From Halomonas huangheensis (GTDB lineage Bacteria; Pseudomonadota; Gammaproteobacteria; Pseudomonadales; Halomonadaceae): a DNA stretch of 64,000 bases. The stretch covers positions 4,154,001-4,218,000 of the forward strand of contig NZ_CP013106.1 of assembly GCF_001431725.1 (NCBI RefSeq). The letters run 5' to 3'. The notes beneath the pieces were generated by a model, which worked only from the letters and a program-made list of their open reading frames with translations, made no database searches and was not told where the DNA came from. The translations under genes and the position numbers were made by a program. Below, piece after piece: positions 1 through 64,000 of this stretch; the first letter of the stretch is position 1; every line of letters starts with the position of its first letter.

Positions 1-1479
1 ATACTGGTTGCATGTGTCGGCCTGGGTACGCTGTTGATCGGCACCGGGACCGCGTGGCTGGTGGTGATGTGTCGCTTTCCCGGCAAGCGCCTTTTCGAGT
101 GGGCGATGCTGCTGCCGCTGGCAGTACCTACCTATGTCATCGCCTACGCCTATACCGATTTCCTGCAGTACTCCGGCCCCTTGCAGAGCGCACTACGCGA
201 ACTGTTCGGCTGGACTCGTCATGACTACTTGTTTCCGGATGTTCGTTCGCTGTCTGGCGCCGCAGTACTGATCACGCTGGTCCTCTACCCCTATGTGTAT
301 ATGCTGGCCCGCGCGGCGTTTCTCGAGCAGTCGGTATGCATGCTGGATGTCGGGCGTACGCTGGGGCGCGGTCCGTGGCAAATGTTCCGTCAGGTCGCGG
401 TGCCACTGGCCAGGCCAGCATTGGTCGGCGGCGTCTCACTGGCGCTGATGGAAACTCTCAACGAATTCGGCGCGGTGCAGTACTTCGGTGTCGATACCTT
501 CACCACCGGCATCTACCGCACCTGGTTCGGCCTCGGCGAGCAGGTTGCTGCCGCACAGTTGGCGGCCTGTCTGCTGGCATTGGTCATGGTGCTGGTACTG
601 CTGGAACGTTGGTCTCGCGGCCAGCGCCGCTATCACCATACTTCTCATCGCTATCAGCAACTGCCCGAGTATCAATTGCGCGGCTGGCGAGCCAGCCTTG
701 CCACCCTCGCCTGCGCCCTGCCGGTGATAATCGGCTTTGTACTGCCGTGCTTGATTCTCGGCGAGATGGCCCTGCGCAAGGGTGACTCGGTGCTTGGCAG
801 CAACTTCCTCAGTTTCGCTGGCAACAGCCTGCTGTTAGCAGTGGCCGCCTCACTGGTGGCGGTCGCCATGGCAGTGATCCTCAGCTACGGAGCCAGGTTG
901 CAGCCGGGAGTCTGGACACGCACCGCGACCCGTATTGCCTCACTGGGCTATGCCATCCCCGGCTCGGTGGTAGCCGTCGGTATCCTGATTCCCTTTGCCT
1001 GGCTCGATGGACAGATCAACCATTTCTACAAGGGATATAGTGGAGAGGTGCTGGGCCTGGTCTTCAGCGGCACCGCCTTTATCCTGATCTACGCCTATGT
1101 CGCGCGCTTCCTGGCGGTATCGTTCAATGCAGTAGAAGCCAGCCTTGGCAAGGTGACGCCATCCATGGATGCCGCGGCACGTACTCTGGGAGAAACCGCC
1201 ACCGGCACGCTACGCAAGGTACATACCCCGATCATGCGCGGCAGCCTGATGGCGGCGGCGATTCTGGTATTTGTCGATGTCATGAAGGAACTGCCGGCGA
1301 CGATCATCCTGCGTCCCTTCAACTTCGACACCCTCGCCGTACGCGCACACAATCTGGCCGCCGACGAACGCCTTGCCGAAGCCTCCACGGCCTCACTGAC
1401 CATCGTCGCCGTAGGTATCGTGCCGGTGATCCTGTTGAGCCTTGCCATGCGCCGTTCGCGCCCCGGGCAGGCAAGGTAA
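1..1479 (+). CDS. fbpB: Fe(3+) ABC transporter permease, 5'-truncated by window edge
   Basis: This is the inner-membrane permease of a ferric-iron importer of the Fbp/Sfu type. The reading frame is open from base 1, so the real start lies outside the window; 492 residues are visible. The protein is very hydrophobic and contains two copies of the binding-protein-dependent permease domain, each with an EAA-like loop that contacts the ATPase: one around ARTLGRGPWQMF (residues about 119-130) and one around ARTLGETATGTL in the C-terminal half (near residue 395). A duplicated permease in one chain is typical of FbpB/SfuB. The matching ATPase gene converges on it with only 5 bases between the stops, and the binding protein gene lies beyond that. 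I see no terminator in the 5-base gap, so the two transcripts probably overlap. Confidence 0.9.
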   Translation: MLVACVGLGTLLIGTGTAWLVVMCRFPGKRLFEWAMLLPLAVPTYVIAYAYTDFLQYSGPLQSALRELFGWTRHDYLFPDVRSLSGAAVLITLVLYPYVYMLARAAFLEQSVCMLDVGRTLGRGPWQMFRQVAVPLARPALVGGVSLALMETLNEFGAVQYFGVDTFTTGIYRTWFGLGEQVAAAQLAACLLALVMVLVLLERWSRGQRRYHHTSHRYQQLPEYQLRGWRASLATLACALPVIIGFVLPCLILGEMALRKGDSVLGSNFLSFAGNSLLLAVAASLVAVAMAVILSYGARLQPGVWTRTATRIASLGYAIPGSVVAVGILIPFAWLDGQINHFYKGYSGEVLGLVFSGTAFILIYAYVARFLAVSFNAVEASLGKVTPSMDAAARTLGETATGTLRKVHTPIMRGSLMAAAILVFVDVMKELPATIILRPFNFDTLAVRAHNLAADERLAEASTASLTIVAVGIVPVILLSLAMRRSRPGQAR

Positions 1480-1484
1480 CGGGA

Positions 1485-2591
1485 TCAAGGTGTCGCGGGA
1501 AAGACAAATGCCTGAGCGGGATCGAGACTGATCTGTACCGGCTGATCCTGCTCAGGAAGGAACACGCCGGGCATCCGTGCGTGCAGGTGAGCCTGTTGGC
1601 CATCCATACCATGCGCGCACAGGTGCAGCAGACTGCTGCGCCCCAGCAGACGTGCCATCAACACATGGCTGTGATGTTCATGTGTCTCTCGACTGGCGAT
1701 CTCTACCACCCGCAATGCCTCGGGCCTGACCAACACTTGAACCTGACTACCTTCCGGCAGGTGGGTAGGCACGGGACCAACCACGGTATGCACATAGCCG
1801 TTGCTCACCAGTCCCTCGAGCCGATTGACCTCTCCGAAGAACGTCACCACGAAGGGATCCATGGGTCGGCAGTAGAGTTCCTGAGGGGTACCGGCCTGAA
1901 CCACCTGTCCATCGCGCATCAGCACGATACGATCAGCCATGAACATGGCTTCTTCCGGATCGTGGGTGACCAGCAGCGCTCCGGCTCCAACCTTCTTGAG
2001 CACGTGCAGGGTGTCATCACGAATACGGTCGCGCAGCCGAGCGTCCAGGCTCGAGAAAGGTTCATCCAGTAGCATCAGCTGCGGCGAGGGAGCCAGGGCT
2101 CTCGCCAGAGCGACACGTTGCTGCTGCCCGCCGGACAAGGTATGCGGGAAGGATGCGGCATAATCCTGCATGCCCAGCTGCTCCAGCAACTCCCGTGCTC
2201 GAGTCCGGCGCTGACTGCCGGGCAACTGCTGCAGACCGAAAGTGACATTGTCGATCACGCTCAAGTGAGGGAACAACGCTGACTCCTGGAATGCCAGACC
2301 CACACTGCGCCGCTCCGGTGGAACATGCGCCTTGCCGCTCGCCGCCAACAGCTCGCCATCGAAGCTCAACTGCCCCTGCTGAATGACCTCCAGACCGGCG
2401 ACAATTCGCAGCAGCGTGGTCTTGCCACAGCCGGATGGCCCGAGCAGACAGACCACTTCCCCCGGCGCGATATCAAAGGATACGCCAGACACCGCTGTCT
2501 GATCGGAGTAATGATGGCTGAGATCACGAACCTCGAGGAGCTTGCGAGCAGCGGCATTCGAAGTCGGCGAGGGAACGGCGGGATGCAGCAT
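1485..2591 (-). CDS. fbpC: Fe(3+) ABC transporter ATP-binding protein
   Basis: ATPase of the same ferric-iron importer, 368 aa. It shows Walker A (GPSGCGKTT), the ABC signature LSGGQQQR, Walker B (LMLLDEPFSSLD) and a switch histidine in LLVTHDPEEA. After the nucleotide-binding domain there is an extra C-terminal region of about 110 residues, as in FbpC/PotA-type proteins with a TOBE-like regulatory domain. The open frame extends to 2771, but the extra N-terminal residues do not look like ABC protein. I place the start at ATG 2591; a TTG two codons upstream (2597) is better spaced from the GGAG at about 2609 and is the alternative. It is convergent with the permease gene and divergent from the binding protein gene, with which it shares a spacer carrying a Fur-like site. 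Confidence 0.9.
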   Translation of the reverse strand: MLHPAVPSPTSNAAARKLLEVRDLSHHYSDQTAVSGVSFDIAPGEVVCLLGPSGCGKTTLLRIVAGLEVIQQGQLSFDGELLAASGKAHVPPERRSVGLAFQESALFPHLSVIDNVTFGLQQLPGSQRRTRARELLEQLGMQDYAASFPHTLSGGQQQRVALARALAPSPQLMLLDEPFSSLDARLRDRIRDDTLHVLKKVGAGALLVTHDPEEAMFMADRIVLMRDGQVVQAGTPQELYCRPMDPFVVTFFGEVNRLEGLVSNGYVHTVVGPVPTHLPEGSQVQVLVRPEALRVVEIASRETHEHHSHVLMARLLGRSSLLHLCAHGMDGQQAHLHARMPGVFLPEQDQPVQISLDPAQAFVFPATP

Positions 2592-2750
2592 GGACAAGAC
2601 ATTGGCTCCTGCAGGCGTTGACCAGTGAATCTCGTGGCGTGCCCATGTTACCGCGCTCAAGCATGAGATGCGCCAGGCTTGCGCGAGTGTAGCGTTGACA
2701 GCTTCGCACTTCCGGCACTCCACCAGCATTCTGTGCAGCTTCAATTCAAC

Positions 2751-2769
2751 ACTAATGACACTTATTATC
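2751..2769. promoter_or_regulatory. Fur-box-like operator with nearby -10 element
   Basis: The 19 bases here match the classical Fur consensus (GATAATGATAATCATTATC) at 14 of 19 positions, including the runs TAATGA and ATTATC. The site lies in the divergent spacer between the iron ABC ATPase gene and the binding protein gene. A candidate -10 hexamer TATACT follows at 2787-2792, which puts the box over the expected -35 region of the rightward promoter. Iron-dependent repression of the rightward unit is inferred, and possibly also of the leftward one. Confidence 0.6.
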
Positions 2770-2850
2770 AAACGCTAGTGATTTTATATACTGTCCCTGC
2801 GCCATTCCAACTACGGAATCATTATCTCCAACGACAAGTCGAGGTTATCC

Positions 2851-3870
2851 ATGCGCCATCTCTCCGCAATTGCTTCTGCAGTAGTGCTGGCCAGCGCCAG
2901 TACTGCCGCTCTTGCCGACGGCAGTGTCAATGTTTATTCCGCGCGCCACTATGACTCCGACCAGGCACTCTATGATGCGTTTTCCGAGGAAACCGGCATT
3001 GAGGTCAACGTCCTGCAGGGTGACTCCGATCAGTTGATCGAACGCATCAAGCGTGAAGGTGAGGCCAGCCCCGCCGATGTCATGATCACCGTCGATGCCG
3101 GGCGTCTCTGGCGTGCCGAGCAGGAAGGTATCTTTGCCCCGGTCGACTCGGAGCTTCTCAACGAGCGCCTGCCAGCCAACATGCGCCATCCGGAAGGCAA
3201 ATGGTTCGGCTTCAGCCAACGCGCTCGAGTGTTCTTCTACAATCCGGACACCATTGACCCGGAACAGATCGCCACCTACGAATCGCTGGCCGACCCTGCT
3301 CTCGAGGGCAAGATCTGCATTCGTTCATCCAACAATATCTACAACCAGTCACTGCTGGCGTCGATGATCGAGCATCATGGTGAGGACGGCGCTGAAGAGT
3401 GGGCCCAGGGCGTGGTCAACAACCTGGCTCGTGATCCCGAAGGCGGTGACCGCGATCAGATCAAGGGCGTCGCCTCTGGTGAGTGCGACGTGGCGGTGGG
3501 CAACCACTACTACTACGCGCGCATGCTGAAGGGCGATGATACAGCCGAGCGCGAGGCTGCCGAAGCTGTCGAGATTCTGTTCCCCAACCAGGACGACCGT
3601 GGCACCCATATCAACGTCGGTGGTGCAGGCCTGGTCGAAGGCGCACCCAACCACGACAACGCCGTAGCCTTCCTCGAGTTCCTCGCCTCCGATGAGGCCC
3701 AGCACCTGTTTGCCATCGGCAACCACGAGTTCCCGGTGGTCGAAGGCGCCGAACAGGATGAGTTGCTGGCGTCCTGGGGTGACTTCAAGAAGGACGAGAT
3801 CAATGTCAATACCCTTGGCGAGAACAACCCCGAAGCGGTGAAGATCTTCGACCGCGTCGGCTGGCGCTGA
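2851..3870 (+). CDS. fbpA: Fe(3+) ABC transporter periplasmic substrate-binding protein
   Basis: Periplasmic ferric-iron binding protein, 339 aa. It starts with a Sec signal peptide (residues about 1-22, cleavage after ALA) and continues with NVYSARHYDSD, the usual opening of FbpA/FutA proteins. The tyrosine cluster NHYYYARM lies where FbpA family members carry iron-ligand tyrosines. A GAGG Shine-Dalgarno sequence stands upstream of ATG 2851. It delivers iron to the permease encoded at the left edge. It is transcribed alone from a promoter that overlaps a Fur-like box and ends at a strong hairpin terminator at 3891. Confidence 0.93.
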   Translation: MRHLSAIASAVVLASASTAALADGSVNVYSARHYDSDQALYDAFSEETGIEVNVLQGDSDQLIERIKREGEASPADVMITVDAGRLWRAEQEGIFAPVDSELLNERLPANMRHPEGKWFGFSQRARVFFYNPDTIDPEQIATYESLADPALEGKICIRSSNNIYNQSLLASMIEHHGEDGAEEWAQGVVNNLARDPEGGDRDQIKGVASGECDVAVGNHYYYARMLKGDDTAEREAAEAVEILFPNQDDRGTHINVGGAGLVEGAPNHDNAVAFLEFLASDEAQHLFAIGNHEFPVVEGAEQDELLASWGDFKKDEINVNTLGENNPEAVKIFDRVGWR

Positions 3871-3890
3871 TCGCTCCACCATCCCTCAAG

Positions 3891-3928
3891 ACACCAACGC
3901 CCCTGCCATTCGGCAGGGGCGTTGGTGT
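3891..3928. terminator. Strong bidirectional hairpin terminator
   Basis: A perfect 17-bp stem (3891-3907 paired with 3912-3928) closes on the tetraloop ATTC, 20 bases after the stop of the iron-binding protein gene. It sits between convergent genes (the LysR gene comes from the right), so it probably ends transcripts from both sides. There is no long T-run, but the stem is long and GC-rich. Confidence 0.8.
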
Positions 3929-3963
3929 GATGCGCCCAAATACAACTCAGTTACCGCCCCATC

Positions 3964-4896
3964 TCATTTCTCCAACTGATCAAGCAGCGGCTGCTCTTCC
4001 ACTGTCGCCAGCGCCTCGCTGAGCAACTCGGCAAAAATAGCCAGCGCCGGAGGCATCGAGCGCTCGCGCGCCACACAGATATCGATTCTGGCACCATGTA
4101 TCGGGCGGTCTTTCAGTGGCCGGAACACCAGCTCGCCACGCTGCACTTCCCGAGCAACATCCAGCGGATTGAGAAAGGCGATGCCAAGGCCAGCACTGGC
4201 CAACGACTTGATGCTGAGTACGCGACTGCATTCAGCGAGAACGCGAAACTCCACCTGGTGATGTGCCAGTGCCTGCTCCAGCGTTGAGCCGCGAAACATA
4301 TCGCTGTCCGGCAGGATAACCGGATATTCCGCACAGTCCTGCAATCGTACAGCGGGAAGTTCAGCCAACGGGTGATCCGCTGCCATCACCGCTCCGAAGC
4401 GAAAGGAGGCGCTGCGTAGCGTGCGAACACGAGGGTTGGGCGTGGGATTGACACAAATACCGATGTCCGACTCCCCCGAGACGATGCGCTCAATGATCGT
4501 GTCTGTCAGGCCCGTCAACAGCTGGAAGTGCACCTGTGGGTAACGTTCCCCGAAGCGCTGCATGACGTCAGGTAGTACGAGATCGGTCATCGACTCGACA
4601 CTGGCAATACGAATCTCGGCACAGCCCGCCCCTCTGATATCCCCTAACACCCCGAGTATCTGGCGCTCGTCGCGCTGCCACTGACGCACCTGATACAGCA
4701 GCAGTTCGCCGGCAGACGACAACCGTAACCCTCGAGGCAAGCGTTCGAAGAGCGGAACGCCCAACTCCTCCTCAAGCTTGAGAATCTGTCGGTTGACGGC
4801 AGACGCCGCAACATGAAGACGTTCGGCGGCCTTGCGCAGCGATCCTTGCCGCGCCACCTCTTCGAAATAGCGCAGTGCGATGGTCATCAAAGGCAC
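3964..4896 (-). CDS. LysR-family transcriptional regulator
   Basis: LysR-type regulator of about 310 aa with the standard N-terminal winged helix-turn-helix (RYFEEVARQGSLRKAAERLH ... VNRQILKLEEELG) followed by a periplasmic-binding-protein-like effector domain. The longest frame begins at 4941. I prefer GTG 4896 because GGAG lies 9 bases upstream and the family normally begins just before the RYFEEVA segment; ATG 4887 is also possible. It is divergent from the permease-deaminase-TauE operon starting at 5072, and by the usual LysR arrangement it probably controls that operon in response to a nucleobase-like ligand. The ligand cannot be read from sequence. Confidence 0.88.
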   Translation of the reverse strand: MPLMTIALRYFEEVARQGSLRKAAERLHVAASAVNRQILKLEEELGVPLFERLPRGLRLSSAGELLLYQVRQWQRDERQILGVLGDIRGAGCAEIRIASVESMTDLVLPDVMQRFGERYPQVHFQLLTGLTDTIIERIVSGESDIGICVNPTPNPRVRTLRSASFRFGAVMAADHPLAELPAVRLQDCAEYPVILPDSDMFRGSTLEQALAHHQVEFRVLAECSRVLSIKSLASAGLGIAFLNPLDVAREVQRGELVFRPLKDRPIHGARIDICVARERSMPPALAIFAELLSEALATVEEQPLLDQLEK

Positions 4897-5025
4897 GGCC
4901 AATAACTCCTGTGTGTAGGCAGGAAAGGTTACTGTTGCCATAAAGGCAACGCCACAGACGAAAAACGATTATGGACCAGTACAGACTTTCAGCGCTAGCT
5001 TGCCAGGTAGTCTTGCTGACTCACC

Positions 5026-5042
5026 TCAGGTATTGCGCCTGA
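5026..5042. promoter_or_regulatory. Inverted repeat in LysR/permease spacer
   Basis: TCAGG and CCTGA form an inverted repeat with a 7-base centre, ending 29 bases before the permease start. It is the clearest dyad I see in the divergent LysR spacer and is a candidate regulator site. It is short, its arms are only five bases, and it does not fit the T-N11-A LysR motif exactly. Confidence 0.3.
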
Positions 5043-5071
5043 AATATCTACAACAACAAAGAGGTAACCCA

Positions 5072-6433
5072 ATGTCCCAGTTGGACTCCGCTACCCCTGA
5101 TCCCGTCGACGAGCGATTGCCCTGGCATACCGCCATGCTGTTTGGCTTTCAGCATGTGCTGGTGATGGCGGCCGCCCCGATTACCGCCGTATTCCTGGTC
5201 GGACAGGCCATGGGCTTCAGTACCGAAATTACCGTGCCGCTGATGAGTGCCACCTTTCTGGCCTGTGGTCTAGGAACTCTGCTGCAATCCTTCGGTCCCT
5301 GGGGCATAGGCGCCCGCCTGCCCTTTGTGCAGGTACCCGGTGGAGCTCCCATCGTAATCTTCCTGGCCATCGCCCAGGCGACGGACATGCAGACTGCCAC
5401 CGGAGCAGTGATTCTCACCGGACTGTTCTACTTCCTCGCCCTGCCCTTCTTCACTCGCCTGTTGCGCTTCTTTCCTCCCATCGTGATCGGCACCATGCTG
5501 TTGCTGGTCGCAGTCAACCTGGTGAAGATTTTTGGCGGTCTGATTACCGGCAAGACCGATAGCCCTCAGTTTGCGGCAAGCTCGGATATTCTGCTGGCGC
5601 TGGCGACCATCGCCGCCATCGTGCTCTGCGCTCGCCTGTGCCGAGGCGTTCTACGCCGAATATCCGTAATGCTGGGGCTGATCATAGGAACCCTGATCGC
5701 GGCTGCCTGTGGCGCCATGGATATCAGTGGACTGAATAGCTCCACCTGGATTGCCTTGCCACAGCTGTTTCCCTTTGGCATGCCAAAGTTCGACATCATC
5801 GCTTCACTGCCGCTGATCATCTTCAGCGTGGTATCGATGACCGAAGCCACCGGGCAAACGCTGGCCACCGCCGAGATCGTCGGCAAGCAGGGCGATGCCC
5901 ACGCGCTGGTGCCACGCAACATTCGCGCCGACGCCCTGGGCTCACTGTTCGGTGGGTGTCTGGGTACCTCACTGATCATCACCAGTGGTGAGAACATTGG
6001 CATCGTTCGCGCCACCGGCGTGCGCTCAAGGTATGTCACCGTGGCGGCCGGCATCCTGCTGATCATCATTGCTCTCATCGCCCCACTCGGACACTTCGCC
6101 GCCACCCTTCCCACACCCGTCGTGGCCGGCACAGCGGTAATCGTGTTCGCCATCATCGGTGCCATGGGCATCAATATCCTGCGCGGAGTGAACCTCAACG
6201 AGCACGGCAATCTGTACACCCTCGCCTCGGCGCTGGCCATGGGCCTGCTGCCCATCGTCGTCCCCGGTTTCTACTCCGACTTTCCCCAACATCTGCAGAT
6301 CATTCTGGGCAATGGACTCGCCATGGGCACCCTGACCGCGGTACTGGTCAATATCCTGTTCCAGTGTGTAGGCCGCACCGCTTCACGTCGCCCCAGTCCC
6401 GTCACCGCCACAAACGACCAGGAACCCCGCTGA
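5072..6433 (+). CDS. Nucleobase:cation symporter-2 family permease (xanthine/uracil type)
   Basis: Inner-membrane permease of the NCS2 family, 453 aa with about 12-14 hydrophobic segments. It begins LPWHTAMLFGFQHVLVMAAA, a typical NCS2 opening with the conserved QH pair in TM1. The motif TEATGQTLATAE in the middle of the protein is at the substrate-site region where NCS2 proteins carry a conserved acidic residue. The start is ATG 5072, preceded by GAGG; the longer open frame from 5000 lacks family similarity. Its stop overlaps the start of the deaminase gene by one base, so the two are co-translated. Import of a purine or pyrimidine base is likely; which one is unknown. Confidence 0.88.
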   Translation: MSQLDSATPDPVDERLPWHTAMLFGFQHVLVMAAAPITAVFLVGQAMGFSTEITVPLMSATFLACGLGTLLQSFGPWGIGARLPFVQVPGGAPIVIFLAIAQATDMQTATGAVILTGLFYFLALPFFTRLLRFFPPIVIGTMLLLVAVNLVKIFGGLITGKTDSPQFAASSDILLALATIAAIVLCARLCRGVLRRISVMLGLIIGTLIAAACGAMDISGLNSSTWIALPQLFPFGMPKFDIIASLPLIIFSVVSMTEATGQTLATAEIVGKQGDAHALVPRNIRADALGSLFGGCLGTSLIITSGENIGIVRATGVRSRYVTVAAGILLIIIALIAPLGHFAATLPTPVVAGTAVIVFAIIGAMGINILRGVNLNEHGNLYTLASALAMGLLPIVVPGFYSDFPQHLQIILGNGLAMGTLTAVLVNILFQCVGRTASRRPSPVTATNDQEPR

Positions 6434-7869
6434 TGCATGTCACCAGTTCATCCCCGACGCTCTCCGCCAGTCATTTCGACGCCGAGGAACTGCTGCTGTT
6501 ACCCCGAGAAGTACTACTCGATGGACAAGCGGTGACTGGTATGGCCGTACATATCGTCGATGGCCGCTTCGCGACTATTGGCACGGTCACCGAATTGCGT
6601 GAGCGACTGCCACACCTGAAGGCGATTGAGCTGCCATCACACCTGTTGATGCCGGGCTTCATCGATAGCCATCACCACCTGACGCAATCGCTGGGCAAAT
6701 CACTGGTATTTGGCGAACCTTCCGAGATCTTTCGCCGTATCTGGGTCCCGCTGGAATCCAGTCTCGACGAACGCATGCTATATCTCAGCGCCAGACTGGC
6801 TGCGCTAGAGGCATTACGCGGTGGCTTTACCACCGCGGTGGATGCAGGGACCCGCTCCGCCGGAGAGATGGACGCGCTGGCCAGGGCAGTCGAAGAAAGC
6901 GGCCTGCGCTGTGTGCTGGGTATGATCTGCAATGACCGGGGAGGTAGCGCCACCCGTCCTCCTCGTCAACAGATCATGGAGCGTGCCGAGTCACACTTCA
7001 GGCGCTGGGAGGGGTCGGCGCTGATCCATCCTTCATTGGCCATATCCATACCTGAAGCCGCCAGCGATGACATGCTCCACGATGCGTCGGCACTTTGTGC
7101 CGAGCATGGCGCTATTTTCCAGAGCCACGTCAATGAACACCTTCAGGCAGTAGAGCGTTCGCTGGTTGCACGCGGTCAGAGGCCCTTGCAACACCTGCAC
7201 GCCGTAGGGGCGTTGGGGCCACAGACACTGATCGCCCATGCCACCCTGGTCACTCCCGATGAGCTGAACCTGCTGCGAGATACCGATACCGCTGTGGCAT
7301 TCAACCCTGTCGCCAGCAGCTGGAAGGGCAACGCGGTGGCTCCGGCACTGCAGATGAGTGCCCTGGGGCTGCGCGTAGGACTGGGCACCGATGGTACACG
7401 CAGTGATGGCTTCCGCCTGATGGACGCTGCCGAGACCAGCCAACGCCTGACCGTCGGCCTGGCAACGGGCGACAGTTCCTGTGGCGGGGGTTGGCAGTGG
7501 CTCGATATGGCCACCTCCGCTGCCGCCGATGCAACGGGGCTGGGAACCGTATGTGGCCGCATCGCCGAAGGGCTCGCCGCGGATTTTCTGCTGATCAATC
7601 TCGATGTTCCTGAGATGACACCCAGCTGGGATCGCCCATGGGAACTGGTGCGCTACGGGAATCGTGATCAGATCGATGCGGTATTCACCGCGGGCAGAAT
7701 GCGCCTGCTGCATGGCTGGCCCTGTGACTGGGATGCTCGAGCACTGTTGGCCGAAGTCCGGGAAACGGCAGCGGCAGCAATTTCCAGCGCACCGATTCAG
7801 CGCGTTCACCCGACCTCTCGGGAACATCGTGCCCAGTATCGCTCAGCCCATACCGAGGGCAGGCCATGA
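6433..7869 (+). CDS. Amidohydrolase of the ATZ/TRZ, guanine/8-oxoguanine deaminase-like group
   Basis: Metal-dependent amidohydrolase of 478 aa. The metal-binding features of the superfamily are visible: the HxH pair in GFIDSHHHLTQ (about residues 74-84), a histidine in QSHVNEH, a histidine in IAHATLVTPDE and the aspartate in GLGTDGTRSDGF. Together with the upstream nucleobase permease this suggests deamination of an imported heterocyclic base, such as 8-oxoguanine, guanine or a related compound. The start ATG overlaps the permease stop (TGATG), and the gene ends in an ATGA overlap with the TauE gene. Other substrates of the family, such as pterins or modified adenosines, cannot be excluded. 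Confidence 0.85.
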   Translation: MHVTSSSPTLSASHFDAEELLLLPREVLLDGQAVTGMAVHIVDGRFATIGTVTELRERLPHLKAIELPSHLLMPGFIDSHHHLTQSLGKSLVFGEPSEIFRRIWVPLESSLDERMLYLSARLAALEALRGGFTTAVDAGTRSAGEMDALARAVEESGLRCVLGMICNDRGGSATRPPRQQIMERAESHFRRWEGSALIHPSLAISIPEAASDDMLHDASALCAEHGAIFQSHVNEHLQAVERSLVARGQRPLQHLHAVGALGPQTLIAHATLVTPDELNLLRDTDTAVAFNPVASSWKGNAVAPALQMSALGLRVGLGTDGTRSDGFRLMDAAETSQRLTVGLATGDSSCGGGWQWLDMATSAAADATGLGTVCGRIAEGLAADFLLINLDVPEMTPSWDRPWELVRYGNRDQIDAVFTAGRMRLLHGWPCDWDARALLAEVRETAAAAISSAPIQRVHPTSREHRAQYRSAHTEGRP

Positions 7870-8579
7870 TGGCACCGGTAACCTTTGCCATCGTGGCCTT
7901 GGCCACGGTGGTCGCTGCCTTCGTCCAGGGCGCCATTGGTATAGGGTTCGCGCTGATCGTTGCTCCGGTGATGGGACTGCTGGTACCTCAACTCCTGCCG
8001 GTGGCACTACTGGTGTTGATGTTGCCCCTCAACCTGTTTGTGGCACTCCGCGAACGCGATGCCATCGACTGGAAAGGCAGCGCCTGGATCAGTGTCGGGC
8101 GCCTACCCGGTACCCTGCTGGGACTTTGGGTATTACTGATCCTGAGCGCCGAGGGACTCAACCAGTTGATTGGCGCATCCACGGTATTGGCCGTACTGGC
8201 AGCGCTTTTTGCACCGGTGTTCCGCCCTGGTCCCGGCGCCTGCGTGTCAGTCGGCATGATCACCGGTGTCACCGAAACGGCAACTGGCGTGGGCGGGCCA
8301 CCCCTGGCCTTGCTCTATCAACACCGCCCCGGACCGGAGCTGCGCTCAACCATCGCCTGCTGCTTTCTCGTCGGAGAACTGATCTCGCTGGTCATTCTGG
8401 CGGTGGCCGGCAAGGTCAGTGCAGAACAACTCTGGTGGGCATTGGCACTGGTTCCGCCATTGCTGGTCGGCAGCGTCGCCAGTCGCGTTGTACACCAACG
8501 CATTGATGCGCGGCGACTGCGCCAGGGCGTATTGCTGTTTGCGCTGGTTTCCGGAATCTTCCTGATGCTGCCGTGGTAA
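7866..8579 (+). CDS. TauE/SafE-family membrane transporter
   Basis: Small polytopic membrane protein of 237 aa with about 7-8 hydrophobic segments and the inverted-repeat layout of the TauE/SafE (DUF81) family; GAIGIGFALIVAPVMGLLVP near the start is typical. The family includes exporters of sulfite and sulfoacetate and of other small organic anions. Here it is the last gene of a LysR-controlled nucleobase operon and starts inside an ATGA overlap, so it probably moves a substrate or product of the deaminase step. That role is inferred only from the neighbours. Confidence 0.82.
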   Translation: MMAPVTFAIVALATVVAAFVQGAIGIGFALIVAPVMGLLVPQLLPVALLVLMLPLNLFVALRERDAIDWKGSAWISVGRLPGTLLGLWVLLILSAEGLNQLIGASTVLAVLAALFAPVFRPGPGACVSVGMITGVTETATGVGGPPLALLYQHRPGPELRSTIACCFLVGELISLVILAVAGKVSAEQLWWALALVPPLLVGSVASRVVHQRIDARRLRQGVLLFALVSGIFLMLPW

Positions 8580-8644
8580 TCAACGCCATCCGCTGTACAA
8601 CTCATCAGACCTGGCGGCGCCGCACTACGACCATAAACCAGGGA

Positions 8645-8666
8645 GCCCACGCTGAATGGCGTGGGC
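8645..8666. terminator. Hairpin terminator between convergent genes
   Basis: A perfect 8-bp GC-rich stem (GCCCACGC paired with GCGTGGGC) lies between the TauE gene and the lipoprotein gene that comes from the opposite strand. It probably serves both. The stem extends with some mismatches (AGGG/CCCT outside). Confidence 0.65.
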
Positions 8667-8695
8667 CCCTGTGTGATCATCGCCATACCAACCCA

Positions 8696-9253
8696 TTACG
8701 GTGTACCTGGACGCTCGCTGGTTGGATTCTCACTGGCTGGATTCTCACTAGGCAAGGGCGCAGCATCAGCTTCGTTCTGGAACACGCTCAATGCTCCCAT
8801 GCGATGGCCACGATCATTGACGAAGGTTTCCAGACTGACAACCGCCTCGGTGCCAGCACGCTTGAACAGGATGCGGTCATCTGCCGATGTCGCAGCCCAA
8901 TCGCTACCAAGACATTGGCCGAGGCCATCTCCACCCACCGCCAACGCGCCGCGTGGATCCTCGGTCTGGATACGCCCGAAGCACACGTAGTGATCGGGAC
9001 GCTTGCTCGAGGTGATCACACAGGCGTTATCGAAGGCCTGCACATCAGTGTCCCAGCTACGCGTCAGGCGCGTATCGTTGAAGCGCCCCTTGATATCCTC
9101 GAAGCCGTTTGCGGAACTGGCGACGGCCTGATCCAGTGCGGCGCAGTCGAACAGCTCAGCCGCACGCTCCGGAGTGCCGGTGGCAACACACCCCGCCAGG
9201 CTCAACACACCCGCCGTGGCCAGACTGGCCCTGATGAAGATTCCCCGTGTCAT
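8696..9253 (-). CDS. Uncharacterised lipoprotein
   Basis: Predicted lipoprotein of 185 aa. The signal peptide ends in the lipobox LAGC with the lipidated cysteine at residue 22. The mature part has several further cysteines (FDCAALD, DNACVIT, HYVCFGR, LGQCLGS) that could form disulfides in the periplasm. The C-terminus is a low-complexity tail with the repeated motif SENP(A/T), encoded by a 15-bp tandem duplication at 8720-8749. I do not recognise a named family. It stands alone between a terminator and a divergent antiporter gene. Confidence 0.75.
   Translation of the reverse strand: MTRGIFIRASLATAGVLSLAGCVATGTPERAAELFDCAALDQAVASSANGFEDIKGRFNDTRLTRSWDTDVQAFDNACVITSSKRPDHYVCFGRIQTEDPRGALAVGGDGLGQCLGSDWAATSADDRILFKRAGTEAVVSLETFVNDRGHRMGALSVFQNEADAAPLPSENPASENPTSERPGTP
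8720..8749 (-). repeat. 15-bp in-frame tandem duplication in the lipoprotein gene
   Basis: Two copies of a 15-base unit (8720-8734 and 8735-8749) differ at one position. Because 15 is a multiple of three the duplication adds five residues without breaking the frame, giving the SENPASENPTSE tail of the lipoprotein. Confidence 0.75.
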
Positions 9254-9429
9254 ATCCTTGTCTCCGACCGATAGCCGTGTGCGTCACGACCTTGATGACA
9301 TTGCCAGATTGACACCATAGCATCTGCCGAGCTGCCACAGTAGTTCACCGCGCGCACGATGACGCTGCGGTTGCATCGTCATCCACTCCAGCTACTCTGG
9401 TGGAAGCGCTCATCGACCAAGGTCAAGGA

Positions 9430-10479
9430 ATGCCGACGATTCTACTCTGGACTGCTGTCACCCTTATTGCCACTGGAGTGATATGGAAAGGCAGTGGCCT
9501 GCTGGAGAACGCGAGCCAACGTCTGTCGGCCTACTATCGGCTACCGGAAATCGTGCAGGGCGCTGTCGTCGTGGCCATAGGCTCCAGCTTTCCCGAGCTG
9601 TCCACCACGGTGATATCAACCCTGGTCCATGGCGAGTTCGAACTGGGTGTTGCCGCCATCGTCGGCTCAGCGTTGTTCAATATCATGATCATTCCCGCGC
9701 TCAGCGGGCTAGCGTCACGAACACCACTGCAGGCCAACCGTGATCTGGTCTACAAGGAAGCCCAGTTCTACATGATCGCGGTCGCAGTACTGACCCTGAC
9801 CTTTGCCTTCGCGGTCATCTATTACCCGGTCAGCGATCCATCGATGGGCGGTGCCATTCAGGGTGAAATGACACGCTGGCTGGCTCTGATTCCTGTCGCC
9901 CTCTACGGGCTCTACCTGTTCGTTCAGTATCAGGACACCATGGATCACGAGTCCGATGAAGATATCAGCGATATTCGCCCGGGCCGTGAATGGTTGCGGT
10001 TGCTGCTGTCACTGTTGATCATCGTTGCTGGGGTCGAAGGGTTGGTACAGGCGGCACTCAACTTCGGCGAGATATTCAACACGCCCAGCTTCCTGTGGGG
10101 GATTACGGTGGTCGCGGCAGGCACTTCGGTTCCCGATGCCTTCGTGTCCATTCGCGCCGCGCGTCACGGACGCGGTGTCACCAGCATCGCCAATGTGCTG
10201 GGCAGCAATACCTTTGACCTGCTGGTCTGCATCCCTGCCGGTGTGTTGATTGCCGGTGTCGCCGTGATCAACTTTTCGGTTGCTGCGCCGATGATGGCCG
10301 CGCTGACCTTCGCCACCATCATGCTGTTCCTGATGATGCGTACCCAGATGACGCTGTCGCGCGTAGAGTCCGTCATTCTGCTGCTGGTGTATGGGCTTTT
10401 CCTGGTCTGGATCAGCCTGGAAACCTTCGGTGTCATCGATAGCGTGCCACATCTACCGCCCGTCAAGGCAGGAGCCTAG
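9430..10479 (+). CDS. Sodium:calcium antiporter (CaCA family)
   Basis: Inner-membrane cation/Ca2+ exchanger of 349 aa with about 10 membrane segments. Both alpha repeats that form the ion path are clear: alpha-1 with VAIGSSFPELSTT ... VGSALFN, and alpha-2 with VAAGTSVPDAFVS ... VLGSNTFD. An acidic loop (HESDEDISDIRPGRE) separates the two halves. The acidic residue of alpha-2 is aspartate (PD) where alpha-1 has glutamate (PE). I chose ATG 9430 because AAGG is 7 bases upstream; GTG 9400 would add ten residues. A likely role is Ca2+ or Na+ balance in a salt-loving cell. Confidence 0.88.
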   Translation: MPTILLWTAVTLIATGVIWKGSGLLENASQRLSAYYRLPEIVQGAVVVAIGSSFPELSTTVISTLVHGEFELGVAAIVGSALFNIMIIPALSGLASRTPLQANRDLVYKEAQFYMIAVAVLTLTFAFAVIYYPVSDPSMGGAIQGEMTRWLALIPVALYGLYLFVQYQDTMDHESDEDISDIRPGREWLRLLLSLLIIVAGVEGLVQAALNFGEIFNTPSFLWGITVVAAGTSVPDAFVSIRAARHGRGVTSIANVLGSNTFDLLVCIPAGVLIAGVAVINFSVAAPMMAALTFATIMLFLMMRTQMTLSRVESVILLLVYGLFLVWISLETFGVIDSVPHLPPVKAGA

Positions 10480-10522
10480 TCCAGGCGGGAATCGGTCCCG
10501 AGCTCGACGAGGCTCCTGCTTC

Positions 10523-10568
10523 AAAGGCGACTCTTTCCAACAGCCACTCTTCTTGAAAGCGACTCTTT
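10523..10568. repeat. Imperfect direct repeats with core GACTCTTT, 3' of polA
   Basis: Two copies of a 14-base unit (10523-10536 and 10555-10568) share GCGACTCTTT, with a degenerate copy (CCACTCTTC) between them. They sit between the antiporter stop and the polA stop. The core is the same as in the tandem repeat on the other side of polA at 13518-13597, in the same orientation. Confidence 0.6.
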
Positions 10569-10581
10569 GTAAACGCTGTTC

Positions 10582-13368
10582 CTAGTGCGCTTCATCCCAG
10601 TTGGCGCCGTGGTTGGCCTCAACAATCAATGACACATCCAGACTCGCGGCATTCTGCATGCGTTCGCTGACCGCTGCCATGAACGGCTCTGCCTGCTCTT
10701 CGCGCACTTCGAACACCAGTTCATCATGTACCTGCATGACCATCCAGGCATCGAACTCATCGTTGTCGGTCAGCCAGGCATCGACGTCGATCATGGCACG
10801 CTTGATGATGTCCGCGGCGGTACCCTGCATCGGCGCATTGATCGCGGTGCGCTCGGCGCCCTGACGACGAGCACGGTTCTGCGAATGAATCTCCGGTAGA
10901 TAGAGGCGACGACCATATACCGTCTCGACGAAACCATCCTCGGCCGCTTGTGAGCGGATGCGTTCCATATAGCGTGCCACGCCAGGGTAGCGGTCGAAAT
11001 AACGCTCGATATAGGTCTTGGCCTGGCTCTGCTCGATATGCAACTGACGCCCCAGTCCCCAGGCGCTCATGCCATAGATCAGCCCGAAGTTGATCGCCTT
11101 GGCGCTACGTCGCTGGTCAGAGCTGACCTTGTCCAGCGCCACACCGAACACCTCGGCGGCAGTGGCGGAGTGAATATCACGTCCCTCGGCGAAGGCGGTG
11201 AGCAAGCCCTTGTCGCCCGACAGGTGGGCCATGATGCGCAATTCGATCTGCGAGTAGTCGGCAGCCACAATGCGGTAGCCGGGACGCGCGATGAACGCCT
11301 GACGAATCCGTCGGCCCTCTTCGGTACGGATCGGGATGTTCTGCAGGTTGGGATCCGAAGACGACAACCGCCCGGTGGATGCCACCGCCTGGTGGTAACT
11401 GGTATGCAGACGCCTGGTACTCTTGTTGACCAGTTTCGGCAGTTTCTCGGTGTAGGTCGAGCGCAGCTTGGACAGTCCACGGTGTTCCATGATCACCTTG
11501 GGCAACGGGAAGTCCAGCGCCAGTTCCTCGAGCACCGCTTCCGCCGTTGAAGGCGCGCCCTTGGGCGTCTTCTTGATCACCGGAATACCCTGTTCCTCGA
11601 ACAGGATCTGGCCGAGCTGCTTGGGTGAACCGAGGTTGAACTCGCGCCCCGCCAATTCGTAGGCCCTGGCTTCCAGCTCGCGGATGCGCGTATCAAGCTC
11701 GCGGCTCTGGGTATGCAGAAGCTCGGCATCCAACGCTACGCCGTTGCGCTCCATATGCGACAGCACCCGAATCAGCGGGCGCTCGATCTCATCCAGCACC
11801 TCGGCCAGACGACCGATCCTTTCCAGCCGAGGGCGCAGCTCATGGTGCAAGCGCAAGGTGATGTCGACATCCTCACAGGCATAGGGAACCGCCTGTTCCA
11901 ATGCGATCTGGTTGAAGGTCAACTGTTTGGCGCCCTTGCCGGCGATGTCCTCGAACTTCACCGTGCTTTCGCCGAGGTACTTGAGCGCCAGCGAATCCAT
12001 GTCGTGGCGCGTCGCAGTGGAATCCAGCACGTAGGATTCCAGCATGGTATCGACCAGCGGCCCGGCAACAGTGATGTCGTGACGCGCCAGCACCGAGATA
12101 TCGTACTTGAGGTTCTGGCCAATCTTGGTGATCGAGGCATCGCCGAGCACTTCAGACAGCGCTGCCAGCGTCGTCTTGCGGTCCAGTTGATCCGGGGCAT
12201 CGAGATAATCGTGCCCCAGCGGAATATAGGCCGCCTCACCAGGCTCAATGGCCAGGCCAACACCGACAATATCGGCCTCCATGTAGTCGAGACTGGTGGT
12301 CTCCAGGTCGAAACAGAAGGCGTCTGCCTTACCCAGACGTGTCAGCCACTCATCGAATTCGGTCTGCTCGAGGATCACGCAGTCCCGGCGCTCACTACTG
12401 CTGGAGCCTTGCTGGTTGTTGCCCTCCTCGGCGTCACCTTCGGCGGACGGTGTCGGAGTGCCACCGGCGACATCATCCACGCCTTTGTCCTGGCCCTTGA
12501 GCAGTTCCTCCAGCCAGTTCCTGAACTCCAGGCGCTTGTAGAGTTCCTTGAGTGCTTCGCGATCCGGTTCGGCGATGGCCAGATCATCCAGCCCGACGTC
12601 CAGCTCACAGTCGGTCTTGATGGTCGCCAACTGGTAGGACAGATACGCCAGCTCGCGATTTTCCTCGAGCTTCTTCGGCAAGGTCTTCGCGCCACGGAAA
12701 GACAGCGTGGTGACCTTGTCGAGGTCGGCGTAGATGGTGTCGAGACCGCCTTCCATGCCCTGCAGCAGACCAATCGCGGTCTTTTCGCCAACACCCGGTA
12801 CACCGGGAATGTTATCGACCTTGTCCCCCATCAATGCCAGATAGTCGATGATCAACTCTGGCGGCAGGCCAAACTTGTCGTTGACGCCTGCTACGTCCAG
12901 CGTCTCATCCTTCATGGTATTGACCAGGGTGATGTGCTGATTGACCAGTTGCGCCATGTCCTTGTCGCCGGTCGAGATCACCGCATCACGCCCCTGCTCG
13001 GTGGCCAGGCGCGCGAGGGTGCCGATAACGTCATCGGCCTCAACGCCCTTGATACACAGCAGCGGCAACCCCAGCGCCTTGATGCATGCATGCAACGGCT
13101 CGACCTGGGCACGCAGATCGTCTGGCATTGGCGGGCGCTGTGCCTTGTACTCGGCGTACAGGTCATCGCGGAATGTCTTGCCGGATGCATCGAAGACCAC
13201 CGCCATGGGACTACCGGGATAGTCACGCAGCAAGCGCTTGAGCATATTGATCACACCCTTGATGGCACCCGTCGGCTTCCCTTCAGAAGTGGTCAGCGGT
13301 GGCAGGGCGTGAAAGGCACGGTAGAGATAGGAGGAACCGTCGACGAGGACGATGGGGCTTGCGGCCAT
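10582..13368 (-). CDS. polA: DNA polymerase I
   Basis: Family-A DNA polymerase of 928 aa, used in Okazaki-fragment maturation and repair. The order is a 5'-3' exonuclease domain (VLVDGSSYLYRAFHALPPL at the start, DDVIGTLA and STGDKDMAQLV), an acidic and serine-rich linker, a 3'-5' exonuclease domain (FDLETTSLD, with the Asp and Glu of motif I, so proofreading should be active) and the polymerase domain with motif A (DYSQIELRIMAHLSGD), motif B (RRSAKAINFGLIYG) and motif C (QVHDELVFEV). The open frame extends to 13464, but homology starts at MAASPIVLVDGSS, ATG 13368. Length matches the usual 920-930 residues. Short tandem repeats with a shared core stand on both sides of the gene. Confidence 0.97.
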   Translation of the reverse strand: MAASPIVLVDGSSYLYRAFHALPPLTTSEGKPTGAIKGVINMLKRLLRDYPGSPMAVVFDASGKTFRDDLYAEYKAQRPPMPDDLRAQVEPLHACIKALGLPLLCIKGVEADDVIGTLARLATEQGRDAVISTGDKDMAQLVNQHITLVNTMKDETLDVAGVNDKFGLPPELIIDYLALMGDKVDNIPGVPGVGEKTAIGLLQGMEGGLDTIYADLDKVTTLSFRGAKTLPKKLEENRELAYLSYQLATIKTDCELDVGLDDLAIAEPDREALKELYKRLEFRNWLEELLKGQDKGVDDVAGGTPTPSAEGDAEEGNNQQGSSSSERRDCVILEQTEFDEWLTRLGKADAFCFDLETTSLDYMEADIVGVGLAIEPGEAAYIPLGHDYLDAPDQLDRKTTLAALSEVLGDASITKIGQNLKYDISVLARHDITVAGPLVDTMLESYVLDSTATRHDMDSLALKYLGESTVKFEDIAGKGAKQLTFNQIALEQAVPYACEDVDITLRLHHELRPRLERIGRLAEVLDEIERPLIRVLSHMERNGVALDAELLHTQSRELDTRIRELEARAYELAGREFNLGSPKQLGQILFEEQGIPVIKKTPKGAPSTAEAVLEELALDFPLPKVIMEHRGLSKLRSTYTEKLPKLVNKSTRRLHTSYHQAVASTGRLSSSDPNLQNIPIRTEEGRRIRQAFIARPGYRIVAADYSQIELRIMAHLSGDKGLLTAFAEGRDIHSATAAEVFGVALDKVSSDQRRSAKAINFGLIYGMSAWGLGRQLHIEQSQAKTYIERYFDRYPGVARYMERIRSQAAEDGFVETVYGRRLYLPEIHSQNRARRQGAERTAINAPMQGTAADIIKRAMIDVDAWLTDNDEFDAWMVMQVHDELVFEVREEQAEPFMAAVSERMQNAASLDVSLIVEANHGANWDEAH

Positions 13369-13517
13369 GAGCGACGTCTCTGAACTGATATTGACATGGG
13401 AAGTCCAAGGGAAACACTGTGCGATAACGCAGTCGCCACAGCACCATCCCTTCATGATTGCCACTAATGATACGCACCCAACTGATATGCATCCATCAAA
13501 GGAGGTACCCGGCTTTG

Positions 13518-13597
13518 CGAAGACGCTTTTGTGATGACGCTTTCGTGATGACGCTTTAGTGAAGACTCTTTAGTGAAGACTCTTTAGTGAAGACCAG
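13518..13597. repeat. 14-bp tandem repeat (5 units plus partial) between polA and DUF2782 gene
   Basis: Five consecutive 14-base units run from 13518 to 13587, followed by a partial sixth. The first three have the core GACGCTTT and the last two are identical with GACTCTTT, so the array is diverging along its length. It lies in the divergent spacer between polA and the DUF2782 gene (about 290 bases without a gene) and could affect either promoter. Nothing else is evident in that spacer. Confidence 0.85.
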
Positions 13598-13659
13598 GAT
13601 AGCCGTATAGTGATGCACTTGATGCATACCCCGCCCACCGTCTGGTGGAGGAGAGAATC

Positions 13660-13932
13660 ATGACCCTTTCCCGATTGTTCCCTGCGCTGATGCTGGCCAC
13701 CGCTCTTCTGGTGGGGGCTACGCCGGTGCTGGCCCAGAACCTCAAGCCGGATGTCAATGTGCGTGAGGAAGCCGACCAGACCATCCGCGAGTACCGGGTC
13801 AATGGCAAGCTTTATGCCATCCGCATCGAGCCCAGGGGCGGCAATTCCTACTTTCTCGTCGACCGCACCGGAAACGGCAATTTCGAACGCCAACAAGGTG
13901 ACAACGTCGAGATCCCCGACTGGGTGAAATAA
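13660..13932 (+). CDS. Small exported protein, DUF2782 family
   Basis: Protein of 90 aa with a clear signal peptide (MTLSRLFPALMLATALLVGA ... VLAQ) and a short mature domain containing EYRVNGKLYAIRIEP and YFLVDRTGNGNFERQ, the pattern of DUF2782 proteins. These are commonly found next to polA and thrB in gammaproteobacteria, as here. The start is ATG 13660 after GGAGGAG; the frame opens 15 bases earlier. The protein probably acts in the periplasm; its function is unknown. Confidence 0.85.
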   Translation: MTLSRLFPALMLATALLVGATPVLAQNLKPDVNVREEADQTIREYRVNGKLYAIRIEPRGGNSYFLVDRTGNGNFERQQGDNVEIPDWVK

Positions 13933-14020
13933 ATCCTGCCCATCCCCCTGCTCGAGTGCGTGCAACCACAGGTGAAGTCGCTACAATAGCCCCCTTGGAT
14001 TTTCCGGGGCGAGACAACAC

Positions 14021-14986
14021 ATGGCCGTATTCACTCCGCTTGCCGACGCACAGGTCGCAAGTTTCCTCAGCCGTTTCGACGTCGGCGAACTGGTCGAACT
14101 CAAGGGTGTACCCGCGGGTACCGAGAACAGCACCTTCTTCGTCACCACCGACCGACGCGAGCTGGTACTGACCCTGTTCGAACAGGGTGAACACGAGGAA
14201 TTGCCCTTCTTCGTCGAACTGCTCGACTTCCTCGACGAACACCGCATTCCGGTGGCCGGTCCGGTTCATGACCGTGAGGGCATTGCCCTGCATGAGCTTG
14301 CCGATCGTCCAGCGCTGTTGTTCCCGCGCCTGCCCGGCACACATCCCAAGGCCCCCAACCTTGAGCAATGTCGCGCTCTGGGTGATGCCCTCGGTCGCCT
14401 GCATCGTGTGTCTCGGCACTTCCCCGGACAGCGTCCCAACCCGCGTGACATCCATTGGCTAAGCGCCATGTATCACAAGGTGCTGGGCTACCTCTCTCCA
14501 GAGGATCAGGCACTGATGCAGGATGAAGTGGAAGGCTACCAGGCCACGCTAGGCGAGAGCCCCGAGCTGCCCCAGGGTGCTTTGCATGGTGATCTCTTCC
14601 GCGACAACACGCTGTTCGATGGCGATCGTCTCGGCGGCATCATCGACTTCTACAATGGCTGTACCGGCGACCTATTGTTCGACCTGGCCATTGTCATCAA
14701 TGACTGGGCCACCGATAGCAACGGACGGCTCGATGCGGCTCGTCACGATGCTCTGCTCGGTGCCTACCTCGCACAACGCCCGCTGAACGCCAACGAGCGC
14801 GAACTGTGGCCACTTATGTTGCGCCTTACCGCGCTGCGCTACTGGCTATCACGTCTGCTGGTGGTCTATGTTGACCCGCCGGCGCATGACCTGACGCCTC
14901 ACGACCCCGAACAGTTCCGCCAGATCCTGCTAGCGCGTATTCAATATGGAGCGCTACCGCTGCCCAATCCCGGAGATGCCGAGTGA
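14021..14986 (+). CDS. thrB: Homoserine kinase (APH-fold type)
   Basis: ATP-dependent phosphorylation of homoserine in threonine synthesis, 321 aa. It belongs to the aminoglycoside-phosphotransferase-like ThrB group used by Pseudomonas and relatives, not the GHMP-kinase type. The catalytic loop LHGDLFRDNTLF and the metal-binding segment GGIIDFYNG are conserved, and the opening GVPAGTENSTFFV fits the nucleotide-binding part. It overlaps speA in a GTGA junction and is therefore probably translated together with it. Confidence 0.93.
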   Translation: MAVFTPLADAQVASFLSRFDVGELVELKGVPAGTENSTFFVTTDRRELVLTLFEQGEHEELPFFVELLDFLDEHRIPVAGPVHDREGIALHELADRPALLFPRLPGTHPKAPNLEQCRALGDALGRLHRVSRHFPGQRPNPRDIHWLSAMYHKVLGYLSPEDQALMQDEVEGYQATLGESPELPQGALHGDLFRDNTLFDGDRLGGIIDFYNGCTGDLLFDLAIVINDWATDSNGRLDAARHDALLGAYLAQRPLNANERELWPLMLRLTALRYWLSRLLVVYVDPPAHDLTPHDPEQFRQILLARIQYGALPLPNPGDAE

Positions 14987-16896
14987 GCCAGACCACACCT
15001 GATGCCGTCACCCGTGCCCGCCGCACCTGGAACATCGACCAATGGGGTAGTGGCTACTTCGACGTCAACCACCAGGGACAAGCACTGGTGAGACCGCTTG
15101 GCGACGGTGTCGAAGGACCCAGCCTGCCACTGGTCGAGCTGACCCAGCAGTTGCGTCAGGCGGGCCTGCGCCTGCCGGTGCTGATTCGCTTCGCCGATAT
15201 TCTGCATGATCGAGTCGAGCAACTGTGTGCGGCCTTCGACCAGGCGATGAGTGAGGAAGACTTCAGCGGTGGCTACACCGCGGTCTATCCGATCAAGGTC
15301 AACCAGCAGCGGCGCGTAGTCGAGGAGATACTCTCGACCCAGGAGCGTGGTCGTGGACGCGTCGGGCTGGAAGCCGGCAGCAAGCCTGAGCTGCTCGCGG
15401 TGCTGGCGCTATCGGGCGATGGCTCATCATTGATCGTCTGCAATGGCTACAAGGATCGCGAATATATACGTCTCGCGCTGATGGGCGAGAAGCTTGGCCA
15501 TCGCGTCTATCTGGTGGTCGAGAAGCTCTCCGAGCTGCCGTTGATCCTGGAAGAAGCCGAGTCGCTTGGTGTCACACCACGCATCGGCCTACGCGCGCGC
15601 CTGTCCTCAGTGGGTCGCGGCAAGTGGCAGAGCACCGGCGGCGAGAAGTCCAAGTTCGGCCTTACCGCCGGCCAGATCCTCAGCGTGATCGAAACGCTCA
15701 ACAACGCCGGACACCTGGACAGTCTGCAGCTGGTGCACTTCCACCTCGGCTCGCAGATCGCCAATATCCGCGACATTCAGCGCGGCCTGCGGGAATGCGC
15801 ACGCTTCTACCAATTCCTGCGCCAGCTCGGCGCGCCGGTGGATACCGTGGATGTCGGTGGAGGACTCGGCGTCGACTATGAAGGCACTCGCTCGCGCAGC
15901 GACTGTTCGGTCAACTACTCGATGACCGAGTACGCGCGTAATGTGGTCTACGCCTTCAGTCAGATATGTGAGGCTGAGGAACTGCCACAACCACACTTGC
16001 TCAGCGAGTCAGGACGCGCGCTCACCGCACACCATGCGGTGCTGGTGACCAATGTCATCGGTGAAGAGCGTGTGGACATCAACCCACCCGGGGAACGTCA
16101 GTCGGATGATCCGGAGGTGGCAGCGCTGTGGCGGGTACACGAGTACCTCGAGCACAACCCGGAACCGCGTGAGCTGGTCGAGTCCTGGCATGACCTGGTG
16201 CAACACATGGGCGACCTGCATGATCGCTTTCTGCTGGGGCTGGCCGACCTGACCGCCCGCGCCGAAGGCGAGCGCGTCTACTTTGCGGCCTCCGCAGCGT
16301 TGCGTGAACGCCTCGATCCCCGCAACCGTGCCCACCGTGAAATTCTCGATGAGCTGGCCGAGAAGCTCGCCGACAAGCTGTTCGTCAACTTCTCGCTGTT
16401 CCAGTCACTACCGGATGCATGGGCAATCGATCAGATCTTCCCGGTGCTGCCGCTGACCGGCCTCGAACACAAGCCGGAGCGCCGCGGTATCATCCAGGAC
16501 ATCACTTGCGACAGCGATGGTCGGATCGAAGGCTACGTGGATGGTCAGGGTGTTGAAACCACCCTGCCACTGCCGGAGTGGCAGGAAGGCGAAGAGCAGT
16601 TGCTGGGCTTCTTCCTGGTCGGTGCCTATCAGGAAATTCTCGGTGACCTGCACAACCTGTTTGGCGATACCGATGCTGTCGATGCCTCACTGGACAGCAA
16701 GGGAAAGTGGGTACTGAGCCATATGCAACGCGGCGACCGAGTCTCCGATGTGCTGGGTTACGTCAACTTCAATGCCGAAGTCCTGCGCGACCGCCTACGC
16801 CACCAACTCTCGGCAAGCCGTCTCGACGCCGCCGAACAGCGCCGTTTCCTCGACGACCTGTCGGCGGGCCTCGATGGCTACACCTATCTCGAATAA
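14983..16896 (+). CDS. speA: Biosynthetic arginine decarboxylase
   Basis: PLP-dependent decarboxylation of arginine to agmatine, the first step of one putrescine route; 637 aa, close to the E. coli length of about 630. The PLP lysine lies in VYPIKVNQQRRVVEEI (K105). Other family hallmarks are the segment VDVGGGLGVDYEGT for phosphate binding and SESGRALTAHHAVLV. Translation starts at a GTG that overlaps the thrB stop (GTGA). An array of 7-bp repeats begins four bases after the stop. Confidence 0.95.
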   Translation: MSQTTPDAVTRARRTWNIDQWGSGYFDVNHQGQALVRPLGDGVEGPSLPLVELTQQLRQAGLRLPVLIRFADILHDRVEQLCAAFDQAMSEEDFSGGYTAVYPIKVNQQRRVVEEILSTQERGRGRVGLEAGSKPELLAVLALSGDGSSLIVCNGYKDREYIRLALMGEKLGHRVYLVVEKLSELPLILEEAESLGVTPRIGLRARLSSVGRGKWQSTGGEKSKFGLTAGQILSVIETLNNAGHLDSLQLVHFHLGSQIANIRDIQRGLRECARFYQFLRQLGAPVDTVDVGGGLGVDYEGTRSRSDCSVNYSMTEYARNVVYAFSQICEAEELPQPHLLSESGRALTAHHAVLVTNVIGEERVDINPPGERQSDDPEVAALWRVHEYLEHNPEPRELVESWHDLVQHMGDLHDRFLLGLADLTARAEGERVYFAASAALRERLDPRNRAHREILDELAEKLADKLFVNFSLFQSLPDAWAIDQIFPVLPLTGLEHKPERRGIIQDITCDSDGRIEGYVDGQGVETTLPLPEWQEGEEQLLGFFLVGAYQEILGDLHNLFGDTDAVDASLDSKGKWVLSHMQRGDRVSDVLGYVNFNAEVLRDRLRHQLSASRLDAAEQRRFLDDLSAGLDGYTYLE

Positions 16897-16900
16897 ATAA

Positions 16901-16977
16901 GCCACGAGCCACGAGCCACGAGCCACGAGCCACGAGAGCACCATGGTGTAAAATGCTGGTACCGCTCGTGGCTCGTG
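16901..16977. repeat. Five 7-bp tandem repeats with an inverted partner; possible terminator
   Basis: Five perfect copies of GCCACGA run from 16901 to 16935. A complementary stretch CTCGTGGCTCGTG follows at 16965-16977, so a 13-bp stem can form with 16924-16936 around a 28-base loop. It fills the spacer between convergent speA and the FAH-family gene. It may end both transcripts, but the repeat could also slip and vary between strains. Confidence 0.75.
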
Positions 16978-16999
16978 ATCTGGTCGGGTGTGGGGCTTG

Positions 17000-17677
17000 C
17001 TAGCCGGTTACCCGGGTCGCCACGCTCAGCGCTTCACCATTCGGCAGTTTCAGCTCGAATGTCAGGCTTGTGCCCTGCTCCAGCTTGCCGACGCCCGCAG
17101 GGGTGCCGGTAAGAATCACATCGCCGGGCTCCAGGGTGAAGTGCTGGCTCATCTCCGCCAGCAGTACCGGAATCGGGAACAGCATATCGCTGACCTTGCC
17201 ATGCTGGCGGCGCTGCCCGTCGATATCCAGCGTGAATTCCAGCGCCGACCACTCGGGGACCTCCTCCAGGGCGATAAAGACTGACAGCGGGCAGGATCCG
17301 TCAAAGCCCTTGGCGATTTCCCAGGGATGGCCCTTCTTCTTGAGCGCCGACTGAACGTCACGCAGGGTCAGATCCAACGCCAGCCCCACACCCGCCACGG
17401 CCTGTTGCGCCTCCTCGGCACTGGCGGCACGCAATGGCTTGCCGATCAACAGCGCCAGCTCGGTCTCGAAATGCACATCCGAGCGCGCGAAGGGCCCGTC
17501 AAGCGGTTCCTCCAGCGCTACCACACTGGTCGCTGGCTTGATGAACAGCAGCGGAGCATCGGGCACTGGATTATCCAGCTCGCGGGCATGCTCCGCATAG
17601 TTGCGGCCAATGCAGACCACCTTGCCCAGTGCGTGATCAAAACTCTGTCCATCGGCGAAGCGAGGTTGGAAGGGCAT
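17000..17677 (-). CDS. Fumarylacetoacetate hydrolase family protein
   Basis: Cytosolic FAH-fold enzyme of 225 aa, the size and pattern of YcgM/FAHD1-like acylpyruvate hydrolases. Visible motifs are VCIGRNYAEHARELDN, PLLFIKPATS, the metal-binding HFETELALLIGK, AKGFDGSCPL and the C-terminal LTGTPAGVG. Acylpyruvase or oxaloacetate decarboxylase activity is likely for this subgroup. It stands alone, convergent with speA, so context does not narrow the substrate. Confidence 0.9.
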   Translation of the reverse strand: MPFQPRFADGQSFDHALGKVVCIGRNYAEHARELDNPVPDAPLLFIKPATSVVALEEPLDGPFARSDVHFETELALLIGKPLRAASAEEAQQAVAGVGLALDLTLRDVQSALKKKGHPWEIAKGFDGSCPLSVFIALEEVPEWSALEFTLDIDGQRRQHGKVSDMLFPIPVLLAEMSQHFTLEPGDVILTGTPAGVGKLEQGTSLTFELKLPNGEALSVATRVTG

Positions 17678-17826
17678 GCAGGACTCCTTGGAAACGTCAG
17701 GGGCTAATCAAATACCACAATCCCCTGAGTCTATCCCAGCCATATGCCCAGCGACGAGTCACACGTCCACCGCTCGATTCAGACACACGCTTGGTGGCTC
17801 GTGATGACCGGTCTTATCGCAGGCTC

Positions 17827-17843
17827 CTTAAGCGATCATTAAG
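17827..17843 (+). promoter_or_regulatory. PmrA/QseB-type response-regulator box
   Basis: CTTAAG-N5-ATTAAG matches the PmrA-box consensus (Y)TTAA(K)-N5-(Y)TTAA(K) at 11 of 12 defined positions. It precedes the two-component operon at 17976, and TAGACT at 17845-17850 could serve as -10, with the box taking the place of a -35. This suggests that the response regulator activates its own operon. Confidence 0.6.
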
Positions 17844-17863
17844 GTAGACTCGGCACTATGGTT

Positions 17864-17928
17864 TTTAACTGCATATTGATCTTTAACTGCATATTGGTTT
17901 TTAACTGCATGTTCTGAACTGCATGTTC
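17864..17928 (+). repeat. Four imperfect direct repeats with core AACTGCAT in the two-component leader
   Basis: The core AACTGCAT occurs at 17867, 17885, 17903 and 17917; the first two units are 18 bp apart, then 18 and 14. They lie between the PmrA-like box and the response-regulator start, so they would be in the leader RNA. The about 300-base spacer between the FAH gene and this operon holds only these repeats and the box. Confidence 0.75.
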
Positions 17929-17975
17929 AGGCATTCATGCTCGGACCTTCATGGTGGTATCGACACGGAAATCCC

Positions 17976-18650
17976 ATGCGCGCATTACTGGTGGAAGATG
18001 ACCCGCTTCTGGGTGACGGCGTAAAAAGCGCTCTTGAACGCGAGGGCTATGCTGTGGATTGGTTCATGCAGGGCCACCAGGCTCTTGAGGCGACGACCAC
18101 GGAAGACTTTTCGGTGATGGTGTTGGACCTTGGATTGCCTGACATCGATGGCCTCGAACTGCTTGGTCGAGTACGTAAAGCCAGCAATCTGCCCATTCTG
18201 ATCCTGACCGCGCGTGATGCCCTCGAAGACCGCATCAAAGGCCTTGATTCCGGCGCTGACGACTACGTCCTCAAGCCTTTCGACCTACAGGAGCTGCTCG
18301 CTCGCCTGCGCGTCATCACCCGCCGAGCCTCGGGGCGCGCCAGTTCAGCCATACAGCTCGGGCCATTGAGCATTGATGAAGCCCAGCACCAGGTCTGCTG
18401 GCATGGCCACCCTGCCCCTCTGACCCGCCGTGAGTTCGCGTTGCTGGTCGAGCTGAGTCGCCAGCCCGGCCAGCTGCTGTCGCGTCCACGGCTGGAGAAT
18501 CTGCTCTACAGCTGGGGCGAAGAACTCGAATCCAATGCACTGGAAGTTCATGTTCATCATCTGCGCAAGAAGCTCGACAAGCTGCTGATCGCAACCGTGC
18601 GCGGCATTGGCTATCGCCTCAACACCGAGTGGCTGGATACGCAATCGTGA
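17976..18650 (+). CDS. OmpR-family response regulator (QseB/PmrA-like)
   Basis: Response regulator of 224 aa: receiver domain with the acidic pair E7/D8/D9, phospho-acceptor D51 in MVLDLGLPDIDG, and K in VLKPF; then a C-terminal winged helix (LTRREFALLVELSRQPGQLL ... LRKKLDKLLIATVRGIGYRL). Start ATG 17976 gives the canonical MRALLVEDD opening; the longer frame from 17937 does not belong to the family. It overlaps the kinase gene through GTGA. The upstream CTTAAG-N5-ATTAAG box fits autoregulation by a PmrA/QseB-class regulator. Confidence 0.92.
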   Translation: MRALLVEDDPLLGDGVKSALEREGYAVDWFMQGHQALEATTTEDFSVMVLDLGLPDIDGLELLGRVRKASNLPILILTARDALEDRIKGLDSGADDYVLKPFDLQELLARLRVITRRASGRASSAIQLGPLSIDEAQHQVCWHGHPAPLTRREFALLVELSRQPGQLLSRPRLENLLYSWGEELESNALEVHVHHLRKKLDKLLIATVRGIGYRLNTEWLDTQS

Positions 18651-20062
18651 TTACGTCCATCCGCCGCTACCTGTTCCGCACTCTCGCCCTGACCGTGGCG
18701 GTCCTCACCTTGCTGGTAGTGACCGCGGCCTGGCTGATTTCGCGGCATGAACTGGTGGAGATCCTTGATGCCCAACTCAGCATTACCGCTCGCGGTTTGA
18801 TGGCTAGCGTCCCCGAACACCCGAAGGCGGATGATTACCGTCGACTGGCCAACTGGCTGGACCAGGACGACAGAAGATCTCGCCTGTACTCTGCTGCGGG
18901 GGTTGATGACGCCAATGCGCACTCCGATTGGCCGGGTCGCCTGTTTCATCATGAAGAGCGCAAACTGGGGCTCGGCCTGTGGAATGCTGCACAGCAACCG
19001 CTGCTGATCGGCCCCGGCTGGCAGAAGGCCGACAACGCCATGGCTGCCCCGCGGGAAGAAGGGCTGGCATGGGAGCAATATGCTGGCCATCAATGGCGAG
19101 TGCTCAGCATCTTCGATGAACAACGCGGTATATGGATACGCCTGGGGATCGAGCAGGAGTTTCTCGATCACATCATGATGCGCATCGCCGCCAACCATCT
19201 GTGGCCGATGCTGTTGATACTGTCGCTGGCCCTATGGTGGGTACTGCGCCTGATCCGCCGTAGCCTGACGCCCATTGATCAGCTATCGCGTCAGGTCGAG
19301 AATCGTTCCGCCGAAACCCTGCAGCACATTGATGTCGAGATGCCCCGCGAGCTGCACGGCCTGCAATCGGCGCTCAATGACTTCATCCAACGTCTGAAAC
19401 AGACTCTCGAACGAGAACGGCGCTTTACCGCCGACGCCGCTCATGAGATGCGAACTCCGCTGTCGGTGGTCAAGATTCATCTCGATAACGCACTGGCAGG
19501 CGAACATGATGCGCTGCCCAAGGCTCGCCAGGGCATCGAACGCCTGCAACGGGTCGTCGAGCAGTTGCTGATTCTGGCGCGTTTCGACCGCCAGCAATTT
19601 GCCGAAAGCCAACCCATGGATCTACGCGCGGTGGTGCTCGACATGGCAGCAGAGCTGTGGCCTCTCGCTCAAGCGCGTCAGCAGCAGTTGGAAGTCCGCC
19701 AGGCGATGTCGGCGACCATCACCGCCAATACCACTGAAATCGGTATTCTGGTGCGTAATCTTCTCGACAACGCCTTGCGCTATACCCCTGAAGGTGGCCG
19801 GATAGAAGTCACCCTGATCACACATCAGCATGGCATCACACTGAGCGTTACCGACAACGGCCCCGGCATTCCTGAACACCGGCTGCCAACCATTACCGAC
19901 CGCTTCCATCGCGCCAGCCAACAGACCACCAGCGGCAGTGGCCTCGGGTTATCCATCGTGGTGGCACTGGCCGAACGCCATGCTGCAACGCTGTCGTTAA
20001 GCAACGCCGATCAGGGCGGATTGGTGGCAACGCTGGAATGGCCTGTATCCCCTCGCCTTTAA
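18647..20062 (+). CDS. Sensor histidine kinase (QseC/PmrB-like)
   Basis: Membrane histidine kinase of 471 aa. TM1 (residues about 9-31), a periplasmic sensor segment of about 145 residues, TM2 (about 186-204), a short linker, then the dimerisation domain with the phospho-accepting histidine H266 in AAHEMRTPLSVV and the ATPase domain with N box RNLLDNALRYTPEGG, G1 DNGPGIPE and G2 GSGLGLSIV. Start GTG 18647 overlaps the regulator's stop (GTGA); an ATG at 18629 would overlap by 22 bases. The stimulus is unknown; metals, low Mg2+ or cationic peptides are usual for the class. Confidence 0.9.
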   Translation: MITSIRRYLFRTLALTVAVLTLLVVTAAWLISRHELVEILDAQLSITARGLMASVPEHPKADDYRRLANWLDQDDRRSRLYSAAGVDDANAHSDWPGRLFHHEERKLGLGLWNAAQQPLLIGPGWQKADNAMAAPREEGLAWEQYAGHQWRVLSIFDEQRGIWIRLGIEQEFLDHIMMRIAANHLWPMLLILSLALWWVLRLIRRSLTPIDQLSRQVENRSAETLQHIDVEMPRELHGLQSALNDFIQRLKQTLERERRFTADAAHEMRTPLSVVKIHLDNALAGEHDALPKARQGIERLQRVVEQLLILARFDRQQFAESQPMDLRAVVLDMAAELWPLAQARQQQLEVRQAMSATITANTTEIGILVRNLLDNALRYTPEGGRIEVTLITHQHGITLSVTDNGPGIPEHRLPTITDRFHRASQQTTSGSGLGLSIVVALAERHAATLSLSNADQGGLVATLEWPVSPRL

Positions 20063-20122
20063 TGGCACTATCTACGCTGACCTTGTCGCTTCCAGAACCT
20101 TCATTTCACAGCAGAGACGAGC

Positions 20123-20626
20123 GTGATACAGATCATTGAGGATGACCTGTCGAGTGCGGAGATGATTGCGCTGATCCGCACTCACCTGACCAACCTGCAG
20201 GAACTGGCACCGGACTCGCCGCCACAAAGCCGTCACGCGCTGTCACTGGATGACCTGCGGCGTCGCGATGTGACGTTATGGGGTGCCTGGCATGGGCCGA
20301 CACTCGCAGGCTGTGTTGCCCTCAAGGTACTGAGTGCCAGACATGGCGAGATCAAGTCGATGCGCACCGCAACGGGCTTCGAGCGCCAGGGCATCGCCTC
20401 ACTGATGCTTGAGCACCTTATCTGTGTGGCAAAGGAGCGCGGCCTCTATCGACTGAGCCTGGAAACCGGCTCTCAACCAGGCTTCGCCCCCGCTCGGGCC
20501 TTCTATCAGCGCCACGGGTTCAAGGAATGCCAGCCCTTTGCTGAATACGTGGAAGACCCCAATAGCGTCTACATGAGTCTGGAGCTGGCCGATCAGCAGG
20601 CAATACCGGCGGAGCCAGTGACATGA
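20123..20626 (+). CDS. GNAT-family N-acetyltransferase
   Basis: Acetyl-CoA dependent acetyltransferase of 167 aa. The acetyl-CoA binding loop is visible in TGFERQGIASLMLEHL and the C-terminal GNAT segment in RAFYQRHGFKEC. Start is GTG 20123. The pattern resembles PhnO/YsnE-like proteins but the substrate cannot be named. Its stop overlaps the next gene in an ATGA junction. Confidence 0.85.
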   Translation: MIQIIEDDLSSAEMIALIRTHLTNLQELAPDSPPQSRHALSLDDLRRRDVTLWGAWHGPTLAGCVALKVLSARHGEIKSMRTATGFERQGIASLMLEHLICVAKERGLYRLSLETGSQPGFAPARAFYQRHGFKECQPFAEYVEDPNSVYMSLELADQQAIPAEPVT

Positions 20627-21588
20627 GCCAGAGAGTGATCCAGAGCAAGAGCGCACTCAGCGACGAAGGTGAGGCAGGTGATCAGGACGACCTCCCGGAA
20701 GGAGCTCTCAATGTCGCCTTCTCAAGCAAAGGCACGGTATGTCGCGGTTGGCATTTTGCGCCCACTCAACAGCCGGCTCACTCCACCGTGCTGATGGCCC
20801 ATGGACTCGGTGGCACGATCGATGGCGGGCTGGTCGACTACGCCCGTCAACTATCGCGGGCTGGCTATCGCGTGGTGGCCTTCGACTACCGCTACTTCGG
20901 CCGCTCCGATGGTAAGCCCCGTCAACTACTGACCGTTGGTGATCAATTGGCCGACTGGACTGCGGCCATCACTTTTACCCAACGCCTCGACCCATCCGCT
21001 CCTCTAGTGCTTTGGGGAACGTCCTTCTCGAGTGGCCATGTAGCGAGTCTAGCGGCACGACGTGAAGACATCGCGGCGGTGATCGCCATGAATCCCATGC
21101 TGGATGGTTTGTCTTCGGTTCTCGCCAAATTGCGAGAGAGTGGCTGGATGCCAGTGCTCAAGCTGACGCTTGGCGCCTTCGAGGATTACTTGCGTGGACT
21201 GGTCGGCATCGCACCGAAATACGTGGCCATTGTTGGAGAGCCCGGTGATCTCGCAGCGATGACCGCTCCTGACGCCGAACAAGGCGTCACCCGCTTTGCC
21301 GCCGACAACTTCGTCAACAGCATGTCAGCCCGTATGTTGCTGACACTGGGACTGTATCGCCCTATCCGTCGCGCCGGACGCATCCGCTGCCCGGTGCTGC
21401 TGCAACTCTGCCTGCGCGATAGCGTTACCCCTGTCGCTGCTGCTTACCGGACCGCCGCTCGTCTTGGTCGCCGAGCCACAGTAAAGACCTACGACGCCGG
21501 CCATTTCGATATCTATCAGGGAGAACTGCAGGAGGCCTTTCTACATGACCAGCTCATCTTCCTGGAGCGTGCGCTAAGTCACACGTAG
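20623..21588 (+). CDS. Alpha/beta-hydrolase fold protein
   Basis: Soluble alpha/beta hydrolase of 321 aa, starting at an ATG that overlaps the acetyltransferase stop. The oxyanion-hole segment is MAHGLGG, the nucleophile elbow GTSFSSGH places the catalytic serine, and AGHFDIY near the C-terminus supplies the histidine. A residue such as D in LCLRDSVTP probably completes the triad. Esterase, peptidase or acyl-transfer activity is possible; no substrate is evident. Confidence 0.82.
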   Translation: MSQRVIQSKSALSDEGEAGDQDDLPEGALNVAFSSKGTVCRGWHFAPTQQPAHSTVLMAHGLGGTIDGGLVDYARQLSRAGYRVVAFDYRYFGRSDGKPRQLLTVGDQLADWTAAITFTQRLDPSAPLVLWGTSFSSGHVASLAARREDIAAVIAMNPMLDGLSSVLAKLRESGWMPVLKLTLGAFEDYLRGLVGIAPKYVAIVGEPGDLAAMTAPDAEQGVTRFAADNFVNSMSARMLLTLGLYRPIRRAGRIRCPVLLQLCLRDSVTPVAAAYRTAARLGRRATVKTYDAGHFDIYQGELQEAFLHDQLIFLERALSHT

Positions 21589-21684
21589 TTCCAGGCCACT
21601 AAGTCTATAAAGTCCATATAGCTCAAAGCCTACATATCATCATGCGACACCGGTTGCGCGGTTATACTGCCTCGCTCCGGCTCA

Positions 21685-21730
21685 CGTGAACGATGAAAAG
21701 TGCGTGAACGATGAAAAGTACGTGAGCAAG
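21685..21730 (+). repeat. 18-bp tandem repeat upstream of pgpA
   Basis: Two adjacent 18-base units (21685-21702 and 21703-21720) differ only in the last base, followed by the degenerate start of a third. They stand in the spacer before pgpA and probably lie in its leader. The open frame through them overlaps pgpA in another frame and does not look coding. Confidence 0.75.
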
Positions 21731-21776
21731 GCACTGGCAGCATTGAAGAAACATCTGGAATATCTCAGGAGCACTG

Positions 21777-22256
21777 ATGCAGGACATTCTGATATGGCTG
21801 GCCTCGGGACTTGGCCTCGGCTACTCCCCCTGGGCACCGGGGACCGTCGGCTCACTACTCGGGCTGCCGCTGGCCTGGTGGTTACTGAGTCTGCCGCGTT
21901 ATCGGCGCTCCATCATCACCGCGATTCTGATCGTCGCCGCCGTGCCGCTATGTGATGCCGCATCCATCTGGCTGGGGGGTGGTGATGTACAACAGATCGT
22001 TGCCGATGAAATCGTCGCCATGCCGCTGACGGTTATCTTCCTGACCACTGCGACTCGAGCATGGAGCGTACCTCTCGGCTATGCCCTGTTCCGCGTGTTC
22101 GATATTCTCAAGCCGTTTCCCGTGAGCTGGGCAGAAGGCCTCGGTGGCGGAGGCGGACTCGGCATCGTTGCCGATGATGTCGTCGCGGCCATCTATGCTG
22201 CGATCATCATCGCCGTGGTTGCCTGGATGGTACACAAGAGGCGCCAGCAGCACTGA
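21777..22256 (+). CDS. pgpA: Phosphatidylglycerophosphatase A
   Basis: Inner-membrane phosphatase that removes phosphate from phosphatidylglycerophosphate to give phosphatidylglycerol; 159 aa. The family motifs SPWAPGTVGSLLGLP near the N-terminus and DEIVAMPL in the middle are present, along with several hydrophobic segments. Its usual partners (thiL, nusB) are not in this window, so it is a detached copy. A hairpin terminator follows at 22290. Confidence 0.92.
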   Translation: MQDILIWLASGLGLGYSPWAPGTVGSLLGLPLAWWLLSLPRYRRSIITAILIVAAVPLCDAASIWLGGGDVQQIVADEIVAMPLTVIFLTTATRAWSVPLGYALFRVFDILKPFPVSWAEGLGGGGGLGIVADDVVAAIYAAIIIAVVAWMVHKRRQQH

Positions 22257-22289
22257 TCCTCACGAATCAGCCGTTCAGCCTGCAGCAAC

Positions 22290-22327
22290 GGAAAGCCCCG
22301 ACCATCTCTCGATGGCCGGGGCTTTCC
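22290..22327 (+). terminator. Hairpin terminator after pgpA
   Basis: A 16-bp stem with one mismatch (22290-22305 with 22312-22327, GGAAAGCCCCG... pairing with ...CGGGGCTTTCC) closes on a six-base loop 33 bases after the pgpA stop. Confidence 0.8.
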
Positions 22328-22482
22328 AGATCAGTATCTGACATCACAGTGCCCCGTTCTCGAGGTCCTGCACTCAACCCTCTTGCGACACGCGAGAACT
22401 CGTCATCTGTAGATCGTCAGAGATACATAAAAAAGTCATAGTTCCTGTGCATCATACGCCTCTCACCCGCTTAGGCTCGCGA

Positions 22483-22499
22483 AGAAGCTGTCAGCTTCT
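22483..22499. promoter_or_regulatory. 17-bp perfect palindrome upstream of the zinc-ribbon genes
   Basis: AGAAGCTG-T-CAGCTTCT is a perfect dyad centred 51 bases before the first zinc-ribbon gene. It lacks a T-run and the loop is one base, so it is more likely an operator than a terminator. The rest of the 285-base spacer shows only the pgpA terminator and an AT-rich stretch around 22425-22440. Confidence 0.5.
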
Positions 22500-22541
22500 G
22501 ATCGCAGTGCCAATATCGCCATCGCAGGGGACAAGAACGCC

Positions 22542-22772
22542 ATGATGTACTACCCGATCAGCTGTACTCGTTGCGGATGCACTCGGCAAAGCCTGCCCCA
22601 TGGCACGCAAAGCTGGGAGCCTATCCATTGCCATGAATGCGGTGAGTTTCTCGGAACTCGTGATCAATGGGATGAGTGGCAGACAATCAGCTATGCCGTA
22701 AAGATGCTCAATATGTCACGTGCCCTGTTGCTGCGCATGGCCCGGGAACGTACCGCGACGGGGAGTTCGTGA
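22542..22772 (+). CDS. Small zinc-ribbon protein 1
   Basis: Protein of 76 aa with an N-terminal zinc ribbon: SCTRCGC (CxxC at residues 8-11) and HCHECG about 20 residues later, four cysteines that fit one Zn2+ site. The C-terminal half is a predicted helix (YAVKMLNMSRALLLRMARERTA). ATG 22542 follows AGGGGA; ATG 22545 is an alternative. It ends three bases before the next small gene, which also has a zinc ribbon. I do not recognise a named family. DNA, RNA or protein binding is plausible. Confidence 0.65.
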   Translation: MMYYPISCTRCGCTRQSLPHGTQSWEPIHCHECGEFLGTRDQWDEWQTISYAVKMLNMSRALLLRMARERTATGSS

Positions 22773-22774
22773 AC

Positions 22775-22966
22775 ATGATTTCGGTCACTCTCGACCTGAC
22801 CTGCTCGGTGTGTGGTTTCAGCCGCTTTCTATTGCCCATCCATCAGTTGGATGACGCCAACGTATGTTGCGCCAATTGCGCCGCTTACACGTGCAAGGCA
22901 CTGGATCTCGAGCGCGTGTTGTCGGCTGTCCAGCACAAACCGCAAACGCCGCAACCATCGCTGTAA
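22775..22966 (+). CDS. Small zinc-ribbon protein 2
   Basis: Protein of 63 aa with a CxxC pair in LTCSVCGFSRF and a second pair in NVCCANCAAYTC. The spacing of the pairs is similar to that of the neighbour upstream, so the two may be diverged duplicates. ATG 22775 is the likely start; GTG 22769 overlaps the stop of gene 1 (GTGA) and would add two residues. The C-terminal tail is polar and proline-rich. Function unknown. Confidence 0.6.
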   Translation: MISVTLDLTCSVCGFSRFLLPIHQLDDANVCCANCAAYTCKALDLERVLSAVQHKPQTPQPSL

Positions 22967-23002
22967 ACCGCGCCAATGTAAATGACACCAGTACAAGCTT
23001 AG

Positions 23003-23641
23003 TTAGATGTCCGGCACCAGATGCCGGTCAAAACCGGCATCAATCAGCGCACGCCATGCCTGCAATACATCATCAGGAACAGCGACAGGCGTCTGATAAC
23101 CAAGCTGGGGATACACCAGCAGTCGGTGTACATCACCCACCATCTCCTCGACCAACCCCAGCACCCCGATCTGATTCGACACTTGCTCGGGAAACTGGAT
23201 ATCGGGGGCGCTGACGGCGACTTCCACCTGTGGCCACTGAATCGGCAACGTCTGCTGTACGCGGCGAATGGAATTCGGCTTGGTGACAAAGGTCACTCGC
23301 CGTACCCCCTCCAACATCTTCCGGGACAGCGCGATATTCTCGGCGAAGTTGGTTGCCTTGCACTCCAGGATCAGTTGCTGGTCTGCAATGCCGTTGGCCC
23401 ACGCTCGCTCGGCGAACACTTCCGCTTCCGTGGATGACCACAGGTAACGCGTCCAGTTGCCCATGCTGCCGGAAATCAGCATGCGTGGCGCCACTCCTCG
23501 ATGGATCAGCTCGCATGCATGATCGCACACCCGCAGGTCATAGGAGCCGCACACCACAAGCGCATCACTGTTCGGCAGCCAGGCATTGCCGGCAGCGAGA
23601 AACTCCCAGAGGCACCTGGCATGACGCATGGTTGATGTCAT
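23003..23641 (-). CDS. YdcF-like DUF218 protein
   Basis: Soluble protein of 212 aa of the DUF218/YdcF family. Typical features are DALVVCGSYDLRVCDHACEL near the N-terminus (the motif in which a nucleotide- or SAM-binding site is proposed for the family), MLISGSMGNWT, and ATNFAENIALSRKML, matching the family's T.eNa..s segment. ATG 23641 follows GGGAGGAG. It starts 22 bases after the TetR stop, so it may be co-transcribed with the regulator. Biochemical role is not known. Confidence 0.8.
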   Translation of the reverse strand: MTSTMRHARCLWEFLAAGNAWLPNSDALVVCGSYDLRVCDHACELIHRGVAPRMLISGSMGNWTRYLWSSTEAEVFAERAWANGIADQQLILECKATNFAENIALSRKMLEGVRRVTFVTKPNSIRRVQQTLPIQWPQVEVAVSAPDIQFPEQVSNQIGVLGLVEEMVGDVHRLLVYPQLGYQTPVAVPDDVLQAWRALIDAGFDRHLVPDI

Positions 23642-23663
23642 CGATTGCTCTCCTCCCTGAGGC

Positions 23664-24368
23664 TCACTGAGATGGGGCGGCGAGTGCCCCGACAATAGCG
23701 CGGGAAAAGCCATCTTCCACATAGTCCACGCTACCATCGGCAAGGCCTAATATGCGATCCACCACCACACCCTGAAAGCGCAGCGCCTGATCCAGTTCAT
23801 CGGCCGCTGTATCAGCCTCGTCGGTGCCGGCCGCATTCATGGCTCGCGCCACGGTGCGATAGCTGGCTGCCCCAAGCTGCAGGATAGTCTCCGCCGCCAG
23901 ATGCGCATCAGGCACATCGAAACGGCCCTCCTGACGCCCCTGCTCGATAATGCGTGCCAGCAAGGGCGTAACCACCGCCATCGAGGCGGTATTGATGCGA
24001 TGGTAGAGCACCTGATTACCGGGCTGGAAAAGCGTCTCGAACAGCCCACGCATCTGCGGCACCTGCTCCACCTTCATCTTGCGCGCCCGTGACAGAAAGG
24101 CGTTGAGTCGAGCCAGCGCATCGAGATCAGGGCTCTCCATCACATCCGACAGTTGCGCCATGCTGGCACTGGCCAGGCGTTCGACCAGCGCCTCGAGGAC
24201 TTCTTCCTTGGAAGTGAAGTGGTGATAAAAGCCACCCTTGGACAGACCGGCATGCTGAATCAGTTCATTGACCGTGGTCTTGTCGTAGCCACGTTCGAAG
24301 AACAGTGCCTGGGCACTGTCCAGTAATTCGCCGCGCCGCTGTTCCGCGGACTTTATCTGGCGAGCCAT
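23664..24368 (-). CDS. TetR-family transcriptional regulator
   Basis: Repressor of 234 aa with an N-terminal TetR helix-turn-helix (ARELLDSAQ-like helix, then FFERGYDKTTVNELIQHAGL followed by SKGGFYHHFTSKEEVLEAL). It is divergent from the ABC exporter operon starting at 24466, and two copies of a 17-bp operator-like sequence lie in the promoter between them. Repression of the exporter and of itself, relieved by an exported compound, is the likely role. Confidence 0.9.
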   Translation of the reverse strand: MARQIKSAEQRRGELLDSAQALFFERGYDKTTVNELIQHAGLSKGGFYHHFTSKEEVLEALVERLASASMAQLSDVMESPDLDALARLNAFLSRARKMKVEQVPQMRGLFETLFQPGNQVLYHRINTASMAVVTPLLARIIEQGRQEGRFDVPDAHLAAETILQLGAASYRTVARAMNAAGTDEADTAADELDQALRFQGVVVDRILGLADGSVDYVEDGFSRAIVGALAAPSQ

Positions 24369-24399
24369 GATGAGTTCCCCGTAGAGTCCAGAATAATGC

Positions 24400-24449
24400 T
24401 TGACCCGTTACCGACCGATGGTCTGTAATTGGACCGACCGTCGGTCTGT
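24400..24449 (+). promoter_or_regulatory. ABC exporter promoter with two TetR-type operators
   Basis: Two copies of a 17-base sequence starting ACCGACCG and ending GGTCTGT (24410-24426 and 24433-24449) differ at two positions. The second copy contains a perfect dyad GACCGAC-C-GTCGGTC (24432-24446). A promoter TTGACC (24400-24405) and TGTAAT (24424-24429) with an 18-base spacer overlaps the first operator. A repressor bound here would block the exporter promoter directly. Confidence 0.7.
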
Positions 24450-24465
24450 TAAAGGTAACTCGGGA

Positions 24466-25518
24466 ATGAAGCCCGCGCAATCCAGGTTGTCTACCATCAT
24501 ACGCCGCTTGTTGCGTCTGCTGCTCGTACTGGCGCTGCTCGCCGGCTGCGCCCTGGCCATCTGGTGGGCCATGCGCCCCACTCCGGTGACAACAGTGACT
24601 CCGGTTCGCGGTGACGCCGCCGAAATCGTCTACGCCACAGGCGTCGTCGAGCCCCGCGACTGGGCGCAACTGGCTCCGCTGGCGCGTGGCCGTATCGAAT
24701 ACCTGTGCCAGTGTGAAGGCGAATGGGTCGAACAGGGCAGCGTTCTGGCCCGCCTCGATGATCGCGAAGCGAAGGCCCGGCTGGAGGAGTTGACGACACG
24801 CGCCGCCCAGGCCGACGACGACCTGGCGCGTATGGAGCGACTCGCCCAGCAGCGGGCTGTCAGCCAACAGTCGCTGGATCAGGCTCGCAGCGATGCCTAC
24901 CGTGCTCGTGCACTGGCGAGTGCACAGGAAACACTGCTCGATCACCATGTGCTGCGCGCACCCCTGGCGGGAGAAGTGCTGCGCCAGGACGCCGAAATTG
25001 GTGAGATCGCCGGACCTGATCAGGCACTGTTCTGGGTCGGTCAACCCCAGAAGCTGCAAGTGGTCGCAGAGGTCAATGAAGAAGACATTCCCGACGTCGA
25101 GTCAGGACAGCGCGTACTGATCCATGCCGATGCGTTTCCCGAGCGGAAACTGGAAGCCAAGGTTATACGGGTCACTCCCAAGGGCGACCCGGTGGCACGG
25201 ACATACCGTGTCTATCTCGAATTGCCCGAAGGAACACCGCTGCGCATCGGTATGAGTGTCGAAGCCAATATCATCACCCGTGTGGTCAACAACGCTCAGT
25301 TGCTGCCTATCGAGGCTTTCCAACAGGATGAAGTGTTCATCGTCGACAATGACGAGGCGCAGCGACGCACACTGGACGTGGGGATCCGTGGTACGGAGCG
25401 CGTGGAAGTGGTGACACCACTGGAGGAAGGGACACAAGTCATCTCACCCTGGCCGACAGAACTGTCGGAGGGTGATCAGGTCACCATCAGCGCCGGAGAC
25501 AGCGCATGGTACCCCTGA
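24466..25518 (+). CDS. ABC exporter membrane-fusion protein (HlyD/DevB-like)
   Basis: Periplasmic adaptor of 350 aa anchored by one N-terminal helix (residues about 16-35). The biotinyl-lipoyl-like half motifs are visible before and after a short coiled-coil hairpin (about residues 105-160, with AVSQQSLDQARSDAYRARAL), followed by a beta-barrel domain. Start ATG 24466 gives the charged stretch before the anchor helix. It should link the permease to an outer-membrane channel. It is the first gene of a three-gene operon and overlaps the permease gene by 13 bases. Confidence 0.87.
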   Translation: MKPAQSRLSTIIRRLLRLLLVLALLAGCALAIWWAMRPTPVTTVTPVRGDAAEIVYATGVVEPRDWAQLAPLARGRIEYLCQCEGEWVEQGSVLARLDDREAKARLEELTTRAAQADDDLARMERLAQQRAVSQQSLDQARSDAYRARALASAQETLLDHHVLRAPLAGEVLRQDAEIGEIAGPDQALFWVGQPQKLQVVAEVNEEDIPDVESGQRVLIHADAFPERKLEAKVIRVTPKGDPVARTYRVYLELPEGTPLRIGMSVEANIITRVVNNAQLLPIEAFQQDEVFIVDNDEAQRRTLDVGIRGTERVEVVTPLEEGTQVISPWPTELSEGDQVTISAGDSAWYP

Positions 25519-26759
25519 TTCTGGACCTGGCGATCACCCATATTCTGGGGCGTGGACGCCAGACCTTGATCGCCGTGCTCAGCGTCGGTCTCGGCGTGGG
25601 CTTTTCGATTGCCATGGCCTCACTGATGCAAGGTGGCGAAGATGACTTGATCGACCAACTGGTCAATGACATGCCGCATGTGCAGATCAGTGACGAGCAG
25701 CGCGATGCGCGCCGACAGCCCGCGGAGGATATGTTCGGCGCAGCGCAGATTCATGGCCTGAGGCCATTGGAGGACAGGCGCGGGATGCTCAATCCCGAAG
25801 AGATTCGCGCCCAACTCAGCGCCTGGCTTCCCGGCGAGATGGTCTGGCGCCTGCAGACCCAGGGCGTAGTGCGTTATGCCGGACGCGATGAAGGCATCAG
25901 CCTCTACGGCATCGAGCCCGAGCAGGAGGCCGCCGTCGAGTCGATCAAGCACGAAGACTTCGTACGTGGAGATTTCAACTCGCTGCTCAGCGGCGGCAAC
26001 AACATCGTCATCGGTGACCGACTGGCTGCCAAGCTGGGGGCAGACTTCGGCACGACCCTGACATTGGTGTCATCCACCGGTCAGACACGCGCATTCAAGA
26101 TCACCGGTATCTATCACACCGGCACGACTGCACGCGACGAAGGCGAAGGCTATGTGCTGCTGAAGAAAGCGCAGGCCATCAGCGAACGCCCCAATGTCAT
26201 CAACAGCATTCGGCTGTATCTGCCTGACCCGGATATGGCCCCGGCAGTGGCAGCCCGCGCAGAGACACAGATCGGCTACAAGGCGGTTTCCTGGCAGGAG
26301 GCCAATGAGTCACTGCTTGAAGCGCTGGTGATCCGTAATGTGATCATGTACACCGTCGTCGGCACCATTCTGCTGGTGGCCGGTTTCGGCATCTACAACA
26401 TCATCTCAACCCTGACCCACGAGAAGTCTCGCGATATCGCCATTCTCAAATCATTGGGCTTTACCGAACCCGATATACAACGGCTTTTTGTACTGGAGGG
26501 AATGGTCTTCGGTGTTGCAGGTTCAGTACTGGGTTGGCTGTTGGGCTTTGGCCTGTGTGTCGGGCTATCGATGGTGCGTTTCGAGCTCGGTGGTGACGTC
26601 GTCGCCCAGGAAATTACACGCCTGCCGCTGGCCTGGAGCATCTGGCATTACGTGATTTCAGGAGGCTTCGCGATGTTCTCCGCCATAGTGGCCGGTTACC
26701 TCCCGGCACGCCAGGCAGCCCGCCTGAACCCTGTTGCCATTATTCGGGGCGCATCATGA
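25506..26759 (+). CDS. ABC exporter permease, FtsX/MacB/LolC-type
   Basis: Permease of 417 aa with the MacB-type layout: TM1 (about residues 14-35), a large periplasmic domain (about 40-275), then three membrane segments in the C-terminal FtsX domain (IMYTVVGTILLVAGFGIYNI; GVAGSVLGWLLGFGLCV; YVISGGFAMFSAIVAGYLPA). The coupling segment KSRDIAILKSLGFTEPDI is conserved. With the adaptor upstream and the ATPase downstream it forms a DevBCA-like exporter; a lipid, peptide or siderophore-like substrate is possible but not shown. Confidence 0.88.
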   Translation: MVPLILDLAITHILGRGRQTLIAVLSVGLGVGFSIAMASLMQGGEDDLIDQLVNDMPHVQISDEQRDARRQPAEDMFGAAQIHGLRPLEDRRGMLNPEEIRAQLSAWLPGEMVWRLQTQGVVRYAGRDEGISLYGIEPEQEAAVESIKHEDFVRGDFNSLLSGGNNIVIGDRLAAKLGADFGTTLTLVSSTGQTRAFKITGIYHTGTTARDEGEGYVLLKKAQAISERPNVINSIRLYLPDPDMAPAVAARAETQIGYKAVSWQEANESLLEALVIRNVIMYTVVGTILLVAGFGIYNIISTLTHEKSRDIAILKSLGFTEPDIQRLFVLEGMVFGVAGSVLGWLLGFGLCVGLSMVRFELGGDVVAQEITRLPLAWSIWHYVISGGFAMFSAIVAGYLPARQAARLNPVAIIRGAS

Positions 26760-27445
26760 AGACACTGGTGGAAGCGCGCGACCTGGGCCGTGTCCTGCCG
26801 GCGACGGTACCGGTAACGCTGGTGGAGAATATCGACCTGACGATTGGCGACAACGAGTTTGTCGCCATTACCGGCCCGTCGGGCTCGGGCAAGTCATCCC
26901 TGCTGTACTTGCTGGGACTGCTCGACCAGCCCAGCCACGGTAGCCTGCATATCGCCGGACACGACACCGCCAGGCTCAAGGAGCCGGAGCGCGCCGCACT
27001 GCGCCTGGAATCCATCGGTTTCGTGTTCCAGTTCCACTTTCTACTGCCGGAATTCAGCGTACGTGCCAACGTCGAACTGCCGATGCGCAAACTGGCACGG
27101 CTCTCGGCCAGCCAGCGACGCGCCAGAGCAGAAGAACTGCTCGATTCCCTCGGTCTGGCGGATCATCTCGACAAACTGCCGGAACAACTTTCCGGTGGAC
27201 AACGTCAGCGCGTGGCCATCGCCCGTTCACTGGCCAACGACCCACCGCTATTGTTCGCCGACGAACCCACCGGCAGCCTCGATACCCAGAGTTCCGAACA
27301 GGTCTTCAACATTCTCGACGAACTGGTCCACCAGCGCGGCAAGACCGTTGTCGCCGTGACCCACGACCTCGATATGGCGGATCGCGCCGACCGTCGAGTA
27401 CACCTCGTCGATGGCCGGTTAGCGGATCATACGGAGTCACACTGA
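26756..27445 (+). CDS. ABC exporter ATP-binding protein (LolD/DevA/MacB-like)
   Basis: ATPase of 229 aa with Walker A GPSGSGKSS, signature LSGGQRQR, Walker B LLFADEPTGSLD and a switch histidine in VAVTHDLDMADRADR. The sequence belongs to the LolD/MacB group that energises mechanotransmitting permeases. It overlaps the permease stop by ATGA and ends the operon. Its stop is 11 bases from the stop of the convergent PAAR gene, and I see no clear terminator between them. Confidence 0.92.
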   Translation: MKTLVEARDLGRVLPATVPVTLVENIDLTIGDNEFVAITGPSGSGKSSLLYLLGLLDQPSHGSLHIAGHDTARLKEPERAALRLESIGFVFQFHFLLPEFSVRANVELPMRKLARLSASQRRARAEELLDSLGLADHLDKLPEQLSGGQRQRVAIARSLANDPPLLFADEPTGSLDTQSSEQVFNILDELVHQRGKTVVAVTHDLDMADRADRRVHLVDGRLADHTESH

Positions 27446-27455
27446 AGGATACTGA

Positions 27456-27734
27456 TCAGCCGATGGCGTGGCTGCTGTTTGAAGACGAGATCAGCTTCGC
27501 CCCACAGCTGGTGGCGCAGCCATGAAAAGCGACCGCCTTGCCATTGACCGTGATGGTCGGGTGCCCTTCGATGATGCTGCACACCCCATGCCCTTTCTTC
27601 GGACATGTCACCTTGTCCCCTACCACCGCAACCGGCTTACCATTAACGGTATACGTCGACTGCCCTGAAATCACACGACCGCCATGTGTCGTGGCATCGC
27701 CGAGCAGAACTACTCCATCACCTGAACCGAACAT
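27456..27734 (-). CDS. PAAR-domain T6SS tip protein
   Basis: Small PAAR protein of 92 aa that should cap the VgrG spike. It has the repeated beta pattern of the family: GVVLLGDATTHGGRVISGQS, the metal-binding cysteines and histidines in VTCPKKGHGVC and FHGCATSCG, and PTITVNGKAVA. No extra domain is attached, so it is a structural tip rather than a toxin carrier. It is the last gene of the minus-strand T6SS locus, after the effector/immunity cassette. Confidence 0.93.
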   Translation of the reverse strand: MFGSGDGVVLLGDATTHGGRVISGQSTYTVNGKPVAVVGDKVTCPKKGHGVCSIIEGHPTITVNGKAVAFHGCATSCGAKLISSSNSSHAIG

Positions 27735-27773
27735 TGTTGTGCTCCTTTTCCGCCCCGGACTATGGCCCGTGGA

Positions 27774-28511
27774 TCATCCTTCCAGAACTTCCTGAGATTG
27801 CTTACCACTATCCACCCTATTCCTCATTGCAAGCTCGAAGCGATCTCTGTCGTGGGGCAACAGGCCGCCTGAAGCAATCCCGATCTTCCTGACCTTACCC
27901 GCCTCATTGCCATGCCGCCGGTAATGCAGGATACAGGAACGCTTCTTGTACTCGACCTGCGATATTTCGCTATATCGCAACTCCAATTTCGATCTCACCG
28001 GACCACGGTTGATCATCAGATGATCATCGCGGAACTCAACCAGAGGGGACTGCCTCCACCACACGCCCATCACCATCATGATGACACCGATAGCCCCAAG
28101 GCTCGCAGGGCTGGAAAAGCCAGCCAGCATGTATACCAGCAGCACCACAATCCCACATACAAACATAAGGTTGCCTTGCTTCACCGCATGGAAAGCTGCC
28201 ACGCCCCGCCCTGATAGCTCACGTCCCTCAAGGGATGCATCCCTATCCTTGCTGGTGGCTTTCCTCGCACCAATAATGGCCACCAGGCCCAAGGGGACAA
28301 AAATGACTGAGCCAATGATCACGAGAACAGAGCCAGCTTTCCTCTTTCCGGATAACATCATCAGAAAGCCGACAACAGACAGGCTCCAGAAGCCGATACA
28401 GAGGTAGGTTCCTACCTCAACAGCCTGCGCATTATTGAAACCATAAAAGTCCTGGGACAAACCGAAGGTCCACAGCAGGTTAAGCACCAAGCCAACAAAT
28501 ACAATCTTCAT
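27774..28511 (-). CDS. Membrane protein with C-terminal PH-like domain
   Basis: Protein of 245 aa. About five hydrophobic segments occupy residues 1-155 (for example KIVFVGLVLNLLWTFG, KAGSVLVIIGSVIFVPLGLV and LMFVCGIVVLLVYMLAGF). The C-terminal about 80 residues, beginning SPLVEFRDDHLMINRGPVRS with a RYSEISQVEYKK segment, look like the PH-like module found in bacterial membrane proteins of this sort. ATG 28511 follows GGGGAAAGGGAG. It lies between the DUF6708-like array and the PAAR gene, so it may be a further immunity protein; that is inferred from position only. Confidence 0.65.
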   Translation of the reverse strand: MKIVFVGLVLNLLWTFGLSQDFYGFNNAQAVEVGTYLCIGFWSLSVVGFLMMLSGKRKAGSVLVIIGSVIFVPLGLVAIIGARKATSKDRDASLEGRELSGRGVAAFHAVKQGNLMFVCGIVVLLVYMLAGFSSPASLGAIGVIMMVMGVWWRQSPLVEFRDDHLMINRGPVRSKLELRYSEISQVEYKKRSCILHYRRHGNEAGKVRKIGIASGGLLPHDRDRFELAMRNRVDSGKQSQEVLEG

Positions 28512-28569
28512 GGAAAACTCCCTTTCCCCTAAAAAATCTAAACATAAAACCCACAACCCATTCACGGGA

Positions 28570-29610
28570 TTAATATATTTCCTGTACCAACCAGAGCACT
28601 CCAGCCCCAATTACTGACAAGCCAATGAAAAAGCATATAACTGGCCATCCCAATTCCCAGAAACCATACTTTCCATTGCTACGCCAATCCTTCTGACAGG
28701 GATCATCAGGATCAATTTTGCACTCAGCTTCTATTTCCTTAGGCCATTGAGGAAGCTCACTCGTACTCATGGCCAACCACCGTCCTAAAGTAGTAATAGC
28801 CAATACCGGTGAGAACAAAAGCTGTCCCTTTAAAGGCCACTTCGAGGCTGGTGCGAAGGTTGCGATCAGCCCGAACTTGACCCCTTCTCGACGACCATCA
28901 ACGGGGGGATATATCTCTGTATGGTCAGCGTTTTTCTCAACCCCATCCGGTTCCTCCATATACCGCCTAATATATTCCCATAACTGAAACACCCCATCCC
29001 TGTCTCCCAAGTAAGGATACCCAAGAGTAAAAGTGTCCTTAACTGTTTCACCATCACCATCTAGAACATGAGCCCGGATATCAAAGCTCTTATCAAAGAG
29101 AGGAAGTTTACTCTTTCCTACACAGAAGAAAAGATTATCCCAGGATGCTACCAGGACGGTATCTCTTGGCCTATACACATAAACCTTTCGATTTATTCTA
29201 TTCAACCTAACTGGATAGTGTGTCTCTCTAAAACAATCAAACCGCATTCCTCTATAACCGACCCATGCAAAAACAACAAATACAAACATAGCAATAGAAG
29301 AGAAAACCCATGTTTCAAACTCTCCTTTTTCAACAGCAAGATTCAAAAATGCTAGAACTCCAACTACACAGGGTATTGATATTATTGCCCCCTGCCACGC
29401 AGCACATCCTTTTATGGGGTACCACCGATCAACCAGCTCCAAATATGTGCCATTAATTTTTATAGCTGACATCCAATCGGAAGGGGTGACTGCAGATGGA
29501 ACCCTTATATCCAACCTATTCTTTTTTTCATCTTCCACCAAGACTCGGTTAATCTTATAGTCACGCTTGTAGTTATGTTTTCCATCTCTGCCAAAACCAG
29601 TGTAATCCAT
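28570..29610 (-). CDS. DUF6708-like membrane protein, third (most diverged) paralogue
   Basis: Protein of 346 aa beginning MDYTGFG, parallel to MDYAGL of the two upstream paralogues. It shares YLELVDRWYPIKG, VYRPRDTVLVASWDNLFF and HVLDGDGETVKDTFTLGYP with them, but most other positions differ. It has two membrane segments after the WYPIKG motif and one near the C-terminus (GWPVICFFIGLSVIGAGVLWL). The frame continues upstream to 29850, but that part equals the spacer between the other copies and is not coding. The gene is distinctly AT-richer than the T6SS core, which suggests recent acquisition. It is a probable immunity-type protein. Confidence 0.7.
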   Translation of the reverse strand: MDYTGFGRDGKHNYKRDYKINRVLVEDEKKNRLDIRVPSAVTPSDWMSAIKINGTYLELVDRWYPIKGCAAWQGAIISIPCVVGVLAFLNLAVEKGEFETWVFSSIAMFVFVVFAWVGYRGMRFDCFRETHYPVRLNRINRKVYVYRPRDTVLVASWDNLFFCVGKSKLPLFDKSFDIRAHVLDGDGETVKDTFTLGYPYLGDRDGVFQLWEYIRRYMEEPDGVEKNADHTEIYPPVDGRREGVKFGLIATFAPASKWPLKGQLLFSPVLAITTLGRWLAMSTSELPQWPKEIEAECKIDPDDPCQKDWRSNGKYGFWELGWPVICFFIGLSVIGAGVLWLVQEIY

Positions 29611-29759
29611 TTGATCGCTCACTTTTCGGAAGAACCAGCTCTGACATTGCTGACCTCGAACCAGGACGGCGGTCATCAACTGTTCGCGCTCACCCCGAAG
29701 AGGTAGCAGCCAACTCACGTCAGCTGCTGACAAGAGAATGAAAAATCCGCTCAGTGCTA

Positions 29760-30809
29760 TCAACCAAAGACGATGATCCAGCCGATAACGCCGACGAAGG
29801 CTCCCACTCCAATAATCGTGCAGATCAGTGGCCAGTAAAGCTCCCACCATCCGATCGTGTCGTTGTCACGCCAAGTCAGTGCATAGGGATCATCCGAATC
29901 CACCTGACTTTCCTGTTCCACCTCTGCTGGCCACTCCGGCACTTTGCTGGTCCACATCGCAAATATCCGGCCGATAGCGTTCAAACCCAACACAGGGGAG
30001 GCTATAAACTGTAGCCATGGCCAATGACCTGACCAGGCATAGTTCTGAACAATACTCCAGCGCCAGCCCTCTTTACGCCCATCTACCGGCATCAAGTAAC
30101 CTGTTTGTTCCTTGAGATGTCGCCAGGTACGCTCTACGCCATCCTCCGCTTCCATATAGGGCTGTAGAAAGGCCCAGAACTTGTTGATCGACTCAGCGTT
30201 GCCCAGTAATGACGGGTATCCCAGCGAAAACGACTCGCGTACCGTTTCGCCGTCAGCGTCCAGCACATGGACTCGTAGATCATAAGTAGTGCCACTGAGC
30301 GGACTCTTGGCTTCGCCGAGGGTGAGAAACAGGGAGTCCCAGGGGACCGTCAATACTGTGCCGTTCTGGCGAAAGAAATGCACCTGGCGTGTCTCACGAC
30401 TCAGGCGCATGGGATAGTGAGTCCAGCGGCCACATTCGGTAGAGATCAACCACCAGCCACCCCAAGCTAGTGCTATAAAAAGCGGAGTCAGTAAACTTAG
30501 CCCAACCCAGTCCACGGTCGATAAAGGTGCGGTGCGGCCAGAAAGAAATAGAGCGCTATATATCCCAGCCACTCCCCCTATTGAAAGCAAAATGACACAC
30601 GTCCCAAACCAGGTATTGAACCCCTTGATCGGATACCATCGGTCCACCAGGTCCATATAACTGCTATTGCATTTTATGACCGATAGAAAATCCATCGGCG
30701 GTGCGCTGCTTTTCGTCTTCTGATGGTAACGTGTCGCACGTTCGTTCTCGGTCAAGGGGCGATCCACGGGGAAGCGGATATTGCGGTAATCCAGTCCAGC
30801 GTAATCCAT
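29760..30809 (-). CDS. DUF6708-like membrane protein, second paralogue
   Basis: Protein of 349 aa, beginning MDYAGLDYRN. It is nearly identical to the first paralogue in the N-terminal 60 residues and from FFRQNGTVLTVPWDSLFLTL to the C-terminal tail, but different in the membrane hairpin in between (about residues 75-130). A third membrane segment lies at the C-terminus (LICTIIGVGAFVGVIGWIIV). It follows the effector gene as part of a tandem array. Protection against the VasX-like membrane-acting effector is the probable role. Confidence 0.75.
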   Translation of the reverse strand: MDYAGLDYRNIRFPVDRPLTENERATRYHQKTKSSAPPMDFLSVIKCNSSYMDLVDRWYPIKGFNTWFGTCVILLSIGGVAGIYSALFLSGRTAPLSTVDWVGLSLLTPLFIALAWGGWWLISTECGRWTHYPMRLSRETRQVHFFRQNGTVLTVPWDSLFLTLGEAKSPLSGTTYDLRVHVLDADGETVRESFSLGYPSLLGNAESINKFWAFLQPYMEAEDGVERTWRHLKEQTGYLMPVDGRKEGWRWSIVQNYAWSGHWPWLQFIASPVLGLNAIGRIFAMWTSKVPEWPAEVEQESQVDSDDPYALTWRDNDTIGWWELYWPLICTIIGVGAFVGVIGWIIVFG

Positions 30810-30909
30810 AATTCAGCCTTATAGAGCGTCAGAGGCCAGCTTCAGCTCAAGGCCAGTAGGCAGCAGCCAATGCAGGTGCGTCAGCTGCTTACAAAAGGAT
30901 AAATCGCCA

Positions 30910-31962
30910 TCAGCGCCAAAGGTCAGACACAATCCAGACGATCACCCCAACGAAGCTCGTCACACCAACAATCGTGCAGACCAGTGGCCAATAAAACTCC
31001 CACCACCCAATCGGACCGTTGTCACGCCAGGTCAGTGCATAAGGATCATCCGCACCCACCTGACTTTCCTGTTCCACCTCTGCTGGCCACTCCGGCACTT
31101 TGCTGGTCCACATCGCAAAAATCCGACCGATAGCATTCAAGCCCAATACAGGGGAGGCAATGAACTGTAACCATGGCCAATGACCTGTCCAGGCATAGTT
31201 CTGCACAATACTCCAGCACCATCCTTCCCTACGGCCATCCACTGGCATCAAGTAGCCTGCTTCTAGGTGCTGAAAAGTGCGCTCCACACCATCCTCCGCT
31301 TCCATATAGGGCTGTAGAAAAGCCCAGAACTTGTCGATCGACTCAGCATTGCCCAGTAGTGACGGATATCCCAATGAAAATGACTCACGTACCGTTTCAC
31401 CATCAGCGTCCAGCACATGGGCCCGCAGGTCATAAGTAGTGCCGCTGAGAGGATTTTTGGATTCACCGAGGGTGAGAAACAGAGAGTCCCAAGGAACCGT
31501 CAATACTGTGCCATTCTGGCGAAAAACATGCACCTGGCGTGTCTTACGATTCAGGCGTATAGGGTAGTGAGTATATCCCATATATTCTATTTTGAAGGCA
31601 TACCATGCGCCAAACCATGCAATTAGAAAAAAAATAACCGATAGTACAACCAGAAATATCGCTGGCCCAACATCTGAAATCATCGGGTTACCAAAAGGAA
31701 GAAAAACAGCGTAAAGTAAAGCTCCTCCCGCAATCAATGAGAGTCCACCAAGCGCAACCGAAAGCCATGCCCAGAGCCCTCGTATGGAATACCAGCGATC
31801 AACAAGTTCGATATAGCTACTATTGAATTTGATCACTGAGAGAAAGTCCATCGGTGGTGCTTTTTTTGGCTCCTTTTGATTGTAACGTGCCGCACGCTCA
31901 GCATCGGTTAATGGGCGATCGATAGGAAAGCGATTCCTTTCCCCAAGTCCTGCATAATCCAT
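30910..31962 (-). CDS. DUF6708-like membrane protein, first paralogue, next to effector
   Basis: Protein of 350 aa, 3 bases downstream of the effector stop, so it should be translated with it. It opens with MDYAGLGERNRFPIDRPL and the shared motif SYIELVDRWYSIRG, followed by two membrane segments (SVALGGLSLIAGGALLYAVF and IFLVVLSVIFFLIAWFGAWY), a long soluble region and a C-terminal membrane segment. Position directly after a toxin gene and membrane location both fit an immunity protein. No biochemical evidence can be drawn from sequence. Confidence 0.78.
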   Translation of the reverse strand: MDYAGLGERNRFPIDRPLTDAERAARYNQKEPKKAPPMDFLSVIKFNSSYIELVDRWYSIRGLWAWLSVALGGLSLIAGGALLYAVFLPFGNPMISDVGPAIFLVVLSVIFFLIAWFGAWYAFKIEYMGYTHYPIRLNRKTRQVHVFRQNGTVLTVPWDSLFLTLGESKNPLSGTTYDLRAHVLDADGETVRESFSLGYPSLLGNAESIDKFWAFLQPYMEAEDGVERTFQHLEAGYLMPVDGRREGWCWSIVQNYAWTGHWPWLQFIASPVLGLNAIGRIFAMWTSKVPEWPAEVEQESQVGADDPYALTWRDNGPIGWWEFYWPLVCTIVGVTSFVGVIVWIVSDLWR

Positions 31963-31965
31963 AAT

Positions 31966-34668
31966 TCAGCCTTTCATGTTGTTAAGAGCCAGCTCCAACT
32001 CGCTGAGTTCCAACTCCGAATTTTGGTAGCGCTCACCTGCCTCGAACTTGCCAAAATAACACCGCTCAAGCCAATCCTGGACCTTATTGTCCTTGAGTAC
32101 CTCGATCAATATCGCAATAGCTATAACCAGCACCACCAATACGATACCAATTCCCGTAGTAGACAATCCCAAAATCGTGGCCCCAAACCAACCCGCAAAC
32201 ATTCCCATGGCGAGCACACTAGACGCAGCTGAGGCGAAGAAGAACCCCCCGACCCAACCATTCCCCTCCTGAACTTCCTGCCACCCCCGCGCAACGTCCC
32301 ATACCGCCATCACCATACCTGCGCCAAGGCCAAGCACTCTTCCCGAGACACGCAAGGCCGTACCAAGGTATCGTTCTAATCTCATGGCAGCACGGCTACC
32401 TACCTGAGATGCACTCTTTGACCATTTTCCCACTGTCTCCGCCAGCGTCCCCCCTAAACCCACGAGGCCAGTGTGGTAGCGCCAACGGTTTTCGTTCTGC
32501 TCGTGCGCCATGCCACTAGCTAGATCATCGGCCAACTTGCCCAATGCGATACATTGCAAGATACCCGCCACCACGCCTAGTCCTGCCTCGGTGGGCAGTA
32601 ATTGGCGCCAACGCAAGCGAGTCAGCTCTTTCCGGTCAGCCTCGGTCAGGATCGCCGACTCAGCAAAGCGCCGAGCATTGCCCTGAGCATCCTGCCCAGG
32701 GTAGTCACCAACGACTCTAGGGTCGGCCATAAGCAGGTAGCGATGCCGACCTGTGCCTTCGATATGCATGCCGTAGATACGTGCCTTACGCATCTGGATG
32801 TCGATCGCCCGATTCAGGTCATCCAGCGTTCCCACTTCAGGGTTAACCGCCATCATGCGTGCGACCAGCTCGGCAATCGCAGCCTGTTTGCTCATCGTCA
32901 CATCAGCCAGGATCACTGGTGCACGACCGATGACGCCCATTGCTACCAGTGCTGGCCCCACGACTCCGTCGACCGCCTTGGCCGCTACCTTGGCGAAAGG
33001 GCCGCCCAATGCCGCTGTCAGCCGCACCACTGCGTTCTGACTTCCATCGCGTAAAGCATCGAGTGCTTCGCCGTAAGCCCCAATCAAGGCATTCCAGGGT
33101 AGTCCGCGCAAGGCATCTGGCATCAAGCCACCCTGTAACTTCTCTTCCCACTGTTCCAGTATCACCGCCTGGTGGTAGCCCAGAGCTCTCAACACCAGGT
33201 TGCGCCGATCAATGGTCTGAGCGGAAAGCCAACGCTGGTAAAGTGCTGAGCATGGGGCGTACTCCTGTGTATCCTGAATGCACAGCAACAGCGTATCGAC
33301 AAAGGCAGCACCGGTCTCGATATCCCTGTCGTCGTGTTGGGTATCCAGATGCTTGTAGAGGTTATCGCTCTCCATCCATCGCACATGTGTCCGTGCCAAC
33401 GGGACCAGTTGCTCGGTGTCGAAATCCTGCAATTCCTTTTGCCATTTGCTCTCCCACGCCTGCAGCTTTGGCATATTGAGCTTGCTCGTGTAGTCATTCC
33501 AGGCGTCGTCCCGGGCGGTGCTCAATTGCACAGGAGTAGGGTTGCTCCAGTTCTCCCGTATCTCTTGCTGCATTTCGCGAACATCGGAGCTGAACACCCC
33601 TGCCAACACCATTTCTCTGCTATATGCCAGTTGCGTGGCTTGACGCTCGGTACGATAGATCTGACGGTTCTCGGCGTCTTCGCGTATGCCTTGGCGGATA
33701 TTGGCAATGGCCGAGGAGATTGCCAGCGGCCGGGCTTGCGAGGGGTCGGACATTTTCTCGCGTAGTCTTGTCCCCATCAGGCTGGCCAGATCAGCGGTGA
33801 TGCCCACCGGGTCTTCCAGCGCGACCATCACCGGCGACATACCGAGAGGCTCGGCCTGAGCCTCTGCCCACCTCTGCAGGCCTTCTACCTGTCCCTCAAT
33901 ACCGTTCAAGGAAGATTGACTATGGCCGAAAGGCGTGCGCGGTGGAGCGCTGTCCTCCTCACTGGAAACAGGTTCCGACATATTGGCAGACATCAGGGGA
34001 TATCCAGTCTCGGCAACGCGGTCTTCCAGCGCGGCCAAGGGGGCCGCATGTTTAGTGCTACCACCACGCCATTCGGCCAGCGAGAGCCTGCGCATGTGGT
34101 CTCGTCGCTGCAGGCCGTTGTCACCTATCTGGGCGTTGGTTGCATGTTCATGCCACACCCGCTTGGTCCAGGCAGTATCCGAGAATGCCAGATAGATATT
34201 GTCCGCCTGGTCTGCATTGGGAATGGTGATGCAACGACCTGGATATTGGTGATCCGGGTTGAGCGTGCAAGTGAACTCTTCCTCATCGGATGGCGGCTGC
34301 AGCAAGGCATCAATACCGCCTTGGATCTGATCAGGGTTCATTCCGGCCAATACATCGCTTTTTATTTCGGTGACATAGGGGAATAGGTACCCTTTTTCGG
34401 TCACGATGTAGCCTGACCAACTTCCACGTACTTCATTGAATACGTACAAATACCCAGCACGCACCAGGCGCAGGGTGTAAGCCTGCCCCTCCGGCAGCGC
34501 TATATCTGTCACTCCCTCACCGAAAGACCCGCTGAGTGCCGGCCCCACGGGAAGGCCGCTTTCACTGTCAGTACGTGTGACGGAATAGCGCAAGGGAAGA
34601 ATGGGCAGTCCCGATTTCTGACAATATGGACATTCTGCAATGCTCTGCTGCTGGCTTGCCTCGCTCAT
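31966..34668 (-). CDS. T6SS effector, VasX-N/MIX type, with C-terminal membrane helices
   Basis: Large effector of 900 aa. The N-terminus has ECPYCQKSGLPILPLRYSV, the hallmark of the VasX N-terminal region, and RLVRAGYLYVF at residues 68-78, which fits the MIX motif (hRxGxxYhh; R70, G72, Y75) that marks T6SS effectors. The middle (about 200-700) is soluble and helical. The last about 130 residues carry strongly hydrophobic segments (VLGLGAGMVMAVWDVA; FFFASAASSVLAMGMFAG; GIGIVLVVLVIAIAILIEVL), as expected for a pore-forming or membrane-disrupting toxin. The order VgrG, DUF4123 adaptor, effector, membrane immunity parallels vgrG-vasW-vasX-tsiV2 of Vibrio cholerae. Confidence 0.87.
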   Translation of the reverse strand: MSEASQQQSIAECPYCQKSGLPILPLRYSVTRTDSESGLPVGPALSGSFGEGVTDIALPEGQAYTLRLVRAGYLYVFNEVRGSWSGYIVTEKGYLFPYVTEIKSDVLAGMNPDQIQGGIDALLQPPSDEEEFTCTLNPDHQYPGRCITIPNADQADNIYLAFSDTAWTKRVWHEHATNAQIGDNGLQRRDHMRRLSLAEWRGGSTKHAAPLAALEDRVAETGYPLMSANMSEPVSSEEDSAPPRTPFGHSQSSLNGIEGQVEGLQRWAEAQAEPLGMSPVMVALEDPVGITADLASLMGTRLREKMSDPSQARPLAISSAIANIRQGIREDAENRQIYRTERQATQLAYSREMVLAGVFSSDVREMQQEIRENWSNPTPVQLSTARDDAWNDYTSKLNMPKLQAWESKWQKELQDFDTEQLVPLARTHVRWMESDNLYKHLDTQHDDRDIETGAAFVDTLLLCIQDTQEYAPCSALYQRWLSAQTIDRRNLVLRALGYHQAVILEQWEEKLQGGLMPDALRGLPWNALIGAYGEALDALRDGSQNAVVRLTAALGGPFAKVAAKAVDGVVGPALVAMGVIGRAPVILADVTMSKQAAIAELVARMMAVNPEVGTLDDLNRAIDIQMRKARIYGMHIEGTGRHRYLLMADPRVVGDYPGQDAQGNARRFAESAILTEADRKELTRLRWRQLLPTEAGLGVVAGILQCIALGKLADDLASGMAHEQNENRWRYHTGLVGLGGTLAETVGKWSKSASQVGSRAAMRLERYLGTALRVSGRVLGLGAGMVMAVWDVARGWQEVQEGNGWVGGFFFASAASSVLAMGMFAGWFGATILGLSTTGIGIVLVVLVIAIAILIEVLKDNKVQDWLERCYFGKFEAGERYQNSELELSELELALNNMKG

Positions 34669-35573
34669 AAGCCCTCCTTGCGCGTGTTATGGCTATTCAG
34701 TTCAGTCGCCATGCTCTCCAGCATGGCGTCGTCAAGGTCTGCACAGGAATTGCTGTAGCTGCTTCCCTGCTCTCTCGCGTCTTCGAGCCGAGCCTTGAGC
34801 GCTGGATGAGAGTGAATTTCGGGATGAAAACGAACGGCCTGCTCAGCGTAGAGCTGGCGATCCTCTGCCTGGTTCAGTGGTAATTTTTCTGCACGGGACA
34901 ACAAGATATCCACCCACTGCCACAATGCTTTTTCCTGCGCCTTTTCCGGCGCTGATATCAGCAGCGTATCCAGAACAGCATTGAGTGATGCCAGCCGATC
35001 AATACGACGCCACTGCTTTCTGTCGAGCATGAGCTGGGGCATGGCATATTGCTTCGTTGAGTGATGGCTCTGGCAATGCCAGTCACCTTGAGCATCCGGC
35101 CAACGCCATGCAGCTATAGGCCCCAGCAGTCGGTCCATCTGCTCAGGCTCCAATTGCCAACACAGGTGCCGAAAGACGTGTGGGTCATAGAACCGCAACC
35201 ACCACCGTCTCTTGTCACCGGTCCGACGCTGCTCCAGGTGAAGCTTGAGATGCTGCGCTATAACATCTGCGGAAGCATCGCTTTGAAGGAGCGCGCAGAA
35301 GAACGTCACTCCACGCCGCTGATGACGCCCAATACGCTCCACAAGCGCCAAGCGAGCCTCGGATGACAGCTCATTCAAGCGAATCAGCTGAGGGAGCAGA
35401 TGAGGACGGACATTGGCATGCGGAGTCACCAGTGGTTCACAAGGCAGGTCTGCCCATGCCTCCGGCTCCACGATCAATGGATTCAGCAGGGCGTACTCGT
35501 GCGTCAGTAACCAATCAGGCACAAGCTCCGTTGCTACTCCCTGATCTCGAGTGTCTGGTTGTTGGTGAGGCAT
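34665..35573 (-). CDS. DUF4123 effector adaptor/chaperone (Tap/TEC, VasW-like)
   Basis: Adaptor of 302 aa that loads an effector on VgrG. The segment RWWLRFYDPHVFRHLCWQLEPEQM is the DUF4123 signature (RxYDPRV-like), preceded by AWADLPCEPLV. The gene lies between vgrG (7 bases upstream) and the effector, which it overlaps by ATGA, the standard position for an adaptor that is specific to the next gene. Confidence 0.88.
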   Translation of the reverse strand: MPHQQPDTRDQGVATELVPDWLLTHEYALLNPLIVEPEAWADLPCEPLVTPHANVRPHLLPQLIRLNELSSEARLALVERIGRHQRRGVTFFCALLQSDASADVIAQHLKLHLEQRRTGDKRRWWLRFYDPHVFRHLCWQLEPEQMDRLLGPIAAWRWPDAQGDWHCQSHHSTKQYAMPQLMLDRKQWRRIDRLASLNAVLDTLLISAPEKAQEKALWQWVDILLSRAEKLPLNQAEDRQLYAEQAVRFHPEIHSHPALKARLEDAREQGSSYSNSCADLDDAMLESMATELNSHNTRKEGL

Positions 35574-35579
35574 GAAGCG

Positions 35580-38228
35580 TTACCCTCCCAACGGCATGGC
35601 ACCGCTACGCTGCTTATCTGCGCCTTTCATCTGAGTTTCACAACCGCCTTCCGGCAACTCCGACAACTCACTCCCCGTACTCGCGGGCCCGGCAAACAGG
35701 TGCTGGGCGCCTTTGACGTCGATCTTGCCCGGGGCGTGAACTTCAATATCACCCCCCTTGATGCGGATATAACCGCCGCCGCTGGTCAGCAGGATTTCCT
35801 CGGCGGCTTCAATGCGGATCTTCTGTTCCGTGGAGGTAATCTTGACGTCCTTCTCGGCGGTCAGCTCCATGTTGTCGCTCTGCGCCTGAACTTCGACCTT
35901 GCCCTGGGCGGCGAACAGCTTGATGCCGGCGCGCTGGACGAACATCGACAGCTTCTCGGACATGGTGGCGATCAGGCTCTTGCCGGTGGCGAGGTTAATA
36001 TCACGGCCACTGGTTACGCTCAGTGAATCCCCCTGTGCGAGGTGAGTGGACTCGGGGGTGCTCAGCGCAATGCCGGCTGGTGAGGCGGCGTGTAACCAGG
36101 GTGCCTTGAGTCTGGCCGCCTCGCCACGCCCGCCTTGCGTGGCGGTGCGTGCGCTACTGCCGTCGAATGCGCTGGTGCTTTCCGCTGAGCCCCGGTTTTC
36201 TGAAGAACCATAGCGTCCCTGGGCATCCTCGCTGGCCTGCTTGAGGTTGGCGCGGGCGTCGAGGGGCTCGGCATTGTGGCTGGTAGCACTCTCGCTGAGG
36301 CTGTCGGAGAGCTGCCAGGCGCTCAAGAGTTGCTGCCAGGCCGGGGTCATGTCGAGCTGTTCGCCGTTGGCACCAAGCTGGCCCCAACTGGTCAGCAACA
36401 GGCCTTCGTTGGCTCGTATCGCGCCATAGGCATCGGAGCGCAGTTCGAAGCCGCTGCCGCGGAATGCGCCACGGGTGTTGCCCTGCTGATCAATCAGGTA
36501 GCCGAGGTTGAGCTGGCTTTTGCTGTGCTCGGAATTGAGGCGCACACGCTCCTGATCAGTGGCATCATCGAATACCAGTTCATTGAACTTGCTGCCGCGA
36601 TAGGTCTTGGTCTTGAAGCCCGACAGCAGGCCATTGCTGTGCCATTCGGGAGTCTGGTCGCCGTTGTAGACGCGACCGGTAATCAGTGGACGGTCGGCAT
36701 CACCTTCGAGGAAGTCGACGATGACCTCCTGATCGATCCGCGGTACAAACACACCACCCCAGCGACCACTGGCATTGGGCTGGGAGACGCGTACCCAACA
36801 GCTCGAGTTGCCGTCACGCTGGCCGAGGCGATCCCAGTGAAACTGGATCTTGACCCGGTTGAGGTGATCGGTGTGGATTTCCTCGCCCTCGGGACCAACC
36901 ACGGTGGCCGTTTGCGGGCCGCCGATGACCGGGCGCGGGTGATCCAGGGAGGAGCGATAAGGCTGGCTGAGGCGCTGGGCCTCGAAATCGACCAGGTAAT
37001 GCCCGGTCCCGGCCTGTTGATAGTCCTCGTGGCGATGGCTGTTGTCTTCGAGGCCATGCGCCTCGCGTGCTGCGGCCAGTTGAGGCTGGAGGCTGCCGGG
37101 CAAAGTACGCAGATGGGCGGAAACCGGCAGCGCATTCTCGGCGTGGATATTCAGCCCCAGTACCAGGAACTGGCGTTCCTCCTCGGACCCCCTGTCATTG
37201 ATACCCGAGGCATGACGGGCATGCTGGCTGAGTTCGAACCACTGGCCGACCTTCAACTGCCGAGCGCCACCAAAACCGCGGAAGCGCTTGGCCTGAGACT
37301 CCAACGCCTCGAGACGATTAAGCGTCAGGTGTTCGCCACGCTCATGGTCGAGGTAATAGTACTCGCCGGGGTAGTCATAGACTTCCAGATCCGGCAGGTT
37401 GCCCTGATCACGCACCGTCTCCATGCTGGTGTGCTTTTCCAGTCCTGACTGCTTGTAATCAAAGGTACCGATACTGACGCGGGTCGGCTGCTGCTGACGC
37501 ACCCCGCTCCATTGGGTGATGGAATCCTGTGTCTCGGTGGCATCCTGGCGATGGAAACGAATGGTCCGAGGCGATACCGCCAAGCAAGTTTCGACATCAT
37601 CGGTGATCACCAGGCGGTGGCCGTCGATACTCCCTGCCTGGCCTTCACCATCGTCATTGCCGCCATGCTCGAAGTAATAGAACAGGCCTTCCTGTTCCAT
37701 GAGTCGATTGACGAAGTTGAAGTCGCTCTCGCGATACTGCACGCAGTAGCTGCGCGCCGGATAATCACGACGCAGATCCAGGCGCCAGCGCCCCTGGGCA
37801 ATGGCGTGCTGCTCGAAGACGTCTTCCAGGATATCGACCACGCTGCGATCCTGGAAAATGCGGCTATCGCGGCCCAGCTTGAGCATCGCCAGCCACGGCA
37901 CCAGGGTGACCTGATAATAGAAGACTCCGCCATCCTCTCCGAGAAGCGCAGCCGATTCGACCAGCCCGGAAAGCTGGCGATAGTTGCCACCGGCCTGACG
38001 TATGGACAATTCGGCGGGCTGAGCCATCAGCGTCTTGAGCTCGATGTCTCCGTCCTGGGAGATGCAGTCCAGGGTGTAGGCAAAGGGTCTCGAGAGACGT
38101 TCCTCGCCCACCATGCGATGAGGAATGAGGTCACTGTCGCCCAGCTGCAGTTGCAGCAGGCGTTCGTCCTGGGTCAGCTCTACATCGAAGGACTCGAGGA
38201 TGTTATCCAGCAGGTTGAATTCTTTCAT
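35580..38228 (-). CDS. tssI: VgrG spike protein
   Basis: VgrG of 882 aa. Order: gp27/phage tail-like region with LIPHRMVGEERLSRPFAYTL and the conserved CVQYRESDFNFVNRLMEQEGL-type segment, an OB-fold/gp5-like region with DHLNRVKIQFHWDRLGQ and SCWVRVSQPNASG, a long beta-rich needle with the DUF2345 domain (about residues 700-850). No extra toxin domain follows the DUF2345 region, so effectors are probably delivered through the adaptor. It overlaps the thiolase-like gene by ATGA. Confidence 0.95.
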   Translation of the reverse strand: MKEFNLLDNILESFDVELTQDERLLQLQLGDSDLIPHRMVGEERLSRPFAYTLDCISQDGDIELKTLMAQPAELSIRQAGGNYRQLSGLVESAALLGEDGGVFYYQVTLVPWLAMLKLGRDSRIFQDRSVVDILEDVFEQHAIAQGRWRLDLRRDYPARSYCVQYRESDFNFVNRLMEQEGLFYYFEHGGNDDGEGQAGSIDGHRLVITDDVETCLAVSPRTIRFHRQDATETQDSITQWSGVRQQQPTRVSIGTFDYKQSGLEKHTSMETVRDQGNLPDLEVYDYPGEYYYLDHERGEHLTLNRLEALESQAKRFRGFGGARQLKVGQWFELSQHARHASGINDRGSEEERQFLVLGLNIHAENALPVSAHLRTLPGSLQPQLAAAREAHGLEDNSHRHEDYQQAGTGHYLVDFEAQRLSQPYRSSLDHPRPVIGGPQTATVVGPEGEEIHTDHLNRVKIQFHWDRLGQRDGNSSCWVRVSQPNASGRWGGVFVPRIDQEVIVDFLEGDADRPLITGRVYNGDQTPEWHSNGLLSGFKTKTYRGSKFNELVFDDATDQERVRLNSEHSKSQLNLGYLIDQQGNTRGAFRGSGFELRSDAYGAIRANEGLLLTSWGQLGANGEQLDMTPAWQQLLSAWQLSDSLSESATSHNAEPLDARANLKQASEDAQGRYGSSENRGSAESTSAFDGSSARTATQGGRGEAARLKAPWLHAASPAGIALSTPESTHLAQGDSLSVTSGRDINLATGKSLIATMSEKLSMFVQRAGIKLFAAQGKVEVQAQSDNMELTAEKDVKITSTEQKIRIEAAEEILLTSGGGYIRIKGGDIEVHAPGKIDVKGAQHLFAGPASTGSELSELPEGGCETQMKGADKQRSGAMPLGG

Positions 38229-39421
38229 GACGCACTCCCTTCACCATTTGCGGAGGTCCGTTCCGCGTCCTCTGCACCGTTTCCCCCAACCCGAGATGCG
38301 GCACAACTGCGCAGGACCATGCTGCGACTGCTTTGCTCTTTCACCACATTCAGTACCACAGCGCTCTCGTCATCGCTCAGCGGGGCGACAGCCAACAGCA
38401 ACTGCAGTGCTGTCAGCGCTTCACCCGGCCAGCCACACCAGTGCGCCACATTGATGCCATGATCGATCAGGTCGAGTTCGCTCCAGCGCTCGGTCAACGG
38501 ACCAGCCACTTCTGTGCTACGTCCCGGCAGCCCCAACGCATCCACAACCACTCGGCTTGGCTCTTCGGCGTCGGCATCGTCTGCCGCATCCGGCCAGCTC
38601 TGCTCCAATAATTCCTTCACGATGGAAGGACCTTTCCGCCCTCGGGCCTTGCTCGATCGCGGCGCATGCTCCTGCTCGGCGGCGCTATCCAGCCACCAGC
38701 CGGAGGCATATTCGATATCGTCTTCCAGCGCCCGCTGCATCAACAACGCCACGGCGGCCTCTCCCGGCACCAACCCTTCTGGACGCGCGGTACGTCTCAA
38801 CAAACCACGCTGTTCAAGACGCGAGACCTCGGTGACATTGATCAGTGAGTCGGCACTGATCCACAACACATGGGGATGACCACCGGCTTCGCTGACCGCC
38901 AGACAGTGATGCGGATTCCAACCGCTGGCGTTGTGGCGAATCTCACCCAGACGTTCGCCATACTCGGTTTCCTTCACCGCAAGCTGGATCTGTTCCAGCA
39001 GAAGGCTCGCGGTCTCTGGAGAACGCAGAGCAAGGCTCACGACAATATCGAAGCGCTCGTTCTCGGGTAGAGCCTCGAGCATCATCAGCGCATCGTGGAG
39101 GCTGGTCTGGATCAGCTCATGCAGGCGCAGTGCCTTGGGCTCATGGTTCCTGAGCCGCGCCTCATTGACTGGCATCACTTCCTGCACCGCACAGGCCATC
39201 AGTGGAAAGCCATCGGGGCCCCGCATGCTTTGAGACAACTCGGCACGAACGCCCTCGGGCACCATATCCATGGCCAACACGCCGGCCGCCGTCACGGCGA
39301 CACCGTCCACCAGGCGCAACCGATCCGTGCGGAAATCGCTGCGTTCCTCCACCACCACCGGTTTCTCGACGACGGGCGGAGTACGCTGCTGGAGCAGGTC
39401 GTATATCGATGCCCTCGACAT
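38225..39421 (-). CDS. Thiolase/ketosynthase-like T6SS-associated protein
   Basis: Protein of 398 aa between tssA and vgrG. I do not find a named match, but RLVDGVAVTAAGVLAMDMVP, SVALRSPETA-like strands, WNPHHCLAVSEAGGHPHVLWISADSLIN and GLVPGEAAVALLM resemble the two core halves of the thiolase/ketosynthase fold (the last resembles the GxxPGEGAAAL motif of ketosynthases). C35 and other residues do not form a clear catalytic Cys-His-His set. The C-terminal 100 residues are acidic and variable. Overlap with vgrG (ATGA) ties it to spike or effector assembly. Confidence 0.6.
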   Translation of the reverse strand: MSRASIYDLLQQRTPPVVEKPVVVEERSDFRTDRLRLVDGVAVTAAGVLAMDMVPEGVRAELSQSMRGPDGFPLMACAVQEVMPVNEARLRNHEPKALRLHELIQTSLHDALMMLEALPENERFDIVVSLALRSPETASLLLEQIQLAVKETEYGERLGEIRHNASGWNPHHCLAVSEAGGHPHVLWISADSLINVTEVSRLEQRGLLRRTARPEGLVPGEAAVALLMQRALEDDIEYASGWWLDSAAEQEHAPRSSKARGRKGPSIVKELLEQSWPDAADDADAEEPSRVVVDALGLPGRSTEVAGPLTERWSELDLIDHGINVAHWCGWPGEALTALQLLLAVAPLSDDESAVVLNVVKEQSSRSMVLRSCAASRVGGNGAEDAERTSANGEGSAS

Positions 39422-39424
39422 TCC

Positions 39425-40525
39425 CTAGTCTCCGTCCCGGCGCTGCGTGCCGAGTGTCTCGCGAATGCCATCGATGATGTGGTCCTCGCGAATCACATCA
39501 CGCAGCCAGTCTTCCAGAGGCATACGGCCCCAACGCACGGCCCGCTCGACCAGGTAAGGTACCGGACTGTGTGGCTCGCTGCCCTTGAAGAACTGAGCCA
39601 CGCCATTGAGCATCTCGAAGGCTTCCTCACGAGTCTGCGGTGTGGTGCGCAAGGCGGCTTGAGGAGCGGCCTCTACGGCCGATGCCTGAGCCGCCTTGCT
39701 GGTGGACACAGGAGCCTCCTGCGACGCCACAACCTGAGGCTCGGCTGCCTCGCTTGCGTCGCCGAAATCGACTCCACGCTCATTGAGTACGCGTTCGATC
39801 AGTTGGCTGCACTCGCGCAATACTTCCTTGAGCTCGTTGAAGCTCGGTGCCTGATCACCCATGTGCTCGGTGAGGATTTCATCCAACTCTGTCAGCACCT
39901 GCTGACAGCGCTCGATTTGCGTATGGCGCTCGGTCAGGAAGTCGGTCTCCGTCAGCACCACCGAGCGTTGGAATATCTCGGCATTGATCTTGCCGTCAGC
40001 CAGCGCCCCTTCCATGGCATCGCGATCATTGCGTGCAAGGTTCTCGACCTGGCGTGACTCTTCATAGCGCGCCAGCCCGTACTCCTGCCCTTCCAATAGC
40101 GGAATTTCGCCGACCATGCCCGCCAGAGAGGTATCCAGCCAGGAAAGGCGCCCAATACGCTCTTCATCACCATCTTCGAGCGTTGGATAGAGTGGTTCCC
40201 AGAAGCGTTGGCACAGTTCTGTGACAAGCTCGATGCCGTAAGCCATCCCGGTGAAGTGGTTGCGGTGCGATAGCCCTTCACACAGCCATCCGGCCAGCAT
40301 CAGATCCTTGCTCTGCTCCGCCAGAGCCTGCGAGGACAGGTTGATGACCTCGTTCCAGTCGGACTTCTTGAGGTCGGACTGCCATTCCCCCTGGCTGAGG
40401 TAGGTTGGATCGGCGCGACGCGCTTCCTTGATCTGATCCATGAGCAATGAAAAGCTCAGATCTTCTCCCGTACCATGCTCACCAATTGGGGCGAGCAGGG
40501 CTTCACGATCCCATTCGTCGACCAT
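39425..40525 (-). CDS. tssA: T6SS baseplate/cap protein TssA
   Basis: TssA of 366 aa with the N-terminal ImpA domain: LLAPIGEHGTGEDLSFSLLMDQIKEARR followed by DWNEVINLSSQALAEQSKDLMLAGWL and GLSWLDTSL-like segments. The C-terminal third is a different module (SPVPYLVERAVRWGRMPLEDWL), matching TssA proteins that carry a short C-terminal VasJ-like tail. The open frame begins at 40543, but AGAGGAAC stands before ATG 40525. It is the first gene after the hairpin-rich spacer 3' of hcp. Confidence 0.9.
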   Translation of the reverse strand: MVDEWDREALLAPIGEHGTGEDLSFSLLMDQIKEARRADPTYLSQGEWQSDLKKSDWNEVINLSSQALAEQSKDLMLAGWLCEGLSHRNHFTGMAYGIELVTELCQRFWEPLYPTLEDGDEERIGRLSWLDTSLAGMVGEIPLLEGQEYGLARYEESRQVENLARNDRDAMEGALADGKINAEIFQRSVVLTETDFLTERHTQIERCQQVLTELDEILTEHMGDQAPSFNELKEVLRECSQLIERVLNERGVDFGDASEAAEPQVVASQEAPVSTSKAAQASAVEAAPQAALRTTPQTREEAFEMLNGVAQFFKGSEPHSPVPYLVERAVRWGRMPLEDWLRDVIREDHIIDGIRETLGTQRRDGD

Positions 40526-40549
40526 GCGAGTTCCTCTCGGCACAGGGAT

Positions 40550-40588
40550 TTATCCACATCGCCATGCGGACACCCCGGTTGTGGACAA
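40550..40588 (-). promoter_or_regulatory. Two inverted DnaA-box-like sequences upstream of tssA
   Basis: TTATCCACA (40550-40558), a perfect DnaA box, and TGTGGACAA (40580-40588), one mismatch from the box on the opposite strand, stand 21 bases apart, 25-63 bases before tssA. They may be a DnaA-responsive site or simply a hairpin in the leader, since the two arms can pair (TCCACA with TGTGGA). Confidence 0.35.
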
Positions 40589-40629
40589 AGTCATGATCTG
40601 CCGTCGTTCGTTGTGACCCACGGCATCAG

Positions 40630-40661
40630 CGATCAACAGCATTTACGATCAACAGTATCTG
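40630..40661. repeat. 16-bp tandem repeat in hcp-tssA spacer
   Basis: Two adjacent 16-base units (40630-40645 and 40646-40661) share CGATCAACAG and diverge in the last six bases. They lie upstream of tssA, between the DnaA-like boxes and the hairpins. Confidence 0.6.
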
Positions 40662-40665
40662 CGGC

Positions 40666-40767
40666 AGCCCTGATAGACAGGGCTCTCGCAGCCACTGGAT
40701 GAACAAAGGCCATGGGGTTTCCCCCATGGCCGGTACTGGGGACACAACGGCCGAAGCCGTTGTGTCC
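40666..40767 (-). terminator. Three successive hairpins downstream of hcp
   Basis: Read on the minus strand after the hcp stop: a perfect 12-bp stem (40740-40751 with 40756-40767), a perfect 10-bp stem (40708-40717 with 40722-40731) followed by TTTGTTC, and a perfect 7-bp stem (40666-40672 with 40678-40684). Such a series should stop most transcripts after hcp and also protect the hcp mRNA 3' end. Leaking transcription could supply tssA and vgrG. Confidence 0.75.
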
Positions 40768-40777
40768 ACCACGCCAC

Positions 40778-41323
40778 TCAGGAGTAGACGCGGTTGCGAG
40801 TGCGGTCCCAACCACCCGCGATGTTGCCGCCACCCTGGCCATCCTGACGCTTCTGCTGGGTGTAGTTGACCTTGATACGCGCGTAGTTGAACTTGATCTC
40901 CTCGGAAGGCAGATCGTGACGCGTGTCATGCACCGAGTCAGTAGAACCGCCGCCGCCGTTCTGGGCGAAGCTGGCCATGCCTTCCATACCAGTGGAGGAC
41001 ACGATGACTTCTTCCAGCCTCACTTCGAGGTAACGCACCTGGTCGCCGCCTGCACGATGCACCTGCAGGACGACTTCCTTGATGTGCTGACCACGGCAGC
41101 AAGCTTCGAACAGCTTGGGAGATGCCTTGTCGATGAACTTGGAAATGGCAAACTCGCTCAGGTTGACGCGCTCAGCGGAAGCACCACCCGCAGAGCTGGC
41201 AGTCGCAGAGGTTGCCTGGCTAGCACCGAACTCAAAGCTCAGCAGCTCAATCCAGTCCGTGTGGTTGGCATCCAGGCTTTCGCCGGGGATACCGTCGATT
41301 TTCAAATATGCATCAAATGCCAT
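40778..41323 (-). CDS. hcp: Hcp tube protein
   Basis: Hcp of 181 aa, the inner tube subunit of the T6SS (tssD). It opens with MAFDAYLKIDGIPGESLD, has the EFAISKFIDKASPKLFEACCRG segment and HRAGGDQVRYLEVRLEEVIVSS, all family hallmarks, and ends in a lysine/arginine-rich tail. No toxin is fused to it. The gene is separated on both sides by long hairpin-rich spacers, which suggests it is expressed at a different level from its neighbours. Confidence 0.96.
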   Translation of the reverse strand: MAFDAYLKIDGIPGESLDANHTDWIELLSFEFGASQATSATASSAGGASAERVNLSEFAISKFIDKASPKLFEACCRGQHIKEVVLQVHRAGGDQVRYLEVRLEEVIVSSTGMEGMASFAQNGGGGSTDSVHDTRHDLPSEEIKFNYARIKVNYTQQKRQDGQGGGNIAGGWDRTRNRVYS

Positions 41324-41370
41324 GTTTGGATTTCCCTATATTCGCGATGAATGGAACGACTGAACCCTTT

Positions 41371-41550
41371 TCGGGAGCCGGGGCGCCCCCCGGATAATCC
41401 CTTCGGGCCTTTCTTCAGGCACGCTACCGCCCGGGAGCTACCATGCCCCCTTCCGGAACGGCCCTCCTTGTTCCCACCTCCGGAGAAGTGGGTTCCTCCC
41501 TGCAACAGGGAGAAACTTCGGGGAAGCACCCGATTCAGCTGGTGTTTCCC
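41371..41550 (-). promoter_or_regulatory. Hairpin-rich spacer between the TssM-OmpA gene and hcp
   Basis: The 238-base spacer holds at least four dyads: 41521-41530 with 41541-41550 (9 of 10 pairs plus one wobble), 41496-41502 with 41506-41512 (perfect 7 bp), 41473-41477 with 41488-41492, and 41378-41383 with 41388-41393 (perfect 6 bp, GC only). The first lies 11 bases after the upstream stop and can act as terminator. The others would fold in the hcp leader. No gene fits in the spacer. Confidence 0.65.
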
Positions 41551-41561
41551 CCGATTCGCAC

Positions 41562-44042
41562 TCAATTAAGTGCGCGAACCTCAATTTCTACCCGGCGATT
41601 CGGCGCCAGGCACGCGATGCGCTCGGAGCGACTCATGCTGCCTTCACACTGCACCAGTGGACGCTCGTTACCTGCGCCAACCGCTTCAATCAGCTCTGGC
41701 GCCATGCCTTTACCGATCATGTAGGTACGTACGGTCTCGGCACGCTCCAGTGAAAGTCGCTTGTTGACGCTCGCCGAACCAATCTGATCGGCATGACCGG
41801 TAATGGTGATACGGCCCAGATTGGGGGTATTGGAAAGCCGCTCGACGACCTGGTTGAGCTGACGCTGCCCCGCCCCCTGCAAACCGGCAAAGTCCGCACG
41901 GCCGAAGGCAAACAAGGTGTCGGACTCCAGGGTGATGGTTTCCAGCGTGCGCAGTGAGCGATTCAACAAGCCATCGATATAGTTGCGGCTCGACGAGATC
42001 AGGAAAGCGTTGTCACTGATACGCGGCACATCAGCGAGATGAATCTGTGCGGCATAGAAGTCGATCTGCCGGCTGGCGTAATCGAGATCACGCTGATCCC
42101 GTTGCCCACTTCGCGCCTCGGCAATTGCCGGATACCAGTAGTCCGGCACCCGCTGGCGCAGCAGATCCTTTTCGACCTTATCGCGTGGCGTGCGCGACAG
42201 CTCGAGATAGGTAAGAAGCGTCGAGTTACCGAAATCCGCCAGCGCCTGTGGTGAGTTATCCACTGGCCGTGCGTAGGGCTCAATGCTCTCCACCTCGATG
42301 TCTTCCAGACGCTCACCTCCAGATTGATAAACCGGGATGGTCGGCAGCACGAACAAGGATTGATTGAGGTTCTCGGCCACCGGCGTGAGCATCACGCGAT
42401 CGATCTGCGTGAAATACGCTTCGCGCAGCGACGGCTCGAGATCCTTGCCGTGATAGAGGCCAAAGCCCATCGACCAGGGCACGCCCTCTTGATGGCGCTC
42501 GAAATAGCGCTCCGCATCACCGCGCATGGCATCCAGTGTCTGCCAATGGGTATAGCTATCAGCCTTCTGGCTATCGGCTTCGCTGGCCTCAACCAACTGA
42601 GTATCGATCTGCTCAAGTTCAGCGGCGTTGTGGTAGAAGGAAACTCCCCAGGCAATACACAGCAACAATGCCAGGGCGAGCGCAGCCCAACTCCAGCGCA
42701 ATTGACGCTGACGTACGCAATCGCGCCCAGTGTAGAGGCCAACCAGGTGTTGGTCGGGCAGAATCACCTGCGAGAACAGTCCGGTCACGAACAGGCTTTT
42801 GCCATCCTGCCGGGAGCCAATTCCACGCCCACCAGACAACTTGAAGCGCTGCGCCACCGAGCGCGCATGCTCGCCCTGTGCAGGCTGACCATCGGCCAGC
42901 GCGCTGGTGAAATAGAAACCACGCAGGAGAGGCGCCGACTGATAGGGGTTGGCCTGCAACAAGGCGCCGACAAAACCACTCAGAACGCCAGACAGCGCAC
43001 GCAGCTCCAATGGGAACTCGAGTGCCGCTGGATCCTCACGGGTACGGATGACATCGCTTTCGATCAGGCTCTGCTCACCGATTGCGCGACACCGCGACAC
43101 CAGACGCGCCAAGCCTTCGGAAAAGCGCTGTTTGAGGTTGGCATTGGCGAAATCCTGATGCGGGAAGGTCATACCCAGCACTTCCTCGCGCTGATCAGGC
43201 TCCAACTGCGCATGGAACTGACGGAAGCCGGGAATCAGGTCGCTCTTGGTGAAGACCAGGTAGATCGGTAGCGCCATCCCGAGCAGTTCATGAGTCTCCT
43301 GAATTCGCTCGCGCAAGCGTTGGGCCAGCGTCTCACGCTCAACCTCGGTGCTACCTATCAGTTCGTCGGCACTGACCGCGACGATCAAACCATTGAGCGG
43401 CCGACGCGAGCGATGACGCTTGAGCAGCTCCAGGAACGCGCGCCACTTACCCACTTCTTCCTCGTCGCTGACATAACGGCCAGCGGTATCCAGCAGCACG
43501 GCCTCGCTACTGAAGAACCAGTCACAGTGGCGCGTACCACCAACGCCGGAAACACGAGCGTTCTCGCGGTCAGAGAACGGGAAGTCGAGCCCTGAACGAT
43601 ATACCAGGGTGCTCTTGCCGACCGCTGGCTGGCCAATCACCAGATACCAGGGCAAGCGATACAACAGATCACGCTTGCGGCCCTTGCCGCCACCATTCTT
43701 CTTCATGCGCTCCAGCGCATTGAGCAGACGCTCGCGAAGCAGGCTGACTTCCTCGCGATCCTCTGGAGCAGCGCCCAATACGGCATCATCAGCGTTCTGG
43801 ATCAACAATGACTCAACATCACCGTCCTTGCTGCGCCCCACTCCTCGGTAGAGCAGCAACAGGTAGAGTGCGGAAGCGACCAGGAACACCAGAATTCCCA
43901 CCAGCAGGCTATCCAGTGATGAGAAGCCCCACCAGCTGCCGAGCCCCCAGATCACGAAGATCAACAGGAAGAACCCCAGCGCCATGCCGTAAGGACGATA
44001 TCTTGCCCAGTAGTATTTCAGCTTGTTCATCAGCTTTTTCAC
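41562..44042 (-). CDS. TssM-like protein with C-terminal OmpA domain
   Basis: Protein of 826 aa with two N-terminal membrane segments, a G-domain with Walker A GQPAVGKST (about residues 137-145) and ImcF-type motifs (LDTAGRY, TKSDLIPGF), a third membrane segment (about 445-463), and a periplasmic part. Instead of the usual TssM C-terminal domain it ends in an OmpA-like peptidoglycan-binding domain (about 715-825; ITGHADQIGS, LSLERAETVR, CLAPNRRVEIEV). A separate full-length TssM is encoded upstream and TssL lacks an OmpA part, so this protein may anchor the membrane complex to the cell wall. Its start overlaps the tagF stop (GTGA). Confidence 0.88.
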   Translation of the reverse strand: MKKLMNKLKYYWARYRPYGMALGFFLLIFVIWGLGSWWGFSSLDSLLVGILVFLVASALYLLLLYRGVGRSKDGDVESLLIQNADDAVLGAAPEDREEVSLLRERLLNALERMKKNGGGKGRKRDLLYRLPWYLVIGQPAVGKSTLVYRSGLDFPFSDRENARVSGVGGTRHCDWFFSSEAVLLDTAGRYVSDEEEVGKWRAFLELLKRHRSRRPLNGLIVAVSADELIGSTEVERETLAQRLRERIQETHELLGMALPIYLVFTKSDLIPGFRQFHAQLEPDQREEVLGMTFPHQDFANANLKQRFSEGLARLVSRCRAIGEQSLIESDVIRTREDPAALEFPLELRALSGVLSGFVGALLQANPYQSAPLLRGFYFTSALADGQPAQGEHARSVAQRFKLSGGRGIGSRQDGKSLFVTGLFSQVILPDQHLVGLYTGRDCVRQRQLRWSWAALALALLLCIAWGVSFYHNAAELEQIDTQLVEASEADSQKADSYTHWQTLDAMRGDAERYFERHQEGVPWSMGFGLYHGKDLEPSLREAYFTQIDRVMLTPVAENLNQSLFVLPTIPVYQSGGERLEDIEVESIEPYARPVDNSPQALADFGNSTLLTYLELSRTPRDKVEKDLLRQRVPDYWYPAIAEARSGQRDQRDLDYASRQIDFYAAQIHLADVPRISDNAFLISSSRNYIDGLLNRSLRTLETITLESDTLFAFGRADFAGLQGAGQRQLNQVVERLSNTPNLGRITITGHADQIGSASVNKRLSLERAETVRTYMIGKGMAPELIEAVGAGNERPLVQCEGSMSRSERIACLAPNRRVEIEVRALN

Positions 44043-44983
44043 CACGATATGGTTCCCCTGCTCCCCATTGGGTTTTCCTGGTCAGGAAACCGCGTTATAT
44101 ACGTCCCCATATCCAGCTCAGCCGGCGGTAGCGCCATATCCGCCCAGCGCGGATTGAATTCTTCGAAGGCTTCGAGTACATCAACGCGCGCTGCACTCGA
44201 TGCCTGGCCGGACAGCAACCGGAATGCTTCATGATCGGCGCTGGCGAAACGCCAGAGCTGAGGACGCATGAAGTCATCAACCAACAGGCTCGCCTTGGCC
44301 CGGTGCGGCACCTGATACTCCAGCCAATGTAGCCAGAGGTCTGCGGCCGGACGTTTGAGAGCTCGCTCGGCAGGCAGCGGCAGCACGGCCTGAAACGTCT
44401 CTCCACGCTGCAGACCTTGATGCAGTACCTGCATGCGCAGCGCGAAGGCGTTGGCGATGAACTCGGGGAAGCTGGGTTCCAGCGCCTTCACCAGATCGCT
44501 GAAACGCACATCCTCGAGAAAGCGTTGCAACAGGCGTTGCTGAAGCTTGAGGTCTGCATCCCCCAGTTCGCGCAGCTCATCGATGCTGTGATGCAACTCT
44601 TCAACGCTGGATTCTCCGTGCACTGTGCGTTGCAACAAGGTGCGCAGTTGGCCAGAGAAGGTTTCGCTGAGGGTGTGCACACCGACACTGCCCTCCACCT
44701 GCGACGCCACGCTGAGGCGCTGAAAGATCAACAGCGGGTAGCGACGCCCACTGGCATCGCAGGAGCTGTGCAGTCCTCCCAGCAGCCAGTAGCCATTGCT
44801 GGCACGGAAATGGAAGAAGCAGGTCGGCAGGGCATCGAACTGGTCCTGCCAGCTGTCATCCTGGTCGGCCATCCTCGCCAGACAACGCTGTAGCCAGGTA
44901 TCCAGCTCCTGCACGTCCTTGTAGGCGGCGTTATACGCCACGAAGTCGGCACTTCCCGGCACTTTGCCGAAATATCCGATCAT
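44039..44983 (-). CDS. tagF: T6SS-associated protein TagF
   Basis: TagF of 314 aa. The N-terminus MIGYFGKVPGSADFVAYN and FHFRASNGYWLLGGLHSSCDASGRRYPL are typical of the ImpM/TagF domain. In Pseudomonas aeruginosa TagF is a post-translational repressor that acts together with the Ppk/Ppp/Fha cascade, but no fha, ppkA or pppA gene is found in this window. It overlaps the TssM-OmpA gene and follows tssM by 38 bases. Confidence 0.92.
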   Translation of the reverse strand: MIGYFGKVPGSADFVAYNAAYKDVQELDTWLQRCLARMADQDDSWQDQFDALPTCFFHFRASNGYWLLGGLHSSCDASGRRYPLLIFQRLSVASQVEGSVGVHTLSETFSGQLRTLLQRTVHGESSVEELHHSIDELRELGDADLKLQQRLLQRFLEDVRFSDLVKALEPSFPEFIANAFALRMQVLHQGLQRGETFQAVLPLPAERALKRPAADLWLHWLEYQVPHRAKASLLVDDFMRPQLWRFASADHEAFRLLSGQASSAARVDVLEAFEEFNPRWADMALPPAELDMGTYITRFPDQENPMGSRGTISW

Positions 44984-45021
44984 GGCGTGACCTCCCCGAC
45001 CTGCTGCCTATCTGCCATCAC

Positions 45022-48000
45022 TCAACGCGCTCCTGATGGTGTAGGAATCCGTAAACGCCGCACCTGCTTGAGGTCGGTGAGCTTGACGCCACCAAAGTTG
45101 CGCGCCACCAGACTCACCGGCCCCATGCTGGTGTACCAGGTGAAACGCTGACGCACCGCATCAAGATTGGTGACATCGGCGGAGTCAATCAGCTTCAACA
45201 ACCCCCAACGCGACGGAAAATCGAAGACCGTCACACGTTGCCCACCGAAGGTGACAACTTCCAGGCGCGCCCCAGCCTGACGCTCATCACCCGGCCAGGT
45301 GAATCGTTCCCACGACTGAGGGCCATTGCGATATTGCTGCTGCTGGCCGTCCAACGTCAGCTCGATCGAGGTGAAGTTGGATGCCGGCTGGATCATGATC
45401 TCGAAACCATTCTCGACATCCGCCAGGCTCTCCAGCACCCGACCGACACTGGTTCCTTCAGCGATGGTCGCCGTGATACTCGGATCGACCAGCGGTTCTC
45501 CTTCGCCCCCCGCCTCATCGAGATTGCCGACCTCCTTCTCATCGAAGGTCACCAACAACCCGGACTGCGGATCAACGAACTGGCGAAGGTCACGCACTGA
45601 GGCTTCGTTGCTGGAATCACTGACGGGATAACGGCCGTTGACCATGCTCTGCCATGGCGTGGCGATCTGATCGCTCCAGGCGGCCGCCAACTGCTCGGCA
45701 ATCGGCCCATCGAGACTGGCCACCGAGAACTCCACCGGATCACGGAACAGGCTCTGTATCGATTGCACCAGCTCATCGCGTGAGGTATCGATGTTGGCCG
45801 CGACATAGTTGCGCACGGCGGTAATCTCATTGGGATTGCCGCCGATCACGTCTTCCATCAATTGCTTGGTACGCTTACCCAGGTCGCCACGCTCGAGGCT
45901 ATCGAGGCGCGCCTTCAACTGACGCAGCAACAGCAGGTACTGATCCATATGGTTGCTGTCGCCCTCGGCACCGGCCTCGGTGGAGAACAGATTGCTCACC
46001 GGCTCGAAGTGGTAAGCGAGGAAGCCATCATGGATCGGTGGCATATCACTGAGCAGCGCCACCTTGTCGGCGGCTTCATCACCGCTTACCCAATCCAGGG
46101 TACCCTGCCAGAACCCCTGAGACTCCGACGTACCGGCCTCACCTTCCTCACCAGCACTCTCGGCCTGGCGCTGCTTGGCCTCTCGGGAGTCCCAGTTGGT
46201 GTTTTCATTCACTACCTGAAGCAGGACTTTCAGCGGTGAACGCTGATAATCACTGAGCTGAGTCAAGTGAGCGCGCGAGTTGCTCAGGTCATCAAAACGC
46301 CGCACACCGACATCGGCGATGAAGCGCTCCCAGGCATAGACGTAATCGCTCTTGTAGCGACCCAACACCTCGCTGGCGAACTGCGCCTTGCCCTGCACTT
46401 CATCCAGCGATGAATCGCCTTCCAACACCCAATCGCGCTCAACTTCAATGTCCGAGGCCAGCGTCTTCGCCAGTTCCGGACGCACGAATTCCTCCCACAC
46501 TCGGTGAGTAAAGAACGCTGGCACGGCTTCACCGGCATACATCATCGGCTGGCCGGCTTCCGGCAGAATGTCGGCCAGCGTCAGCGGCGGGAATTGCTCC
46601 TCCGACAGCAGACGCAGGCGCAGATATTCACGATCCGCGGGAGACTGGTTGACCAGGAAGGACTTGAGATCGGCCCGTGCCTGAGCGATCAATCGTTCGT
46701 CAGGCTCGATGGCCGGTGCCTTGCCTTGAGCAAGGTAGTCACTGTAGAGCGCCACATTATCGGCAATCAGTGAGCGCTCACCTGGTACCCGTGAGCTGCG
46801 ATCGGACAAGTGCTGCCAGGCGCGCGGCAACATGTTGCTGACGAACTCGCTCTGGTCTGCGTGGGCCTCGGGGTTGCTCAGGACCAGATACAGCTTGAGC
46901 ACGTCATAAGCATCGATCAGGTCTGCAACCTGCGTCGGCTCCAGACGATTGAGTGCTGCATCGGTGAAGGCCGGCCCTGCATGGGTGAACGCGGAACTCG
47001 CGATTTCCTCGTCGCTCAACCCATTCCGCCAGGCATCTCGCGCCCCCTCACGCAATGCATCTCGACCCTGCTGACGTGCGCTCCAGAAGGCGTCATTGGC
47101 ACTACCGCGTACCCGATAATCGAGCTCACCACGCACACGTCCAGCCAGTTCACCAGGTGATCGCGGAATACTGCCCAGCGACGGGCGGCTGGTCAGGCGG
47201 TCTCGCATCCGATCACCGCTCTCCGAAACCATGTTGCGGCCTTCGCCCATCGCGCCAGCGACCATTCCAGAGTCACCCGTTTCATCTTCACTGACTGGTA
47301 CTTCAATCTGGTTGTCGAGTCCCAGCGAGGTGGCCAGCGCTCCTACCTCGGCCAGACGCCGCCCCAGATCCTCGCCCAATGGCGTGAGCACCTGATCACG
47401 CATGGCATCCATCCACACCTGCTCAACAGCGGGGCGCAAATCATCATCGATCCCCAGACCCGCATTCTGCCAGGCGGCCAGCCCTTCGCGCTCCTCACTC
47501 TTCAGATGAACCAACTGTTCGTTGAGCATCGACAATCGATCACTGTCGGATGCATCGACAACCGCATCCAGTTGCTCATCCAACTGCTGGCCTTGCTTAT
47601 AGCTGAGCCACCAGGAATGGCCGAGCAATGCCAACACACCGATGCCGACGAGCCCTGCCACGCCTACCATCCAAAGGTTGGAGCCCTGCCGACGTCCATT
47701 GCGGGAATAGTGCTGTACCAGGTTGCGGTCTGCGATCAACACATCGCGGAACAGTCCCTGGATGAAATAACTACGGTCACTGCGTGCACGACTCACTGGG
47801 CGTTCCGCAGCGCCTTCGGTAAGGGCGAAGGTATTGCAGGTCTGCACATCAATGATGGCTTCCAGACCTTCACCCTGTTGTAGAGCACTGGTGAAGTACA
47901 GACCACGCGTCAGTGGCGCCGTATCAGGGTTATGACGCAGGTCGAAAGGTTCGAGAAAATCCGTCAGACGACCGTGAATCTCGGCGACATAATCCGGGAA

Positions 48001-48966
48001 GCGCAACAGAGCGCTGGTGGTGTTACGCCCCTCTTCCACCACCTGGCGATCAACATGAGCACGCAATGCCTCGACCATCGGCGCGAAACGCCGAGCAAAG
48101 GACTCACCGAGGCCCTTTCCGCGGATATCCGCTACCGGGAAAGTCATCCCCCAGGGTGTCTGGCGTGCAGTGGAATCAAGACTGTGGAAAGCCTCGATAA
48201 AGCCCGGCAGCAGGTCGGCCTTACTGAAACACAGGTAAACCGGCGGTGCCGACCCCAGTGCCTTGTGATATTCGTTGATGCGCTCAATCAGTTGCTGAGC
48301 CAGTGCGTGGTTATCCTCGCGTGGCGCACGCAGCAGCTCGGGGAGGTCGATGACCACCACCAGACCGTTGATCGGCTTGCGCCGACGACGGCGAGCCAAC
48401 AGGCGCAGGAAGTTGGCAAACTCCTGGGCCGGCTGCTCTTCCGCGATGTAGCGCCCAGCAGTATCAACCAGCACCGCATCACTGCCGAAGTACCAATCAC
48501 AGTATTGGGTGCCGGACTCGGCACCGAGGCCAGCAACACCGGTATTGAGACCGGAACGCGTCAGCAACGAAGTCTTGCCTGATGCCGAATGTCCGACCAC
48601 CAGATACCAGGGCAGCTCACTGAGTGTGCCGCCGCGACCACCGCGCGCCTTGAGCATGCCCAGCGCTGACTTGAGGCGTTCACGCAGGACTTCGTAATCA
48701 CTGGCCTGAGAGGCCACGCTCGCCGCTTCGCGATTGACCTCCAGTTGCACCAGCTCCTCGAGGTCACGCTCAGCACGGACCTGACGGTACTTGCGCAGAA
48801 CTATCGCCAATAGCCAGATGGCTGTGAGTAGTGCCACCGCAATGGCGAGGCGCTGCGGACCACCACCGAGACGCGGGATCCACCACACGCACAACACTAC
48901 TGCTGCCAGCCAAAGAGCAAAGGACAGCAGCCAGAAACTCTTGAGGAATCTCAATAATCGCCGCAT
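45022..48966 (-). CDS. tssM: T6SS membrane complex protein TssM (IcmF)
   Basis: Inner-membrane TssM of 1314 aa, close to family length. Two N-terminal membrane segments, a cytoplasmic G-domain with Walker A GHSASGKT (about residues 125-132), LVDTAGRY and CFSKADLLPGF, a third membrane segment (about 455-475), then the long periplasmic part with the C-terminal domain that contacts TssJ (LRQFVDPQSGLLVTFDE and FTWYTSMGPVSLVARNFGG). The frame begins at 48990, but ATG 48966 follows GAGG and gives the normal MRRLLRFLKSFW opening. It overlaps or adjoins tssL. Confidence 0.95.
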   Translation of the reverse strand: MRRLLRFLKSFWLLSFALWLAAVVLCVWWIPRLGGGPQRLAIAVALLTAIWLLAIVLRKYRQVRAERDLEELVQLEVNREAASVASQASDYEVLRERLKSALGMLKARGGRGGTLSELPWYLVVGHSASGKTSLLTRSGLNTGVAGLGAESGTQYCDWYFGSDAVLVDTAGRYIAEEQPAQEFANFLRLLARRRRRKPINGLVVVIDLPELLRAPREDNHALAQQLIERINEYHKALGSAPPVYLCFSKADLLPGFIEAFHSLDSTARQTPWGMTFPVADIRGKGLGESFARRFAPMVEALRAHVDRQVVEEGRNTTSALLRFPDYVAEIHGRLTDFLEPFDLRHNPDTAPLTRGLYFTSALQQGEGLEAIIDVQTCNTFALTEGAAERPVSRARSDRSYFIQGLFRDVLIADRNLVQHYSRNGRRQGSNLWMVGVAGLVGIGVLALLGHSWWLSYKQGQQLDEQLDAVVDASDSDRLSMLNEQLVHLKSEEREGLAAWQNAGLGIDDDLRPAVEQVWMDAMRDQVLTPLGEDLGRRLAEVGALATSLGLDNQIEVPVSEDETGDSGMVAGAMGEGRNMVSESGDRMRDRLTSRPSLGSIPRSPGELAGRVRGELDYRVRGSANDAFWSARQQGRDALREGARDAWRNGLSDEEIASSAFTHAGPAFTDAALNRLEPTQVADLIDAYDVLKLYLVLSNPEAHADQSEFVSNMLPRAWQHLSDRSSRVPGERSLIADNVALYSDYLAQGKAPAIEPDERLIAQARADLKSFLVNQSPADREYLRLRLLSEEQFPPLTLADILPEAGQPMMYAGEAVPAFFTHRVWEEFVRPELAKTLASDIEVERDWVLEGDSSLDEVQGKAQFASEVLGRYKSDYVYAWERFIADVGVRRFDDLSNSRAHLTQLSDYQRSPLKVLLQVVNENTNWDSREAKQRQAESAGEEGEAGTSESQGFWQGTLDWVSGDEAADKVALLSDMPPIHDGFLAYHFEPVSNLFSTEAGAEGDSNHMDQYLLLLRQLKARLDSLERGDLGKRTKQLMEDVIGGNPNEITAVRNYVAANIDTSRDELVQSIQSLFRDPVEFSVASLDGPIAEQLAAAWSDQIATPWQSMVNGRYPVSDSSNEASVRDLRQFVDPQSGLLVTFDEKEVGNLDEAGGEGEPLVDPSITATIAEGTSVGRVLESLADVENGFEIMIQPASNFTSIELTLDGQQQQYRNGPQSWERFTWPGDERQAGARLEVVTFGGQRVTVFDFPSRWGLLKLIDSADVTNLDAVRQRFTWYTSMGPVSLVARNFGGVKLTDLKQVRRLRIPTPSGAR

Positions 48967-48976
48967 GGAGACACCC

Positions 48977-49693
48977 TCAAGATGATTCAAACAGCGTCTG
49001 CAGGCGCTCGATCAACGCCTCGACTCGTGAATCCAGAATGCCGTCCAGCACCAGGAACACCACGCCACACAGCAGCGCGATCAATACCAGGTAGACCCAC
49101 ACCGGAATCTCGTGACGCAGCAGCTGACCTACCTGATCGGGCAAGCGCCAATCTGGCGCCAGCTCTTTGGGTGACTTGCGATAACGCGCAATGTCCTGAC
49201 CCAGGGTGTTGGCGATATAGCGCAGTTGGTCGCGGTGCTCGAGGCGATACTTGCCCTCGAACCCCAGCGCCAGGCACAGGTGATAGACCTCCAGCACATC
49301 CACGTTGCCCTTGACGTCACTACGCAACGAGTCGAGCCGTTCGAAGAAGCCTTCACCCGCCAGGTGTACGCCGAAATAGCGGTATTGCAGCGGATGCAGC
49401 TCAATATGTTGACGAATGTTGTTGGCCCCGGCACCGAGCACACTCTCATCGAGGAAAGCACACATCGCGTACTGGGCGTCGCGGTACTGCTCCATGGAGT
49501 AGCCTGCGGCCAGCGCCTGTGACTCCAGTTCACTGAAGTAGGTGGCGACGTGCTCGAGAAAAGCATCGACGCTCTGCGCTTCACTGCCACGGCGAATCAT
49601 CAGCACCATGGAAAAGAAATCCTGCGTCAGGCCGAGCAGCGTGGTCGGTGCCTCCACTGCTGAATCCTGTTGTGTCGTTATGTACTGATTCAT
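48977..49693 (-). CDS. tssL: T6SS membrane complex protein TssL (DotU), short form
   Basis: TssL of 238 aa: a cytoplasmic helical domain (LRSDVKGNVDVLEVYHLCLALGFEGKYR is the DotU signature) and one C-terminal membrane segment (WVYLVLIALLCGVVFLVL) with a short periplasmic end. There is no OmpA extension, unlike longer TssL proteins; the OmpA domain in this locus is on the second TssM-like protein. It overlaps tssK by four bases. Confidence 0.95.
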   Translation of the reverse strand: MNQYITTQQDSAVEAPTTLLGLTQDFFSMVLMIRRGSEAQSVDAFLEHVATYFSELESQALAAGYSMEQYRDAQYAMCAFLDESVLGAGANNIRQHIELHPLQYRYFGVHLAGEGFFERLDSLRSDVKGNVDVLEVYHLCLALGFEGKYRLEHRDQLRYIANTLGQDIARYRKSPKELAPDWRLPDQVGQLLRHEIPVWVYLVLIALLCGVVFLVLDGILDSRVEALIERLQTLFESS

Positions 49694-51033
49694 TTGAGCA
49701 CCGCCATCAGTTCAATCTTGAGATTGGTGAAGCCACTGGGGACGTAGAAGGCGATGGCCTGCGCCGACATCATCCGCTCATACATCTGGCCGCGCGGTTC
49801 CAGTGCAAAGTAGTGATTGTCGAGACGCACGGGGATCGCCACCGGCAGTCGGCTGGCGTGAACCAGCGAACCACCAGGCATGGCGCTGTTGACCACGACC
49901 TCGATATCCTCCGGTGAGCCGACCTTGAAGGCGCGAGGCACCAGTTCGATAAGTCGAGCTCCGGGCATATCGGCATGCACGCAGACGTAGAAGTCGGCAT
50001 CCACCAGACGCGAATCGTGCAGTCGTCCCACGAAGTAGGAAGGTTTGGTCTGCTCCAGTGCGATCGGGATGTACTGGTTGGGCACCACGGTATCGAGCAG
50101 CTCACGTGCCATGCTGTCGAGCCGATACAACGACGCCGTGGGGTCCTCGTGGCGATAGGCCGGCAGATCGCCAAGCCGATGGCTCATCGAGAAGGTCATC
50201 AGACTCGACACGAGGTCCGCCAGGAAGGTGAACAGGCGCTCGGGGTGCAACCGGGGATGCTGCAGCAGATGCGCCAGATGCGGATAGGCGCGATTGACGG
50301 TGTACAGCAACCAGAACAGCGTGACATCGCTGGAACCAAACTCCGCCACCTGGTCGGCACGCTCCCGACGGCGGTTCGACAGTGCCTCGCTCTTGGCCTG
50401 CAGCACTCCGATCAAGCGCTGAGCCAGCGTCATCAGCGTGTCACTGGCGCCAAGATGCAGACTTGGAGGGACAAAGCTGCCGTCCACCGAGAACCCACCG
50501 GTGGCGTTACGCTTGAGCAGTACCAGCGGGCAATGACTGGTACCTTCCAGGTCATCGCCTTCCAGCAATAGACGAACATTGAGCTCCAGCAATGAGAGTT
50601 CGTTCTCGACATCACCTTCGACCAGATCCGGAAGATTGCTGAAGCGCTGCCGATAGCGGCGGCTGCTGCCACGCCGATGCTCGTCATCAACCACATTGGA
50701 GGAGAACGGTTCAGTCAAACGCAATGCGGCAAAAATGCGGCACTCGGAGACACCGCTCACCTCACCGAGGTCACGTGCGGGTGGCAACGGATCGTGCTGC
50801 GGCGCATCCACCAGAGTCCCATCGGGAAACACCAGCTTGAGGCGCGTTAGCTGCAGGCGCCCCTGGGCCAGCGCATCGACATCGACTTCCAGCTCCTGCA
50901 CCCCCCAATTGAAGGCACCGACACGCTGGCTCGCCTCACTCAGCTGATGCTGGTGATACTCGTCCTGATACTGAAAGTGCTGAGGTTGAAGGAACATCCC
51001 TTCCGACCACATCACGCGATTATGCTTGCTCAC
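49690..51033 (-). CDS. tssK: T6SS baseplate protein TssK
   Basis: TssK of 447 aa that connects the baseplate with the membrane complex. It opens with RVMWSEGMFLQPQHFQYQD, the strongest family hallmark, and has FLADLVSSLMTFSMSHRLGDLPAYRHED in the middle of the protein. It ends in MYERMMSAQAIAFYVPSGF. It overlaps tssL and follows tssJ after 37 bases. Confidence 0.96.
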   Translation of the reverse strand: MSKHNRVMWSEGMFLQPQHFQYQDEYHQHQLSEASQRVGAFNWGVQELEVDVDALAQGRLQLTRLKLVFPDGTLVDAPQHDPLPPARDLGEVSGVSECRIFAALRLTEPFSSNVVDDEHRRGSSRRYRQRFSNLPDLVEGDVENELSLLELNVRLLLEGDDLEGTSHCPLVLLKRNATGGFSVDGSFVPPSLHLGASDTLMTLAQRLIGVLQAKSEALSNRRRERADQVAEFGSSDVTLFWLLYTVNRAYPHLAHLLQHPRLHPERLFTFLADLVSSLMTFSMSHRLGDLPAYRHEDPTASLYRLDSMARELLDTVVPNQYIPIALEQTKPSYFVGRLHDSRLVDADFYVCVHADMPGARLIELVPRAFKVGSPEDIEVVVNSAMPGGSLVHASRLPVAIPVRLDNHYFALEPRGQMYERMMSAQAIAFYVPSGFTNLKIELMAVLK

Positions 51034-51070
51034 TGGTCCCTTCCCTTCTCAGCGCCGGTGGCGCGAGACA

Positions 51071-51643
51071 TCACTGGCTTTCGTTACGGGAGGCGAGTAG
51101 TTCAGCGCTGTCGCCTACCGCCTCCATGTGGTGGTCTGCGAGATGCACAATGACGCCATCCGGTGAAGTCAGGATGCCGTCCTTGCGCATTGCAGTGGCG
51201 TCAAACACCAGACGCCAGCGGTTGTCCGGCACCTGGCGAAAGAATGCCACCACTGCGATATAGCGCGTCTCCGTTGCCATGGGCGCGCTATCGACCACTT
51301 CGCGTTCCGGCAACAGCACGACTTCACGCTCACTGAGCAGCGAATCGCCCAATGCCTCGCTCGGGGCCTGCCACAGCAGCTGCGGCGATGCCGAGTTGAA
51401 GGCGGTGAGCGAGTTGAGCTGATAGATACGCGTGACAACCGACAGTGGATTGCCGTCGGCATCCGGATTGAGGTGCTCGTCGCCCTGGAGCGTCACCACG
51501 ACCTTTTCGTCCTGGTTGAACAACACGTCACCCACAGTGCCATCCAGTTGCTTTCCAATTCGCCCGCTCACGCCGCAACCGGCCAGCAGGCTGGATAGAA
51601 TCGCCACCATCACGAGGGACCACCATCCCTTGCGGTAACGCAT
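51071..51643 (-). CDS. tssJ: T6SS outer-membrane lipoprotein TssJ
   Basis: Lipoprotein of 190 aa with a signal peptide ending in the lipobox LLAGC (lipidated C23). The mature part has the transthyretin-like beta pattern of TssJ, with PLSVVTRIYQLNSLTAFNSA and VVAFFRQVPDNRWRLVF. ATG 51643 is preceded by AAGGGA; the longer frame is not part of the signal peptide. It anchors TssM to the outer membrane. Confidence 0.93.
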   Translation of the reverse strand: MRYRKGWWSLVMVAILSSLLAGCGVSGRIGKQLDGTVGDVLFNQDEKVVVTLQGDEHLNPDADGNPLSVVTRIYQLNSLTAFNSASPQLLWQAPSEALGDSLLSEREVVLLPEREVVDSAPMATETRYIAVVAFFRQVPDNRWRLVFDATAMRKDGILTSPDGVIVHLADHHMEAVGDSAELLASRNESQ

Positions 51644-51698
51644 GTGCTGTGTCCCTTCCCTGCGAGTTATCATTTTTCTTTATGTCCTTTGCTGCCGG

Positions 51699-54326
51699 TT
51701 ATTCCATGCGGTAGATGAAGTCACTGTGTTCATCGACCCCGACCTGAATACTGTCGATGGGAGTGTCGGCGGCCATGCGCTCAAGCACCTGCTCGGCAAG
51801 CTCCGGCATCAGGGCGCCGGTCAACAGATGGTCGATGCTGCGCGCGCCACTGTCGGTCTGGGTGCAACGTTCAGCAATGTGCTCGGCGAGTTCCGGCGCG
51901 AATGTCAGCTGTGCCCCATGATTGAGCTCGAAACGCTGTGCCAGGCGGGCCAGTTTGAGATTGACGATGCGTGTCAGCACCTCACCCTGTACCGGGTAGA
52001 AAGGCACGATCTTGAGGCGTCCGAGGAAAGCGGGCTTGAAGACACCATTGAGGGTATCGCGCATCTCCTCGACCAGACCTTCGGGCTCGGGGTACTCCTC
52101 CGCACCGAGGCAACGCTGCATGATCCAGTCGGTACCGACGTTGGAGGTGAGCAGGATCACGCAGTTGCGGAAGTCGATCTCACGTCCCTCACCGTCCTCC
52201 ATGACGCCCTTGTCGAACACCTGGAAGAACAGTTCGAGCACATCGGGATGCGCCTTTTCCACTTCATCCAGCAGCACCACACTGTAGGGCTTGCGGCGCA
52301 CCGCTTCGGTCAGCACCCCACCCTCGCCATAGCCGACATAGCCGGGCGGAGAGCCCTTCAGCGATGACACGGTATGGGCTTCCTGGTACTCCGACATATT
52401 GATGGTGACCAGATTGCGCTCACCGCCGTAGAGAGTGTCGGCCAGCGCCAACGCCGTTTCCGTCTTGCCGACACCACTGGGACCCAACAACAGGAAGACG
52501 CCGATGGGCTTGTTGGGATCCTCGAGCTTGGCTCGAGACAGGCTGATACGCTTGCCGATCTCGACCAGCCCGTGGTCCTGACCGATGACCCGCTCTCCCA
52601 GCAACTGAGGAAGGCGGCGTACGGTATCGATCTCGTCACGCTGCATCTTGCCCAGCGGAATGCCGGTCCAGGCGGCGACCACAGCGCCAATGGCATTGCC
52701 ATCGACACAGTCGTGTACCAGCGGCTGGTCCCCCGCCTGGCTACCGAGCTCCTGCCGCGCCTTGAGCAGCGCCTCGCGAGCACCTGCCTTCGCCGCATCG
52801 TCACTGGCTTCGCTCAGCTGCTGCTCGGCTTCGCGGATCGTTGCGACGGATTCACGCTGCTGCTGCCAGCGCGCTTCCAGTGCTTCGATCTGCTCACCCA
52901 GCTCGGCCAGTTGCTCCTCCAGATCAGCGAGACGAGCATCGTGGGCACTCTCGCCACGTTCACGTTCGTGGCGCAGTACGCTCTGCTCGGCTTCGAGGTC
53001 CAGCCGACGCTGGCGCGCATCTTCCAGTTGGGCGGGTGCTACGGCCTGACCGAGGGCAACGCGCGCGCAAGCGGTATCCAGCACGCTGACTGCCTTGTCC
53101 GGCAGTTGGCGACCACTGATGTAGCGGTGAGAAAGGCGTACGGCCTGAACCACGGCATCGTCGAGAATCTCGACACCATGATGGTCGCGCATGCGACTCG
53201 CGAGGCCGCGCAACATGTCGATGGCCACATCCTCGGTGGGCTCGTCGACCTTGACCACCTGGAAGCGCCGCGCCAGAGCGGCGTCCTTCTCGAAGTACTT
53301 CTTGTATTCCGCCCAGGTGGTCGCCGCGATGGTACGCAGCTCACCACGCGCCAACGCCGGCTTGAGCAGGTTGGCAGCGTCGTTCTGCCCTGCCTGACCA
53401 CCGCTGCCGATCAAGGTGTGAGCCTCGTCGATAAACAGAATGATCGGATGCAGGCTGCGCTTGACCTCTTCGATCACATTCTTGAGGCGCTGCTCGAACT
53501 CTCCCTTGACCCCAGCTCCCGCCTGCAACAGGCCAAGATCAAGCGTACGCAGCTCTACATTGGCCAGTGCCTCGGGCACGCTGCCGGCGACAATCTTCAG
53601 CGCCAGCCCTTCAACGACGGCGGTCTTACCGACCCCTGCCTCACCGGTGAGGATCGGGTTGTTCTGCCGACGGCGCGTGAGGATATCGATCATCTGCCGG
53701 ACTTCCGCATCGCGGCCCAGCACCGGATCGATACGCTTTTCACGCGCGTTATCAGTCAGATTGATGGTGTATTGGTCCAGCGCGGGGGTCTTGCCTCCAC
53801 GTTTTCCGCTGCCGCTGCCCTTGCTGGACTGAGGCTGAGCAGCCTCGGCCGACTGCTGCTCCGGGCTTGATGCCAGCAAGTCATCGAAATTGAGACGCAG
53901 GTCATCGGCATCGAGGTTCTCGAGCTCCGGCGCACTCTCGCTGACCACACGCCACAATTCCTGATCACTGAGCAAAGCCAGCAATAGGTGACCACTGCGG
54001 ACAAGTCCCTTGTCCTGATCGATCGACGCAATCACCCAGGCACGCTCGATCAAGCGCGTGATGTGCGGAGATAACGCAGGCGTCCGAGTACAGCCTGTCT
54101 TGAAGGTCTCAAGAGCTCGATCCAGCTGGTCCGCCAGTCGATCCAGGGCTAACTCATAGTGCCGCGCGATACGCAGCACGTCGTTGTCATCCGCATCGAT
54201 CAGTTTGAGCAACAGGTGCTCGATATCGACCTCGTACTGGCGCTTGGCAAGACACAGCCCAGCGGCCTCTTCCATCGCGCCGCGGCTGACATCATTGAGC
54301 TTGGCAAATAGTGTCTTGAGGCTCAC
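51699..54326 (-). CDS. clpV: T6SS sheath disassembly ATPase ClpV (TssH)
   Basis: AAA+ unfoldase of 875 aa that recycles contracted TssB/TssC sheath. N-terminal Clp repeat domain (about residues 1-150), AAA1 with GEAGVGKTA and [10 protein letters not shown], a middle coiled coil (about 410-520), and AAA2 with [20 protein letters not shown] and a C-terminal D2-small domain. Length and middle domain fit ClpV rather than ClpB. It overlaps tssG by ATGA. Confidence 0.96.
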
Positions 54327-55402
54327 GTGGTGGCTCCGTTGAAGGGAATACGAAATAGGGCCTGGCCATCACGGGCGCGGGGGCGCCCACCCAGCCAGCC
54401 GATACGGCCGAGCGTGACACCGTCATCGCCGCCGAGGCGTGCCGCGGGCACCTGCTCTGCGGCGAGATCGAGTTCGATCTCGAAGTCCAACTCGGCACCG
54501 AGGTAGTAACGGGTCAGGCTGATCAGTTGGGTATGGTCGGGTTGCCCCGGCTGAAAACGCTGATAGTCGCTGAGCGGTAACGGGCCAAGCGCGATCCTGA
54601 CGCAGGACTGGTAGTCCCACACCCGAGTACCGGCAACAGCGGACTGCCCGAGCTGTGAGTTGCCACGTCCAAGCCGCGTTCGCTCGCGTTCGGGAATCTC
54701 CAGCCAGCGCCCGCTGAAAGGGCGTACCTGGATCGGCACGTTGAAATAGAACTCCAGCATCGATTGCAGATTGAGCTGATTACGCGGCCGCTGAGCCAGC
54801 AGACCGGCAAAGTAGCTGAACAGCTCGCGTGGCAGATCGGCTTGCGGCTCGGTTGTCTGATGACGGTTGGTCAGCAGGCCGCGGGAGTGATCGGTGAGCC
54901 CCACCAGTGCTTGCAGCTGACGTTCGAAATCCGCCTCGCCCTTGCGCTCGTACTCGATGAAGAAGCGGTATTTCTGCCAGGCCTCGTAGAACATCGCGGT
55001 CATGCGATGGGAGAACAGGTCGAGAAACGCATGACCCGCATCGTCACGCAGATGGATATGACGGTCGATCAGGGTCTCGGTATAGGGACGCGGCAGCACG
55101 CCAGAAGGCCCGACCAGCCCCATGAAAGTGACCTGTATCTCGGTTAGCGGCTGATCATTGGCCGACAGACGCTTGCTGCTTTCGAAGGTCAGGTCGCTGA
55201 TCTCGCTGGCCGGAAACTCCAGTGACAGCTTGCTGCGGAAACGCAACGGATCCTCGTGCGGACGCGACTCGGGGTCGAGCCTACCGAGGTGGCTGTAATG
55301 GAGTCTGAACAGGCGAACGAGCTGGAAGAAGCCAAACCGGTACGGTTCAGCCCTTGCTCGGTCGATCAGACCAGGGACTGAGTGCCGGTTCTGGGCGGCC
55401 AT
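54323..55402 (-). CDS. tssG: T6SS baseplate protein TssG
   Basis: TssG of 359 aa. It begins with RARAEPYRFGFFQLVRLFRL and has the family segment FMGLVGPSGVLPRPYTE and FLDLFSHRMTAMFYEAWQKYRF. It forms the baseplate wedge with TssE and TssF. The start lies 37 bases inside tssF, so the two are tightly coupled. Confidence 0.95.
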   Translation of the reverse strand: MAAQNRHSVPGLIDRARAEPYRFGFFQLVRLFRLHYSHLGRLDPESRPHEDPLRFRSKLSLEFPASEISDLTFESSKRLSANDQPLTEIQVTFMGLVGPSGVLPRPYTETLIDRHIHLRDDAGHAFLDLFSHRMTAMFYEAWQKYRFFIEYERKGEADFERQLQALVGLTDHSRGLLTNRHQTTEPQADLPRELFSYFAGLLAQRPRNQLNLQSMLEFYFNVPIQVRPFSGRWLEIPERERTRLGRGNSQLGQSAVAGTRVWDYQSCVRIALGPLPLSDYQRFQPGQPDHTQLISLTRYYLGAELDFEIELDLAAEQVPAARLGGDDGVTLGRIGWLGGRPRARDGQALFRIPFNGATT

Positions 55403-57201
55403 GTCACGACATCCTTTTCGCGCTGACGACTACGCAGCGTCAGTTGGGTGAAACTGTTGATCGAGCAGTACTGTGCGAGGAAGTGATCCAACACCATCCC
55501 GAACAGATAGATGCCGCTACCGATGAACTGTTGTTCATCGAGCTCCAGCGTAATACCCAACCCCCTGACGAAAGCCGGACGCGGGTGCCCGATCCGTGTC
55601 ATGGTCGGCTCACTATCGATGGCAGTAATACCCTTGATCTGGCGTCGGGCCGCTTCGGTATCGCGATAGTTGTACAACGCCAGCATTTCCAGCAACGCTT
55701 CACGACCACGCGACACCATCGATAGATGGTTGAGTGATAGATGCGAGATCAGACGCCAGATCAGCCCCTTGCCCAGCGGCGGGCGTACAGCAGTGGTCGG
55801 CTTGCGCAGACAACGGATCGCCTTGACCACTTGCTCTCGCGGCAAGGTGAAGTCGCCCTGCGGGTGGCCGAAGTTCAACTGCTGCGGAAGGTCACGGTTG
55901 CTGCAGGTCAACTGCAGGCTAAGCACGTCACTGGACGCTTCAACCCGAGTCAGTTCGCGATCCACCAGACGCAGCTGCATCTCTGTACCGACGTCCTGGC
56001 GACGCTCCGAGGGCACTCGGCGGGCCAGCCAGTGGCTGTTACCGTGTCGCTGATCATGCCAACGCGGCTCGAAGAATGGGTGACAGACCGTCACCTCATC
56101 ACGCTGTGCGGTCTTCTTGACGCGCTTCACCTGATCGATGGAGACGATCTCGACACCATAGGGATGACGCACATCAGCCACCACCGGATACTCGTGCTGG
56201 GTGTGAGTCAATTTGATCGGCTCGGCGAGGCGACGAAACAGATTGATGACCGGCGTGCAACCAAGCCTGAAGTGGTTTCGTCCAAGGTTCTGCGCCAAGC
56301 GTGACAAACGTTCGTTCGAAGAATAATCAGCAAAATGAAAGTGCAGCTGGAACTGAGTACCCTCCACACGGGCCAACACCCGATCCAGACCGCGAAGATC
56401 AACGAACATGAACTTCTCGGGAAACACGAAGTACTCGTGCAACAGACGATATCCGAGGAAAGAACGCTCGGAGTAGTCGATCAAGCCTTCATCCGGGTCG
56501 AAGCCAACCGGCTGTACACACGCCAACGGCAGATTGACCTCACTTCGCTGGCCTTCTTCATCGAAGCTGACGCTGATCCGTGAGAGGTTGTTGAACAACA
56601 GCTCGTGCAGCGGGTGCATCAGGGCCCCTTCCCCATCAAGGAAGAAGCGCAACTGATCGATCTCCAGTGGCGCGATGCTCTGCTCCGCCAGGCTACTCAG
56701 ATTGAGATCGAGACGCGCCACGCTGTCACGATCCCGACCATTGAAGGCCGAACGCTCGAGCAGCGAGAAACGAGCATTATCGACACGCACCGGCCATACC
56801 GTGACGTCATAACAGGTCCGAAAACGACAGGTGGTCCCCCCCACAGCACGCGAGAACAACTCGGTGTGGCGTGGCAGGTGATAGCGCGAATCCAGAGTCG
56901 AGCTGTCGCCGAGGTCGAACTGGGCAATCGACAGCGATGGCGTCGGCCTCAGGTAGTGCGGATAAAGCACTTCAAGAAAGGACTCAACGATCTCGGGAAG
57001 GTCATCATCGAGCTTCTTGTGCACTCGCGCGGAGAGGAAGGCAAAAGCCTCGATCAGTCGCTCGGTATGGGGGTCCGCACTATTGTCTTCCTCGAGCTGC
57101 AACCTCGCGGCAACTTTCGGATACTCACGCGCAAACTCCCGGCCGAGAAAGCGCAGGTGCGAAAGTTCCTTTTCATAGTAAGGCAGCAGATCGTCGAGCA
57201 T
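55366..57201 (-). CDS. tssF: T6SS baseplate protein TssF
   Basis: TssF of 611 aa. The opening LLPYYEKELSHLRFLGREFAREYPKVAARL is the family signature; RRLAEPIKLTHTQHEYPVVADVRHP and HLSLNHLSMVSRGREALLEMLALY follow. It is the main wedge subunit with TssG. The start overlaps the tssE stop by one base. Confidence 0.96.
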   Translation of the reverse strand: MLDDLLPYYEKELSHLRFLGREFAREYPKVAARLQLEEDNSADPHTERLIEAFAFLSARVHKKLDDDLPEIVESFLEVLYPHYLRPTPSLSIAQFDLGDSSTLDSRYHLPRHTELFSRAVGGTTCRFRTCYDVTVWPVRVDNARFSLLERSAFNGRDRDSVARLDLNLSSLAEQSIAPLEIDQLRFFLDGEGALMHPLHELLFNNLSRISVSFDEEGQRSEVNLPLACVQPVGFDPDEGLIDYSERSFLGYRLLHEYFVFPEKFMFVDLRGLDRVLARVEGTQFQLHFHFADYSSNERLSRLAQNLGRNHFRLGCTPVINLFRRLAEPIKLTHTQHEYPVVADVRHPYGVEIVSIDQVKRVKKTAQRDEVTVCHPFFEPRWHDQRHGNSHWLARRVPSERRQDVGTEMQLRLVDRELTRVEASSDVLSLQLTCSNRDLPQQLNFGHPQGDFTLPREQVVKAIRCLRKPTTAVRPPLGKGLIWRLISHLSLNHLSMVSRGREALLEMLALYNYRDTEAARRQIKGITAIDSEPTMTRIGHPRPAFVRGLGITLELDEQQFIGSGIYLFGMVLDHFLAQYCSINSFTQLTLRSRQREKDVVTWPPRTGTQSLV

Positions 57202-57689
57202 CAGGTCAGGTTCTGTACTTTATAGCGTTGTGTTTCGGCCTGCAGGACGGCATCGAATGCCACCTGCTGCCGGGCATCCATCAGTACCAGCATGGCGTCG
57301 ACCCGGAAGCGCAGGAGACGATCCTGGTTGTCCTGGTCGAGCAGACGAACTCGCACGTTGCGAAAGCGACAATCATTGCTCTCGATGGCGCGTTCCAACT
57401 GGCGCTGAATCAGCTGACGGTCATCGGTACTGTGTAATCCCCGCCCGAGAAAGTCGGGCAGGCCATACTCCAGCAGAGACCCTTGTAACGATGGATAGTC
57501 GGCGAGCCGAGCACTGAGCAGTTCACGACGAGTGTTGACCAGAATTTCCAGGTCACGCACGATCGCCGCCTTGTACTCATCCAACGTGCTCCAGTGCCGT
57601 TCCTCGGCTTCCACACCCTGGTGTGGCTCGTCATCAAGCAGACGACACCACAGCGTGGGCACGAACATCCTTGTGCCTTTCAGTTGCAC
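57201..57689 (-). CDS. tssE: T6SS baseplate protein TssE (gp25-like)
   Basis: TssE of 162 aa with a gp25-like lysozyme-fold domain: DLEILVNTRRELLSARLADYPSL, YGLPDFLGRGLHS and AIESNDCRFRNVRVRLLD. It nucleates sheath assembly on the baseplate and overlaps tssF by one base. Confidence 0.94.
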   Translation of the reverse strand: MQLKGTRMFVPTLWCRLLDDEPHQGVEAEERHWSTLDEYKAAIVRDLEILVNTRRELLSARLADYPSLQGSLLEYGLPDFLGRGLHSTDDRQLIQRQLERAIESNDCRFRNVRVRLLDQDNQDRLLRFRVDAMLVLMDARQQVAFDAVLQAETQRYKVQNLT

Positions 57690-57752
57690 GGCTCACCTCA
57701 TCGCTTCAATCGGCCAGCAGTGCTGGCCGTTGTCTCATGACTTACTTGCCAC

Positions 57753-59261
57753 TTACGACTTGCGAGTCGACTGCGGCAACTCGGCGACCAGACGCAGAGA
57801 CGCGGTCAGCTCGTCGAGCTGATAGTGCGGGCGCAGGAAGGTCACCGCCTTGTAGACACCAGGCTTGCCCGGCACCTCGGCCACCTCGACACGCGCCTCG
57901 CGCAGCGGGTACTGGGCCTTGGCCTCCTGGCTGGCGTTGTCATCCAGCAGCACGTACTGCGACAGCCAGTCGTTGAGATAACGCTCGACACTGGTACGTG
58001 AAGCGAAGCTACCGACCTTGTCGCGCATGATTGCCTTCATGTAGTGGGCAATGCGCGAGGTCGCGAAGATATACTGCAGCTGCGCTGACAGGCGGGCGTT
58101 GGCATTGGCAACGTCGGTGTTGTAGTGCTTCTGCTTCTGCGACGACTGCACGCCAAAGAACGCGGCATAGTCCGTGCCCTTGCAGTGCACCAGAGGAATG
58201 AAGCCGAGGTCGGCCAGTTCCTTCTCGCGACGATCGGTAATCGCAATCTCGGTGGGGCACTTGAGTGCGACTTCACCATCATCGGTCTGGAAAGTGTGGG
58301 TCGGCAGATCCTCAACCAGTCCGCCACCTTCGACACCACGAATCGCCACACACCAGCCATAGTTGGAAAACGCATCGGTAACCCGCGCTCCCAGCGCATA
58401 GGCAGCGTTCATCCACAGGTACTTGTTGTGCTCGCGGCCATCGACGTTTTCGACGAAGTTGAATTCCTCGACCGGGTCGGTGTCCGGCCCATAGGGCAGG
58501 CGTCCCAACACGTGCGGCAGCGTCAAGCCAACGTAACGTGCATCCTCGGAGCTACGGAACGACTTCCACTTGGCATATTCGACGGTATCGAAGATCTTGG
58601 AGAGATCACGCGGACCACTCATCTCGGTGAAGGAGTCCCAGCCAAACAACTCCGGTGAAGAAGCGGAGATGAACGGAGCATGGGCCGCTGCAGCAACATG
58701 CGAAATCTGCTCGAGCAGATAGATATCCTCGGGGCTGCGAGAAAACTCGTAGTCGCCGATCAACATACCGAAGGGCGCGCCACCGAAAGTGCCGTACTCT
58801 TCCTCGTAGACCTTCTTGAACAGCGCGCTCTGGTCGAACTCGGTAGCCGACTTCATGTCACGCACCAGATCCTTCCTGGTGGCATTGAGCACCTGGATCT
58901 TCATGTTGCTGCCGGTCTCGGACTGGTCGACCAGATACTTGAGGCCGCGCCAGGAGGATTCGAGTTGCTGGAACTCGCTGGCATGCATGATCTCGTTCAT
59001 CTGCTCGGAGAGCATGGCATCGATTTCAGCGATCCGAGAGTCGAGTACGGCAATCAGGTCCTTGCTGGGCAGTACTTCGCCTTCCAGCACCTGAGCGACC
59101 AACTCTTCGATAAGATCACGGGCGCGGGTACGCTCCGACTCCGAGCGCGCAACGCGGCTTTCGGAAATGATACTGTCGAGCAGCGAGGACTGCGGAGCAA
59201 AGACGGTTTCCTGAGCTTCCTGGGTCGCCGCTGACTGGGCTTCGGTATTCTTCTCTGACAT
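57753..59261 (-). CDS. tssC: T6SS contractile sheath large subunit TssC (VipB)
   Basis: TssC of 502 aa. Family motifs include DAMLSEQMNEIMHASEFQQLESSWRGLKYLV, FGMLIGDYEFSRSP and EYAKWKSFRSSEDARYVGLTLPHVL, and the C-terminal AQYPLREARVEVAEVPGKPG. It pairs with TssB 15 bases upstream to form the sheath. Confidence 0.97.
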   Translation of the reverse strand: MSEKNTEAQSAATQEAQETVFAPQSSLLDSIISESRVARSESERTRARDLIEELVAQVLEGEVLPSKDLIAVLDSRIAEIDAMLSEQMNEIMHASEFQQLESSWRGLKYLVDQSETGSNMKIQVLNATRKDLVRDMKSATEFDQSALFKKVYEEEYGTFGGAPFGMLIGDYEFSRSPEDIYLLEQISHVAAAAHAPFISASSPELFGWDSFTEMSGPRDLSKIFDTVEYAKWKSFRSSEDARYVGLTLPHVLGRLPYGPDTDPVEEFNFVENVDGREHNKYLWMNAAYALGARVTDAFSNYGWCVAIRGVEGGGLVEDLPTHTFQTDDGEVALKCPTEIAITDRREKELADLGFIPLVHCKGTDYAAFFGVQSSQKQKHYNTDVANANARLSAQLQYIFATSRIAHYMKAIMRDKVGSFASRTSVERYLNDWLSQYVLLDDNASQEAKAQYPLREARVEVAEVPGKPGVYKAVTFLRPHYQLDELTASLRLVAELPQSTRKS

Positions 59262-59276
59262 GTCGTGGCTCCAGCG

Positions 59277-59807
59277 TTACTTGTCGTCTTCGTCGCGTAC
59301 GGCCTGCTCGCGTCCGAACTCTTCACCCAGCGTCTTGAGCTTCTCGCTGTTCTGCAGCACGTCCATCAGCAGTTCCTCGAGCTTGTCGTTACCGCCCATC
59401 TTGTTGCGCAGATCAGCCAACTTGTTGCGGACTTCGAGCAGTTTGCGCAGCGGCTCGACCTGCTTGACGACGTTCTGCGGCTCGAAGTCCTCGAGCGCGT
59501 TGAAATTCAACTCGACCGGCAGTTGAGAGCCATCCTTGGACAGGGTGTTGTCAACCCGGTAGGCCAGACGCGGCTTGTAGCCCTTGAGAACGCTATTGAA
59601 GTTGTCGCGATCGACAGCGACGAACTTGCGATCCTTGAGCTTGGGCGGCGGGCTCAGCGGATTACCGGTGTAGTCACCGACCACACCCACCACAAAAGGC
59701 AGCTCCTTCTGCTCCTGGCTATCGCCAATCTCGACGTCATAGGTGATATGAACTCGCGGTGCACGAATTCGTCCCAGTTTGTGTTGTGTGCTATCCCTCT
59801 CCGCCAT
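59277..59807 (-). CDS. tssB: T6SS contractile sheath small subunit TssB (VipA)
   Basis: TssB of 176 aa beginning with KLGRIRAPRVHITYDVEIGD, followed by KELPFVVGVVGDYTG and KDRKFVAVDRDNFNSVLKGYKPRL, the strongest family motifs. The helical C-terminal part (LADLRNKMGGNDKLEELLMDVLQN) carries the ClpV contact region. TssC follows after 15 bases. Confidence 0.97.
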   Translation of the reverse strand: MAERDSTQHKLGRIRAPRVHITYDVEIGDSQEQKELPFVVGVVGDYTGNPLSPPPKLKDRKFVAVDRDNFNSVLKGYKPRLAYRVDNTLSKDGSQLPVELNFNALEDFEPQNVVKQVEPLRKLLEVRNKLADLRNKMGGNDKLEELLMDVLQNSEKLKTLGEEFGREQAVRDEDDK

Positions 59808-59886
59808 GGCGTCGTTTCCTCATTAGTTGAATTTCTGATCTTCTTCACTGACTGGTGCGTCACTACCCGTCGCCATGCGCAGGGCA

Positions 59887-60636
59887 TCAAGCCGCGGCGA
59901 TGGCTTTCAGCAGACGCCCCCTGATCCCATCTTCCATTGCTTCCACATCCGCAGCGTCGACCAGTTCCTCGAAGCTGTTGTTACCGGCAACCTCGGTACT
60001 TCGACGAATCAGGTCTTCTTCAGGTAGGTGCGAAGTCACAGGCGACCCGATCACACAGAACGGTAGATCACCGAAGTCATCCAGTTTCTCGAAACTGACG
60101 GGGAAGCGCAGGCCCAGCAGCAGACGTCCAAGCCCTGGCGCGCGATTGATGCAGTAGAACAACATCAGATAGTGGACGATGAAGCGGAACAACTCGGCCG
60201 TACTGCGATTGGGGTCCTTGATGATCTGACGAAACTGGCTGAGCTCGAACCCCTTGTAACCCACCACCCAGCGCACCGGGCTGGTCACCCGTACAGGGCG
60301 ACTTCTGTCGCTCAGAGTGATGTCGTACTCATAGGGATAAAGCTGTGGCGTTGAGCCAAGTATCTCCAGCGGCACATCCAACTCCTGAATGAGCCTGAAC
60401 GGGGCAGCCCCGGCCGTGGCCTCGAACAGTGACTTGAACTCCTTGAAGGCGTGCTGCGCTTCTCGGCCGCTACCGCGTGGTGCGCCTTGCAGATATTCAC
60501 CAAAGATCATCTGCGGTCGTATCAACAGCCCAAGAGTGCCGAGGTAGTCTGCGGCCTGTTCATGCAGGAGGTCACCGATGACCCGCGTCTGCTTGCGCTG
60601 CTTGATGAACGATTCGATATCGAACGTTCCCTGCAT
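59887..60636 (-). CDS. Uncharacterised protein leading the T6SS operon
   Basis: Protein of about 249 aa at the head of the minus-strand T6SS operon, 79 bases upstream of tssB. I do not recognise its family. It is soluble and mixed alpha/beta, with YPYEYDITLSDRSRPVRVTS, VVGYKGFELSQFRQIIKDPN and FRFIVHYLMLFYCINRAPGL as its most ordered-looking stretches. AGGAGG is well placed; ATG 60636 is ten bases from it and TTG 60642 four. Its place as first gene of the locus suggests a T6SS-linked role such as sheath or baseplate assembly, but nothing in the sequence shows which. Confidence 0.7.
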   Translation of the reverse strand: MQGTFDIESFIKQRKQTRVIGDLLHEQAADYLGTLGLLIRPQMIFGEYLQGAPRGSGREAQHAFKEFKSLFEATAGAAPFRLIQELDVPLEILGSTPQLYPYEYDITLSDRSRPVRVTSPVRWVVGYKGFELSQFRQIIKDPNRSTAELFRFIVHYLMLFYCINRAPGLGRLLLGLRFPVSFEKLDDFGDLPFCVIGSPVTSHLPEEDLIRRSTEVAGNNSFEELVDAADVEAMEDGIRGRLLKAIAAA

Positions 60637-60665
60637 GCTCAAGATCCCTCCTGAAGCCTGTTGTT

Positions 60666-60691
60666 ATCCATGAAATCGCCATCCATGAAAT
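60666..60691. repeat. 15-bp tandem repeat in the T6SS operon promoter region
   Basis: ATCCATGAAAT occurs at 60666 and again at 60681, 15 bases apart. The repeat lies in the short spacer between the NlpE-like lipoprotein gene and the first T6SS gene, both transcribed leftward, about 30-55 bases before the T6SS start. Confidence 0.55.
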
Positions 60692-60698
60692 ATGATTT

Positions 60699-61160
60699 CT
60701 AGCGCAGCGGTTCGTCGCGCACGAGCTCGTAGCTGCCCTCGCCTTTCGGCAGCGTCTGGCCTCCCGCCCAACCGAGGCGTTTACCATCGTGCTCGACCCT
60801 GAGGATCAGCGGTCCAGGCGTGTTCTCGAGGCGATAGAACTCGTGCTCCCCATTTGAGCTGAGCTGCCAGTCGCCCCAGGTGGTGGACGTGAAGTCACCA
60901 CCAACCGCATCGACATGCGTTTCCTGCAGCACGTACTGCTCAGGGGAGCCATCATCCAGATTGCGGAACAAGGTGAGATCGGCACGAATGGCGCGACAAT
61001 CGCCGCAAGGCAGCGTGCCGACAAAGCGAGAAACCTGCTCGTCCGGCGCTCGATTCTGATCATCTGTGGAGGCACAGCCAACCAGGGCAAGGCCCAGCAT
61101 GACCAGTACCACCCTCGGTATTGCCGACATCCATTGAATTGACGGTATCTTTCCCTGCAT
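60699..61160 (-). CDS. NlpE-like lipoprotein
   Basis: Lipoprotein of 153 aa with a signal peptide ending in LVGC (lipidated C29) and an N-terminal NlpE-type domain: FVGTLPCGDCRAIRADLTLF with the CxxC pair, then the beta strands ending in LGWAGGQTLPKGEGSYEL. NlpE proteins sense surface or envelope stress in enterobacteria; here no Cpx genes are nearby. ATG 61160 is my choice of start; the frame extends to 61280 without a signal peptide. It stands directly before the T6SS locus and is read in the same direction. Confidence 0.72.
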   Translation of the reverse strand: MQGKIPSIQWMSAIPRVVLVMLGLALVGCASTDDQNRAPDEQVSRFVGTLPCGDCRAIRADLTLFRNLDDGSPEQYVLQETHVDAVGGDFTSTTWGDWQLSSNGEHEFYRLENTPGPLILRVEHDGKRLGWAGGQTLPKGEGSYELVRDEPLR

Positions 61161-61703
61161 GGCAACACTGCGTCTCTTGTCGATTCTAATTATTTCTACC
61201 GGTGCAACACCTGTGCGATGAATGCTGGTTACACATACCAGTACAGGTTGATTTCCTGCAGGGCATTCCTGCCTCCGCATGCGCCAGACTAGCCTGGCCG
61301 ACTGTCATACACCGGTATCGGCCCTACCCCGAAAACACCCCTCTTCTACTTCGGGGATATTCTTGTGGCACTGAGTCCAGCCACATCAGTACAAAGGGCC
61401 GAAACAGCAATAGCGCCCGCTGACAGGGCGCTAATCCTTGATTCGAGAACGCTGTTCAAGGTGAATAACACCACCCATTATGACCTTAAGCGTTCACAGT
61501 AAACCTCACATGACAAAGCGTTGATAAAAACGGAACAAAGGGGTGCAGGATACGCAACAGTCTTGCGCCTCATGCCATTTCAGCCCGCGTCATATATAAA
61601 GTACATGTCAACTGTTCTTGATGCGGGTGCAACTTACCAGATGCTACAGCCATGAAACACCTCGATGCTGTTGCGGGCAATGTAAGCATAATCTTATTTT
61701 TTT

Positions 61704-61719
61704 GTAAGAGATCTCTTAC
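61704..61719. promoter_or_regulatory. 16-bp perfect palindrome in AT-rich spacer
   Basis: GTAAGAGATCTCTTAC is a perfect palindrome following a run of seven T residues, about 520 bases upstream of narK and 540 bases upstream of the NlpE-like gene. It could be an operator for an unknown dimeric regulator. Confidence 0.4.
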
Positions 61720-62032
61720 GCCGGTCTATTTTATCGATAACTCATTGTTACACATAGCAAGACTGGCTCCATAGACACAGAGTCCATTGGCGAAAAAACC
61801 ATCGGAATAGCCTGCAACGCCACAAGAATCGCCACGAGTGCGCTCATTTTCTGCCGGACATACAGGCCTACAAACAACAGGTGATGATCAACGGAAAATC
61901 AGCGGAAATGCGTCGAATGCCCCCCAACAGACACTGCTCTTTCGTTGTAAACCCTACTTACGACCTTCATTGCAATTCCTGGCTACGGTGTTCTTTCAAG
62001 TGGTAAATATTCTCCCACATGACGCCCAGAAC

Positions 62033-62047
62033 GTAACAAGCTGTTAC
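62033..62047. promoter_or_regulatory. Inverted repeat GTAACA-N3-TGTTAC
   Basis: Two perfect six-base arms with a three-base centre, 192 bases upstream of narK. A regulator site is possible; it is not a known FNR (TTGAT-N4-ATCAA) or NarL motif. Confidence 0.35.
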
Positions 62048-62238
62048 CGCTGACTTCATGACAACAGAAATTCTCGGAGCATTACCGGTTTCGCCTGGCT
62101 CCCTGCATATCCCTATGGGTGGGGCTCCAGAGTACAAATGCATATTCCTGCAAAACCCCTGAACTGCGTCTACGCTACTCCAGGCTAGAATGACATAACT
62201 ATGCCAGAACGCTTATCGCCGCTGTGCGAGGGACTCTG

Positions 62239-64000
62239 ATGGCTTCTTCAAGTGGTGTTTCTCAGCCACGGCAAAGAAGGGCCCTGGGCATCTCTACATT
62301 CGCCTTCACGCTCTGCTTTGCTGTGTGGACGCTGTTTTCGATACTCGGCATACAGATCAAGGACGAGTTCGGTCTGTCGGACACCCAACTTGGCCTACTG
62401 ATGGCGACCCCGGTACTGACAGGGTCGATAAGCCGCCTGTTTCTTGGCGTTCTCACTGACAGATATGGCGGGCGCTGGGTATTCAGCCTATTGATGCTAT
62501 GTAGTGCCGCCTGCGTATATCTTCTGACATTCGCCAACAGCTATCTCATGCTGCTCGCCGGCGCACTCGGGGTCGGCCTGGCCGGCGGCTCATTCATTGT
62601 CGGGGTGGCCTACACCTCAGCCTGGTATGACAAGCAGCACCAGGGGACTGCGTTGGGAATCTTCGGCGCCGGTAACGTCGGTGCTGCGGTGACCAACTTC
62701 GGCGCTCCGTTGCTGTTGCTGGCCCTCGGTTGGCAAGGTACCGCGATGGTCTACGCCAGTGTACTGGCCATCATGGGCATCACCTTCCTGCTGGTCGCGG
62801 AGACCGACCCTCAGGCGGCTCAACGCAAGGCCGCGGCAATACCGCTCACCCAACAATTGGCCCCCTTGTCGGACCTCCGGGTGTGGCGCTTCTCGCTCTA
62901 CTACTTCTTCGTCTTCGGCGGTTTCGTCGCTCTGGCGTTATGGCTGCCTCACTATCTGATCGAGGTCTACGGTCTGGGACTGGCGGCGGCTGGCTTCGTT
63001 GCCGCGCTGTACACCATTCCGGCATCACTGTTCCGTATTCTCGGTGGCTGGCTATCCGACCGCTATGGTGCACGCAAGGTGATGTACTGGACCTTCATTG
63101 CCTCGACCCTGTGCTGTTTCCTGCTCAGCTATCCACCTACGCAATATGTGGTGAACGGCGTCAAGGGCCCACTCTCGTTTTCGTTGAGTATGCCGTTGGC
63201 AGGCTTTGTCCTGCTGACCATGGTATTGGGCTTCTTCATGTCACTGGGCAAGGCTGCAGTGTTCAAGCACATTCCGGTCTACTACCCCAGCAACGTGGGT
63301 CTGGTAGGTGGCGTTGTCGGAATGGTGGGTGGCCTGGGTGGCTTTTTCCTGCCCCTGACCTTCGGCATGCTCAATGACGTAATTGGCATCTGGCAAAGCA
63401 GCTTCATGCTGCTGTTTGTGGTCGTTGCCGCCGCGTTGGGATGGATGCACTACGCCATTCGTCGCGCTGAACATATCGAGATCCGCGAGAACCGCACCAC
63501 TACCGATCTCCCGGAGCTCACCACACCATCGCGCTTCGTACTCAAGGACTGGCGCCCGGAAGATCCTGCCTTCTGGGAACAGAGTGGCCAGCGCATCGCC
63601 AGGCGTAACCTGTGGATTTCCATCCCCTGCCTGCTGCTGGCCTTCAGCGTATGGATGGTATGGTCCGTCGTCGTCGCCAAACTACCGGCGACGGGCTTCA
63701 CTTACACCTCCAATCAACTGTTCTGGCTGGCCGCCCTGCCAGGCCTGTCCGGGGCTACCCTGCGTGCGTTCTACAGCTTCATGGTGCCGATCTTCGGTGG
63801 CCGTCGCTTCACGGCCATCTCCACAGCCTCTCTGTTACTCCCTGCCGTGTGGATTGGTTTCGCCGTGCAGAATCCTGAAACGCCTTATCTGGTCATGGTC
63901 ATCCTGGCCCTGCTGTGCGGCTTCGGCGGTGGCAACTTTGCCTCGAGCATGGCCAACATATCGTTCTTCTTCCCGGCTCGGGAGAAAGGCAAGGCGCTGG
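62239..64000 (+). CDS. narK: NarK1-NarK2 fusion nitrate/nitrite transporter, 3'-truncated by window edge
   Basis: Major-facilitator nitrate/nitrite transporter. The frame is open to the end of the window (587 codons), so the 3' end is missing. The first MFS domain (about residues 1-430) begins ALGISTFAFTLCFAVWTLFS and has GVAYTSAWYDKQHQGTALGI, with the nitrate-signature-like glycine stretch GLVGGVVGMVGGLGG. After a linker (about 430-470) a second MFS domain starts (RRNLWISIPCLLLAFSVWMV) and continues to the edge with LLCGFGGGNFASSMANISFFF. A NarK1-NarK2 fusion is known from denitrifiers such as Paracoccus. Start ATG 62239 follows GAGG. Confidence 0.93.
   Translation, partial: MASSSGVSQPRQRRALGISTFAFTLCFAVWTLFSILGIQIKDEFGLSDTQLGLLMATPVLTGSISRLFLGVLTDRYGGRWVFSLLMLCSAACVYLLTFANSYLMLLAGALGVGLAGGSFIVGVAYTSAWYDKQHQGTALGIFGAGNVGAAVTNFGAPLLLLALGWQGTAMVYASVLAIMGITFLLVAETDPQAAQRKAAAIPLTQQLAPLSDLRVWRFSLYYFFVFGGFVALALWLPHYLIEVYGLGLAAAGFVAALYTIPASLFRILGGWLSDRYGARKVMYWTFIASTLCCFLLSYPPTQYVVNGVKGPLSFSLSMPLAGFVLLTMVLGFFMSLGKAAVFKHIPVYYPSNVGLVGGVVGMVGGLGGFFLPLTFGMLNDVIGIWQSSFMLLFVVVAAALGWMHYAIRRAEHIEIRENRTTTDLPELTTPSRFVLKDWRPEDPAFWEQSGQRIARRNLWISIPCLLLAFSVWMVWSVVVAKLPATGFTYTSNQLFWLAALPGLSGATLRAFYSFMVPIFGGRRFTAISTASLLLPAVWIGFAVQNPETPYLVMVILALLCGFGGGNFASSMANISFFFPAREKGKAL

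Follow-up and report, generated by a model that had tools for sequence, protein, structure and literature searches.

Why does a type VI secretion system (T6SS) locus that already encodes a full-length TssM also carry a second, shortened TssM-like gene, the product of which ends in an OmpA-type domain? The question is raised by the Halomonas huangheensis DNA analysed here, a stretch of 64,000 nucleotides referred to below as the window. The initial annotation regarded this TssM-OmpA hybrid as new, while granting that it would not be so if such hybrids were known as the normal anchor of their T6SS subtype. In fact, the same architecture has already been described as TagP of the Pseudomonas putida K1-T6SS (available portions of PMC10433429, PMC5363822 and PMC5813230), albeit as a predicted component. 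The protein type is therefore already named, and the window hybrid is an added member of it.

TagP of the K1-T6SS (group 4B) is presented in PMC5363822 and PMC10433429 as a TssM derivative whose periplasmic C-terminal portion contains pfam00691, a peptidoglycan-binding domain, and the K1 cluster as TagF1 plus 12 core genes in one operon. Peptidoglycan-binding domains on TssM-like proteins (TagL/TagP) are also noted in a review (PMC5813230), and the source cited for TagP is Aschtgen et al. 2010. The available part of PMC8253398 states that no data are available on TagP, and the hybrid goes unmentioned in that of Boyer et al. 2009 (PMC2660368). Within the open-licence literature we found neither experiments on TagP nor a report on a Halomonas TssM in type VI secretion, and the words TssM, TagP, IcmF and OmpA are absent from the main text of a Halomonas T6SS paper (PMC13337758).

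To this description we add that 30 of 250 family genomes carry the hybrid, in every case with another IcmF gene some 5 kb distant, that ten related single-TssM clusters have a TagN-type OmpA protein in the same slot, and two likenesses of its parts: the OmpA domain appears true-OmpA-like, not TagN-like, and the NTPase region nearer to the single-TssM type than that of the partner TssM (40% vs 33%).

Domain organization of the hybrid protein

The end of the gene lies where it was initially placed, at position 41562, but its start is a GTG at 44045 rather than position 44042. The next in-frame ATG is found at 44030 (M6), and as one relative (L035) begins there, M6 may be the true start.

Pfam analysis identified IcmF-related_N (PF14331) at residues 195-454 (2.6e-72), a partial IcmF-related match (PF06761) at residues 502-690 (profile positions 3-152 of 308) and OmpA (PF00691) at residues 711-806 (1.2e-14). 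IcmF_helical and IcmF_C (PF21070, PF06744), both present in the adjoining TssM, were absent from the hybrid in this search. This bears out the reading of the gene product as the second TssM-like protein of the locus, truncated and fitted with an OmpA anchor. The two missing domains correspond to the pillar and TssJ-binding parts of TssM, and the hybrid would therefore be devoid of both. By approximate mapping, residue 690 of the hybrid aligns near residue 775 of TssM. Residues 693-1271 of the partner TssM match the solved TssM structures 6hs7/6ixh (the 6hs7 part being 491-1054), therefore the hybrid seems to keep the membrane-proximal part only, without most of the 6hs7-matched region. None of its 44 PDB matches at E 0.001 was a TssM structure. 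A structure prediction from a three-row alignment (window, L023, L024) reached a mean pLDDT of 35.8 and was set aside.

A hydropathy scan revealed hydrophobic stretches at about residues 17-44, 38-70 and 450-472, a pattern much like that of TssM. Given the third segment, and with the orientation taken by analogy with TssM, the OmpA domain would be periplasmic. The hybrid also scores 446.6 with TIGR03348, the NCBIfam equivalog model of TssM, which is above its cut-off of 388.15, therefore automatic annotation may label TagP as a second TssM and calls for caution.

The T6SS cluster of the window

The hybrid is embedded in a cluster of which the minus-strand order is tssB, C, E, F, G, clpV, tssJ, K, L, M, tagF, hybrid, hcp and tssA (Table 1). 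As the initial annotation had noted, a full-length TssM and an OmpA-less TssL are encoded in the same locus. PF14331 is matched by two genes only in this genome, the hybrid and its partner TssM, and the OmpA HMM detected no second OmpA-domain protein in the whole 64 kb, the sole match being the hybrid.

Table 1. Coordinates of the hybrid gene, its parts and the neighbouring T6SS genes in the window
Feature	Position	Strand	Basis
TagP-type hybrid, TssM-like N-terminal half and C-terminal OmpA domain, 827 aa	41562..44045	-	open frame, Pfam
Walker A motif GQPAVGKST, residues 138-146 of the hybrid	43608..43634	-	sequence
Predicted peptidoglycan-binding domain of OmpA/Pal/MotB type, residues about 692-827 (Pfam 711-806), with Cys800 and Cys812	41565..41972	-	Pfam, residue conservation
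Third hydrophobic segment of the hybrid, residues 450-472	42630..42698	-	hydropathy scan
tagF (TagF_N domain), directly upstream, its end overlapping the GTG start of the hybrid	44039..44983	-	Pfam
Full-length partner TssM, 1322 aa, with IcmF_helical and IcmF_C	45022..48990	-	domain search
TssL, short form, 238 aa, DotU only, without OmpA domain	48977..49693	-	domain search
TssJ outer-membrane lipoprotein	51071..51673	-	domain search
Hcp (TssD), next gene downstream of the hybrid	40778..41323	-	domain search
TssA	39425..40543	-	domain search
Remaining core: TssK, TssJ, ClpV/TssH, TssG, TssF, TssE, TssC, TssB	49690..59807	-	domain search

Several further minus-strand genes were observed around the core. 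The 398-aa protein adjoining tssA (38225-39421) has a weak 3-oxoacyl-ACP synthase match (7.5e-9), no Pfam match, and relatives in several hybrid loci (24-49% identity); by description it is reminiscent of TsmK, a pseudo-ketoacyl synthase belonging to the membrane complex of Acinetobacter. Upstream of tssB, a 251-aa protein without a Pfam match (59887-60642) is present in those hybrid clusters whose stretch extends there and, again by description, is a candidate for TagB, the protein of about 30 kDa encoded by the first gene of the P. putida K1 cluster. An NlpE-like protein (PF04170; 60699-61280) lies at the cluster start and is matched in related clusters. Downstream of VgrG, the segment 28570-35573 encodes a DUF4123 protein, a 900-aa VasX_N protein that is probably an effector, and a tandem array of three DUF6708 proteins that may confer immunity.

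Distribution and locus conservation

Named near relatives with a similar hybrid include Halomonas cupida (90% identical) and Billgrantia zhangzhouensis (77%). In the genus sample, IcmF was matched in 35 of 90 genomes and the hybrid was present in five, all of which have another IcmF frame, 1316-1329 aa long. Among 250 genomes of the family Halomonadaceae, 116 had an IcmF match (115 above the cut-off) and 30 a hybrid-sized gene (821-866 aa), always with the second IcmF gene about 5 kb off (30/30). In the wider samples two to three candidates were scored per genome and the counts are lower bounds: at least 4/293 genomes of the order (the window's genome, G113, G158 and G794), at least 2/369 of the class (the window's genome and G488), at least 1/299 of the phylum (the window's genome) and at least 26/249 of genus g348, Pseudomonas by inference. 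The family of G488 had the hybrid in 1/23 genomes. A partner TssM was listed for 24 of the 26 g348 genomes and found for a 25th (G1419), while none lay within 20 kb of the hybrid in G1376. Across the window's family, g348 and two further families the hybrid frames measure 787-907 aa. The plasmid collection yielded no match of more than 80% of the hybrid query, and neither it nor a scan of genome contigs turned up a named Pseudomonas hybrid. In another family, two IcmF open frames of just 712 and 716 aa were noted (G1080:C5 and G963:C24).

The search for other IcmF-OmpA hybrids and their gene context, proposed in the initial annotation, thus gave 39 hybrids that were examined in full, i.e. 32 from the 30 family members, G488 and G794, plus seven of the 26 from g348, in stretches of about 16-20 kb per locus (the whole 64 kb for the window). 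The order tssL-tssM-tagF-hybrid-hcp was kept in 37 of these 39 loci, with tssA following in 34 and the stretch ending at hcp in three. In the G1347 locus (L110) the hybrid directly follows tssM and tagF was not detected, and the 20-kb stretch of G1376 (L111) contains hybrid-hcp-tssA only, TssM, TssL and TagF not having been found in it. In L077 (G230) the partner TssM frame is broken into pieces of 571 and 178 aa, the hybrid being intact. Every one of the 39 stretches has exactly one OmpA-HMM match, the hybrid itself. Not one of these hybrids lacks the OmpA domain, whose loss among relatives had been raised beforehand as an objection.

Three further T6SS clusters from the family, L115-L117 (TssM of 1216-1217 aa, TssL of 270-281 aa), served as a control. 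They are without a hybrid within 20 kb, therefore the hybrid is tied to one T6SS lineage and not to the T6SSs of the family generally. Neither did their frames of at least 100 aa include any OmpA-HMM match within 20 kb, which shows that a T6SS cluster can be without any nearby OmpA protein.

Residue conservation and selection

The residues G138, G143, K144, D186, K267, D269, D753 and R768, together with C800 and C812, are invariant in 32/32 hybrids and in the 7/7 further ones, far more than chance would give. The Walker A motif, described beforehand as intact, is therefore kept in its G138, G143 and K144 in all 39. D753 and R768 lie at the usual diaminopimelate/peptidoglycan-binding positions of the OmpA family. 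The best conserved region is, narrowly, the OmpA domain (0.833 versus 0.81 for the next; n = 32 hybrids). Comparison with three relatives gave dN/dS values of 0.04-0.27 overall, with most dS values close to 1 or higher, so that the ratios are rough; by region they were 0.04-0.10 for the cytoplasmic NTPase part, 0.06-0.10 for the OmpA domain, 0.04-0.23 for TM1-2 and 0.11-0.27 for TM3 and the stub. The hybrid is thus shown to be under purifying selection.

Related single-TssM clusters and origin of the OmpA domain

The anchor fused to TssL, one of the comparisons drawn in the initial annotation, is not the nearest. In ten related clusters that have just one TssM (L049 of Paraburkholderia, L050 of A. 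baumannii, L052-L054 and L099-L103), a separate OmpA protein of the TagN type is encoded after tagF, in the very slot occupied by the hybrid (10/10). The gene after tagF in Acinetobacter is named TagN in the available part of PMC6838775. Seven of the ten proteins measure 255-282 aa and that of L049 about 310 aa as annotated; the open frames of L101 (470 aa) and L102 (645 aa) are longer, with uncertain starts. A TagF-OmpA fusion considered for L102 was dropped, as the coordinates of the two matches put them in different frames.

The shared slot suggested a direct fusion of tagN onto tssM, which is unsupported, as the OmpA domains of the hybrid and TagN group apart: in a tree of this short domain the ten TagN-type proteins form their own group, separate from the hybrids. 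Scores with the OmpA model of the hybrids were 45-55 bits for the TagN domains of all ten clusters and 89, 88, 68, 52 and 50 bits for five OmpA-like proteins from the genome of the window; of these five, only three are clearly closer than TagN. The OmpA C-terminal domains 5nhx, 4rha and 4erh rank among the top matches of the hybrid domain to solved structures (E about 1e-19). By these comparisons the OmpA domain of the hybrid resembles true OmpA and not that of TagN.

Ancestry of the two TssM paralogues

In the single-TssM clusters, the N-terminal half of TssM is best matched by the window hybrid and the C-terminal half by the window TssM. A tree of the N-terminal halves (67 of 73 segments, identical ones having been removed; L041-L043 are duplicates of three of the five single-TssM relatives) recovered the hybrids and the partner TssMs as monophyletic, each with support of 1.0, joined the hybrids to the single-TssM relatives at 0.762 and all three together at 0.991. 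In an extended tree, the hybrids of the window's family and six of g348 form one clade (0.999), the partners another (1.0), and hybrids with single-TssM proteins a third (0.87). Midpoint rooting of this tree breaks the three-way clade and leaves the partner TssMs outside, while rooting on other TssMs (monophyletic at 0.911) restores it. In the C-half tree, partner TssMs group with the five single-TssM relatives at 1.0.

Mean identities over the NTPase region (30 of 31 partner TssMs, L077 being left out because of its broken frame) were 40.1% for hybrid and single-TssM, 32.9% for partner and single-TssM and 33.3% for hybrid and partner. As judged from these alignments, single-TssM proteins are nearer in their NTPase region to the hybrid than to the partner TssM. 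We also looked for loss of an NTPase motif in the partner, but Walker A and DTAGR are kept by both paralogues.

The simplest reading of these relationships is that tssM was duplicated inside this T6SS lineage, one copy then losing what follows the periplasmic stub and gaining an OmpA domain instead. Either the duplication may be older than the divergence of the single-TssM lineage, or the N-terminal half of the partner may be fast-evolving.

A putative wall anchor and its alternatives

We suggest, with a probability of roughly three in four, that the hybrid is an orthologue of TagP, itself a paralogue of TssM belonging to one T6SS lineage, and that it anchors the membrane complex to the cell wall. 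Its domains and hydrophobic segments, the published TagP architecture, the single clade (0.999) and the conserved gene order point to this role, as do the partner IcmF in 30/30 genomes, the single OmpA match in 39/39 stretches and the OmpA protein in the TagN slot of 10/10 relatives. The D753 and R768 residues, kept in 39/39 hybrids, and the low dN/dS of the OmpA domain (0.06-0.10) are consistent with it. The IcmF-type NTPase domain of TagP would lie on the cytoplasmic side and three transmembrane helices would keep the protein in the inner membrane, the TssM-like periplasmic part being no more than a short helical stub. An OmpA domain predicted to bind peptidoglycan would here stand in for the pillar and TssJ-binding domains of TssM. 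Through its TssM-like membrane and cytoplasmic parts, TagP might then join the TssJLM complex, contacting TssL, TssM or TssK, and pin it to the wall, doing the job of TagL, long-form TssL or TagN. Counted against this are the dispensability of TagN in mutants of A. baylyi and A. baumannii and the G1376 hybrid, which stands without TssM, TssL and TagF in its 20-kb stretch. According to the available part of PMC10433429, peptidoglycan-binding proteins are seemingly unneeded for membrane-complex assembly, though some machines need them.

It is also conceivable, although we consider it unlikely, that TagP acts mainly with TagF as a regulator or brake, its wall-bound OmpA domain and NTPase domain forming a switch that keeps the membrane complex inactive until firing conditions arise. 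The position of the hybrid directly after tagF in 37/39 loci and an intact NTPase motif in a region under purifying selection are in line with this; furthermore, both tagN and tagF mutants of A. baylyi secrete more Hcp than the wild type (available part of PMC5061870). However, L110 retains the hybrid with no tagF detected, deletion of tagN in A. baumannii had no effect (available part of PMC10564176), and the hybrid OmpA domain groups apart from that of TagN, therefore TagN phenotypes may not transfer to it. Those phenotypes leave the choice between wall anchor and brake undecided. Similarly doubtful is a role as second scaffold subunit, with TagP and TssM in a mixed inner-membrane ring in which TagP would be the main NTPase and TssM would provide the pillars. 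The greater likeness of TagP to single-TssM proteins in the NTPase region (40.1% versus 32.9% for the partner) would fit, and the partner C-half groups with single-TssM proteins at 1.0, therefore both paralogues together resemble one ancestral TssM. Nevertheless, with Walker A and DTAGR kept in both, no clear loss marks such a division of labour.

A bolder evolutionary scenario, which we hold to be unlikely, makes TagP more than an anchor. In it, the duplication of tssM split one machine part: TssM would have kept the pillar and TssJ-binding half while its NTPase diverged, and TagP would have kept an ancestral-like NTPase, taken a true-OmpA-type anchor and displaced TagN. Both would form a mixed inner-membrane ring that couples wall contact to NTP hydrolysis and TagF control. 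It is extremely improbable that the hybrid is a decaying or chimeric gene without function, produced by accidental fusion of a truncated TssM or by an assembly error. Nothing but the truncation itself speaks for this, and it is refuted by conservation across independent assemblies, namely the presence of frames of 787-907 aa with low dN/dS and conserved order in 30/250 family genomes, at least 26/249 g348 genomes and two further families. Besides the anchoring that we favour, TagP may have a regulatory or second-NTPase role. Placing TagP in a frame of one clade, a near-constant second IcmF gene, the TagN slot and an OmpA domain of other origin enables simple tests of the role of wall anchoring and of the reason for two TssM-type NTPases in one T6SS lineage.

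Comparison with known systems

The hybrid shares with TagP of P. putida an N-terminal part derived from TssM, which comprises membrane segments and the IcmF NTPase domain, PF00691 in place of the periplasmic C-terminal part of TssM, and a T6SS cluster that also encodes the TssM core gene and TagF. The host family differs, and the window hybrid is 52-54% identical to the seven g348 hybrids examined. Orthology with TagP is suggested by the common clade with g348, if this genus is indeed Pseudomonas, and by the published description of TagP.

TssM/IcmF and the hybrid have the N-terminal membrane and NTPase part in common. TagN of Acinetobacter and Burkholderia is likewise of the OmpA type and encoded after tagF in related T6SS clusters, but it is small, has no TssM part and belongs to another OmpA-domain group, therefore the hybrid is not a TagN. 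TagL and long-form (evolved) TssL are T6SS proteins of the inner membrane that, as is predicted for the hybrid, carry an OmpA-family anchor in the periplasm. Here, however, the anchor would be carried by a TssM-like NTPase protein and TssL is short, so that the DotU-OmpA fusion that defines evolved TssL is absent from the window. With the C-terminal domain of outer membrane protein A, which in OmpA comes after a beta-barrel, the OmpA domain of the hybrid also shares the Cys-Cys segment.
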